Source: Dermacentor variabilis
Lineage: Eukaryota > Arthropoda > Arachnida > Ixodida > Ixodidae
Assembly (NCBI RefSeq): GCF_050947875.1
Contig: NC_134573.1
Coordinates: forward strand, 66,431,315-66,495,314
Direction: 5' to 3'
Length of the DNA stretch: 64,000 nt
The notes beneath the pieces were generated by a model. The model was not told the DNA's origin, made no database searches, and was given only the letters and a program-made list of their open reading frames with translations. Position 1 is the stretch's first letter. Every line of letters starts with the position of its first letter. The translations under genes and the position numbers were made by a program. Positions 1-64,000 of this stretch are shown in pieces.

Positions 1-1
1 A

Positions 2-328
2 GGGTTGCCACGAGCGGAAGCAACACTTCTGTGCCGCCTGTGGCTCGGCGTGGCATTCACGAACTCATATTCATTCCGCATTGGCATGGCCGACAGCCCT
101 ACTTGTCACACCTGCGGCTGCGAGGAGACGATTCAACACCTCCTATGTGACTGTCCCCGTTACGCAGTGCGAACAAAAGTGCTCGTGACCACTCTCGCAA
201 AACTGGACAATCGCCCCTTTACAGAGGAAAAAGCTCTAGGACATTGGTCCAGACGGGCTTCGGCACTCAAGGCCTTAAGGGCTTTGTTGAAGTTTTTAAG
301 GAACTGCGAATTGTGCGACCGCCTTTGA
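2..328 (+). CDS. C-terminal end of an RNase-H-type non-LTR retrotransposon polyprotein (5' end outside window)
   Basis: The frame is open from the left edge to a TGA at 326-328 and gives about 108 residues. It contains the tail that follows the RNase H domain in abundant tick LINEs of the I/R1-like type: a 'LLCRLWLGVAFTNSYSFRIG' stretch, then a Cys/His cluster (CHTCG...HLLCDCPRY), then an amphipathic, Leu-rich end. In such elements this region lies after the endonuclease, reverse transcriptase and RNase H domains and is thought to bind nucleic acid. The family match is from memory of related tick polyproteins. No frameshift or stop is visible here, so this end may be fairly young. It is joined directly to its 3' UTR. 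Clade assignment is uncertain; that it is LINE-derived is near certain. Confidence 0.85.
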   Translation, partial: GLPRAEATLLCRLWLGVAFTNSYSFRIGMADSPTCHTCGCEETIQHLLCDCPRYAVRTKVLVTTLAKLDNRPFTEEKALGHWSRRASALKALRALLKFLRNCELCDRL

Positions 329-514
329 ACGTTGTAGCGCGTAGTTTCGCGTTACTGTGTGAATTTCCTCTTTTTTTCCCATTTTTTCCCTCTTCTTCTT
401 TCTCCTTTTATTCCCATTACCCCTTTCCCCAGCACAGGGTAGCCAGCCGGTGCTTACACTGGCTAACCTCCCTGTCTTTCCTCTCCTTTGTCTCCTCCTC
501 CTCCTTTACACTCA
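329..514 (+). mobile_element. 3' UTR and tail of the LINE at the left edge
   Basis: This pyrimidine-rich 3' UTR follows the LINE stop codon. Its core, at 420-480, reads ccctttccccagcacagggt, then a variable stretch, then 'taacctccctgtctttcctc'. The same core recurs at about 8755, 9931, 52760 and 58645 without the ORF, and in part on the minus strand at 15200 and 23324. That marks it as the reverse-transcription start end of a LINE family that usually inserts as 5'-truncated copies. Confidence 0.8.
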
Positions 515-612
515 TATCCTGGCCTTGGTGCATTTGGTTGTTCGCTTCTTATGATGTGACTAATACACAATCGGGGCCGTCGGTTTTCCTTCTTCTCATT
601 AACATATCTCTC
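515..612 (+). mobile_element. 3' portion of the tRNA-derived SINE family, headless
   Basis: The stretch holding 'ttcttatgatgtgactaata' and 'atcggggccgtcggtttt' matches the distal body of the SINE copies at 16491-16810 and 16826-17140 when those minus-strand copies are reverse-complemented. No tRNA-like head is present, so it is a fragment next to the LINE tail. Confidence 0.6.
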
Positions 613-1263
613 TCGCTCTTTAAAAATAGCCTCTTGCAGACTGCATAATTATAGCCGTCGAGCTGGACCATTTGTTGAGGCGGACATTATTTGCACGGGA
701 AATCGAAAGCATATGCAACAAAGAAACAAAAATCCACTAATTATCTTTTGAATTATTTACCCTAACGCGCATATTGCAAATTACCAATTGTAGCCGGTTG
801 GTTTGCAACGCGTATCCACTTGGATGAATTTAGAGAATGGTGCCAGTTTGGAGATTTGCGCCATGAAACTTAAATGCATTGCTGTTCTAAAAATGCATTG
901 TGGCTCCACTTAGTTTTTTAACAAAACGCTATTTTATGCGTTGAAACACAAAAGTAACTGCAAGACCAATGCATTTTGTTCCACCCCCCCCCCCCCACTT
1001 TGGAAAATAATATATTAAAACTGATGGCATCATGGAAATTCATTTCGAGTGGGTACGTCTTGCAAGTCAGCGGCTTCAATTCGTAAATTGCAATATGTGC
1101 CATGAAGTAATTATTTAGAAGTTAATTATTGATTTTTTTAGTTGCACAAGCGTTTCGATTTTGCCCGCTAGTAATGGTGGCCTCTGCGAATATTCCAGCT
1201 CAAGGACAAGAATTGCGCTATGTGTAAAAGAAACCCATAAAGCTTAAAGGTGATCACGAACAA
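613..1263. other. Unrecognised AT-rich sequence
   Basis: No coding or repeat homology was recognised. It holds a 13-base C run at 984-996. Confidence 0.5.
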
Positions 1264-1344
1264 TACACACACACACACACACACACGCACGCACGCACAC
1301 ACGCACACACACACACATACATACATATATATATATGTATGTAT
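1264..1344. repeat. (CA)n / (TA)n / (GTAT)n compound microsatellite
   Basis: Alternating CA with interspersed CG steps runs into TA and then GTAT units, immediately before the left arm of the inverted repeat. Confidence 0.9.
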
Positions 1345-1443
1345 GCATGCAATGACAATAATCTCAGGCTAGGGGTGGGGGGTGGAGGGAGAGACCTTGA
1401 AGTGTCGTGACTAATCGCAGACACCAACGTGTTATTTCCATAT

Positions 1444-1499
<56 letters not shown>

Positions 1500-1667
1500 A
1501 TATGGAAATAACACGTTGGTATGGTATATTGGTATATAGTATGGTATATATAACACGTTGGTATATTGATATGGAAATAACACGTTGGTGTCTGCGATTA
1601 GTCACGACACTTCAAGGTCTCTCCCTCCACCCCCCACCCCTAGCCTGAGATTATTGTCATTGCATGC
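1345..1667. repeat. Foldback element with perfect 106-bp arms
   Basis: Bases 1345-1450 and 1562-1667 are exact reverse complements over 106 bp by hand alignment; each arm starts or ends with gcatgc. The spacer is a (TA)n run (about 1448-1497) plus a partial extra copy of the inner arm (about 1495-1520, 'tgatatggaaataacacg'). No transposase is present. It could be a foldback or MITE-type element, or a recent inverted duplication around a microsatellite. The right arm ends exactly where CR1-like coding sequence begins. Confidence 0.9.
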
Positions 1668-2500
1668 GAGATAACTGGAATGCCAATCTAGTACAAACTT
1701 GCCATGTGCAGATAGTATCTACTGCTACATTCGTACGCCTAATCTTAGAGTATGATAACACTGCATGGTTTGCGCATACTGTCACTAATTTAGCCAAAAT
1801 TGAACGTGTACAAGGGAAAGCCGCTGGGTTTATTCAAAACAAGCGCAAGCGAACCGACTCGCCCACTAACCTGCTGCCATCTTCTGGACTACCTACGCTC
1901 GAGACAAGAGCAACAGTGACACGTCTGAGGTTTCACCATCAACTACTGCAAAGCACAGCCGGATCAATTGGTCCAAATACATCTTTCTTGCAGAATCTCG
2001 AACACTAAGAAACGAAGATGCATACACTCTAAGGGAGTACGCTTACAACAAAGATTTCTTCAAGATTTCTTTTTTCTTCCTGACAATCAGTAAATAAAAT
2101 CGTTTAGACCCATCCATTCTTTACACAGGATCCTCTGCAGATTTCACGTCGAAAATTGAAAGTGTGTTTAATAACTAGACATTTGTTTCTTTTCTTTTTC
2201 AGTGTTCTGTTTCGTAGCAAAGCGCCAGATGGCTCCTTCCTAAGTGTGTGTACCTTTTTCTTCCTTCGTCACTCATCATTAATATATAAATTAGTAATAA
2301 ATTCTTAGTTAATGCATAAATTAGCCCGCGGTCCTGTTTGCATGTAATTAGCGTTGTTATTTTCTGTTTCAATATAGGTACTGTTTTTTGTGCCGCTTGT
2401 CAAAATGTAGTTACATAGTGTTCATTAGATTGAATCGCTAATGCCCTCTTGCTTTGGTCTAGTAAGAGACTGGCAGAAATGTGAATAAATAAATCACGAA
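1668..2500 (+). pseudogene. Decayed C-terminus and 3' UTR of a CR1/jockey-like LINE reverse transcriptase
   Basis: The frame at about 1668-2008 encodes the C-terminal region typical of CR1/jockey-like reverse transcriptases: 'VRLILEYDNTAWFAHT', then 'KIERVQGKAAGFI', then 'SPTNLL...GLPTLETR'. These correspond to the family's LVRPILEYA..W, KLE.VQRKAARFI and GL.TL..RR blocks. After the stop at 2008 the homology continues in another frame (EDAYTLREYAYNKDFFK, about 2015-2075), so a frameshift is present. The palm catalytic part is absent. The 3' UTR runs to an A-rich tail 'gaataaataaatc' near 2483-2495, the usual simple-repeat end of such LINEs. It is inactive. Confidence 0.8.
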
Positions 2501-2508
2501 ATGCGAAA

Positions 2509-2528
2509 GGTATGCACGGTTGCATACC
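2509..2528. repeat. Short perfect hairpin
   Basis: Eight-base arms (ggtatgca / tgcatacc) with a four-base loop lie just after the CR1-like tail. Function unknown; it may be fortuitous. Confidence 0.5.
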
Positions 2529-2581
2529 GTGAAGTCGCAGACATGGATTCCCTTCAATCAGGCGCACCGCTTTATGCGCAC

Positions 2582-2682
<101 letters not shown>

Positions 2683-2891
2683 CTTTATTTGCCTTGGATC
2701 AGAAAAGAAGACCTTTCAAGGCTTATTGTATGGTAATGAAAGGTCCTTCTTAAGCATAAGTACCTGGAACAGGTAATCGATGATGCTGCAACTCGAGCTG
2801 GGAAGCTCAGCTGTGCCGATATACTTCAAGCTATATATCACGTAATGGTGAATATTGCACTGATCTGATCATTATCTACTCAGCGTCGGCG

Positions 2892-3490
2892 CCAAAGGTT
2901 TCAGCTATTCTTCGTAAGCACCACAACGTTCTTTCTCAAAGTAATTTCCATAAACGCATATCATAGAGCCACCCGGTGTTGTGTATAGGAAAAAAAAAGC
3001 ATTGCGCGATATTTTGGCCAAGTCAACCATGAACCCTTGCCGTTCTCCAGGCACTGCAATAAACCGCCATTGCCAGGCCTGCCGTCACATGAGAACCACA
3101 TAGAAAGAAATCAGCGCAGCGTCCAGCCACTCCGTTCAAATTAAAGGACACCGCCACTGTGACACACCTGTGACACCGCCACTGTAATCAACCCTCTCGA
3201 ATGTAGTACTTGTAATCAACATTATGTTTCACAGACAGAAGACATATTTAAGGATGCGATTTAATAACCACAGTTCAAATGAGAAAAAAAAACGATATTG
3301 AAACTTTCTTTAACCCAACATGTCAACCTTCCTGGCTGCTCTTGCAATGATTTAAAGGCGACAATATTAGAATCGTGGTTTCGCCCGCACTACCATCAGG
3401 ATGCTATGGAATGCTGCTTTATTTGTAAGTTTAATACCACTGCCTTGGGTAATATTGAAGGTACCTGAAAACTCGGGTGCTTGCCCACTG
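2892..3490 (+). pseudogene. Decayed GIY-YIG endonuclease fragment of a Penelope-like element
   Basis: Pieced together across frames, this matches the GIY-YIG half of Penelope-like retroelements. In order: 'ILRKHHNVLSQSN' (about 2907), 'PPGVVYRKKKALRDILAKS' (about 2966), a Cys/His linker 'INRHCQACRHMRTT' (about 3060), the start of the nuclease core 'LECSTCNQHYVSQTED' (about 3200), and 'LKATILESWF' then 'ICKFNT' (about 3350-3440). In the family the core reads LxCxxC..QYIGQT; the GIY-YIG nuclease cuts target DNA for retrotransposition. Stops and frameshifts separate the blocks, and the reverse transcriptase part is missing. Several blocks align in the right order, so confidence in the family is high although the gene is dead. 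Confidence 0.8.
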
Positions 3491-4640
3491 ATTAGAACAA
3501 TGTTGTTATAAGTTGTAAGCAAATCTTGTTTAATTTACCTAAGACAGCAACCCACATCTCATTTACGTCACCTCTGCCACCTTGCTTTGTGCTTACCCGC
3601 CCCTCCCAGGCAGCAGGTAACGGTTACTTTACCGATGCATTCTTATCTGTTTAAGAGAGCATGATGATGGCGAAGATCATAAAAACATCGCCACCATGCG
3701 CCACAAAATTTGGCTGAAATATGACTTTAACAACCACCGCTGTAAAAAAGCCTTGGGAGTTTTGTTCAGTCAGCGCTCAGGCCACCCGTGTTGCAATGAG
3801 AACGCGACGCTGGCCCTATCATTCCTGGGCCGTTAGTAATTCTTTCTGTTCGCAAAGGGCGAGTCGTAAGTAAAAATCACCGCCCAAGTACTCCGTATAC
3901 AGATGTTTAATCAGTGAAGCTGAAACGTGTGACCCCGGTGTTTATCACCGGAGTAATCTCGGCTGTTCATTAAACGACGGCTTGGTAGGTCCGGATCCTC
4001 GGTACGCAGCTGCTGCTCGCGCTTGGCTGCACGAATCCGTTATTGCGCCCGGGATTCAGCATCGGCACGGTGCAGACAAGCTTGTTGCCGGTAATGCTAG
4101 CGGCTATGCTGTTCGAAAGCTGCCTGCTCCTAAGGGGTACTATGACGCGTGGCCTATCCATTTCGGAGCCGGAGAGAAACAGCTGCGCGCGCACTCGGCT
4201 GGGACCGAGAGCAACGACGTCACTAGTGGCGCAGGAAATCCAACACCACCTAAATAGCGCAAGGCTTTCTGAATGCGATCCATGACGTCATCTTACCTGG
4301 CCCGACTGCCATAGAATCTAATGGCGAGGTTCCCGGGTAGGGAACAGTGATTTTTGCGTCACTGCTTTCATCACGCCAGCCTTGTCAATGGAAATATCGG
4401 ACCAGGTAGCGTGACGTCATGGATCAGCGAAAACAGGCCTTGTGCTATCTGGGTGGTGTTGGCTAATCGCACGTCTCACTTTCTCTCTTTTTCTTTTTTC
4501 ACGCATGCGCATGGGGTTCCACCGGAGTATGTTTCTGCGCATAGGCGACCGACAGACGGACGGACGAATCGGCCAGCCTTATAGAGCTTCGCTGTAAAAA
4601 TACCGGCAGTGATAGTGGAGGTTGCAGCGAAAGGGTCAAA
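3491..4640. other. Non-coding, possible interspersed repeat
   Basis: No protein homology was recognised. The end of the block ('gacagacggacggacgaatc' followed by an 'agcttcgctgtaaaa' phrase near 4590) resembles phrases I associate with tick interspersed repeats, but no second copy lies in the window. Confidence 0.3.
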
Positions 4641-5660
4641 GGTCACACACGCCCACGTTTTCCTGTGACAGTCACACTAATTGGAACAGCAATCGCCCTT
4701 TCCTAGAAGCACTTAACTGTCCCCTGAGCTTGCGTAGCCACGCGGCTTGTTTAACAGCGCTGGCCCGAGGCAAACACTGCTTAAGCGCGCGGCTCTTCGC
4801 TGCAAAGCACTTGGAAGCAGTGACGCCTGGGCGAGCAAGAAAGAAACTACCCGGAAGCGATGCGCTCGAGTTTGTCCGAGACCGGGTGTGTTTATCGCGA
4901 GCCGACGCGCCACTATAGCGTCGGCGCACGCAATCGAGCGATGCGAGGCAAATGTTTGCCGCGTTTCGCTGGCCGTGGACGCATTCGAAGACGTGATGCA
5001 CCGCCACCGCTGCTTCTCCTGCTGCCGCTATCGCTACTGGTGGCCAGACAAGACTTGAAAGACAGTGGAATAAAAAAAGAAAAGAAAAAAGTGCAGCGTG
5101 TTCGTGCGTAAGCAGCCGCGAGCCGAGCTCGGACCCAATTGGGCTAAGTGCATCTGGCCACGGTGTCCTTGGGACGCGAGCTCCCATCGTGTCAGAGAGA
5201 AAAAAAAAGAATAGGAAAGGGGATCGGGGGAGGAAGAGGGTATCGGCGTCCCATTTGTTTCACCGGCCCCGCCGTCGCCTGATGCCGATTCTTTAGTATC
5301 AACGATCCTCCGCGAGCAACCCCGGCAGTGGACAGCGCTCTGTTAGCGCCCTCGGTCTGCGTGCCAGGCTCTCCCTTTCCTCACTTGTCCGGGTCCCGTT
5401 TCCAGTCCGGGCTGGCCGACTCTTATTTAACCTCAGCAGAGCGATGCTGTCTCACTGCGCAAGGGTGCGCTCGCGATGCTCTACGCGAAGGCGAGCGCTA
5501 ACTGCAGATGTGCGGAACTTACACGAGGACGGAAGTCTCGCTTCAAGTGCTTTAGTGGGCCGCCACTGCGAGCCGTGGAAGAGATGTGCGCGCTGTTGCT
5601 CTTTTATTTCTTTTTTTTATAAGGGCGCGTGCTTTGCGTGGTCGTAGCGCCCTTCGCAGC
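4641..5660. other. GC- and CpG-rich block without a recognisable gene
   Basis: The base composition is clearly richer in G, C and CpG than the flanks. Several overlapping open frames exist on both strands (for example 4672-5187 on the minus strand), but none has a recognisable domain and their overlap suggests composition artefacts. It could be a promoter or CpG-rich first-exon area, or simply a GC-rich repeat. Confidence 0.3.
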
Positions 5661-6972
<1,312 letters not shown>

Positions 6973-8587
6973 TGACGTTGTAAAGGGTTTATAAGCAGCA
7001 GTTGAAGGAGCCGTGCAATATAAGAGGCTGCCGAACACTGGTTATTCTTCAAGTGCATCGTCAGCAAAGACAACACAAAGGAATAAATGAAGAAAGAAAG
7101 AAAAAGGAAGGAAAGGAGCTAGCGGCCTGAATTGACTTCATTGTACGTTCAGTCTTCGCGATACTATTTTTTCGAAGTCTTCATGTTTGACGTGTTTAAG
7201 TAGGAGATATGATGTTTTACCCGTTTGGGTACGGGAGAAGGGGGGGCATGCCAGCGCTGCCACATGATTCTAAAGGAGGCACTACCCGAAAGTATGCTGC
7301 CGTGAGTTCCATTCGAACACCGAGTATGAAGTGCTTCGCGGGGCACACTGAGGACCGTCGCCGGGATGTCGAAAGCTTGATCTCAAGGAGGCTCTTAAAA
7401 TCTGCTGGGACCATACTTTGCGAGCATTCTTTTTGCCGCGTTTGTGTTCAATTTTGTTATCCGTCTTGCCTAGCAGCCTATCTCGGCGGCAAGGGGTACG
7501 GGGAGGTAAGGGGGCGGGGGTGAGCTCGTGCGACGCAACCGCTAAGAGCGAAAATAACGAGAAATAAAAGTTGAAAAAGAATCTTGACAAAATACAGCGG
7601 CTCATATTGCTGGATTCGTTGAGTTGTGTTTAATTTTTTCGGAGTACTTTGGGCTAACGACGCCACACGACGTACTCTGGTCGGTCAACGAACATCAAGT
7701 ACACCATTGAAACTTTAAGTCACTGAGCTTCAAGTATATAGCCATCGAACGTTCATTGAACATTCGTTTTTGTTTGAATCCGAGTAAATGACACTTTGTA
7801 AATTATTTATGCACGTCAGAGTCCGCTTCTCACGCAAGTAAAATGGAGGACACTGTTGCTATTCATTTCTTTTGCTTACTGACAGAAAACAAGTTTCATG
7901 CAACGTCAGAAGAAAGAGAGAAAAGAGAAATGCGGAACACCGTGATGATACAGTGCATCGCGAACGCGTCGCAGGACGGGCATCGTTAGCGCTTTATCTG
8001 CTGCGCCTGGCAGACCAGCGCGCGCAATGCAGCGTCGAGCTGACGCGACGAAGTTTCGCTCACAAAGAAACTGCGGCTTCGGCAAAACTATTTGAAGGGC
8101 CCGTTTAGCGCTGGCTCACACCGGAAGAGAGAGAGAGAGAGATGTTTCACGGGACCTTCTAACGAAGGAGTCAGTAATTTTGCCCTCGATACACCTGGCC
8201 CGCACGCCTCTCACCGCTGAATGCCCCCCCCCCCCCCCCCCCCCCCCAAGCGACTCTTCTTGGTCCCATACTTCCGCAACCGGCGTAGCATGGCTTTGTA
8301 GCAGAATAGCCGTGACTCAATGCGTGCCGAACCGCGAAAGCTTACTCTGCCGGCTTGCAACTGCGAGCGGTAGGCGGGGTTTTCTTTGCCGAATAGCAAC
8401 GAGGGCAAACGTCCCATTTGGCCACGCGGCTAATGAGGTACGCGCGTCCGCTCACCGAACTGTCTCTGGTAGGTCATGCACCGCTTCCGCGGGCAAAGAC
8501 TAGAGGGAGGAGCGAAGTGGATGAAGCGTAATGAGCGCGAGTAATTAAATGGATTGGCGACTAAAATTTTTAAAGCTTCCTTTTACC
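6973..8587. other. Unrecognised sequence with low-complexity runs
   Basis: No coding homology was recognised. It holds a short GA run near 8131-8141 and a 24-base C run at 8224-8247. Confidence 0.4.
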
Positions 8588-8637
8588 GATGCCATGGTAA
8601 CCATGGCAAGTTATTTACGTCACCACCCATGGCAACC
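8588..8637. promoter_or_regulatory. Cluster of X-box (RFX-type) motifs
   Basis: 'gatgccatggtaac' (8588-8601) and the overlapping 'gtaaccatggcaag' (8597-8610) each match the RFX consensus GTTNCCATGGNAAC at all but one defined position; together they form a palindrome centred on 8599. A third half-match, 'cccatggcaacc', lies at 8626-8637. RFX factors bind such sites in promoters of ciliary genes in animals. No adjacent gene was recognised, so function is inferred from motif alone. Confidence 0.35.
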
Positions 8638-8754
8638 AGCCAAACAGGTACTCTGCTCAAATGGCTAACAGAAACTGAACACGGGTTTTGTGTCTCTCCT
8701 GCATAATGATGCATTTACACTTTGCAGCAAGAGTTTTTCTTCTTTATTTAGGAT

Positions 8755-8863
8755 CTTCCTGTCTTCCCTTACCCCTTCCCCAGTGCAAGGTAGCAAACTC
8801 GTTATCTGTCTTCCGGTTAACCTCCCCGCCTTTCTCATCTCTTTTCTCTCTCTCTCTTGCAAG
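8755..8863 (+). mobile_element. LINE 3' tail, 5'-truncated copy
   Basis: Contains 'accccttccccagtgcaagg', 'gttaacctcc' and a CT-rich end matching the 3' UTR at 329-514. No ORF part is present, so only the last 100 bp or so was inserted or retained. Confidence 0.8.
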
Positions 8864-9930
8864 AAGAGTATCACGATAATACTACCTGGGCACAGGGAGA
8901 AAAGATGTGGCATGATTAGACAACACAAAGCCAGACTAATAAGTTCCTTTATTTTGAAACGCGCACACACACAAAGTGCTTGGTTTTACTTCGAATGCTT
9001 TAAAAAAAAAAAAACTTACGATCTTAAATAACATTATTGCAGATGAACTACCTGCACAGACGAACAACATTTCACACACACACACACACAAAAAAAGAAA
9101 GAAAGACAATTGATTCAGTTAAACAAATTATAATAATGCACTTCCTAGAAGCATCATACAACACATGTTTACATTAGAAGGTTGAAGGAAATTGCCGTAA
9201 AAACTTAATTCCGGGTGTTTATGTTTCAAGGCAGCCATGTTGGCGGAAATCGTTCGGTCGTTCGGTCGCGCTGTGCCGTGCTTGCGGCGCATTCAACGGG
9301 ATCAAATTCGCTCCAGCGAGCGAGAAAGAAAACCGAAATCTCCGCGAAATAAATCGGCTTGCTTCCATCCCGCGCGGCCATCTGTTGTTCGAAGCGATGC
9401 GATGTAAACGCACGCTTCAGCAGCGAGACTGCGTCCTGACGGAAGCGAAAGAAAAAAAAAAAAAACGAAGCGAAACCAGCACCAAAGGGTAAAGCAAAGC
9501 GCCGACGCACAAGGTAATGCTCCCTAACAATGCCAGGCAAGCTCTGCACGTATTGCTCTCAGCATGGGAGCCACACAAGAGAAAACTGAATCGGCCCGGC
9601 AATCTTTTTTTTTTTTTCTTGGTTGAAAGGCGTTTCTTGCTCCAGGAGTGGGGCAACCGAACAAACCGAATGGATGCAATGTTTAGCACGGGGTGTCCAG
9701 GTGCGTTTGAACAATTTTTCTGATTTGGTACAAATGGCTGCGTAGCTGCCTGGTTTTGTCGCGTGTGTTCAAGCAGATGCGCGATATGTGCGCATTTGTC
9801 CAGCGGTAGTTTTGTCGAGGCGATTTATCGCCCGTGCCTACATGGTGTCCTGGTGCACATGATCCTGTGCGTGCGATAGCGTGGGGGGGATCGCGTGTGC
9901 GTCATTTCTGTCTCTCTTTCTTAAGTTCTC
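8864..9930. other. Unrecognised sequence with A-rich and CA runs
   Basis: It holds poly-A near 9001-9013, (CA)n near 9075-9090, and further A and T runs near 9452 and 9606. No gene was recognised. Confidence 0.4.
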
Positions 9931-10033
9931 CTTCCAGCCTTTCCCTCCCCCGTTCGCCAGTGTAGGGTAGCAAATCGGATTTCCCGTTCTATAACTTCCC
10001 TGCCTTTCTCCCTTTCCTTCTCTCTCGCTCTGC
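9931..10033 (+). mobile_element. LINE 3' tail, diverged copy
   Basis: Reads 'ctttccctcccccgttcgcc', then 'agtgtagggtagcaaatcgg', then 'acttccctgcctttctcc'. It is the most diverged of the plus-strand tail copies. Confidence 0.7.
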
Positions 10034-10407
10034 TGCGACAGTGTCACTCCGACGGGGGCGGCATTGAGGAAACTGACCGGTTTTCCCTTCCTTTCACGAA
10101 AGAACGTCAGCATCTTTCGGAAAGCGTGCCGTTCAATTTAAACGAGCACTTTCCGTATGCGAGAAACTGCCATCAGCACGCGATACCTAAACCAGAGGTG
10201 TCAAAAGCTTTCTTCGCCGTTTGCAGTACATCGCCCACGGTGAGGTAACCGATCAGTGGAACGTGCTCTACGAGGTTCCATGAAACGTAAAAAAAAAAGA
10301 AAAAAAAAGCGCCAGCGTCTCAACCAATGAGAAGCGTGCAGCACAAGGCCATGGCCGGATGACGAGAGGCTTATGTTAATTGTAACGCAGGAGAGCGATA
10401 ACAGTGA
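10034..10407. other. Unrecognised sequence
   Basis: No gene or repeat family was recognised; A-rich runs occur near 10290-10308. Confidence 0.4.
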
Positions 10408-12305
<1,898 letters not shown>

Positions 12306-12465
12306 AAAGCATATTTAGCGCCAGCAAACAAGGACGGAAAGGAGACGACAACACAATGCGCTAACTTCAACAACTTGATTTTAAGTTGAAAATCAAGTTG
12401 TTGAAGTTAGCGCATTGTGTTGTCGTCTCCCTTACGTCCTTCTTTGCTGGCGCTAAATATGCTTT
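12306..12465. repeat. Near-perfect 77-bp hairpin
   Basis: Arms 12306-12382 and 12389-12465 pair with three mismatches around a six-base loop. The arms carry 'tttagcgccagcaaacaagg' and 'gcgctaacttcaacaact'. The second phrase resembles the hairpin at 15411-15471 (gcgctgacttccagctggtt), so both may be terminal hairpins of one retroelement family, possibly Penelope-like. That assignment is inference. Confidence 0.85.
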
Positions 12466-12664
12466 AGATTATGGTCATTCACAGGTGGGAACGCAGTAAC
12501 AGCTCAACGGTAAAATTTAACTGTTCATACTCCCTCAAGAATCAAAGCAAAAAAGGCGACAGGGAAGAAAGAAAAAAAAAAAACGCGTTAGGAAGAAACA
12601 CGTCGAGGGCAGATACGTTTGTTTTGAGCATAAGCGTAAAAGCAAACTGAGGGACGTTGCACCC

Positions 12665-12717
12665 TAAACAAACAAACAAACAAACAAACAAACAAACAAA
12701 CAAACAAACAAACAAAC
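12665..12717. repeat. (AAAC)n array
   Basis: About 13 tetranucleotide units. Confidence 0.95.
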
Positions 12718-13088
12718 GAACAAGATCCCTGCAGATCGGCCGCACACCGCCAAGGAAGGAACTCATGGTGCTGGGAATTGCTCTGCTTGCATCTGCCACT
12801 CGAAGCAGTATTATGCCGCCTCAATTTTGTCACTTTTAAAATTTTACAACCTTTTCTACTTCTCTTACATTTCCTTGCTATTTCATTTATTATTATATAC
12901 ATTAGTGGCTTTTTCTTGTGTGTGAATCTTATCGTCTGGAAGCTCTGGGCACTACTTCACCTCGCTACTGCAATGCGGCAACGACTACGGCATGGGTCAG
13001 TCAACCAGAAAAAAAGAACCGGAATGACCAATGACCGCCCTCTCATAGTCTTCCGCTCCATGCAAACTGAATCGGTGCTTCACGGAAA
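12718..13088. other. Unrecognised sequence
   Basis: Nothing recognised. Confidence 0.4.
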
Positions 13089-13190
13089 GATTAGCACTCT
13101 ACAATGGGTGAGCCTCCATCCTCCGTTCTTAGTACACGTAGGCGACTGCCCCGACTGATTGGCTGACACGAGTCCTCGCCTTGACTTCCC
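13089..13190 (+). repeat. Interspersed repeat, copy A
   Basis: Matches 15528-15625: shared phrases are 'tacaatgg..gagcc.tc.t', 'ctccgt.cttag.acacg' and 'ctg.ccc.actga'. The two copies lie 2.4 kb apart in the same orientation. Family unknown. Confidence 0.55.
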
Positions 13191-14050
13191 TGCACGGTGT
13201 TGGACGGAGTACAGTGTGGAACAAGCGATAGTAAAGTAAGCATATATGTAGGCGCTGGCTGAATATAAAGATTGCACACCATGAGAACCGCTACACCGCG
13301 TCGGTACGGTGCAGACTCGACACGCAAGAGGGCCGTGTTCTCGCGAGAGGCGGCGCGTGACCAGCACAGGGTGACCCGTTTGGTTGTTTGTTTCTCGGCG
13401 GGATCCTACGCGTCCGGCGGCCTTTTATTATTGCATGCGCCGTCTGTCTCCCTGCTCGGTTCGCGCGGAGGCCATTCTTTATCGCCGCCCCAGAAGGTGG
13501 CGCGACATGCCGTAAAAAAACGGGGCGCGGAACGAAGGCAATGAATAGGCAAGTTGCGTTTTTTTTTTTTTGAGCAAATGGGGACGCCGCGCATGCAGGG
13601 CTTTGCCCCAAGAAATAAAGAAAGAAGAAAAGGAAGTCCCGGCTACGCTGCGGTGTATACAAGGCGGAAACAGGACGAGTCGCAGGAGTCGTTCTTTTTC
13701 GCCATGTGCGACGCTCTGAATGAACAATGTCTCTCTGGAAAGAAATTTTGACCACACTTGTGTGAGAGAGGTTCATTAAACGCAGCTCTCCCGTTTGCTG
13801 CCTCGCACGGGATTTCGGGAAAAAGGTGGATTAGAAGGAATGCAGGAGGAGAGTGGAAGAAAATATAGCAACTGCTATTGGGCGTTTGCCGAGTCAGGTG
13901 GGTCGCAAGGAGCACAATGATGGATTCCGTCGTTTGATAGGCTGTGTAGTTGCGTCTACATTGTAGGCCTTGCGCCTTCAGACAGAGGTCAGTCGTCGAA
14001 CTTGTCGAGCACAGCGGTAAGTGATCGTCTCCGGAGATAATCTACAGCGC
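13191..14050. other. Unrecognised, partly GC-rich sequence
   Basis: No protein domain was recognised in any frame. A donor-like 'cagcg|gtaagtg' lies near 14008-14017, downstream of an Inr-like tcagtc at about 13989; see findings. Confidence 0.3.
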
Positions 14051-15199
14051 CACTGCAGGGGGCGCAGTCATCTCGCAACTCGCGACAGCGCCGCCCATCG
14101 AGTGCCTTCAAGCCTGTCCTTTCCGTTAGCGGTAGACGTGCTAACTCAATGCAGAAAAGCGCGTTTTTCGCTTTGCGAATAAATCATTATTCGTCAACCA
14201 CCCAACGCTTTTGAACGAAAGCGCAAACGGAGCATTGGTGCTCGTGATAATTTACACGTTGCAATATTATAGCCCGATGGCGGTGAGCGAATGCTCAAGT
14301 CGGCGCATGTGCCTCATGCGACCAAGTGATACCCGACAGCGCGTATTTATTACTATTTAAGCGAAGCTGTGTACCACTATCCCCCTATTGCATTTCTCGT
14401 GCCCGCGAGCAAAAATAACCTCTTTCGTGGGCCGATCTCGGAGGATATGTAATCGTAGGCTAAAACTGAAGCGAAAAGTGTACATATTCTTTCGAATCAC
14501 ACACACAGTACACATATCACATAGGTCCTTTCGATAAAGAAATGCACAAAACACGTCTCGTGTCAACATGATGAACGATAAGGCGGTCGTTAACAATGGG
14601 AAGCACAGAATGATTAACAACTACATCCGCTTGAAATAAGGGGCGTGACGTGAATACCCATATAAAATATAAACTGAAGTGCAGGTTTGTGGCAGCACTG
14701 TTTGTAACACAAGACGTGACGTGAGTACATTACACGTATATATAAAGAGGACCCGCCTAGTAAGTAAGGCATTCCATTTATGTTGTCGCAGTGCTGTGGG
14801 AAGGCCACGCATAGTGGACTCCTAAAGAGCAGCCTGCGTACGAGGAGCGGCGAAGAGAACAGAGACGACCGGGTGAACAACAGCGTCGTGCTCGTGACAC
14901 GGACTAACATCGTGTCCGGGACGCTCAGCGCAATACGCGGCAGGATGGTGGTGATAAATGTCGTGAAGCCTAAAACGCGGCCAAGCGACGAAGGTGCAAT
15001 GCAGTCAATCGTTTCAAAGTTGCAAATTCTAAATTTAAGAAGAAATTTCTCGATGCAGAATTTGGATTTAGTTGCTCCGTGTGTGATCGACTGTGGTTCG
15101 AATTTAAGTGCATCTCGCTTCTCCCTGGGCCACCCTTTGTAAGTGCACGAAGTAGTGGGGCAAGCCATGTCGCAGGCTGTTGAAAGGTCTTCGGCTAAT
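14051..15199. other. Unrecognised sequence
   Basis: It opens with a GC-rich 'cactgcagggggcgcag' (14051-14067), which resembles the core of the CTCF motif. Long overlapping open frames at 14614-15168 (-) and 14780-15142 (+) carry no recognisable domain. Confidence 0.3.
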
Positions 15200-15265
15200 A
15201 ATTAGGTAAGGAAGGAAGGAAGGAAGGAAAAAGTGGAGAAGGCAGGGAAGTAAACCAATAAATAA
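15200..15265 (-). mobile_element. Partial LINE 3' tail on the minus strand
   Basis: The reverse complement gives 'ttggtttacttccctgcctt' followed by a pyrimidine-rich GGAA/TTCC run. This matches the distal part of the LINE tail family but lacks the upstream ccctttcccc block. Confidence 0.5.
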
Positions 15266-15410
15266 CAATTATTGTAATAATTAGGTAAAGTTCATGTGAA
15301 TGTCGCCATGTGAATAATTGCAAGCCCCGTCGCAGTGGGTAATCGCGCTAGTTCTAAAGCTGGTACAGCGCAACATTAAAACGAAGAAACAAACCGAGCC
15401 GGAGAGGAGA

Positions 15411-15471
15411 AGGAACAGAGCGCTGACTTCCAGCTGGTTTATTGGCGGCTGAAAGTCAGCGCTCTGTTCCT
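15411..15471. repeat. 24-bp hairpin
   Basis: Arms 15411-15434 and 15448-15471 pair with one mismatch around a 13-base loop ('aggaacagagcgctgacttc' is the left arm start). The upstream stretch 'aacgaagaaacaaaccgagc' and the arm resemble the hairpin at 12306-12465 in layout. Confidence 0.8.
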
Positions 15472-15527
15472 GCGTCTGTGCAATTTGTCGTGAAGGTGGT
15501 TATGTGCGAGCGATTTGCTTCCTCGAG

Positions 15528-15625
15528 GATTAGTCGTGTACAATGGCCGAGCCTTCATTCTCCGTGCTTAGGACACGCAGCTCACTGTCCCCACTGAATG
15601 GGTGGCACGACGGCTCATAGAAAAT
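15528..15625 (+). repeat. Interspersed repeat, copy B
   Basis: Second copy of the repeat at 13089-13190. Family unknown. Confidence 0.55.
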
Positions 15626-16389
<764 letters not shown>

Positions 16390-16390
16390 A

Positions 16391-16487
<97 letters not shown>
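16390..16487. repeat. (CA)n-(TA)n compound microsatellite
   Basis: A short CA run leads into about 85 bp of TA, which abuts the distal end of the minus-strand SINE. Confidence 0.98.
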
Positions 16488-16488
<1 letters not shown>

Positions 16489-16810
16489 CGAGAAGAAAGG
16501 GGTTTAACAGAGGGGCCCAATTTTTAATTATTCATAACATACGAAGCCAACAAACACTGCCACGAAGGCCAACATAGAGGAAATTTTGTGCTTAATAAAT
16601 GCAATAAAGAAACAATAGATTAATGTAAATTAAAGTGGATGAAAAAACAACTTGCCGCAGGTGGGCACCGAACCCACAACCTTCGCATTTTGCGTGCGAT
16701 GCTCTACCAATTGATCTACGCGGCGTCGTTTTCCCATCCACTTTAATTTCCATTAATCTATTGTTTCTTTATTTCATTTATTAAGCACAAAAATACCCCT
16801 ATGTTGGCCT
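16488..16810 (-). mobile_element. tRNA-derived SINE with its body duplicated in inverted orientation
   Basis: On the minus strand a tRNA-like head (16724-16653) is followed by a body ('tccactttaatttacattaa', 'tttattaagcacaaaa', then the 'gggcccctctgttaaacccc' distal part). On the other side of the head, 16735-16810 repeats the proximal body in the opposite orientation: 16566-16641 and 16735-16810 are 76-bp inverted repeats with about six mismatches. The usual SINE order is head, body, tail on one side only. Either this family is normally palindromic or this copy arose by head-to-head duplication. Confidence 0.8.
16653..16724 (-). other. tRNA-like SINE head (Pol III promoter region)
   Basis: Read on the minus strand it folds as a cloverleaf. 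The acceptor is gccgcg / (c)tgcggc, the D-loop contains GG in 'caattggtagagc', and a perfect 5-bp anticodon stem (tcgca/tgcga) encloses a 7-base loop. A 5-base variable loop and a perfect 5-bp T stem (gtggg/cccac) follow. Boxes A and B are recognisable. The anticodon loop lacks U33 and the T-loop (ttcggtg) lacks the usual A58, and no isolated tRNA gene context exists. I therefore call it a SINE head, not a functional tRNA gene. Confidence 0.8.
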
Positions 16811-16825
16811 ATATATATATATATC

Positions 16826-17140
16826 AATGAACGACAGGGAAGGAAACCGAGGTGCCCGATTTTTGTTAGTCATAATATCATACGAAGCGAACAGACAATG
16901 ATAGGAAGGGCGGTATAGGGTTATTCATATGCAGTTTTTAATTGTATTAAAGAAATGATAAATAAATGGAAATTAAAGTGCATGAAAAAAACAACTGGCG
17001 CCGATGGGATGCCACGTTTTCGCATTACGCGTGCGATGCACGCACCAAGTGAGCAACGCCACGCCGTTTTCTCGTCCACTTTCTGGGGTATTCACGTTTA
17101 TCTACCACGACTAACTATGGGAGTGTTAGCCAGCGCCACC
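16826..17140 (-). mobile_element. Second tRNA-derived SINE copy, diverged
   Basis: Same orientation as the previous copy, 15 bp beyond a short TA run. The distal body (about 16840-16900, 'cccgatttttgttagtcata') and proximal body ('atggaaattaaagtg', about 16964) match the first copy. The tRNA-like head at about 16998-17066 keeps the anticodon-arm phrase 'tcgcattacgcgtgcgatgc' but has lost the clean T arm. Upstream of the head the sequence 'gggagtgttagccagcgcca' continues as a further repeat. Confidence 0.65.
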
Positions 17141-18600
17141 ACTCACTGCCTTGGCGGCGGATGTGGAACGTCCTTTCTGCCGCAGGAGCCAATCGATTAC
17201 GTTGACGGCTTGCACCACGTCTCACTGCGTAGCGAAGACACTTCTGTTCCGCGAAAGGCTTCTTTCAGGCCTGGGTGTCCTCGTCACTGAGTGCAAGCTT
17301 TGCAGCCATTTCGTTGACGCACGTTCACGTGCTATTTCTGCATCGTGGCCAGCGCGCTTTTGAGACGCCAGCTCCAAGCGCTCTCTTCAGGCTATAGACG
17401 ATGGTGATGTTCACGCTATCACAGCCCAGCACGTGACCTCCAGTGCACAGCGCCTGCATTTTTGTCGCACATGAAAGCAAGCACAGCACGCGCCATACGC
17501 ACAAACTGCTAAACGCTGCCGCAGAGGCGCCGGTCGGGAGGCGCGGAGGCGAGCGCCATCTGGTAGTGTTGCAAGAAACCCAGCAGCGCGCGCGGCAAGA
17601 CCCACACAGCAGCAGCAGCGCCCGGAAAGTCGGGAGAAGAGGCAAAGAAAGCGTGGCTTTAAAAACGCGCATCAATTTCCGGAGATGCGCCTGGACAGAG
17701 CTCGGGCGTGACGCCTCTTGGCAGTTTGTCTTCCTCATGCTTGGTTAGTAACGCAGAAGAGTATATAACCGGATGGCAGCAGCATGAAAATATAATCAAA
17801 CGCCGAGACTACGACCTGCTGGGTTCGTACAGGCACGCGATAAATGATAATGGATTGTAGCAGTGTCGGCGAAAACAGGACAACGATGTGATTACTTTTC
17901 GCTTTTTGAGTCAGGGCGGTCCCAGCGACGCGTTTACATCATTGATACTACAGGAGGGAGTCAGTGCACCTACGTTATTAATGTGGCGGCCTTTATGCTT
18001 CAAAAGCCGTATCGGTTACTATAGCTGTGTATGTTTGATGAGGACGAAATTGATTCATAGGGGCGTATTCAGTCTTGTAGAGGAGCAAAAAGGCGCGCGC
18101 TAGAAGAATAGGTGATATGTGTTGCTATTTGTGCTCAGCGCTTGAGCTAGTTGAAAAGCCTGCAGTATTTCTTTTTCCTGTGTACGAGAAATTTCTCGTT
18201 CTTTTCTAAGTATGAGAAATTCAAGCAGCGCGGGCTAGCGCATTATGAAGCACGAGTACGTATAAGCCCAGTGGTACACGGTCAAACATACGTTAAAGAT
18301 GTCGCATCTTCTCCCTGCCTGTCGCCGATTTAATTTTGAATCTATTCTTATCACACTTCGGGCGAACATGACGCCCTCAAGCATTATTCGTTGCTCACGC
18401 GATGTAATTTCGCCGAGACATGAGTAAATATTTAGCAAGCGCCATTCTCGCATTTATTTCACCGTTACTTGGGTTATTCCCAATTTCTCAGTTCATAAAA
18501 TCCGTTACTGAAATCGTAGTGACGACGGCGAGTCGCAGTTTCGTCGCATTTCTGTGCTGCCGTCTGCACTGCGTCGTACCGGCGACATGTAGCGGTGTCG
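17141..18600. other. GC-rich then AT-rich sequence, no gene recognised
   Basis: The first 300 bp may belong to the repeat that adjoins the SINE. Open frames on both strands at 17325-17748 overlap and carry no domain. Confidence 0.3.
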
Positions 18601-21420
18601 ACGAGAGAGAGAGAGAGCTTGAGAAAAAAAAAAGAAACGAGGACGCCTAAGCACTACGTAGCGGAAATAGGAATATCCAGTTGAACGCCGCTAAGCGGTC
18701 CTTCGAATTATGAAAGCCTCGCGGGCAAGCGAGCACGTTGAGACGTTTGGCCAAGGAGGCGCACATTAACGCGACACCGTCAAGGGCCCATTGTAGCAGA
18801 AAATCCGGCGTCGGCGGCGTTGGTTGTACGAGAAAAACCATCCTGAACAACGCATCCCGATCCACGCAGGCCCTACGCGTGTCGTTACAGAACTAATCGA
18901 ATTTCTCGAAGTAGAATGCGTCAGGAAATTCGTAAAGCGCGACTTACAGAAAGCCCAGAAAGTTCGCCGTCGTCCCTCCTTCGGAACAAAGTGAAGAAGT
19001 GAATCAAGAAAGAAGGGTCGTTCGCTGTCGGACGATGTTCGTGATACGAAAGAAACCAAGCATCGCGTATGAAAGTGCCACTAGCAATCTTTCTGAAGTT
19101 TGGGCTTTTGTTCACGAATTCGATCGCATAAGCTCCGTATTGATACGATCCAAATGGAATTGAGGGTGCCAGCAAGTGAACAACTTGATTAAGTAACAAA
19201 AGAAAGAAAGAAACCTGAAGTAAGACAGGATTCTAGCTCCGGAAGCGGAGAAGTCATAAATACATCGCCGAAGAACATCGCGCATGGTGAGACGTCTTAT
19301 TTTTATTTTGCTACTCGCCATGCAAAACATGACAAATATATTGATCCGCTTCTCGTTGTTCTACACACAACCTGCGTGCACAACTATGGGAAACCATGTC
19401 TGGAACTAAACCGGATATTCAACAGCGCTTGAACATGGAATGCCACTAGTACCAACGTTTAGATGAGCTCTTATCCAGATATTCAACGAGGCGCTAGAAG
19501 TGATGCAATTTACTCAAGAAAATGCTGATTAACATCGATATATGAAAAAGACTTGTATAGCTCTGACGTGATCTGTCACACTTAAGCGCGATGCCACAAG
19601 AAAAAAAAAAGATGAATGAAAATAAAATTCCAACGCATACACACTTGGTACAATCTAAAAGAATACTACTACTAAGAGTGCGAACTTTAATACTCAACGT
19701 AAATAGGAGCGTTAGAAAATTCACAAAAAAGAATCTGCGAGTGCTCCTACTCCTGAAGGCGAATAATTCGTTGTTTGAAAACATAATTTTTTTTCCATAG
19801 GGTGGAGCGGGTAGAGGTTGTTGCGGGGTGCGCTCTTAAAAGATTGCTTCACTCTGTGTGTTAAAAAAAAGAACATTTCGATTCTGGTGCCACACATGCG
19901 CCCCCAACCGCCATTAGAATTTACCGTGACGTATGTTCCAATCGGTTCAGCGTCTGACTGGTAGAAACATGCCTGTGCTTCACGTTGACTTTGCATTAGA
20001 AAAATCGCGGTCAGGTTCTCGCAAAAAGCTTTCTCAAAGATTACTCAGCATTTATATAGGTTTACACATACAAAGCCTGAAAAACAACACGACCTTCTGC
20101 GCATACGTCCAAGATGAAATCGAACTTGTTTCGACGCTTCCTTTCTGTGCTACCCGATACCGACGCCTATATTGCGACCACTGCGTCTTCCTTGCATCAA
20201 CCTCGCATCTCTCAAATCGAAGCACCGCTTCTTTTCACGCCCAAGACAAACAATGCTGGGAAACTTTCGCAAATTGAAAGCGAATTGCATGTTACCATGG
20301 CCGGATAAGCGATGTATCTTTCTCTTGGCTACGAGAACATGGAATTTTGCAAATGTCCTTCTTGAATGACACGGTAAAACCAGCGAATAAAACGAGACAC
20401 ATAGAGATTGTGAGCTATAAACATATTCCTTCGCGCTTTCCGATTCTTGTGCCTCGTATTGAACGCCTGTTTCGCACGTAATCTCACAGAGACCAAAAAT
20501 CATTCGAAATCAAATAAGTTTCAAACGACTTGTTCAACTGTATTTCTGGCCATGAAAAGTATACATTAGTAAGAAAGAAGAAGGGATAAGAAATTCAGGC
20601 AAACTTTATATTGCATGGTAATTATTTATTACTTGGGTTGCTGAAGTATTCCCCACTAAATGTTCCCATCAGCATATAGGACTGCCTTTGCTTAAACGTA
20701 ATGTGCTTGAATAAGCATCATGAAGCACCTAAATTAGAATAATCAAATTTACAACCCCTAAATTAGAATATTTAGGCGAAATTCAGCCCATCAATGTGTC
20801 GGACTTTGTAGAGTTAAGTCATGCTCGCGCAGTTGTCCATTCTCTTTAGGAGCCATCACGAGCGCAAATGGAAAAAACTATTGATCAGCAGGTTAATTAT
20901 AGTCCTGGCCTCCATCCCGTATGTTTATATACTTTGGCAACCAAGCCTTTCGCGTATTTGATTTCCAATGCGTCGTGACGTCGTTCAAGAAGCTTTTCCC
21001 GCTGCTATCAGTGTCCCGCAGCCATCGCAGCTATTTCGCCTAACACAAGCGGATTGGGGCTTATATCTTTTGCTACGTCCGTCGCAAAATTTCTCAGTGC
21101 TTTCGTTATATATTCCATGCGTCGAATGGGGGTCGAGGGCTGTCTGTGGTCCGGCTTTTCCTTAATGGAGCAAATTCTTTGGTGCGTATTCTTGCGTTAA
21201 TAAGTCTTTACGCTTGGTGCAGCTTCCGGCCGGCATTTGGTGGCACCTTTTTTCTGGTTCGCTGGTCTCGTCAAAAAACGCAGTGAACCGCATAAGACCT
21301 GTCACGCGTAAAGCGAAATGATTTGCTTGTACTTTCGTTATCACTGCACCATGTTATAGCGCCTTACGAAGCTTATGGGACATGGCGATGATCTGTTTTT
21401 GTATGTTTATTTTTATACGC

Positions 21421-21423
<3 letters not shown>
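18601..21423. other. Unrecognised sequence
   Basis: Short GA run at 18603-18618; A runs at 18624 and 19600. No protein, RNA or repeat family was recognised on either strand. Confidence 0.35.

Positions 21424-21488
<65 letters not shown>
21424..21488. repeat. (TA)n array
   Basis: About 32 pure TA units. Confidence 0.98.
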
Positions 21489-21491
<3 letters not shown>

Positions 21492-22599
21492 CAGTTTTAT
21501 TTTAAGGGAGGAAATTGCTTGGATGACACGTACCGCTTTATCTGGCCGTTTTATTTTTCAAACAAGCAGTGCACTTGATTTACGGTTGTGTTCAGGACCT
21601 CTCGCTTCTTGGTCAAAACTAATCTGGTCCCCCCCACCCCATACTGCCCACAGCAACACTATATACTCACAGTTACATTAAGCCTTCGCCCAATGCTGCG
21701 CATTCTTACTAGACCACGCCACGACATCCGTTCTCACCTAACTCGTTCACATGCTTTCAATTGGTTTAAAAAGTAAATTTTGCTGAGAGTGTAAAAGACG
21801 TAGAACTGTTGAGGTCATAAAAACAAGCAAACAAGCTAGAAGCAGCGAAATTGTTCTCATTCGAAACGACAGTCACGTTAAGGACGTTTCACTATTGACG
21901 CGTGAACGAGTAAGATATTGTTTCATTTTTACTAAAAGTACTAGTATTTCGAATTTGCAGCGTTTATGAATTGGTCGTTCGAACTAAGAGCACTGAACAA
22001 AGATGAAAGGTACAGTCAATACCTTACTATTGAAGAGTCCATTAAACTGATTCAACAAGGAAAGTTTGTACCTGGAAATTCCCAAGAGGTCATGTTCGCT
22101 TCATTTCGCTTCACATTCTCGAATCATTAGGCAGGTAGAAAGATTAACGACTAGCAAATAAATTACTACAAAATTTTACATTTAGTTCGGTATTAACGTT
22201 GTCCTTGCGCTTATTAGAGGCAATTTGCCAGAGATTATTACGATCCGGCTTACTTTTCGGTGCAACACTTACGGAAGATTCCAGTTAATCGGCAGACACT
22301 AAAGACAAAAAAGTCATAAGCCCTGCATGGACAACTGATGTTCTCTTTTATTTGCTCATTGTTTTTCTTACTTCAATTCCTTTCTACTCAGTGTTTTAAT
22401 GAAGCGGCCCTTAATCTCTCATTCCTGATGTTTGTTTTGTAATTTTTACTCTGACATGGCATGGCGTGTTCGTCATAATTTGTGGCATATATATCTGTTA
22501 ATTATATTTATCTCAGGAGACCACTTGTTTGTTTTGCGCACCATCCTGCAACACCGTATTCATGTCCTGTTTTCCTACGCTGGTGCTTGTTATAGTTAG
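21489..22599. other. Unrecognised AT-rich sequence
   Basis: Nothing recognised. Confidence 0.4.
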
Positions 22600-22652
<53 letters not shown>

Positions 22653-22690
22653 AATCGTCGTCGTCGTCGTTGTCGTCGTCATCATAATCA
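22600..22690. repeat. (ATC)n-(GTC)n array
   Basis: Pure ATC units switch to GTC units near 22655. The poly-Asp frame read on the minus strand is an artefact of this array. Confidence 0.95.
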
Positions 22691-23086
22691 GCTTTTTTCA
22701 GCTTCCGGAACATGCAGTCTTTCCTTGTTGGTAAACAGCTTAAATGTAAATATCGGATTGGAGTTTTCAACTCTTGCTTTCTGTTGTTCCTCATGTTTTG
22801 TTTGTTCAGATATGCCATGCTTCACTTTTCCGAGCTTCTTTGGTTTGCGGGCTTGATTTTGTTCGGCGTCCTCCTGATTAGCGTTTAAACCGACATCGCG
22901 GCGATGTACAGCATTCGTCATGTCGTTTCCCGTCTCTCGCGTATTAAGTTTTACGCCGTGCGGATGTGTTTGCGGCCTCAACGGACTCTACGCCACACGG
23001 CCAAGCTTTACAAGTTTTCTTTCTTTCTTTTTCAATACTGCGTTTGTATTCTGGCTACAGCTTCAGGGCAGACAATTCTCCCGATA
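22691..23086. other. Unrecognised sequence with a hydrophilic minus-strand frame
   Basis: An open frame at 22688-22981 (-) is Lys/Glu/Gln-rich and non-repetitive, but has no recognisable domain, splice context or second copy. Confidence 0.3.
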
Positions 23087-23087
23087 G

Positions 23088-23156
<69 letters not shown>
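23087..23156. repeat. (GA)n array
   Basis: About 35 pure GA units. Confidence 0.98.
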
Positions 23157-23160
<4 letters not shown>

Positions 23161-23312
23161 CATGGGGAGCTGGTTGAAGCGCGCAGGGCGTGTGCGTAGA
23201 ACGCGTGGGGCGTGGTGCTCATCGTGCCCGTCATCAAGCGAGCATGGACCTCGAACTCTGCAGAGCCCTCTATGCAGGCTCAGGAGTGAAGTGAGGGTCC
23301 TCTCCCAAACAT

Positions 23313-23369
23313 AGTTTCATACGGGGAGGAGGAGGAAAGAGAAAAGTAGAAGGCAGAGAGTTTCATACG
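23313..23369 (-). mobile_element. 35-bp LINE tail-like insertion flanked by an 11-bp target site duplication
   Basis: The direct repeat 'agtttcatacg' occurs at 23313-23323 and 23359-23369. The 35 bp between are purine-rich and, read on the minus strand, resemble the last bases of the LINE tail ('ctctgccttctacttttctc' then CCTCC units; compare 460-510). The arrangement fits target-primed reverse transcription aborted after a few dozen bases. Confidence 0.55.
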
Positions 23370-24540
23370 AAATTCGCAAGAGGGCATTAAGGCACTGCGA
23401 TCGTTCGTCTACCATGACAGTGATGGATCTATTGTACGTGAATTTGCTTAGACTTTGCACTTGCGGCTTCAGACATTCAAGCATTTATCATACGCGTCAT
23501 CTTTATACTTTCTAAATCGGTGACGTTTCCAATGCACAGGTGGGGCTGTCAGCGCACACGCATAGCCCGTGTGACTAGTGCGGTTTGCAACTCAATATTT
23601 TCTTCACAATTCACAAAGCCGTTCGAAACCAGAAGAAATGAAATCTGGCCAAATGAATGTGCTAACCACCATTCCCGTTCCGTAGACTGAACCGCCACAC
23701 TTGCAGCTTCCGTAGACACTTGCGCCAGGGCTCCTTCTGGTAAGTTTCGCGTTAGACTAGCTACTAAGCCGAGTCTGCGGCGGCCGCCGGTGGAATCACT
23801 CGAGCTTGCCCCATACTGTATGTTCTGATCATTCCGGATACCGACAAAGCACCGAGAAAAGGGCCGTCGTTGGAACTACGGCAGTAGCGACACTTAAGTA
23901 CGTTGGCTGAAAGATGAATATTTTTCGTATGGTCCCGTTTCAAAGCGGAATCACCTGCTGTCGTTGGACATGACGGCCATTGCTTCTAGAGCACAGACAG
24001 TTCATTTGCACCCCCGCCACCAGTTGCGCATGATAACATGGGATAGAATTGGATAGGACCCAGACAGACACGAATATGCTTCCGCACAGGCGCACGCGCG
24101 CACACGCACGCAGAGACATGGAGGGAGCAACGTAAGCAGAGCACTTATATAGCTTATAGGGGAGAGAGGGCGAGAGATTCCGTCACGGATGCGGTCACCC
24201 TACGCTGACGGAGGGGGAAGCAGGCAGAGAAGCAAAAAAGGAATCGTCATGACAGCCCATCACGACAATGGGGGGTGTGAGGGTAGAGGGCTCTATGGGC
24301 TTCCTAAGATCCCCGTCATTTGTAGCGACAGGCATAAGGAATGTAATTTGTTCTTTTATATCCACAGAGAGCGCTGCGCGTGTTGTCAGGGGCCTCAGTG
24401 CGGTTGAACGAACAGCGATATTTCCGATTGCGTGCGGGCGGCATCACCCAAACACACTAACAACGGGACGTGTTGTTTTTAACACGCTTTCCGCAGACAT
24501 GTCTCACGATTGACTCCACAGCAGTGAGCTGCAGTGCGCG
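23370..24540. other. Unrecognised sequence
   Basis: Nothing recognised. Confidence 0.4.
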
Positions 24541-26426
24541 ATATATATATATATATATATAACGCCGTAAGTATTGTGTGTTTCATATGATATTTTTTTT
24601 TAATTTGGTCACGGTGGCGCACTGCGGTGAAGTTAGACACAGCCGAACGAGCAATAACGTACAAAATTCCTTGCCATTGTTATGTCAACTTACAAAAGCC
24701 TTTGTTTTTAAGGTTTTATTATTTTTTAGTGTATGGGAGGCTGATCTTATGCAGAACATTGGCATAAACCACGAGACCACCTAAGTTAAACCTACATACA
24801 TCGTGTATCAGAGTTAGCCCGAAGCTTCATTGTGCTTCGGTAAATCCGTATCAGCTCTTGAGCCATATATCCCTGCAAAAAAAAAAAAAAATATATATCA
24901 CGGCGCCAGATACTGAAGCCAGTGGACACAGGCACGCACCGCGAGCACACATTCGTAACGCGATTAACAGAGAGATATCGCTTCCTTTTTTCTCGGCGTC
25001 ACAGCTTGATTAGTGGAACTCCACGCACTTATCTAGAGCAAGAAAACGCAGTGACAGCTCGCATGTATGCACCGCTAGCGAGAGAGGGCCGATCGAATGA
25101 GCTCACAGTCGGTTCGGTAGGGCTCAGAAGCGTCCTCGTATTTTCGCTTGTGGCTTCCTTTCCCCGACTCCGTTCCTAACGCTAACGAAATGACGGGGAA
25201 AAAAATAGAACCACGGAACCGGCAGCGCCAGACATTAGACGCACTCAACCTCAGCGGAAGCCCTGTATACACGGTCGCTGCAAAACTAATTCGAGGATGG
25301 CAATCAACAGCGTGCCTACATTGAACGCAATTAACTCCGCGATTCGGAGTGCACCGACGAATGATTCGGTGCTCCGACAACCAGATTCGTTTGCGCGCTT
25401 CATTGTCGGCAGCGCATTGCATCCCTCGTGGTTTTCGAGAGCTCCCCTCTTCAGTTAAAAGCTCTTCAGCGAGGCTTCCTTCCGACATTCATCTATGCTG
25501 ATTATAAGCGAGTTTTCGCGTGTCGAGTGCGGCTGCGGGTACATGGAGCAATTAAACATAACCAGAGCAACTCTGCTTCTATTTGTTACTTACTTACAGG
25601 TGGAGACCACCGGCCGAGTGCATGGAAGGCCAAGGCGTATATTGCATTGTAACATAAAGAAAGGAAACCGCTAATCGCTCACGTAGTTGTACGAAAGCAA
25701 AATAATGTTACAAGATCAACATTGGAGGACGCATCTACGCTGCTGCAGTCAACATGCGAAAATGAACGTAACTTGTGAATAGTATTAGAGCGAGACCCGT
25801 AGATGTGTACGAGAAAAAAAAGAAAGAAAGGCAGCCATTTTCACCGATCCACTCTCATCAGTAGAAACATTAAATCATCGATGTAATCACGTCTGAAATG
25901 CCCGCGTTTATTACATCAACCGGCAGTTCATTGAATTCGGCAATGGAGGTAGCTGTACTTGCACGTGCGCCCAGGTATGCTGGTATGGGTTTGCGTATAT
26001 GCCTGCTGCGCGCTGTATTCTGAATAGAATTTGTTGACAGTCAGCGTTGTGTGCGTCTGCTCCTGTCCGTCCTGTCTTCCTTGTGATGTCCACAACTAGC
26101 CCAACGTTTCATAGTATTGAACATGACGTTAGACAAAACAATTGGAAGAACATCTCGTTGTGCTCTGTTCAGGTGCCTTTACTACGAATAGCCGCAACAT
26201 GCTGTCGCCGAGGTGCAGGTTAGTTTGAACATTTATGAGCTCAAAAAAGTACGTTATACATCTCTCGATCTTTCCTCACGTGGTACGGGGCTGATGAATT
26301 AACCGTATAAGCGATATAACCCGTCAGTTGATGTAGCCCGAAGGTAATATCAACTGAAGATAAAGAGCAACGCCCTTTTAATGGTTAGCATTTTTAGGGT
26401 ACTTCACGCACTTTCGCCGACCAAGC
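24541..26426. other. Unrecognised sequence with short simple repeats
   Basis: It holds a 20-bp TA run at 24541-24560 and poly-A at 24877-24890. No gene was recognised; frames near 25075-25488 carry no domain. Confidence 0.35.
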
Positions 26427-26669
<243 letters not shown>

Positions 26670-26699
26670 CAACCGTTTTCCTGTCTAACCTAGCTGACT

Positions 26700-27090
26700 G
26701 GGCAGCTCGTGTTCGAATGGGTAGGGTATCGTGCTTCTGCGTTGAAGGACCAGGGTTCGATCCCAACCACAGGAACAACTTGGGTCACCGAGTGTGTAGC
26801 AATCTGTGCATGTGCTGCTCTTCGGCGAACCTCTTTCATGCCGACATTGGTCGCAGTAGATGCGGGACTTGGCAGGCACCGCTGTCCGGTGAGAATCTTC
26901 GATGCCGACTTGGAGCAGTGGGCATGTGGCAGTCGGTTTGTGCTGGCCTTCAATGAACCTCCTTGATGCCGACTTTGGCTACTAGGTGTGTGTCACCAGG
27001 TGCGCGCCGCACTTCAGTGAAGGTCATTAATGCCCACTTGGGTAACTAGGCGTGTGCCACAGGAAATCTTCGGCGCACTTTTTCGTCCCT
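26700..27090 (+). mobile_element. tRNA-like SINE head followed by a 64-bp-period tandem repeat body
   Basis: A tRNA-like head at about 26705-26775 has a box-B match (ggttcgatccc at 26755-26765) and an A-box-like 'tgggtaggg'. It is followed by diverged tandem units ending at 26845, 26909, 26973 and 27037; the last three spacings are exactly 64 bp. Each unit ends in a phrase of the type 'ttgatgccgac' and begins in the type 'ttgggtaactaggtgtgtg'. Four full units and one partial unit are visible. It is distinct from the SINE family at 16.5 kb. Confidence 0.75.
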
Positions 27091-27299
27091 CAAAGACGGA
27101 AAAAAATCTCTTAAATCTGTCCCATACTGAGCCTAATCAACCTTACGTCACGAGTGTTTGTCAAAAACAGCAACCCTGAACCTTTAGCAGGCTGCGCCAC
27201 AAATGCGCTGTGCATGTGCCACTCATCGATGACCCTCTCGCCAAGTTGGGCGCCTCAGTAGGTGCCACTGAGTGCGCGGCAGGCGAACGAGCAATTCTC
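27091..27299. other. Unrecognised sequence
   Basis: Nothing recognised. Confidence 0.4.
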
Positions 27300-27525
27300 A
27301 GCGTTCGCCGGCACCGGCTCGCCGCGCTTCTTGTCTCGGAGGCCACGTGCGGACCTCTCGGGAGTGCCAGTAGATGGCGCGGCATGCCCAGACAGAACCG
27401 GAGCCCAGTTGCTACATGACACGTTTCTAATTGGCCGCACGCACCGGAGCGCCTTGCATTTTGGAGGCCACGTGCAGGCTTCGTAGCGGCGGTGCCAGGT
27501 GGCGCGGACTATTCTTATAGGGAAG
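27300..27525. repeat. Two diverged GC-rich tandem units, about 125 bp apart
   Basis: The 13-mer 'ggaggccacgtgc' occurs at 27338-27350 and 27463-27475. It is followed each time by a 'gtgccag...tggcgcgg' phrase, giving two units of about 125 bp. The second unit is diverged in between. Confidence 0.6.
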
Positions 27526-29610
27526 CGCGGAAGAGCAGTCCCGCTGCAGGGCACGTCTTATGTGTAACTAGTTTTGGCGGTGATACTACATTGTGTCGCT
27601 ATATTCATGCAATGCGAAACGCATTACCATCCACAGTTACCGTGAGATGAGTTCTGGCTTATTTGTTTTAGGATGTTTATTAATGCGTTAATAGTAATCA
27701 TGCATATATAGGCCGACGAAGAGCTTTATAAGCCGTCATTAACCTCATTCAGCAGGGTGTGTCCAAGTTCCTTTGAAGAAACCAGTTCCCTTAAATGTGA
27801 ATTCCAGGTTAGGAATGACGTAAATGTCACCTTTGAGTAAACGTGATTACAAGCTAAAGAAATTATCCGACGAGGAAAGCTTGAAGTACGCGCACTTGTG
27901 AGAGCTCCGCGTTTCCGCGCCCTTCGCATTTACTCGATATAAATGAAAATTCGCTTCAGTGCAGACGAACAGTTATTGAGCTTCTAAGTGCTCCGAAATA
28001 GTTCTTCGAAATCACAACATAGCTATATCTGTCATATTTATTTCTCTTCTGCGTTCATTTTTCGTACTGGTTTCAACTCAGAGAAACTAATACGTACATT
28101 CTTTTCTTTTCTTTTTCCATTGTCAAAAATCAACAAACCCACTCCCGAAAAGAGAGATATAGGGGCTCCGTCTCTCCGTCAGTGATAGCGCACTCCCGAA
28201 AGACGAGAATCAGTAAAAAAGAAAAAGGAAAGGATTAGCTGGACACAATGGACAGGCTAAACGCACTTTCATATCTTTCGCTAAACAGAAAGAAAATGCA
28301 AGAGAAAATTATTACGAAGCCACGGAGACCTGTCCCTCGGAAAAAGAGCTCGACAAATGACTATGTACTTTCATAAACCCTTCTGATCCCCGGCGGGAGC
28401 TGATTTGATCTTGAGTGAGTTCTTCCAGAAGTGAGGCCTCAAGCTAGATCGCAATTGCTTTCAATTTAGACTTTCCCGAGAGACCGACAGCGCACCGATT
28501 CCTTCGACGCTCGGTAAGTTGGAAGCCGAGTGGCGTGCGCTCTGTGGTACACGGCCTTATTTCATCGGAGATTTTATATATATACCGCTTCATGAAACAC
28601 ATACGTCACCGCCAAGCAACGGGCACTGTTCGGTAACGTTGCTATACCTGTTTGTGTAACGGGGTCGACCCGTGCTCGGGATGCTCTTGCTGCTTTTTAC
28701 TTTGTGAGTCTTTGCTAGCGAGCAAGAAGTGTACGCCTCATTGACCTTCTATTATCCACCGAATGGTCAACTCTGAAAAGGCGTACGTCGGTGTCCTCTG
28801 GCACAAATGAACGTTAGTGGAAGAGGGAGACAGAGAGGAAAAAGAACATGCGCGTTGACACGGGCACTGCGAAATGGATGCGAATACGTATTAAATATAA
28901 CCGACTCAACGTGGCAAAGGAAACTTGGCCAAAGGCCAACAAGTTCGTATTTAAAGGATACCTGACCGGGCTTGGGCGTTGCAAGCCGTCAAGCTTTGCG
29001 ATTCGAAAGTCTATTGAGCCGTCTGAACCTGATGCGGTTACGTCCTGTGAATGGCTTTGCTCTTGGCTGCGTGTAGTGGCTGAGAGCTCGTACTTTCCAG
29101 CAACTGCTAAAGGGCAGTCCATTAGCTGTTGTTGCACAGCCGGGTCATAGATGGGCACCGCAGCCTCACATCGCTCGAGGACCAGCGAGTTGCCAACAGG
29201 CAGGTAGTTGGAGCTCACAGCACAAGTATAGAATGTTATGGAAATATGATTTACTCGCGCCACAGAGGGTGCGCCCACGCGAGGAAAGTCTCGTTTCTAT
29301 TATTGCTATAGAGGTGCGGGACAAAGGCAAAATGCGGGGCTCCAGCTGGCGTCACGTCGCCTGCTGCAGTTTGGCGAGGTAAATGTGTGGTGGTGTGTGT
29401 GGACTCAGCGCGGCCCATAGATAACGCGCCTATTATTGTGTCTGTAGAGTATCAAAGTGCTGAAAGGCTTCGTAGCTCATTTTCCGAGCAGACGCTGGTG
29501 GGCGTTCTGCCGCTCGAGGTAGCCACGCTTCCCGCAAGGCAGTCGAGCTTCCCACGCTTAAAGTGTTTCACGTGAGACGCACTGCGTGCCTGCAACGTCA
29601 CCGGTCGTGG
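27526..29610. other. Unrecognised sequence
   Basis: Overlapping open frames at 28814-29278 (-) and 28848-29150 (+) show no domain. No repeat family was recognised. Confidence 0.3.
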
Positions 29611-29985
29611 CAGGCGACTTCGGCGAACATTGCAACGCAGAACGTGCAAAAGAGCGCCACGCGATTGACCTCTCCATGCTTGCATTGCTCTTGCAGTCAT
29701 GTAACCGCTCTTTCTTTAAGGCGATATCATTATAGGCGAACTTCACTCACATTGGAGGTATCATTGTCGTCTGACAAAAAAAAAGTTGGTTGATTCTCTA
29801 AGCCAGTGCAATCTCAAACAGCGGCTAAAAGCCCTAGCTGTCACGAGAGGACAATGCCGAGAAAGTGGCACGTGATGCAAATGCTAGGCGTTTGAAAGAG
29901 CGACGTTTGCATGAGGAAAAGATTCGCGCGAATGTGTGCTAATGGTTAGAGCAATGGTCGGTTGTGCTGGAAGACAGAGTTTAGA
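29611..29985 (+). repeat. Interspersed repeat with coding-like composition, copy A
   Basis: Shares with 46880-47120 the phrases 'gagaaagtggcacgtga' and 'taggcgaacttc.c.cacatt'. In one frame the first part reads as a charged helix (EKVARDANARRLKERR) and the other copy reads EKVARDAVARGFEERL, suggesting a common protein-coding ancestor. The parent element is unknown. Confidence 0.5.
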
Positions 29986-32900
29986 TTTCACCTCCTGTCG
30001 CGTATTACTTTACAGTATTAAGCAAACATCACCCGCTTTTTGAGATTTGTCACAGGAAACACGAGGTGCGTAATGCTCGCGACAAACGCAATGTGTGCAC
30101 AAATTATGAAGTGTTTAAAAGACACGAGGTATATAGAAAGATCAAGTGGATAAATGGGAGCGTTCGAGGTCGCATCTGTCGAGAGGTCGCAATCTTAGGA
30201 CCTACAGAGTTAGCGGAGCTAAGTACTGGCCTAGTTGTTTTTAAAGATATTTTCACTATCTAGGATTTGTCTTATCTAGGATTTAGGGAGAGCCTGTTCT
30301 ACGTGTGGCCGAATTCCCCACGTTTTACATTGTATGAAAAGGAACCAGAAGAATCCAAGCAACAAAAGGAGGAACAAAGAGGACGCATAGCCCGGACGTA
30401 GACGCGACGCGGTATCTCGGCGCCATTTTGGGAGAACGCAGGGAAGCAAAGGCGCTTGTGGGCGCTAATCGAGGGAAAGGGAGAGTATGCCGATATTGGC
30501 AGTGAGGCTCGCCTTCTGGGAGCATGCATGTTTCAATTGCTCCTATCTCTTCTATAATGATAAACCAGTTTGAAAAATGGCGGCGGTAAAACGCCTCCCA
30601 GACGTCAATTTACAAGTTCCGGTTTCTAAGCAAAATTTACAGTGGGTGCCTGGTGAGAGGCCCTTTAATGTTTCCCACGTCGCGGTAAGATCCACGTATT
30701 TAAGCGAAGAACTACAGCTGTAAACGAAGCCTTTTATCGTCGACTCGGTCCCTAAAATCAAATTTGAGAGGAGGCCAAGGAGCGATGGCCAAACAGTTTT
30801 TGATTGCGGAAGTCTTGTAAAAAAAGAAACTGCGCATTTATTTGTTGGCTGGGAAGAAAACATGGATGCATATCGGTGGAAATTAAGCCACACCTTCCTC
30901 CTTGTGAACGCCTCGGCCAAGTTGCCGCATCGGTATGCCAGTGAGACGTAACGCATTTTTACAGTGTTTTCGTGCATTGAAGTCCTTAATGTGCATAATC
31001 ATTTCTCAAAACATCATGCCCCCAGCCTGGTTCCTTCGGAATGCGATCTGTTATTAATTGGTCTCTGTGAAGAGAGTTAGAAAATATCAAATAAAGTAAT
31101 GATTCTCATAATGAAGCTTGCAACTAAATACACGAATGCTTAATTTTCGGCAAACAATCAACCGTGCTCCACGTTAGTCGCTACAAAGGGAGCATTATTT
31201 AACGAAGCATATGCGCCTAAATAGAAGATATGAATTATAGAACATAAGAAAAAGATAAAAAACAAGGAGGTGGAGGAAAGGCGATAGAGGGACTTCCCGC
31301 ACCTACCAGGACTAGGCGCACACGAGAGGGGGCGCAACACTCCCTACTGCAGATGACCGTGCAGCCCGGTGCACTTACCTGTGTGCTAGCGCGCGAAACA
31401 CTTTAATTTGGTCATTCATTTTCTTACGCCGGCAACGGTTGTGGCCCCAGTCAAAGAACTTCCACCTCTGAAAAATTTCCTACCAGTTTAAGGGTGTTCT
31501 GAATCCACAGAAGACCACGAAAACTATAAGCGAATGGAATATTGCATTTAAAAAGAAAACGTAGGTTTTATCAATGGTTTATATGGCGAAGTCAAAAGCA
31601 GAACGTCCCAACCGAACGCCGTAATAATACCTGGAATGGTCTAAATTTTACTTCAACAACGTGAAAAAAAATATAAAAAGGAACCTTTTTAGCTAAGAGA
31701 AAACGTCAAGAAATGGTTAAGAGAGAACGCACAGGCATTGGTTAAGGGCGCCAAGATCAAGTGCAGGTCGTTTTAATCCGGAAGGGTAATACACACATAC
31801 TGAAAACAAAGCATTTTAGCCCAAGAAGTTCCTGTTTCGGCATTGTTTCTGCTCAAAGCCGGCAAAGGCTTTTGAAAAAGCACGAACAACGAAGAAACAA
31901 AGCCAAGCTTGGTTTACTGGTGAGCTTATTGCAGCTCGAAATGAACACTCCGCCTTTGCGCGTTCAGCTATCTCGTGCACCCGGACCTCCAACTTTTATA
32001 CGCGACGCTCACCATTTGAAATATAGTTAGCATTTGTGCGCCCTTCCTCCTTCTTTTTGTGCACGCCCACTGGCTGTACAATTTATCTTGCCTACGCGCA
32101 TTTAATCAGCATAATATTAGGTATGCACGTGCCTTCTCCTTCCGTAACCGCCAAACCTGAAGCTCGACAGTAGCCAAGTCGCTTGTATAGAGATGTAAAA
32201 TAAAGGGATACAAGAGAGAGAGAGAGAGACCGGAACTAAGATGTCCAAATACCATGCGGGAATAAAATTCTCCTTCGGCCTTTCCTGCCCATTCTGTGTT
32301 GCCGTTCGCTTTTGGCAATTTCACGCAAACTGTGCTCTATTCGGCCCTTCTTTATTCACCGCCTTAACCGTTGCCGGACGCGAGAACGCTGTGCTCGGCT
32401 CGCGTGTCTACGCCAGGAAGCGAGAAGGGAACACAGTTATGAGTTCACGAATAAAACGGGTTATTGCTCTAGCCGTAGAGAGGGATTTTCCCGCCGACTT
32501 CCGGGTCGGGTACCGGAAATAAAAAAAAAAAAGAAATGGCCGAAGCCAGACGAGCAGTCCTTCCGCACCCAGAGCCGGCGTACCGAGAAACTCCGGGCCG
32601 TTTCTGTATCCGGCCGTCGCCTTTCTGCGCGGGTTGCCACCTGAAGCCAGTGCGTGCGTTTGCTTTGGTTTTCCTTCTCTCTGTTTGAGCGAGTAGTGTG
32701 CATTGGTTTAAGATGTGGTGAGCGCCCAGTGTGAAGGCAATAGCAATTTAGTGCGCGAAAGAAGATGCCTACATGCTGTCGAGAATACCTCCTGCGTGTG
32801 CGAAATGCATCTATATCAGTGTTGATTGATCCGTAATGTAATTCTGTGGAGGCCATCAGCCTTATGTTGTACGCATTACCTTTATTTTCTTTAGAAAAGG

Positions 32901-33100
32901 GCCAATAGGCCATTCGCGGGGATGTCTAGAACGAAACTTCAAGCTTTGCAAGCTGTGCCTCCAGAAATCCATGCCGTGCGTTTAGAATTAGGCATTGTTC
33001 ACACGCTGGAAAGCTTATTCGAAGCTTGTGAGGATAACCTAAGTCACTACGCGTCCAATATTACTTTTGGCCAGGTCCGGCAAGAAGGTGCAAAAGCTCT
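29986..33100. other. Unrecognised sequence
   Basis: It holds a GA run at 32213-32230 and an A run at 32520-32532. An open frame at 32922-33179 (+) begins non-repetitively (about 60 residues) before entering a CA/CG-rich tract; no domain was recognised. Confidence 0.3.
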
Positions 33101-33154
33101 GTGTATGGGTACGTGCGCGTGCGCGCGCGCGCTCACGCGCACGTACCCACACAC
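33101..33154. repeat. Hairpin with alternating purine-pyrimidine core (Z-DNA candidate)
   Basis: Arms 33101-33121 and 33134-33154 pair with one mismatch. The stretch 33113-33132 is an unbroken alternating GC/GT tract. Downstream, a 'cgtacccacacacac.gaaca' phrase is repeated twice within about 60 bp. Confidence 0.8.
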
Positions 33155-34699
33155 ACGGAACAAACGTACGTACACGTAAACACACACACGTACACACGTA
33201 CCCACACACACAGAACAAACGGGAACTAAACGTAATGGTAGTCTGCCAAAGCGCCAATTGAACCTTTCGTAATCACTTGCCCTCAGGTCGTACCAAACTT
33301 ACCGACTTTATAATGGGGTTTCTTAGCAAGACGAAAGAATGCTGCATAGTTGTCATTGTAAATCGAGAAATCAGTGCTTAGAGTGCACGATGAACGATGA
33401 GCTTAATGCTTCCAACCTCCCGTTAATTCTAAGTACGCACAAGCCCCTTAGAATGGCTTGGTCGCTTACGGTTTTGAAAGAATTAGGGCGCAAAGTATTC
33501 GCCCGATTATATATGCTAACAAAACTTAACAGAGCTTTTTTTGTATTTTACTAAAGCATAATATCGCGGGGAAAGTAGGTTCCAGAAGAGCCGGCGCTCG
33601 ATGCTCAGAGAGCCGCATTATACTGAACACCTTCATGCGTTATGCAAATCGTGAAAGTGGCGTCCGCCGCAATCACATTGCACATTTGTTTCCGGCAGCA
33701 GTCTTCCGCTGCGATTGAAGCGTATTCGCGTGATCGGCATTGTCAAACAGTGAGGAAGCTGGGTCAACTTTTTTGGTACGTTGCGCCTGTACGCTATCGT
33801 AAAATACGTGGCAAATAGGTAGAGGGGAAACTGTTGCAGTGGAAGTCACGTTGAGTGGGGTAACGTCTTTACTAGCGCATCTGCTCCGCAGCACTGGCCT
33901 CTTCCAACTGCGCTGGTCAGTGCTTGATTCCCGAGAGTAGCTGGTCACTATAGTACGCGTGCTGGCTGGCCGTTACGAAGTCGGGTACCAACAACGTTCA
34001 CCATAGCGCGTGTGCTATTGCTTAATACGTAAAACAATGTTTACAGCGCCAAGGAAGACAGCGAACGAGGACGACATACACAGCACGGACACTGTATTTC
34101 ATGATTGCGACAAAAATGATTTTAAAGAGGGCCCATTAATTGGGCCCATAGTGGCTATTATATTACAAAGCTTTCTTGGCAAACTCTCACAGACTTTCAT
34201 GACTTTGACTATGAGCTTAGCCGAATATGCGACGTGCCGAACGCCGCAAAGCACGTGCGCGCGCCATTTTCCGCTAGGCCACGGACGCAAAAATAAGCTG
34301 GGAAATCGCTGGTCAGCCTTAACGCCTTTCGCGTCGTGCTAAGCATCCCCATATCGCCGTCATTCTTCTCCCGACAACCACAGCCTCTGTCATTCGCCCC
34401 ATCACTGCGTAGATGTCTAGCAGTGTGTATTCGCATCAACTGCTGCTCACGTTGCGGTTTACATTTGGGAACGGTGTAGCGCACAAACATTGTATCGCAG
34501 TAATGTTCTGGCCGGTACGGTGCGTAGACGTGAATTTCGCATGAGAGCACGCGTTGCTTAGATTACAGTAAAGGCAGTTGGAGGCATCGCATTTAGCTTT
34601 GTGGCATTGGAGTAACCGCTTCATGAAAGATTCCCTTGACAGAGGTTCCAACATGCCTGCTTGATTGGCGCACTATCTTTGTTTACTGTTGTAGGCGAT
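33155..34699. other. Unrecognised sequence after CA-rich tract
   Basis: CA/GTA-rich to about 33220. Frames at 34010-34342 (+) and 34209-34550 (-) show no domain. Confidence 0.3.
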
Positions 34700-35183
34700 T
34701 CTCATTATTACTTATACAACGAATGAGCAAAACGAGAACAAGGTGAAAGCGGGAGCCAACGTTTCGACAAGTGGACTTGTCTTCTTCAAGGCGACGTATG
34801 CTTTGCTCGGCACAGTATAGACAGGTTTCTTCTAAAGAGGAGAGGGGGTAAGGTGGGTGGATGCGGCAACGAGCGAAGGTGTGTCAAAGGCGAGGGTGTC
34901 GAATTGAGAATAAAGGAGTGCTATGGCACAAGGCCGGAGACACGGCCGTCTGTCAGCCCGCAGGTCAACGGCGTACACAGCACCCCCCTATTACCTGCTG
35001 CGCTGGTGGCCGTGGGCTACGGTGTCTCAGAGAGAGAGGAGCGGCAGGAACTGATGATCGTGAAAACAATAATTCTAAAAGAAAATACTGAAATAGTATA
35101 AATGAATAAACAAACAAAAAGAAAAAAAGACGGAAACAAAGGAGAACAAAAAAAAAACACCAAGCAACCAAACTATGTGTGGT

Positions 35184-35187
<4 letters not shown>

Positions 35188-35254
<67 letters not shown>
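35188..35254. repeat. (TA)n array inside the Penelope-like fragment
   Basis: About 33 TA units between the nuclease core and the C-terminal tail. Confidence 0.95.
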
Positions 35255-35871
35255 CTTGCAATTTAGCATAGCGAATAGGATCGACAGCTCCCTTTGAAAC
35301 GCCTATGCCTATTGCTGGCAATGGCTTAAACTTATGGATAAGGTATGACTCTCTGTATTTTCTTTTTTGTTCAGAACGGAAATCTCACTGTACGATATAG
35401 AGTTTAAGTTCATCAAAGTTATGACCTGGTTGGCTGGAAGGCGCGGCGACGGTTTTGGGAAGCTTTTTAGCTTTGTCCGCGCGATATCCGTTTAATCTGA
35501 CCTACATTGATTGTCCCGTTTCACCGAACAGAAGGAACATTCAAGCATATATATTACATCCGAACTTGTACAAGCAGAGCTAGTTTTGACTTCGTGTGTA
35601 GAACTATTTGAAGTGCTTTTAATTTTAATGCCACTTTGAAGTTGCCTGCATGTTTTGCACCTGAGGCTATTATTACGGGATGATGATGTCGGCTGACTTT
35701 TGCGTGCACTAACGTGTCTTTAAACTTCCTGTTGCGGCGATAGGTAACCCTTGGTACATCCGAGAGCGCTTTTCTCAGACGCTCGTTACTTGATAATATT
35801 GAGTGGTATTTTCGTGGAATGTTATTTAAGTTTGGGAGTGGATTAGAATATTTTATCATAAGGGCTGGTTG

Positions 35872-35872
35872 A

Positions 35873-35911
<39 letters not shown>

Positions 35912-35914
35912 ATA
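35872..35914. repeat. (AAAT)n array
   Basis: About ten tetranucleotide units within the minus-strand Penelope-like fragment; possibly the tail of another insertion. Confidence 0.9.
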
Positions 35915-35990
35915 GAAATTTCGAAGCAAATTGAAGTGGCGTCGTTTTGTATTCTGTTTTTCTGAAGTTTCGAGTTATCGCAAATCGGCA

Positions 35991-36479
35991 AATCAAGCGC
36001 ATCATATCATTATCTCATCTACCTTCTCGGGGATGATTAAGAAGTGACTGAGAGATTGGCGCACGCGCTGCGTCCCTCATTTTATTGTTCTTGAACTTGC
36101 GCAACCATGTCGAACACCGACGTGGAACGTATTACCGAGTACAGTACAATGCGCTTTCGCGATAGCCGAAAGGTCTCTCTCCTTTACTAACTGTTTTAAT
36201 CTACGAGCTGCTTTATGAATATTAGGCAAGAATCACTTCAGCGCGTTAAGCGACCTTTGCGCGCTTCTAAATTGCTTAAATAGACGCGACCTAATATCTG
36301 TTAATCTTGTATTACATCTGACAGCGAATTAAGCACATTATCGTGCAAATTAGATGGTAAACGTTCACTCTGTGCGGACTTATTCGTAGGCGCACAAACT
36401 ATGCTTCATAGACTCCGGGTAGGTGTTAAAAAAATTAAAATGTTCGGTTATACGCCCGTTAACCTATTTTACTTCTGAT
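35991..36479. other. Unrecognised sequence
   Basis: Nothing recognised. Confidence 0.4.
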
Positions 36480-36607
36480 ATCTGTGTTTTTATAATACGA
36501 CAATTGGTTGCCAGGCGGCGCTATGTGGTCGCCTTCCTTTTCTGCGCCTTGGTCTCGTTGAAATGGCCCAGTCATGAATCAATGAATGAATGAATCAATC
36601 AATAGCC
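36480..36607 (+). mobile_element. LINE 3' UTR fragment with (AATGA)/(ATCA) tail
   Basis: The phrase 'ggttgccaggcggcgctatg' then 'ctcgttgaaatggcccagtc' ends in 'aatcaatgaatgaatgaatc' at 36577-36604. It has the look of a CR1-like LINE 3' end with a simple-repeat tail. No ORF part is visible. Confidence 0.45.
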
Positions 36608-38128
36608 TAACTTCCTAACAATCGTATGGCTTAATGAATTGGCCCAACTGCACTTGCATCGCGGCTTCAACTCACATAGTCTTGCTTTTGGTTTCGGGAA
36701 AAATAACGCTAATAGTGTTCAACAGTAATAGCGCTTAAGCAATTTGTATAGGAACTGCGACTTTTTTCAGGCACTCGGTGATTATATGTGCATGTAACAA
36801 AATTACTTTTCTAAACTATTTCTTGCAGCCTATGTTGAATAATAATGTGCTTGTCACATTGCGATTTTTCATGTTATCCTCTCTATCGTGTAGCTGCTTT
36901 GCTTCCCGGGATGCACGGGCGAGTCAATTTTGTACGGATGTTTTAGAAAACTTGAAATAAAACAAATACGTAAATAAACACGGAAATAAAGAATGTAGGA
37001 AACTGAAGTTCTCGGTGATCTGTACGCGAGAAATTCTAACTTGTTCACTCTCTACAGCAACCATCCTTGCTCCTATAGCTTCCAAAACACTTTTTTGTAT
37101 GTCGCATAGATCTGATGCACCTCTTCCTTCGCATCTTCCCACCTCCAAACGTTATATCTTGTCGCGGATAATTGATTGAGTTGAAGCGAACTGCATTTTC
37201 TTTCACGCCCAAGTGACCAGGACACTCGCTTTCGCTGCTTGTGCGACTGCATTGACGAGGCCCATGCATTTTCTCCACTCGATGTTTGAATGTCGCTCTT
37301 GTACTGTACTTCCAGAGCCCAGGAAGGGGTGAGAGTGCTTTACGTTCACGAACGATTAGAAGACAAATTTCGCAAACAGAAAAGGCAGATGAGGGGAATG
37401 ATATGGACGGAAAGAAGATAACAACTTTGTCTTCCAAATTTCCGAAAAGGTGTGCAGCGCTAATCCGGCAACGGCAGCAGCGCTACTGGACTTCGAATTG
37501 CCTGCGCAGTAGCTTCACCGGCGTGCGCTGCGCGCTCGGCTTGATTAATGGCCGACGAAGCGAGCCAACTCAGCCGCTTTGTGCACTGCTGGTCACGGCA
37601 GGTGGCAAAAAAATTCAAAGCGGAGAGCCGAAGCGCGTTCCAGCCGAAACTTATGGATTTAGCGATTCCATGCAAACATCTGAACATAATTTGGAGGAAC
37701 GGAAAGCGTTCTCTCAACGCTCGTAGAATTGATGGCTCTTTCTTACACGCTTGCAATGGCACTAGCATGTTCCTTTCAGCACCTAACCTTATTACTGGCG
37801 CGCTCACTGCTATTTGTTCACTCTGTCCCTTTTTCTATTTCTTTATCACGAGTATTGTCGATACTACTGCTTATTAAATGATAAGATACTACAGGAAAGT
37901 AGGCCACCGAAAGTTCCGCTGTCCGAATCATCGAAAATAAGCCCCAGCGCCTAAATAATGCTTTAAGGGAAAAAGAATCCACAGACTGAAGAACAAACTC
38001 GCCCAAAAATAAAGCTTTGATAGCGATATTAAGGTATTAGACAGCTAACGAAGTAAGGTTCGTAGTTTTGTCGGTAGCGTCATTTGCAGTTAAAAGTGTT
38101 TGCAAAATAAATTACCATGAATTGGGCA
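36608..38128. other. Unrecognised sequence
   Basis: Overlapping frames at 37045-37877 on both strands have no recognisable domain. Confidence 0.35.
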
Positions 38129-38157
38129 ACGCGCGCACAGTTTACCTGTGCGCGCGT
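38129..38157. repeat. Perfect 12-bp GC-rich hairpin
   Basis: Arms 38129-38140 (acgcgcgcacag) and 38146-38157 pair exactly around a five-base loop, directly before a long direct repeat. Confidence 0.8.
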
Positions 38158-38272
38158 GCCCTGTAGTACCCGCACAAGCTCTCCATGACGTCAGAGAGCT
38201 TCACGGCATCTGCTCGGATTTAGTTAATTTCTTTCTAGAACGGCTCTCACTCGATGACAGTGAACATTGGCT
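38157..38272 (+). repeat. Direct repeat, copy 1
   Basis: Matches 39443-39545 ('tgccctgtagtacccgcaca' start; 'ttagttaatttctttct' near the end) with about seven mismatches over the first 80 bp, then a short gap and 'gacagtg.acattg'. Confidence 0.75.
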
Positions 38273-39442
38273 GTAACGAGGCTGGCGTGATTAAGGGTCG
38301 CGGCCACGGGGAGTGAAGACTTCGTGCCGCCTCTCGCTTCACGGCGTCTTGGAAATTCGAGATTGTGCGACCTCCGAACTCTTGGAGCGCGCCAACATAG
38401 GGCGCAGGTACTTAGCGCGCGTGAAAAAACCAGCCATCTCGGCTTGGTCTAATGTGTTGCACCCGCCGCAGGTTACCTCTAAGAAACGGCGTGTGGGTCG
38501 AGTACGAGCTCAGCTGCGTGGACAGCCATGCACAGCCACGACCGTATTGGAGTAGGAGACGAGACGCGTGCTCACCTGCTCCCCCTCTCCCCTTCGTGAG
38601 CTTTATCTCGTCACAGTACGCTCACCTTCCCCCTTTCCGCGTGACCGCCAGCATTCGGTCCACGGGTGGAGGGAGCGCATCCAGCTACCCTTCTTATCGG
38701 TCTGCTCTAGCACCTTTTCTCTCGTGCCCACAGCATACAGTGGTCACGGGGGAGGGAAGGAGTTGGCAACTTATGACCTTATTACTCTTGAGCTTCTTAC
38801 GGAACGTCGCGGGAATGGTAACGACGACGGCGAAAATTTGCCTGGACTGTCTATCTATATAATTCTTATAGCAATAAAATGCCGAATGTGAAGTTAGTGG
38901 AGACATAGAACATCAAATAAAACAAGCGAAGCCTGCTATACAGTATGCTTAGCAAGCGAACGTTGAAGCGAATGTTGAAACTTAGAAGCGTCGATAACAA
39001 GCGAACGTGTAGTCCCAGTGCATGTTACCAGAACAGTTTCCATCGGTACTCATTGCATAATAAAGAAAACAAAACAACCTTGCTCACGGCTAAGACTAAA
39101 CACCATCAAACAAAATTAATGCAAACTCTCATAAACTTGCATGTAATCAGATAATGAGCACATTCTTGATGTTCACCTGTCTAACAGACTGCGTGAAGTG
39201 TGTAAAAAATGGTATGGTAGCAAGCCTCCTTTGGTTAATCTCTTTGCTTCTCTTATGCTTCGCTTATTTATTCCTCTCTCTCTCTCTCTCTCTTACTGTG
39301 GTTCCGTAAAGGGACATTATATAGAAAAATAATATGCTGCACCCGTATAATAGGATTTGGCATTACTCCAAGTTCACTTTTGCATTGTGATAAGGCTAGG
39401 TAAGCCAGAAATGACGTCAACACGAAATAGGGGTGCAGATGT
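38273..39442. other. Unrecognised sequence between direct repeats
   Basis: GC-rich first half and AT-rich second half; a CT run at 39272-39293. No gene was recognised. Confidence 0.4.
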
Positions 39443-39545
39443 TGCCCTGTAGTACCCGCACAAACTCTCCATGACATCAGAGAATTTCACAGCATCTGCT
39501 CGGCTTTAGTTAATTTCTTTCTGGTAAGGACAGTGTACATTGCAT
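39443..39545 (+). repeat. Direct repeat, copy 2
   Basis: Second copy, 1.29 kb downstream of the first and in the same orientation. Confidence 0.75.
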
Positions 39546-39748
39546 TCTAAACGAACCAAGAAGCGAATTTATCAAGTTTCAATAACTTTTACTGAAGCAC
39601 AGTGGCCAAAATAAAAGAAATGAAATTAGTTACGTCCCACTGACCTTCAAGCGCTAGAGTTTCGAAGCAAAATAACGGCAATACAGTTTTCAAAAGGAAT
39701 ATTTATTCAACCTAAAATAATTTAGTGTTTCTTTGTTGCCCCTTTATA

Positions 39749-41060
39749 TAGGGTGTGCCGACTCCAAGGTTTACATATATGAAAATTCCACGTAGATATG
39801 CAGAACCAAGGTAATGTTGTTTGCTGTCGTTAGGAGATACTCAGATTATTTCTTGTATTCCACCTAATTACATAATTTGTCTTCATAAATTATTCCATTT
39901 CTTAAATACAATTAGATGAAAAGTGTCAATGAGAAATTGTAGAGCAACATGAAAAACTTCCAATACAGCTTTCTGTTGCTCAATACGTGCTACAGAAAAG
40001 TCTTTTTTTATGAGCGTGAAAGAAGCCCACGAAGAGACGCAAATCTCTTCGAGCGCCTGTCGCGCGGCAATTTTGCGTGTATTCGTGGGCTTTCACGCTC
40101 GAAAAACATTTTTATGTAGCAGGCACAGAGCATCACAAAACTGTACTGGGAGTTTTATTGCGCCAGTAACTATATGAACACTCCAGGCGCATTTATGACG
40201 TCGCCGTCGCCGTGATGTTTCGTATGAAGTCCGAAGGCGATAACACCATCGCCGCGTGCACTACGCTGTATGTGCGGGCGAAAGCGCGCGAGGGAGCCGA
40301 CGGTCGCGGCTCAATCTCGCCCGCGCGAAGGAGAGGAGAGCGGTGATGTTGGCGCACCGTCTTGCGTCTCGCGCGATGCGCCCAACGTTGCGAGGCGTCG
40401 AGGGAGGGGAGAGAGAGGGGACAGCGTTCAACCCCCGGGGCTACCGCGTATGTGGTGGCTGCGCGCAGTCGCGCGACCGTATTTTGAGAGCGACCTCCGT
40501 TCGGGTCAGAGTCTAGGTACGTCGACGACTCGCAGCTTTGTGCGCGCTGTTTGTTCTCGGCCCTCAGATTGCTTTGAAGCGATAGATAGCACGAAGATCA
40601 CTTCGCTTGGTGCTGCTGCCGCGCTTCCTCACGCCAGCGTTTCTACAGCGAGTGTCTGCGTTCATACAGTGTAGTGTGCTCATGCTTGCTGTGCACGCTG
40701 ACACCATGCTTGTAATTTAATTAGCAATAGAATGTTTACAAGTTCATAAGGACGATAAAAGTGCTATCCATACGTCGTACGGCTCTCTACTAATTTGCTA
40801 TCGCAATCGATAATTCGCCCTTCAAGGTAAACTGCGACTTTTTTGGTGTTGGTCTGCAATTTTCTCATTGACACTTTTCATGTAATTATATTATTTGAGA
40901 AGTTGACTGATTAATTAAAACAATTGTTTAATTAGACGGAATCAAAAAATAATTGGAGTATCTCCAAGTGTCGGCAAACAACATTGGTTTGGCGGTTCTG
41001 CCCAGCTACGTGACATTTGCATATATTTAAATCTTGGCGCATGAGAGTTGGGACATCCTA
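39749..41060. mobile_element. Tc1/mariner-style MITE with long terminal inverted repeats and a nested insertion
   Basis: The ends are 'tagggtgtgccgactc' and, reverse-complemented from the right, 'taggatgtcccaactc', each flanked by TA (39747-39748 and 41061-41062). About 210 bp at each end pair as inverted repeats, and both match the element at 45838-46388. The right arm is split: it breaks at about 40156 after 'ggagtttt' and resumes at about 40839 with 'tttttggtgttggtctgcaa'. Between lie about 680 bp of different, GC-rich sequence. There is no transposase, so it is non-autonomous. Confidence 0.8.
40157..40838 (+). repeat. GC-rich interspersed repeat inserted into the MITE
   Basis: Its composition is sharply different from the AT-rich host arms. 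It begins 'ttgcgccagtaactatatga' and ends 'aaactgcgactttttt'. I recall closely similar sequence as a frequent tick repeat, but no second copy lies in this window. Long open frames here (40256-40674) have no recognisable domain. Confidence 0.55.
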
Positions 41061-41199
41061 TATATCGTAAAATAGGTGTTTTAAAGTGCAACAGGCAATG
41101 TATCATACAACTGCAATAAGTTAAACTCTCGTGTAGTATGTTTGCAAGAAAAATAGCTTTTAAAACGAATGATTCACATCATAGGCATTGAAAAACACG

Positions 41200-41440
41200 G
41201 GGAATGCGGGAGACGGAACTTCAAGACGATGATCAAAACGAGAACAAGACGAAAGCAGGAACCAATGTTTCGACAGGTGGCCTCGCCATTTTTAAGGCAG
41301 CATATGCCCTTCTCGGCACCGTATATATAGGCAAGCTTCTTCTAAAGGGGAGAGAGGGTGAGGTGAGTGGGCGAGGTGACGACCGAGGGTGTGTTAGCGG
41401 CAAGGGTGTAGAATTGAGAAGGATGTGCTCCTCGACGTAA
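41200..41440 (-). mobile_element. C-terminal tail of a Penelope-like GIY-YIG element
   Basis: The minus-strand reading gives 'RCREGHMLP' and 'ATCRNIGSCFRLVLVLI', parallel to the tail at 34830-34720. At the nucleotide level the two regions share 'gcatatgc.cttctcggcac' and 'agcttcttctaaaggggaga'-type phrases. Confidence 0.65.
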
Positions 41441-41831
41441 AGGAGGAAATTGTGGTAGCACCGTTGTGTCAGCCGGTCGACGTATCACTCTAGGTTCCTC
41501 CTTTCGTGGAAGTGGACTTCGCGACGGCGGCGGGCGTTGAGGGGAGGGGGGGGGGGGACAATTTGCTTCACTGGAGGTCAATGAACTTTCGTCTCTCTGA
41601 AAGAAAGAGAGAATAAAAGTAGCAGCACAAGATGGTGCTCGTGGAAAAATAAAGAATACATAATTATATAAACGAAAGAAAGGAACGAATGAAAGAAAAG
41701 GGAGGCGGGGAGGTTGGAATATTCTTGACAACCCAATAACAAAAAAGGGAAAAAAGAACAAGCAGCACAATAAAAAAATAGCTAAGTGCTGTTGCCGATA
41801 GTTGGAAATAGGAAAAAAAGGAGTGCACATG
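41441..41831. other. Low-complexity sequence between inverted Penelope-like tails
   Basis: Purine-rich with a ten-base G run near 41548-41557 and many AAAG units; no gene recognised. Confidence 0.4.
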
Positions 41832-41910
41832 TCGCCTTGAAGAATGCAAGTACACTTGCCGAAATGATGGTTCCTGCTTTCTTCTTGTCCACGTTTTGCA
41901 AATCATGGGC
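41832..41910 (+). mobile_element. Penelope-like tail fragment in opposite orientation
   Basis: 'cgccttgaagaatgcaagta' then 'gatggttcctgctttcttct' is the plus-strand version of the tail found on the minus strand at 41200-41290 and 34720-34800. Confidence 0.6.
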
Positions 41911-42002
41911 CGGTATGGCAACTTTAACTCACTATACTTTGCATTTGCAATGTGGCATGAACGAAACTTTTGAGAACATTGTGAATTGATCGCAAGGTCG
42001 TC

Positions 42003-42856
42003 GATTGTACTGTCGCGCGAAATGCGCGTACCATCAACTGTGCAAAAGTAAAATACGTTGTATTTCACTCTCGCAGGAAACATATTGATACTGCAATTCT
42101 TAACCTAACCTTGAACAATATTCTTATTCAACAAGTCCCTTCTTTCAAATACTTAGGGATCATTTTTGATGAGAAGTTGTACTGGCATGAGCAAGTGCAG
42201 AATGTATGCGCAAAGGTAGCCTATGGATGCTATACTCTAATAAAAGCTCGCCAATATTTTCCACAGGCTATACTTCGTACACTGTACTTTTCACTATGTC
42301 ACTGTCACATCAGTTACTGCCTGGATTCATGGGGTGCTACGTACACTAGATATATAAAACCTCTAGAACGACTCCAAGAGCGAATGTTGAGAGTCATAAG
42401 CCACGATCAATCTATGCGTAACATTTTTCAATCGCAACGCGTTCTTTCAGTTCCGATGTTGCGCGACTAAAAGATTGCTGTTTCATTCAATAATATAACT
42501 AATAGAAACTTGCCTATTCCTGTTTATCTATTTTCCGTTCCTATATGCAATACGCGTCATGCCTCAAAAGGTAACTTTAACCTGCTCAAATGTTGCAACG
42601 TTGGTAGGGAAAGATTAATAGAATTTAATGGAACTAAAATTTGGAACATGATCCCCCTTGAAACAAAAACTGCATGTAATTTCGGCTTAGCATGTAAGTC
42701 ATTTTGTCTGTCTATGCAAGACCTGTGGACTTACGAGTCTGTTGACAGACATGGCTGAGATTTATGCTCACTATCTGTTCCTTACGTACTATACTTATAT
42801 ATACTTACTATACTTATATATGCGCATGCATATGTGTATGTATGTGTATGTATGTG

Positions 42857-42946
<90 letters not shown>

Positions 42947-43116
42947 TGTATATGTTTTTTAATTTCTTTTTCTTTTTATTCTCTAGCTGACTTGTGCAAA
43001 TTTGTTGTATATTGCACTGGACCGGCCATTAGCCACATTAGGCTATTGGTCCAAATATTTTTGTACGTATATTTCTGATGTTCTTGAAAATAACGTTTCA
43101 ATTTCAATTTTAAGAA
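42003..43116 (+). pseudogene. CR1/jockey-like LINE, C-terminal reverse transcriptase region and 3' UTR
   Basis: One frame from about 42003 encodes the part after the catalytic palm: 'INCAKVKYVVFHSRRKHID', 'VPSFKYLGIIFDEKLYWHEQ', 'LRTLYFSLCHCHISY', 'LERLQERMLRVI'. After one in-frame stop at 42468-42470 it continues with 'NRNLPIPVYLF' and 'TKIWNMIPLETK' up to a TGA at about 42756. These match the SFKYLG..LD, LL.IYYSL..SHL.YG and LQK.ALR.I blocks of the family. A long TA array (42852-42944) lies in the 3' UTR, and the copy ends near an ATTTCA-type tail 'gtttcaatttcaatttt' (43099-43115). The palm domain is missing and one stop is present, so it is inactive but not very old. Confidence 0.8.
42852..42944. 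repeat. (TA)n array within the LINE 3' UTR
   Basis: About 46 TA units preceded by GTAT units. Confidence 0.97.
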
Positions 43117-44030
43117 ATGTTAAAGATACAAAGTCAACAAATAGAACGTCGTAACCAATGTTGCAATACATATATTAGCTATCAAATATTCCTGATTCAT
43201 CGAGAAACTGCATTATCTCATGTCCTGTATTGTGCAGTCTAAAGGCCACCAGCATTTACTCGAGTGTAATGATAAAAAAAAAAAAACGAGAGAGAGACAG
43301 CGCTGAAAAATAGCGTGCACATTTTCACCTACAAGCATGGACGGCTACTTCGCGGTGATAGTATCCGAGTAGACGAACATATCTTGTCGCACGAATCGAA
43401 CTTTGCATTCTTCGAGAATGAGCAGCTCACTATATTTCCCCATCCTCTCAAAAGCGCTTTACGCGACTTATGTACATGGCTTCAGGGAGAAAGCGAGCCT
43501 GGTTCATGCCGCCTGCAGTGACGATCCGTGCCTGTCGTCACTGCGAATTAACGAGAGCACGTGAAACAGGCTTGCGAAAGCGTCACTTCAGGTGTCAGAG
43601 GCTCGGCTCGGGTCTTTCATCCCAAAGAGCGAGCTTGGACTCCCAGGGAGGGCTGAGACACTGGCTAGAAAGCGGACCTGGAGCGTCTGATGCGGTGAAA
43701 ATACATCGCGTACAAACGCAGAGGCCCGGACGAGCCGATTGCGCACGCTGACAATGAGCACGGCACGTATACGGGGCGGCGCACCCTGAACGAGAATTCA
43801 CAGCGCGGTGTGTTTCTCGCTCGTCCGCCTTGTACTCACTGTCACGTCGGATAGGACCAGCTGCCGCGGTAACGGCGAGACATGTTTACGGAGCACGGGT
43901 GTCGCAGAATAAACCGAGTCGCCTCGGTGCTTGGGAGCGCTGTTCGGAAGCACGTGGTGCCCACGTACGCCTACGTACAAAAATGCGTAAGCTGTATAGT
44001 GTATTATGTGTCTATTTGGGCCCGTTGGTA
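43117..44030. other. Unrecognised sequence
   Basis: A run at 43274-43286; frames near 43470-43801 on both strands show no domain. Confidence 0.35.
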
Positions 44031-44039
44031 TGTCACAAG

Positions 44040-44120
44040 TATGTACACGGTTGCGCATAAAGGACACAAGAAAGGACACACGGCCTTGGGCGTCCCATCG
44101 TTCTTTCTTGTGTCCGTATC
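44040..44120. repeat. Imperfect hairpin
   Basis: 'aaaggacacaagaaagga' pairs with 'ttctttcttgtgtccgtatc' across about 30 bp. The layout (ggacacaagaaag arm) resembles the hairpins at 12.3 and 15.4 kb. Confidence 0.5.
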
Positions 44121-45835
44121 CTCTGTGCGCCGCTCTGTACATGCTGTAGGTCAACGTTGTCTTGGAAAATAGCGTAATCGTCCGCGACGTCAGTGGCTGG
44201 TGAGGCTCTGCCTCCGATGTTGCACATGGTATGTTCTACGCAACGGCGGTGCACATTTTAACTGTCTTCGCTGTGAATGTGACTTCGAAGGTCGACTTTA
44301 TTTAGGAAGAACGGTAAACGTCGACTTTTATTCCTGGTGGCACACTTCCGTAGGGGCCCATCGGGCCGTTTGCCAACAAATGCTTCTGAATAGTGAGATA
44401 CATAAAAATACAAACGGATACGTTTGAGGGTCCCTCATCCAATAATTTACAGTGACACAGAGCACCTCAACACAGGCGGGTCCCGAGACAAATTTCGCAA
44501 GTCCGGCCACACCCTCAGTCGAGGTGCGCCTCGGAAGCTCGGAAGGACACAGCCGGTGCACGTAATAAGATGCGCTCCCTAAAGGCAAAAACGATAGAAA
44601 AACAGATAGGGCAGCCGCAGTCGTAAGCGGGACAGGTTTAACGAATCTCGGCTCAAGGCGGACGCGAGCGAAGCGCAGCCGGACAGATGCGAAAGTGAGC
44701 CAGTCACTCAGTTCAACCTGGCACCTCGGGAACGCGGGTAATGAACGAGCTAGCGCTGCAAAGTCGGCTTTCCCGGTACGATGCGACTGTACCGCGCGCA
44801 GTGGAGGCGGAGAGGGCAGATGGCCTTTTTGGCTCCTTCCGCTGCCTCCTAACCTGCCTCCTTTCCTTCCTTCTCTCTTCCTTCTTTTTCGTCTTTCTTT
44901 TTTCTCGCATTCTTTTCTTGATTGTTTGCTTCGTTCGTTCTCTTGCTTTCGTTTCTTTCATTTTTCTTTTCCTTTCCTTCCTTTTTTCTTGTTTACCCCC
45001 CTTCTTTATCTCCTCCTTTATTTTTTCTTCTGTATTTAGGAATTCTGCTGCTCGCGCCCAGGCACTCTCTAAACACAGATGAGTGCCGGTGTGGTGCCGC
45101 CTCCACTTCGTCTGTGCACCTTTATTTCCACAGCTTACACGACGCCGAAGCCTGGGAAGGGTGCGAGGGCCGCCGTTCTCCCGGGTGCATGCCTAGAAAG
45201 AAAATAAGAAAAAACGCCTTCCTATTTTCAAGCTTCTATTCCAGCGAGGAAAATTAGCGTCCTTCCTCGTGGGTAACTATAAGCGTCAACAACGCGAGTA
45301 TTGTAGGCGCGCCCGACGTATACGTGGGCTTCTATTTACGTCGCACGTTTCTTCCGCCGTCACCGGGCGACGCGACGCACCGCAGCCCCCCTCCCCCTCC
45401 CTCTCCCCAACGGTTGCGCTCCGACACGTCAACTCTTGAGCTGATGTTTTCTTCTCTCATGCACGTCGGCTGAGACAGGAAAGGACGGGAATTCCTCGGG
45501 AACGCTTGAGGTTCAGAACGTTTAAACTAAATATTCTTGAAGGCGAGATGAAGTAGTCAGAACCTAGTACAGAGGTAGTAGGTAATGATCGTGATTAATG
45601 GGGTTTCAGTGGCGCAACGGCTACTGTGCGTCGCTGAGACGAGGGGACGGGTGTATTCGTGCGTCATCACATTTTTCCCAGAATGAATAAAATATCCTTA
45701 CGGCGTTAATTGATCGCTTCCATTGGCTCACGTGAATGAAAAAGGCAGGTTCAGTGATGTGACTTACAAGCCGCACGTTGAGGTATACCACGTGGATGGA
45801 TGGCTCTTGCACAAACGATTATTCTACAGAGTGCA
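44121..45835. other. Unrecognised sequence with a T/C-rich tract
   Basis: 44860-45045 is strongly pyrimidine-rich (TTCC/TTTC units). No gene was recognised. A tRNA-like phrase near 45610 is too degenerate to call. Confidence 0.35.
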
Positions 45836-45837
45836 TA

Positions 45838-46388
45838 CAGGGTGCCGCACGTAACTTGAACGAAACATTAAAAAGATGCAAATGACACGTAGCTGAAGAG
45901 AACCAAGGTAATGTTGTCTGCCGTCGTTTGGAGACACTCAGATTACTTTTTTTCGTTACTCTTAATTAGATAACTAGTCTTCAATAATTATTCAATTTAT
46001 CAGATATCATAATTAGATTAAAAGTGGCAATGACAAAATTGTAGAGCAACATGAAAACTGCAGTACAGGTTTCTGTTGCTCGATACGTGCAACATAGAAG
46101 CGTTTTTACGATCGTGAAAGAAGCCCGCAAATACATGCAAGACTGCCGCGCGACTGGCAGCTGTAGGAGTTTTTCATGTCGTTCTACAATTTTCACATTG
46201 ATACTTTTGTCTAACTATAATATTTGAGAAGTTGATTAATTAATTAGAACTAATTATTTAATTATGTGGAATGAAAAAATAATCATCTGAGTATCTCCAA
46301 GTAATGGCAAACATTACCTTGGTTCTGTACAGCTACGTGGCATTTGCATATCTTCTAATGTTTGGATCAAGTTACATGGGACACCCTG
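45838..46388. mobile_element. Tc1/mariner-style MITE, complete
   Basis: The element begins 'cagggtgccgcacgtaactt' and its reverse-complemented right end begins 'cagggtgtcccatgtaactt'. Both ends are flanked by TA (45836-45837, 46389-46390), the usual Tc1/mariner target duplication. About 230 bp at each end are inverted repeats of each other, leaving a short centre. No coding capacity is present. It is the same family as 39749-41060. Confidence 0.85.
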
Positions 46389-46390
46389 TA

Positions 46391-46559
46391 GAGCATATGG
46401 GTAGCGACATAGACAGAAGTTAGATGCTGGCTGAACTCTCTGTCGTGATAGTGTTATTTTTATTACGATTACGTTTTTCAGCGTTGCCAACTTTTCGTCG
46501 AGCGTGTCGCTTAACTGACACAATGAAGTCACTCCATTTTCGTTAAATCTGTTCCAAAG
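46391..46559. other. Unrecognised sequence
   Basis: Nothing recognised. Confidence 0.4.
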
Positions 46560-47120
46560 TCGCTAAATTGTCGCTACAACTGTCGAACGATACCAATGCG
46601 ATCGCATTATATGCTGACTTTCGCCACTTTGGTGGCACTATCGTCAGGCCTAAACACGTGGGCCCATCCCGATGGCAGTGTAGTTTGTCAGGGAAGAAGT
46701 TTGGGCGTGTTGGTAGTTGAATCGTAAACTGGGATACATAGCGGAACAACGCCACCAGGACGAAGCCTCCCGAAGGACGAAGCCGTCCCGTGTTCTTGCT
46801 TCGTCCCTGTATCGTTCTTACGCTTTGTATCCCAGTTTGCGAGTGTAGTTTGTATCCTTCTTTCCGATCCCGAATGGATTGTCGCGTGGCTTGGCGTCTC
46901 AAAGCACTAACTGACAAGAGTGAGGAATGCGAGAAAGTGGCACGTGACGCAGTAGCCAGAGGTTTCGAAGAACGGCTTTGCCAAGAACGTGCGAGGGAAC
47001 GTAGCATAACGGTGAGAGCATTCGGATGCTGTGCTGGAATGAGAAGGATGAAGCGCACCATGTGTGGCGCAATTCTTCGTGGTATCAAACTGTAGGCGAA
47101 CTTCGCCCACATTAAGAGTC
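46560..47120. repeat. Interspersed repeat region, including copy B of the coding-like repeat
   Basis: 46880-47120 matches 29611-29985 as described there and reads EKVARDAVARGFEERL in one plus-strand frame. The preceding 300 bp ('aacacgtgggcccatcccga' near 46650) resemble a common tick repeat from memory, with no second copy here. The 189-residue minus-strand frame over this region has no recognisable domain and is probably a shadow. Confidence 0.45.
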
Positions 47121-51421
<4,301 letters not shown>

Positions 51422-51512
51422 ATTTTTAATGGTTTTCACGTGTCTGGTGCTAAGTGTTTTTTCAACAATCAAAGACTTCGAACTATTAGCCGGTGCCATA
51501 CTGCTGCGAATG
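51422..51512 (+). CDS. KCNQ: KCNQ (Kv7) potassium channel exon encoding the S1 membrane segment
   Basis: This 91-bp internal exon lies between a strong acceptor (pyrimidine tract, tttcag) and a consensus donor (gtaagt). The first base completes a codon; 30 codons follow and the exon ends on a codon boundary. The peptide begins FLMVFTCLVLSVFSTIKDFE. Vertebrate KCNQ2-5 exon 2 is also 91 bp with the same phases and encodes S1 with a nearly identical core (CLVLSVFSTIK). KCNQ subunits form slow voltage-gated K+ channels (M-current) in the plasma membrane; S1 is the first helix of the voltage sensor. The last ten residues (LLAGAILLRM) diverge from vertebrate sequence. No neighbouring exon was found in the window, which fits long tick introns. 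A processed pseudogene is ruled out by the splice signals. Confidence 0.85.
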
Positions 51513-52759
51513 GTAAGTCGCCTCCCTTTGCACAGCACAATTTTCTGTGCGAGCACTTATCATCTACGGAAGTGTAAATGAGTCCTTAATACAGCATGCT
51601 ATGTCCAAATGAGTGCTGAGGTTGTGTCACCTATTCTGCAAATGAATATGCACCATTCGTCAGTATATTTCACAACCACATCAAGACCCAAATATGCAGC
51701 ACCTGAGCTGAATTAACAATGATGAACAAAGAAATTATCAATCTGAAAAAAAAAATTTTAGACAAGAGTGCTTATCCTAAGCAGCTCCTTCTGTTTTGTT
51801 AAAAGCAGTAGTAATTTCATGTCTTGTTAGCGTTATTGATCCGCATTTACCGTAAGGAAATAATTGCTAAATCTTCGACGCAGGAAATTACCATCATTTA
51901 CAAATTTGCATATCGGAAATGTATGTAAATAAGTTATGGTTTCTAATTTAAATATGACAGCAGACATAATCGAAACAATGTAATATTTATAAGCCTTTTC
52001 GTGTGCTCGGATACTGTTTTAGTAAGTTTTAAATCGAGAAACGGAAGAGACATGAGGCACAATGGGCAGGTAATCTTGGTCCCTGCTCTATCGCATGGTC
52101 TCATTTGCTTTTCGCATTTAGTTCTTAATACTTTAAAGAAACGTCCTGCATAATATTCGTGTGCATTGCTGCTTTCATTGCTTGTAAAAAGATAGCTAAA
52201 GAATTTGCCAATCCTTACGTCCTTACTATTTGAACTCACCGTGCTATAAGTACTCCCACATTGCGGCAAGCCGACCTTATATACGCGTACATTGGTGTAA
52301 CCAAAATATCTGTCATTAACGTTACTTACCATACCGATTCTAATCATATTCATACTGTGAATTAGAAGACCACGTCTATACCCAGGTATGGATGAGACAG
52401 AAAAAATTGATTCCGCCCTGCTATAGAGCCTTCGTGCTAAGCGTGGTCGTCATTGAATGAAAAATGAAGAATATATTTCGCGGTGAACCCTCGTTTGCAG
52501 ATCGCTAATTTCTAGCTCAGAGAAATTCGCTCGTGACGGCGCCAGCACCACTCGATGAGCGGCCGCTTTCTGCGCAATCTTGTAGTGCCGGCTGATGCGA
52601 CCTTCACTCCAGAAGGCGGCGATGGAGCGACTGAGGTTTCTCCGGTCAAGCAACCTGCTTGAACGACTTTGACACTCCTGTGTTCCTTTATCTGTGTGCG
52701 CTTCAAATTTTTTTCCCCGTTGCCTCTCTGTTCATGTGCGTGCACTTTTTAAATATCTT
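51513..52759. other. Probable KCNQ intron, downstream side
   Basis: AT-rich; no exon resembling the KCNQ S2 exon (expected to start near 'EIV.VV.FG.E') was found. An acceptor-like 'cgcag' at about 51880 is followed by only a short unrelated frame. Confidence 0.45.
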
Positions 52760-52863
52760 TCTGTGTCCCCTTACCCCTTCCCTAATGCAGGGTAGCAAAC
52801 TGCATATCTATCGTCCGGTTAACCTCCCTGCCTTTCTCATCTCTCTCTCTCTCTCTATCTCCC
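52760..52863 (+). mobile_element. LINE 3' tail, 5'-truncated copy
   Basis: 'accccttccctaatgcaggg', then 'ccggttaacctccctgcctt', then a CT run. It matches the 3' UTR at 329-514 and lies within the probable KCNQ intron. Confidence 0.8.
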
Positions 52864-53044
52864 TCTTTACGTACACAGTGTTTTATAAAGGCAGATACGT
52901 AAGATCAGAAAGTATAATGTCATGATAAATCAACCAGCACTGCTATGCTGACATAATTATTTACGTGTACATATATGTTTGACATGTCAGTGTTGTACAA
53001 GATATTCAATTAGATAATTTCCACTTTAATCAGGGCAACACATG

Positions 53045-54415
53045 ACTGCAATCAACCCAAAGAAAAGGCTGGATACAGGAAGGGATACTATGAAATGGAT
53101 CACATGTTTGTTATCAATTATGTAACAGAGAAATCTGCGAAGTGTAATCAACCTCTCTATATGGCTTTCATAGAATTTGGAAAGGCATTTGATTCAGCAG
53201 AAATACCAGGAGTCATAAAGGCATAGCGTAATCAAGGAATACGAGAGGCATACGTGAACATTTTGGCAAATATCTACGAAGATTCCACAGCAACCTTGGT
53301 TCGCCTCATCAAAAATAGGAATTTACCTATCAAGAAAAGCTTAAACAAGGAGACACTCTCTCCAATGCTATTCACTGTGTGCTTGGAAGAAGTATTCACG
53401 CTATTAGAATGGGAACGTTTAGGAGTGAGGATCAACAGCGAATATCTCAGCAACCATCGGTTTGCAGGCGATATTATGCTATTAAGTGACAATGGGGAAG
53501 AATTACAACAAATGATTGAGGACCTTAACCGAGAAAGTGCAAGAACGCGGCTGAAGATTAATACGCCGAAGACCAAGACGACGTTCAACAGCCTGGAAAG
53601 GGAAGGAGAATTCACTAAGCCTAAGCGCTCCGCGAGCTCGTACCTTTCTACGGTGTCTTGTGCTTGCACATGCGTTTGGTGTGAACCTTGCGGATTTCCG
53701 TAAATAATAAAGTCAGTTAAGAGTCCAGCATCGTCCTGCGCACTTCTTGTCTCTGTGTATGTGTTTAGTTTGATGGTTTCATTCCTTGCTCAGCAAGAAA
53801 TCAGGATTGTTAGTCAGCCTGTAGGGTACGAAAAGGGGTGCGTTTATTTAGGTCACTTACTCACAGGAGACCCGGATCATGAAGAGGGAAATTAACAGAA
53901 GAACAAATATGGGTTGCTGTGCATACGGCAGGCATTACCAAATACTGCCTTTGAGCTGACAACTGTCGTTGGAAAAGAAAAGCGCACAATTTTTGCATTC
54001 TACTACTGCTAACATTCGGGGCGGCAACTTAGAGGTTAGCAAAGAAGCTCGAAAACAAGCTAAGGACTGTCCAAAGAGCGATGGAACGAAATATGTCAGC
54101 GGTAACGTGAACAGGTAGGAAGAGAGTGGTGGCGATCAGAGAGCAAACGGGGATAGCCGATATCCTAGTTGACATTAAGGGGAAAAATGGAGCTGGGCAG
54201 GCCATCTAATCCGTAGGGTAGAAACTAGCTGGATCATTAGAGTTCCAGCATGAGTGGTCAGAGAAAAGAAGCGCTGTCCATCGTGGCAGAAAACTAGGTG
54301 AGGTGATAAAATTAGGAAATTGGCAGGCGTAAGTTGGCATCAGCTAGTGAAAGATGTGGGTAATTGAAGAGTGCCTTCGTCCTGCAGCGGACATAAAGAT
54401 AGGCTGATGAAGATT
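53045..54415 (+). pseudogene. RTE-type LINE reverse transcriptase, decayed, with an internal insertion
   Basis: Homologous to the RTE copy at 63121-64000. In order: 'AGYRKGYYEMDHMFVINYV' (about 53070), 'LYMAFIEFGKAFDSAE' (palm motif A, about 53160), 'RLIKNRNLPIKKSLNKETLS' and 'PMLFTVCLEEVF' (motif B area), 'HRFAGDIMLLSDNGEELQQM' (motif C) and 'RTRLKINTPKTK'. Motif C reads AGDI where active enzymes have ADD, so the catalytic centre is broken; an in-frame stop lies at 53224-53226. At about 53620 the homology stops; it resumes at about 53808 with 'VYLGHLLTGDPDHE' (after frameshifts) and reaches the family's end near 54415. The intervening 190 bp are foreign. Confidence 0.85.
53622..53807 (+). 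other. Foreign insertion inside the RTE copy
   Basis: This stretch has no counterpart in the intact RTE copy. It contains 'gtaaataataaagtcagtta' with an AATAAA-like signal followed by a pyrimidine-rich end ('cttcttgtctctgtgtatgt'), reminiscent of an LTR R-U5 region or a retroelement 3' end. Clear target duplications were not found. Confidence 0.4.
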
Positions 54416-54529
54416 ATTTGTTTAGACCTCCGGTCGCGTTGACCCCACGAAGGTGAAATAAATATCTAAATTTCATTGGCGTGGCTACGGACAGCGTAAT
54501 GTCACGTAAATAGTGCGACCGCTGCGTAT

Positions 54530-55540
54530 GGTCGTACCGGTTATGGTACGACTTTATAGCTATATAACTAATAACAAAAACCTATAAACGTTATAACTAC
54601 ATAACAAAAAGTAAAAAAAAATGAAAAAAAAATCAAATGCAGTAGACGGCAGAAGATAACATTAAAGAGCAGCTGCAAAAGCTGCGTTATCAAGTAGGCT
54701 AATTACGGCTGCAGGTAGTCGATTCCATTCAGAAATGAATTTTCGGGAAAAGAAAAAGTGATTTTGAAAAGATTCGTTCTACAACCATATTCCGTGACCC
54801 TGAGCTCATGATCTATTCATGTAGATATGTAATACGGCAAAAAATATACTTATTGTGGTATATTCCTATTTATTCATGAAAATATATTGTTACAAAGCTT
54901 CAAGCGTAAGGCTTGTCTTCTTTTTTCTAAGTGCGCCTATTCTAACGTTCGTTTTCTGGTAGTAATGTTGAGCTTTCTTGCGTAGTTACCTAATACATAC
55001 CGTGCTGTTATATTTTGGACTCTCTCAAGTTTCTGCCTCAAGTCTCGGTCGGTATCCGTGGGAGCGTCCATATGATGCACCCCATACTCTAAAATTTGTC
55101 TGACAGAGCTTTTCTTCGGAGAATTACGGGCCTGCTGGGGAAATAGCTTCGTGTCACACCATCAGAATCCTAGCACTTGGCATGCCTTTGCTGCAATGAA
55201 ATTAGCTTGCCTGGGCCAACACATAAATGATGTGAAAAATATCCCTAAGTACTTATACTCGGAAAGAGTCTACAGGGAATAACTGGATAGATTATATACT
55301 ACCGCTGGCATATGCTTCTTCGGGAAACGCATGTGAACAGTTTTTTGAGCGTTTATTCGGATATGTGATTCTCTACAACTAGTTTTCTGTTTCAGCTAAA
55401 TCATTTTGTAAAATAAAGGTATCAGCAACGCTTGTAATTTTTTTAAATCATAAGCAAACAGTCTGACGTAAGGAGCAATGGTGTCGGGAAGGTCATTTGT
55501 AAATATCAAAAACATAAAGGAACGGGCCCCACCTCACCAC
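54530..55540 (-). pseudogene. CR1/jockey-like LINE reverse transcriptase, decayed
   Basis: Read on the minus strand from 55540: 'SFMFLIFTNDLPDTIAPYVR', then 'LFAYD' where active enzymes have FADD, 'INAQKTVHMRFPKKHMP', 'SEYKYLGIFFTSFMCWPRQA', 'VRQILEYGVHHMDAP', 'KLERVQNITARYVLGNYA', and finally 'CRTNLFKITFSFPENSFLNG' near 54750. The order and spacing are those of motif C through the C-terminus of CR1/jockey-like enzymes. Several stops and at least one frameshift are present, and catalytic motif C is lost. It belongs to a different subfamily from the copies at 1668 and 42003, judged by its end blocks. Confidence 0.8.
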
Positions 55541-57060
55541 ACAGAAATAAAAGCAAAAATTAGAATGCATATCAGTGGAGCAAAACAAAGCGACGTGTGG
55601 CATGACAACATACAGCACAGTACTTTGAATCAGCACTTAACCTTCGGTGCGGAACCGGCAACATAAATGCATAAAAGGTGGAACCTTCGCTTGAATAGTC
55701 ACCAATCTGCATTAGCAGAAGAAAATTCGTGAGTGGCACAGTCATGTTGGTGCCTGCTTCACGCCCGCATGCTGTACCAATCTAGTCCGCCTTTTTTACA
55801 CTGTAGACATGGCCTTCGTCTACCCAGGGTTCGCTGACCAAGGGTCGGCCCTCCCCCAACAAGGTGGCTGGGCACGCATAGTAACAGTAGTCAGAAGAAC
55901 TTCAGTTTGGCCTAGTTGGTGTTTACTGCATAATATATTGACCGCAAATAAAGACGGGGACAGCGGAAGAGAACACAAAAACAACGCGAGCGGTAGTAAT
56001 AGTCATCCTGGTTTCCCTTTTCTGCCCTGAATACTGGAGTCTCCGATGTGTGAGGCTCAGCGCCAGTGCTGCCATTTTGATGAGGTAGACGCGTGGCGGT
56101 GTGATAGATAACATGCAGAAGCAAATGTGTGAGTGGTGCAGTCATGTCGGTGCCGGCCCCACGCCCCGATGTGCCAAATTTTGCAGAATATTTGCAAAAT
56201 GATGACACTGCCTTTTTTCCCTCAACATGTTGCTATAGCTAGACGTCTTGTCAATGTTATGCACGGGCAAGCAGAAGCACCACTAAAAAACTTTGGAAAG
56301 GAACGACGGCACATGAAAAAGGTCCAGCGGTTGCTTACTTCGTCAAAATTGCAAAATTCCGCGAATGCTTTGAAGTATAAGAGGGACGGCAATATGACTC
56401 GGCGTTACCAGCTCCCGTTGACGTGAGTGCAAGTTTATTACCAGCGGAGGATCTCGTTGCCTCTCCCGCGGTAATAAACTTACAGCGCACTTGTAATAAA
56501 CTTGTGGATGTACTTCCGCAATTTAAGGATACTTCTCATTGACCTCGAGGGTCAGTCAGACACCACTGAGAAAGAACCGAAAAACCACGGAGGAGACACC
56601 CAGACGGAATCAATAAAACCCGTAGCGTGTAGAGCCGCATGAATGTGAAGCGATCCAAGAGCAAGGAAAGAAAATGCTCGAGGATGACGTTACCAGCCAT
56701 CAAAAGCCCCTTGGACATAGCCAGTAATGCTGTGTTAAAAGAAAGACGATGGTCTACGCTGTTGTGCTGACTGCCGCAAGAATGACTGGGTGAGAAAGAA
56801 AGACGTATACTCAATACCGTGTATCGACGATTCTCCCGACAGTCCCAGGCATGCCAGCTATTTCTTGCCGATGGACCTAGAAAGTAGATATTAGGAAATA
56901 GAGGTCTATAAGATGGAGAAAAAAACGGCTTTCATAACGCCTGACGCGCTTTAGGAATTCAAAGTCAGGACTCTGAACTGAAGTGAAAGTGAGCCCGGTC
57001 TTTGGGCTCAGCTCCACCGCCCTTTCATATATAGACTAAAGGATGTGGCTTTGCCAGGCC
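55541..57060. other. Repeat-bearing sequence without a recognised gene
   Basis: Phrases around 55721-55790 ('gtgagtggcacagtcatgtt') recur diverged at 56116-56180 ('gtgagtggtgcagtcatgtc'), giving direct repeats about 395 bp apart. Near 56427-56505 'gtaataaactt' appears three times, once inverted, making a small foldback. A plus-strand frame at 56133-56426 shows no domain. Confidence 0.4.
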
Positions 57061-57400
57061 TGTTACGAATGGACGCCTGGGTTATAGACCTGCTGACAAG
57101 CGGAGTATTCCAGCGGACGGAGTCCTGCAAACAGTTCGACCATTCTGATTGGCCGGGATAAGGCCACGGAATTCCCTTGTCTAGGGACCTAGGGAAAACG
57201 AGGGCTTAAAAGCGGAGATCTTGAGTGCGCTCAGACATGTAGTGTGCTCACGTGTAAAGTGTCCCGACATATAGTGTGTTCCAATATCCATGGAGCCAGT
57301 TGCGAGATTTAAATATGTAGACTAAACCTGTTTCTCGTCTCCTTCAACCTCATCTCTTGATCCACAAGCAAGCCTCGGCAATAAAGACAGATGACGGTGT
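57061..57400 (+). mobile_element. Candidate solo LTR
   Basis: It starts with 'tgttacgaatggacgcctgg', a TG start like that of Ty3/gypsy LTRs, and holds a TATA-like 'gcttaaaagcgg' near 57203 and an AATAAA at 57380-57385. No partner LTR, primer-binding site or target duplication was found, and the right end is not defined. Confidence 0.3.
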
Positions 57401-58260
57401 GGTTTCGCTTATATTATTCATCTTAGTGCGATGCCTCGCTATATCGCACGCCAGCGACCATGTTTTAGACGCTCTGGCGGTCTCAGGCGACCCACGCTCA
57501 AAGGCATCAGACCCGGGTCCACCAAAAAAATTGGATTCCAATCCAAGCTGGGGTTGGACAGGCAAGCTGTATATGACACCTATAACTATCACCCATCGCG
57601 ACGTAGCTTGAAATTTTTCACATGGCGGCATTCACACGCCCTTTACCTAACTATTAGCCTAAGACGTCTGAACGCTCTGCGACTTGGCCTGCGCCACGGT
57701 ACTTCATGAACCTACAAAGAGTGGACCAGACACAACAGATATGGTGTTAACCGCACTTTCGCTGCACCTCGTGTTCACGCTATTCTTCAGGAGCCGTCAC
57801 TGTACGTAGCCTTACCATAGCACTGTCATAACCTAAATCATGCAGTTGCTAGGCGGGTTCTTCTTTTACACACGAAAGTGCAGCTGCGTCGCTGCCTGCT
57901 TCGTATGCCACAGTGGCCGCTTCCCGGCAACTGCAGCTTATGCAACCGTAATGTTTACCCGGAAAGGCTTGCGACGAACACTGTGCGCCAAGGCGAGCTT
58001 TCTGGTTCCTTTTTTTCTTTCCCACGCGCAGACGGCGCTGCCGCTAGAAGGCAAGTTTGCTTTTTTTTTCTTTCCACTGCACGGCCGGCACCCCCGCAGC
58101 CGTGAATGCGCGGAGGTGAGTGCCATATTATAATGCGGCAAGGAACCAAGCGGCTCAGGCGGCGCGTGCCTCCTGCTGATTCGTTGAGTTTTTTCCCTCG
58201 GACACGACAAATGAATTGGCGGGTAGAGGCATACAGCTTCGCCCTAAAATGTTCAATTGT
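57401..58260. other. Unrecognised sequence
   Basis: T-rich runs near 58010 and 58060. Frames on both strands show no domain. Confidence 0.35.
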
Positions 58261-58467
58261 CCGGTGAACTGCTCTGTAGGAGGACCACACTAGTAATGCG
58301 AAGACGTGGCTTCGTATCCCACCTGCCGCCACTTTCTTCATCCCGTTTTATTTATTTATAATTTCTGCATTTCAATAAGATTAGCAAGTGACACCCCCTA
58401 AGCTTTCTTTGTTGTTTTGAGTTTAAAAACAACAAAGAAAGCTTAGGGTGTGTTACTTGCTTATCTT
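58261..58467 (+). mobile_element. tRNA-derived SINE copy with a tail-to-tail foldback
   Basis: A degenerate tRNA-like head (about 58262-58330) keeps the anticodon arm 'tagtaatgcgaagacg' and the T arm 'gtggcttcgtatcccac'. The body (58331-58400) resembles that of the SINE at 16.5 kb. Its distal part, 58377-58418, is repeated in reverse at 58426-58467 with about four mismatches across 42 bp and a seven-base spacer. Confidence 0.65.
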
Positions 58468-58644
58468 ACACTAACTGTACACTGTGTGACACAGGATTCG
58501 ACGGTGACACTGGGTAACACTAGGAACGCCTGCGCAGACTGCGTGACAGTGCCCACACGCAGAAACAGTTCGTGTCTATCGCGTGTACATGTGTGTGTGT
58601 ATGTTGTTGGATATTTTCCCTTTTCCTTTCTTTTCTCTCTCACC

Positions 58645-58741
58645 TAACGCATCCCTTTGCCCCTCCCCCAGTACAGGGTAGCCAACTGGAGATAATCTCT
58701 GGTTAACCTCCCTGTCTTTTGTTTGGCTTCCTCTCTCTCTC
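58645..58741 (+). mobile_element. LINE 3' tail, 5'-truncated copy
   Basis: 'tgcccctcccccagtacagg', then 'tctggttaacctccctgtct', then a CT run. It abuts the downstream end of the minus-strand gag fragment. Confidence 0.8.
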
Positions 58742-58887
58742 TTGAGTTTCAAGAACAGGGCCTCTTGATTCTCTTTCTTCTCGTCACCGTCGATAATGTG
58801 GCGACGGCGAACGGCTCTAGCCTCTGGTGGGTGCAGAAGGGCATGCTATGTCGGGTACTGTGGCGGGCGTTGATTGTCATTGCGGCG

Positions 58888-59926
58888 TTAGTACAACGTG
58901 GAGCGTGAAAAAAAGAGCTGACGATAAGTGCAATAGCGGTGAATGTGCCCCACGCCGCTACAATGGAAGTGTATGCGCTTGTAGTCGTCAGGCGTTCCCC
59001 ATTTAACCGGATCTCGATAGCGTGGGAACGTCGGCAGCCGACGATGAACGGAGGCGCTAAGTCTAATCGAAGGGCGGGTTACGGAGCACATGGGTTGAAT
59101 GCCTGCGTTTGCCAGTTCTTTGCGGACAACTGCCTGGGTGAGGGAAGTCGTCGATTGAGCATGCTCCGAAGGGAGCACGAAAGAAGATGGCGACGCAGCC
59201 TCGATGTCGCGGCGCACAATGCGGACAACGCTATCCGTAGTGGATGACCGGAGGGACGACCACGTAGCAGCGGTGTGGGGAAGCCACACGAACTGTCTGG
59301 CGATGCGACGGCTCTTTGCGGTTTCGGAACGCCTCCGCTCGTGGATAGTTTCGTCACCCGTCGGGCAGTCTATGAAAACGAGCAAGTGAAGCGCATCTTC
59401 GGCGATGGCTTTCAGAACATCCATCACCTTGTCAGCTTCGGGAATACTGGAATCGACGCGGCGGCGAAGAGCTAGGACATCAAGAATGTTCTCAAAGTAC
59501 GGCTCTGTAGCTGTCTGAGCCCGACAGGATAGGTCTTTCGCAGCGGCGCACTTGCCAGCAGGTAGCTTGCCAAAGGGGTGGCGTAGTTTTTCATTACATA
59601 AGTCGCAACTTGTCAGCCGTTATTTGCGTGCGTCATACCAGATGGGTGGTGGTCCCTGGAGGCAGAAGACACGATTTGCGAGCGTCACCGTCGGGTCCCA
59701 CAGGTTGTGTGCAGCGATGCGTTCGTACATGCCAGGCCATTCTTCGACGTCGACTCTGTCGGTGCCTTCGCCGGAGAAGGTGCCAGGGTCGCGCGTGCGG
59801 TTCAAAACGATTGACGGTACGGCGGCGTCGCGGATGTTGACGACGCGGGTGCTGACGCCGTGCTTGACGTAGGTCGTCTGTCAGCATGATAGGACGGTCG
59901 AGCACAAACCCGCTGCGGAGTTCCAT
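58888..59926 (-). pseudogene. Ty3/gypsy-like Gag polyprotein, nearly full-length, broken
   Basis: Translation on the minus strand starts at an ATG at 59924-59926 (MELRSGFVLDRP). A frameshift between about 59880 and 59830 leads into 'RTRDPGTFSGEGTDRVDVEE' and 'MYERIAAHNLWDPTVTLANR', the capsid-like core common to tick gypsy elements. One in-frame stop lies at 59620-59622. The reading then continues through 'EADKVMDVLKAIAEDALHLL' to an Arg-rich linker and a zinc knuckle at about 58930-58970 (HFHCSGVGHIHRYC). There the first Cys of the CX2CX4HX4C motif is replaced by His. In such elements Gag packages the RNA into particles. No protease or reverse transcriptase follows; the minus-strand sequence runs into a plus-strand LINE tail. 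With one frameshift, one stop and a lost zinc ligand it is inactive. Confidence 0.8.
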
Positions 59927-60130
59927 CTTGCGCAGTGTACCCGCACCTCTACCAAAAGTGAAATCGGCCGAGATATAAAGGTTAAACGAGACCGTGTTTG
60001 GGGCTATTCAGGAGAAATGGCCGTTACGGTCAGTGTGGTGCAACCTTAGGCTCGTCCCACTACGTCGTCTCTTTCGTCTCATCGGTGATGGTCTTCTTTG
60101 TCGTTCTCGTGACACCGTGACAATATATAC
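59927..60130 (-). mobile_element. Leader region upstream of the gypsy-like gag
   Basis: This 200-bp stretch lies where the LTR end and primer-binding site should be. A phrase 'gtcacggtgtcacgagaacg' (minus strand, near 60120-60100) may mark the LTR/leader boundary. No complete LTR was identified. Confidence 0.35.
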
Positions 60131-61599
60131 AGAAAGGTACGATATTTCGTATTTTGTGTCCTGAGGGCCAATTATAATTCAGAGACAACTTTACAAACTT
60201 ATCACTTCAGCTTTGCTGAGGATGCCTTGGTTCTGTGCAGAGTGGCCGGATGTGTTCGAATTTACTTATGCCCAAGAAATTGCAAGGCAGCTGTGAATGT
60301 TGGTTCTGCAGGGTGCCAGGTCGCTAGCCTGGAACAATAGTCTCTTGAACGCATAGTGCCATCGCACTTTATTCACACCGTGTAGACCACTCAACGTGTA
60401 CGTAATTTTCACATTACCAGAATGTTTTACAATGACACCGTAATATTGACCAGTAGTGAAAATACGTGCACTCTGGCGAGAGAAATTTTAATGACAGGTG
60501 TGTAGGGTAGCCGAGCAAAATGTTTGGCATGCAACTGCAAGGTTGTTATAGCGGGTCTTTCCACAAACACTTTAAGATTTAAAAATAGTCGTTTTGTAAT
60601 AAGATGACGGTTCCTGTGGAGGCACGCCATCAGTGGTGGCAACCACGAGGTGACAAGTGCTAAATCGTCACTACGTAACAAAAAATTATTAATTAATTTT
60701 TAAGCTTTAATTTTAGTCGACTCATCGCAATCCGTAAAATGAAGCAAACTCTCCGTAAAAGCCATATAAGCCTTTGGATGTAAAAAAAAAAAAAAAAACG
60801 AGAGTGCCCGTTGATAAGTGGCCCGACAAATTTCGGCTATCAGAACGCGTGAGGAACAGAACTGCGGAGGCTGCAGCAAGCGCAAAGCCGCGCTCCTCGA
60901 AGTGACGTTCTGCAAACGTCACGCAGCAGCGGGCAGCCAGCGCACTGCGATAGCGAAGACTACGGAGCACATAAAGGCTAAGAGGACAACCGTGGGTGGT
61001 CCTGGTTCGATACTCTGTACACATTAGACTGGGTAGAAAGACGTAGAGCGATGAAAGCAGCACAATGAACGTAAAACGCCTACATAAACCGACGGAAAGC
61101 AAGCAGCACTCAATATATCTATAAAGGATGATCCCAAACGTCAGGAACTGAATTAGCGCACTTAAAATAGTCTACTGCATGACGTCCCCTTGGAGGCACC
61201 GTCAGCACTGATTTGAGAGCTGACATTACTGGCAACTGATGACGTGCTAATGGAACGGCTTCTTCGGATTCCCCTTGACAAATTACTGGAACTCTCGACG
61301 AAGGACTCGAGCAGCGGAGAAGCTTTGCTGTATTGAACTCGCTTTTCCGATTATGTGTGTGATGTTACACTGTTCGCAATGTCTCTTTTCTTTTCGAATT
61401 GCTGTGGCTTAATGAGCACGAATGAAGCAACGTTCAGCTGAAGTACGCAGTGTGCTATATGAAAAAAGAAAAGAAGAAGTGGCGTTTGGATAACGTACAG
61501 ACGGCGACGAAAAAGCGTTGGGCAATAGTCTTGAAAGTTATTGTCGAGAAATTTGTTCTCAGAGCGGGTAAAACCGTGCAGCATTTTTCTTTTTCTTCT
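60131..61599. other. Unrecognised sequence
   Basis: A run at 60782-60799. A box-B-like 'ggttcgatac' at 61007-61016 lacks a convincing tRNA fold around it. No gene was recognised. Confidence 0.35.
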
Positions 61600-61665
<66 letters not shown>

Positions 61666-61697
61666 CACTACCACTACCACTACCACTACTACTACTA
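61600..61697. repeat. (ACT)n array
   Basis: About 32 trinucleotide units, the last part mixed with ACC, directly abutting the 5' side of a LINE fragment. Confidence 0.97.
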
Positions 61698-63118
61698 TGA
61701 CCAAATAGATCCGTTTACGGAGCTTTTTTTAGTAGAATGCGCAAATACATTCCCCGGTGTATATACCCACTGGTTCTCGTCTGAACTCATATTTGCCCTA
61801 AAACATAAAGATCGCGTCCAACGAAAATGTAGAATTGCTGTGCCTAATGAGTGAAGAGAAGAAGTACGCTTTTTTTCGGGCTCTCTGTAAACTCCTCCGT
61901 AATCGGGATCATGACTCACACATTGCATTCTTTTTAAAAGAGCCCCTACGATCAGCCGGCGGAACTTTGGAAGTGCATCCGTAAGCGCTCGGATATACAT
62001 GCGGAGTGCTTTCGCCTGCTTGACTCTACAGGAGTAGAAATCCAAGCAGTCGCAGATTGTTTTGCTGCCCGTTTCTCATCATTATATCAAGCTGGAGGTC
62101 GCAATGCTGGAGTCAGTCAGCAGCACACGATGGTTGCTACATATAGTGCTGTGTTGTTTGATGAAAAGCTGATCCACGAATGCCTTAAAGCGCTTGAAGC
62201 CTTCCCCATCCTGTGGCCCTGGTGGCATCCCCTCCGAAATTTTTAAAGCTTATGACAGTATATTTTCTTCGGTATTGACATCTATATTTAAAAACACTTT
62301 CGCTGGTTCCACTTTCCCTCCCATGTGGAACACTTCTCGCGTTTTTCCTGTAAAACCAATGTCTCGAAATACCTCCCGATGTTTCTTCTCTGTGCCTCGT
62401 CTAAGCTTTTTGAGCTTGTTCTTCGCTACATAATGTGTTTTACTGTGATGAACTCACTCTTTCCGAATCACCATGGATTTCTCACGGCCGCTCAACTATC
62501 ACAGATATCGTGAGTTCATGATTGACACCATTTACTTTGACCTGAGCAAAGCTATTGATGTAGTATGCCACTGACTGCTTCTGATTAAGCTTACGCACGG
62601 TTATGTTGACTCGTCAGTTGTCAATCTCTTGCGCCGTTATCTTCTTGATATATTATGTTATGTTAACGTCAATGACCAAACGTCTTTTTACATGGCAGCT
62701 AGCGGTGTCCGTCAAAGATCAGGATTAGGACAACTAATAAAAAAAAATTATTAATGACGTTCATTCAGTTATTCGGAACACTATTTTCCTTCTACATTCA
62801 GATGAGATCAAAATTTTAAAGGAAATTCGCATTGTTGATGACTGTCGCACCTTGCAGTCGGGCCTGCTTTCCTTCTCTAAATGGTGCAAAGATAATAATC
62901 TTTCCTTGAATACAGCTAAGATCAAACTAATAACTTTCACACGCAAAAGAGCAAGCCTATCCTGTTTCTTATTTTGTAAATTCTGTAGCGTTGTGTAACG
63001 TCTGTGAGATAAATGATCTTGATGTACTATATGATGCAACCTTACACTTTTCTACTCACAGTAAACGCGTTACTATGCTGTGTATGCACTCTGTTGGCTC
63101 TGTTTGCACACTATCGAG
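61698..63118 (+). pseudogene. Jockey/CR1-like LINE reverse transcriptase, decayed
   Basis: Blocks in order: connector 'VYTHWFSSELIFALKHKDRV' (about 61760), 'KKYAFFRALCKLLRNRDHDS' (about 61860), 'LWKCIRKRSDIHAECFRLLD', 'CGPGGIPSEIFKAYDSIF' (fingers, about 62212), 'FDLSKAIDVVCH' (palm A, about 62538), 'AASGVRQRSGLGQ' (motif B, about 62697), 'LLHSDEIKILKEI' (motif C, about 62793), 'LQSGLLSFSKWCKDNNLSLN' and 'LDVLYDATLHFSTHSKRV'. Motif C has SDE in place of ADD, motif B has lost the QGS core, and several frameshifts and stops occur. It is an inactive copy that stops abruptly at about 63118, where RTE sequence begins in the same orientation. Confidence 0.85.
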
Positions 63119-63120
63119 GG

Positions 63121-64000
63121 AATCACACTATCAATCAAGTGATAGAGAAATGTGCAGAATATAACCAACCCTTATATATAGCTTTCATTGATTACGAGAA
63201 AGCGTTTGATTCAGTCGAAACCTCAGCAGTCATGGAGGCATTACGGAATCAGGGTGTAGATGAGCCATATGTAAAAATACTGGAAGATATCTATAGCGGC
63301 TCCACAGCCACCGTAGTCCTCCATAAAGCAAGCAACAAAATCCCAATAAAGAAAGGCGTCAGGCAGGGAGATACGATATCTCCAATGCTATTCACAGCGT
63401 GTTTACAGGAGGTATTCAGAGACCTGGATTGGGAAGAATTGGGGATAAAAGTTAATGGAGAATACCTTAGTAACTTGCGAATCGCTGATGATATTGCCTT
63501 GCTTAGTAACTCAGGGGACCAATTGCAATGCATGCTCACTGACCTGGAGAGGCAAAGCAGAAGAGTGGGTCTAAAAATTAATATGCAGAAAACTAAAGTA
63601 ATGCGTAACAGTCTCGGGAGAGAACAGCAATTTACAATAGGCAGCGAGGCACTGGAAGTCGTAAGGGAATACATCTACTTAGGGCAGGTAGTGACGGCGG
63701 ATCCGGATCATGAGACGGAAATAATCAGAAGAATAAGAATGGGCTGGAGTGCGTTTGGCAGGCATTCTCAGATCATGAACAGCAGGTTGCCGTTATCCCT
63801 CAAGAGAAAAGTATATAATAGCTGTGTCTTACCAGTACTCACCTACGGGGCAGAAACCTGGAGGCTTACGAAAAGGGTTCTACTCAAATTGAGGACGACA
63901 CAACGAGCTATGGAAAGAAGAATGATAGGTGTAACGTTAAGGGATAAGAAAAGAGCAGATTGGGTGAGGGAACAAACGCGAGTTAATGACATCTTAGTTG
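63121..64000 (+). CDS. RTE-type LINE reverse transcriptase, open to the right edge (3' end outside window)
   Basis: An uninterrupted frame of 293 codons starts at the junction with the preceding LINE and lacks its own N-terminus (no endonuclease). It begins with 'NHTINQVIEKCAEYNQPLYI', then 'DYEKAFDSVETSAVMEALRN' (palm A), 'KKGVRQGDTISPMLFTACLQ' (motif B intact), 'LRIADDIALLSNSGDQLQCM' (motif C with the catalytic Asp pair present), 'REYIYLGQVVTADPDHETEI', then 'RMGWSAFGRH' and 'SCVLPVLTYGAETWRLTK'. The order matches RTE-clade elements, which reverse-transcribe their own RNA at nicked chromosomal targets. It is the best-preserved transposon protein in the window; codon integrity suggests a young, 5'-truncated insertion or a recombinant. 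Confidence 0.9.

Follow-up and report, generated by a model that had tools for sequence, protein, structure and literature searches.

Among the closest described systems are the human KCNQ genes, for which published splice-variant coordinates locate the exon boundaries around the first transmembrane helix (S1). KCNQ1 c.386+1 lies in the donor of intron 1 (PMC7216698), c.387-5 belongs to the intron 1 acceptor (PMC5606890), and c.477+1 and c.478-2 (E160) flank intron 2 (PMC13320819), so that exon 2 comprises c.387-477, that is, 91 nt. For KCNQ2, c.387+1 (PMC6625149) sets the donor after codon 129; no coordinate for the exon 2 acceptor was found in the literature searched, and nothing on KCNQ exon 2 appears in the passages of PMC2597720 that were examined. 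Among the matches listed in the literature search, nothing was on point for KCNQ exon structure or isoforms in arthropods or, specifically, in ticks.

Here, we analysed a 64-kb stretch of genomic DNA of the tick Dermacentor variabilis (hereinafter, the window), in which a single segment resembles exon 2 of these genes. The tick segment and human KCNQ1 exon 2 are both 91 nt long, start with the same 2+1 codon split and end in phase 0. Codon 129 of KCNQ1 has c.386 as its second base, and residue 130 aligns with the first residue of the tick exon; with PDB chain numbering taken as native, as in all our KCNQ1 and KCNQ2 residue alignments, length, phases and position thus coincide at both exon ends. 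The KCNQ2 donor falls after the codon that aligns with the last residue of the tick exon. The preliminary description of this DNA had given vertebrate exon 2 as 91 bp with the same phases, which holds at both ends for KCNQ1 and on the donor side for KCNQ2. In our judgement, retention of an old intron position is unsurprising. The sequence of KCNQ1 exon 2 has diverged, and the tick peptide matches KCNQ1 only at E values of 0.2-0.7. In KCNQ2, 16 of the first 20 residues of exon 2 are identical to those of the tick exon, with the core CLVLSVFSTIK, whereas the start of the S1-S2 loop differs (FELLAGAILLRM in the tick vs YEKSSEGALYIL in KCNQ2).

Identity of the isolated exon

The segment is open throughout and yields the peptide listed in Table 1 when translated from its second base; translation from the first base gives another peptide. 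The first base is A, and V precedes the exon in the Dermacentor protein, consistent with a GT|A split codon. Pyrimidines occupy 18 of the 20 bases before the acceptor CAG. When both strands were scanned for CAG following at least 16 pyrimidines in 20 bases, with GTAAGT 60-250 nt further on and an open frame in between, this exon was the sole acceptor-donor pair returned from the window. Past the donor, translation in the same frame gives VSRLPLH where the KCNQ protein has EIVMVIW, so that the match extends precisely to the splice sites and no further. The preliminary description, which had reported a 91-nt KCNQ S1 exon encoding the core CLVLSVFSTIK and bounded by an acceptor (pyrimidine tract, cag) and a gtaagt donor, was accurate on all these points.

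Table 1. Features of the window with their positions and strands.
Feature	Position	Strand	Remarks
Inferred part of intron 1	1..51421	+	No KCNQ exon found; assumes a collinear gene
3' splice site of the preceding intron	51392..51421	+	Pyrimidine tract and CAG; assigned by consensus
KCNQ exon 2	51422..51512	+	51422 as third base of a split codon; 30 whole codons follow, FLMVFTCLVLSVFSTIKDFELLAGAILLRM
5' splice site of the following intron	51513..51518	+	gtaagt; assigned by consensus
Inferred part of intron 2	51513..64000	+	No KCNQ exon found; assumes a collinear gene
RVT_1 relative	53083-54170	+	Broken into pieces, the longest 54% identical to the stretch at 63013-63999
RVT_1 stretch	63013-63999	+	Reverse-transcriptase frame, open to the end of the window

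A 303-residue stretch of human KCNQ2, compared with the window by tblastn, scored 37.7 bits at the exon and 22.3 bits at the next place, and none of 100 dinucleotide shuffles of the window reached 37.7 bits (best, 33.9). The KCNQ protein of D. variabilis itself scored 60.1 bits at the exon, again beyond all 100 shuffles (best, 31.6). Pfam assigned no family to the 30-residue peptide alone. Searched against the PDB at E values up to 10, the peptide retrieved 24 distinct sequences, every one of them KCNQ1-5, the best being KCNQ2 (E 1.7e-4). A peptide-anchored protein search, in which 55 of 78 candidates were kept, returned proteins with a KCNQ_channel domain in all 55 cases and not a single non-KCNQ protein. 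Neither the PDB nor the search set therefore offered the better match outside KCNQ that, according to the preliminary description, would speak against the assignment. The S1 sequence is nearer to KCNQ than to other voltage-gated channels, as judged from the PDB matches, the 55 proteins and the identity of all 30 residues to the Dermacentor protein. A protein with an identical exon (P0122) contains the Ion_trans and KCNQ_channel domains and the sequence GYGD. These sequence comparisons confirm the segment as tick KCNQ/Kv7 exon 2, predicted to encode S1 and the first part of the S1-S2 loop. The exon is an ordinary, intact part of a gene that is already annotated in Dermacentor.

We estimate at about 0.96 the probability that, as the sequence indicates, the segment serves a tick KCNQ/Kv7 gene on the plus strand as its second coding exon, spliced with distant exons 1 and 3. 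Under this scenario, a first exon more than 51 kb upstream would be spliced to exon 2, completing the 2+1 split codon (V, GT|A), and exon 2 would be joined in phase 0 to an exon 3 that lies over 12 kb downstream and has the E of EIVMVIW as its first residue. The protein would receive from this exon the voltage-sensor helix S1 together with the first residues of the extracellular S1-S2 loop. We infer that the exon is spliced in D. variabilis and collinear with exons 1 and 3 and that the gene product functions as a channel.

The isolation of the exon, with neither exon 1 nor exon 3 found in the window, could also be accounted for by a lone copy of exon 2 that was duplicated or translocated together with flanking intron sequence and is not used by the working gene. 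However, all 30 residues and both splice sites are intact, there is no second copy in the window (the next place for the peptide scores 17.7 bits vs 60.1), and long introns are a simpler reason for an isolated exon, so we consider such a pseudo-exon quite improbable. Reverse-transcriptase remnants occur nearby (Table 1), as might be expected if the segment were a fragment of a retro-copied, processed pseudogene, but a retro-copy would extend into the residues of exon 3 or exon 1, whereas the match stops at consensus splice sites, which leaves this origin with a negligible probability. Hardly any weight attaches, either, to an open frame arisen by chance or to an exon belonging to another channel or membrane protein: although transmembrane helices are short and hydrophobic, and Pfam recognizes no family in 30 residues, the absence of shuffles reaching the observed scores, the uniformly KCNQ matches in the PDB and the complete identity to tick KCNQ all argue to the contrary.

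Conservation among ticks and the S1-S2 loop

The KCNQ proteins of D. variabilis (P0122) and D. albipictus (P0123), both annotated as 'potassium voltage-gated channel subfamily KQT member 1-like isoform X2', are identical to the exon at all 30 residues, including L at residue 21. In both, V before the exon agrees with the split codon, and no difference is seen within the exon. Such identity by itself points to a tick, most probably a Dermacentor, as the source of the DNA. The alignment with tick KCNQ proteins that the preliminary description proposed as a check gives 27-29 identical residues out of 30 in the other ticks for which the exon is fully covered: 29 in Rhipicephalus microplus (two entries), R. 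sanguineus and three tick-like contigs (P0126-P0128), 28 in Ornithodoros turicata (two entries), and 27 in Ixodes scapularis and I. hexagonus, two further Ixodes entries (P0134 and P0135) starting inside the exon and hence yielding no count. Outside ticks, the identity is 25/30 in Limulus, 24/30 in Tachypleus and 20-23/30 in the nine insect entries examined. The three tick-like contigs (3308, 2808 and 2794 nt) encode 773-779 aa unbroken across both junctions and thus look like spliced transcripts of relatives.

The end of S1 and the start of the loop, LLAGAILLRM, had been singled out as unusual for the family. This does not hold for the tail, AGAILLRM, which is present in 14/14 tick entries, counting the three tick-like contigs, and 2/2 horseshoe-crab entries of the peptide-anchored search; in other horseshoe-crab copies and mites from a further set of entries, the tail differs (e.g., ASAILFRM and ASYILLQM). 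What does stand out is L at exon residue 21, which aligns with position 120 of KCNQ2, in the S1-S2 loop. Only 2 of the 14 tick entries have L here, whereas the other ticks (Rhipicephalus, Ornithodoros, Ixodes) have E (8 entries) or D (4 entries). The codon, at positions 51482-51484 of the window, is CTA, and a change from E to L requires two base changes. Two of the tick-like contigs, P0127 and P0128, share 733 and 734 of 747 positions, respectively, with the D. variabilis protein, yet have E at this residue, so the change to L looks recent and narrow.

First exons of chelicerate KCNQ genes

Protein models from outside the window bear on what exon 2 is spliced to. We compared 13 pairs of entries, chosen by eye, over the 28 residues before exon 2, exon 2 itself and the next 200 residues. 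In 4 of the 13 pairs, from three species (a tick, a horseshoe crab and a spider), the two proteins are split at the boundary. The R. microplus pair (P0124/P0129) agrees at 16/28, 30/30 and 200/200 residues of these three segments, as does a pair of equal-length contigs from Tachypleus (P0137/P0179), and two pairs of equal-length Parasteatoda contigs (P0181/P0188 and P0183/P0189) each agree at 14/28, 30/30 and 200/200. Over their whole alignment, the two R. microplus proteins agree at 676 of 690 positions, with 12 of the 14 differences located before the exon 2 boundary, and the N-termini beyond the aligned part do not align. In six pairs (P0181/P0183, P0188/P0189, P0193/P0194, P0192/P0193, P0201/P0203 and P0130/P0131), the N-terminus is shared (28/28), and the other three (P0185/P0186, P0178/P0201 and P0136/P0184) come from different genes or, seemingly, species. 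Given that the isoforms differ upstream of the boundary and agree from the boundary on, these annotated protein models suggest that KCNQ isoforms of the tick, the horseshoe crab and the spider use alternative first exons.

The second form of R. microplus shares 20/28 residues with Varroa and 19/28 with both a scorpion-like contig and Tachypleus isoform X3, but only 16/28 with the first form of its own gene. Two vertebrate entries in this comparison, out of register by a one-residue indel, were disregarded. A motif picked after the entries had been seen, RT[SN]LLG[KR]P[IL]K, is present in 7 of 127 arthropod entries, namely, six named chelicerates and one further contig; among these seven, P0178 and P0184 seem to be other gene copies. 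The first form of ticks lacks the SLLGKP motif of other arthropods. In a tree of 25 first-exon peptides (49 columns), these seven (b-type) entries are joined at 87/94, with the fork drawn open. Several observations weigh against an old origin of the second form, among them the absence of SLLGKP from the tick first form and the two apparent gene copies. Varroa is as near to the first form of Ornithodoros (20/28) as to the second form of R. microplus. The b-type group includes neither of the Parasteatoda forms, and the two spider forms may accordingly have arisen separately. P0197 is a fused model.

From these gene models, two or more alternative first exons of chelicerates could splice into the same exon 2, and one of them, carrying RT[SN]LLG[KR]P[IL]K, would predate the split of ticks, mites, scorpions and horseshoe crabs; we give this proposal an even chance. 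Each first exon would encode its own N-terminus along with the pre-S1 segment (NFLERPRG...) and the stretch up to S1, such that the choice of promoter would swap the cytoplasmic entry of the voltage sensor, with everything from exon 2 on unchanged. If alternative first exons are indeed used, the N-terminus of a voltage sensor would be under the control of an ancient switch. Among the matches listed in a search of the open-access literature, nothing on alternative KCNQ first exons was found.

Probable introns around the exon, and repeats

In the D. variabilis protein, exon 1 reads RRRRHQIMVHNFLERPRGWRAALYHIAV and exon 3 starts with EIVMVIWF. No KCNQ exon other than exon 2 was found in the window, S2-S6, the selectivity filter and the C-terminal KCNQ_channel domain lying outside it. 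The remaining matches of the D. variabilis protein to the window score at most 28.9 bits, within the range of the shuffles. One tick protein (P0132) scores 30.8 bits elsewhere in the window, the shuffle comparison having been made with the D. variabilis protein. Searches of the window with two forms of tick exon 1 and with exon 3 gave, without shuffles, at most 26.6 bits (a Q-rich stretch), and none of the matches contained NFLERPRG. A second exon 2, such as a mutually exclusive partner, was also considered and rejected, the next place in the window scoring 17.7 bits vs 60.1.

With no further KCNQ exon found in 64 kb, the DNA around the exon is most readily taken for intron. Collinearity of the gene would make the upstream intron longer than 51 kb and the downstream one longer than 12 kb. 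The case illustrates how a single conserved exon of 91 nt may reveal the identity of tens of kilobases of tick DNA that carry no annotation. All four Ixodes KCNQ models examined (P0132-P0135) lack the NFLERPRG first exon; P0134 and P0135 start within exon 2, and P0132 has residues before exon 2 (FRF) that resemble a translated intron end. A very long first intron would explain why none of these models has a proper first exon.

The preliminary description had pictured this intron as full of retroelements. The intron is the best reading, but the repeat content was overstated. Six-frame Pfam scans with X at stops, covering positions 37000-63999, detected RVT_1 only, in two stretches in one frame (Table 1), and an intron full of retroelements is therefore not established.

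Several other features were observed in the window. A tRNA-Leu (CAA) was predicted on the minus strand at 16653-16724 by both ARAGORN and Rfam (37.8 bits) and might be either a gene or a tRNA-derived repeat. An inverted repeat at 1345-1450 and 1562-1667, with 106-nt arms that are 100% complementary, lie 111 nt apart and consist partly of AT repeats, is possibly a young foldback element. Long perfect microsatellites are located at 6714-6972, (TATC)64.8, at 26427-26669, (ATCT)60.8, and at 49805-50049, (TG)122.5. Between the TG tract and the KCNQ exon downstream of it lie about 1.4 kb.
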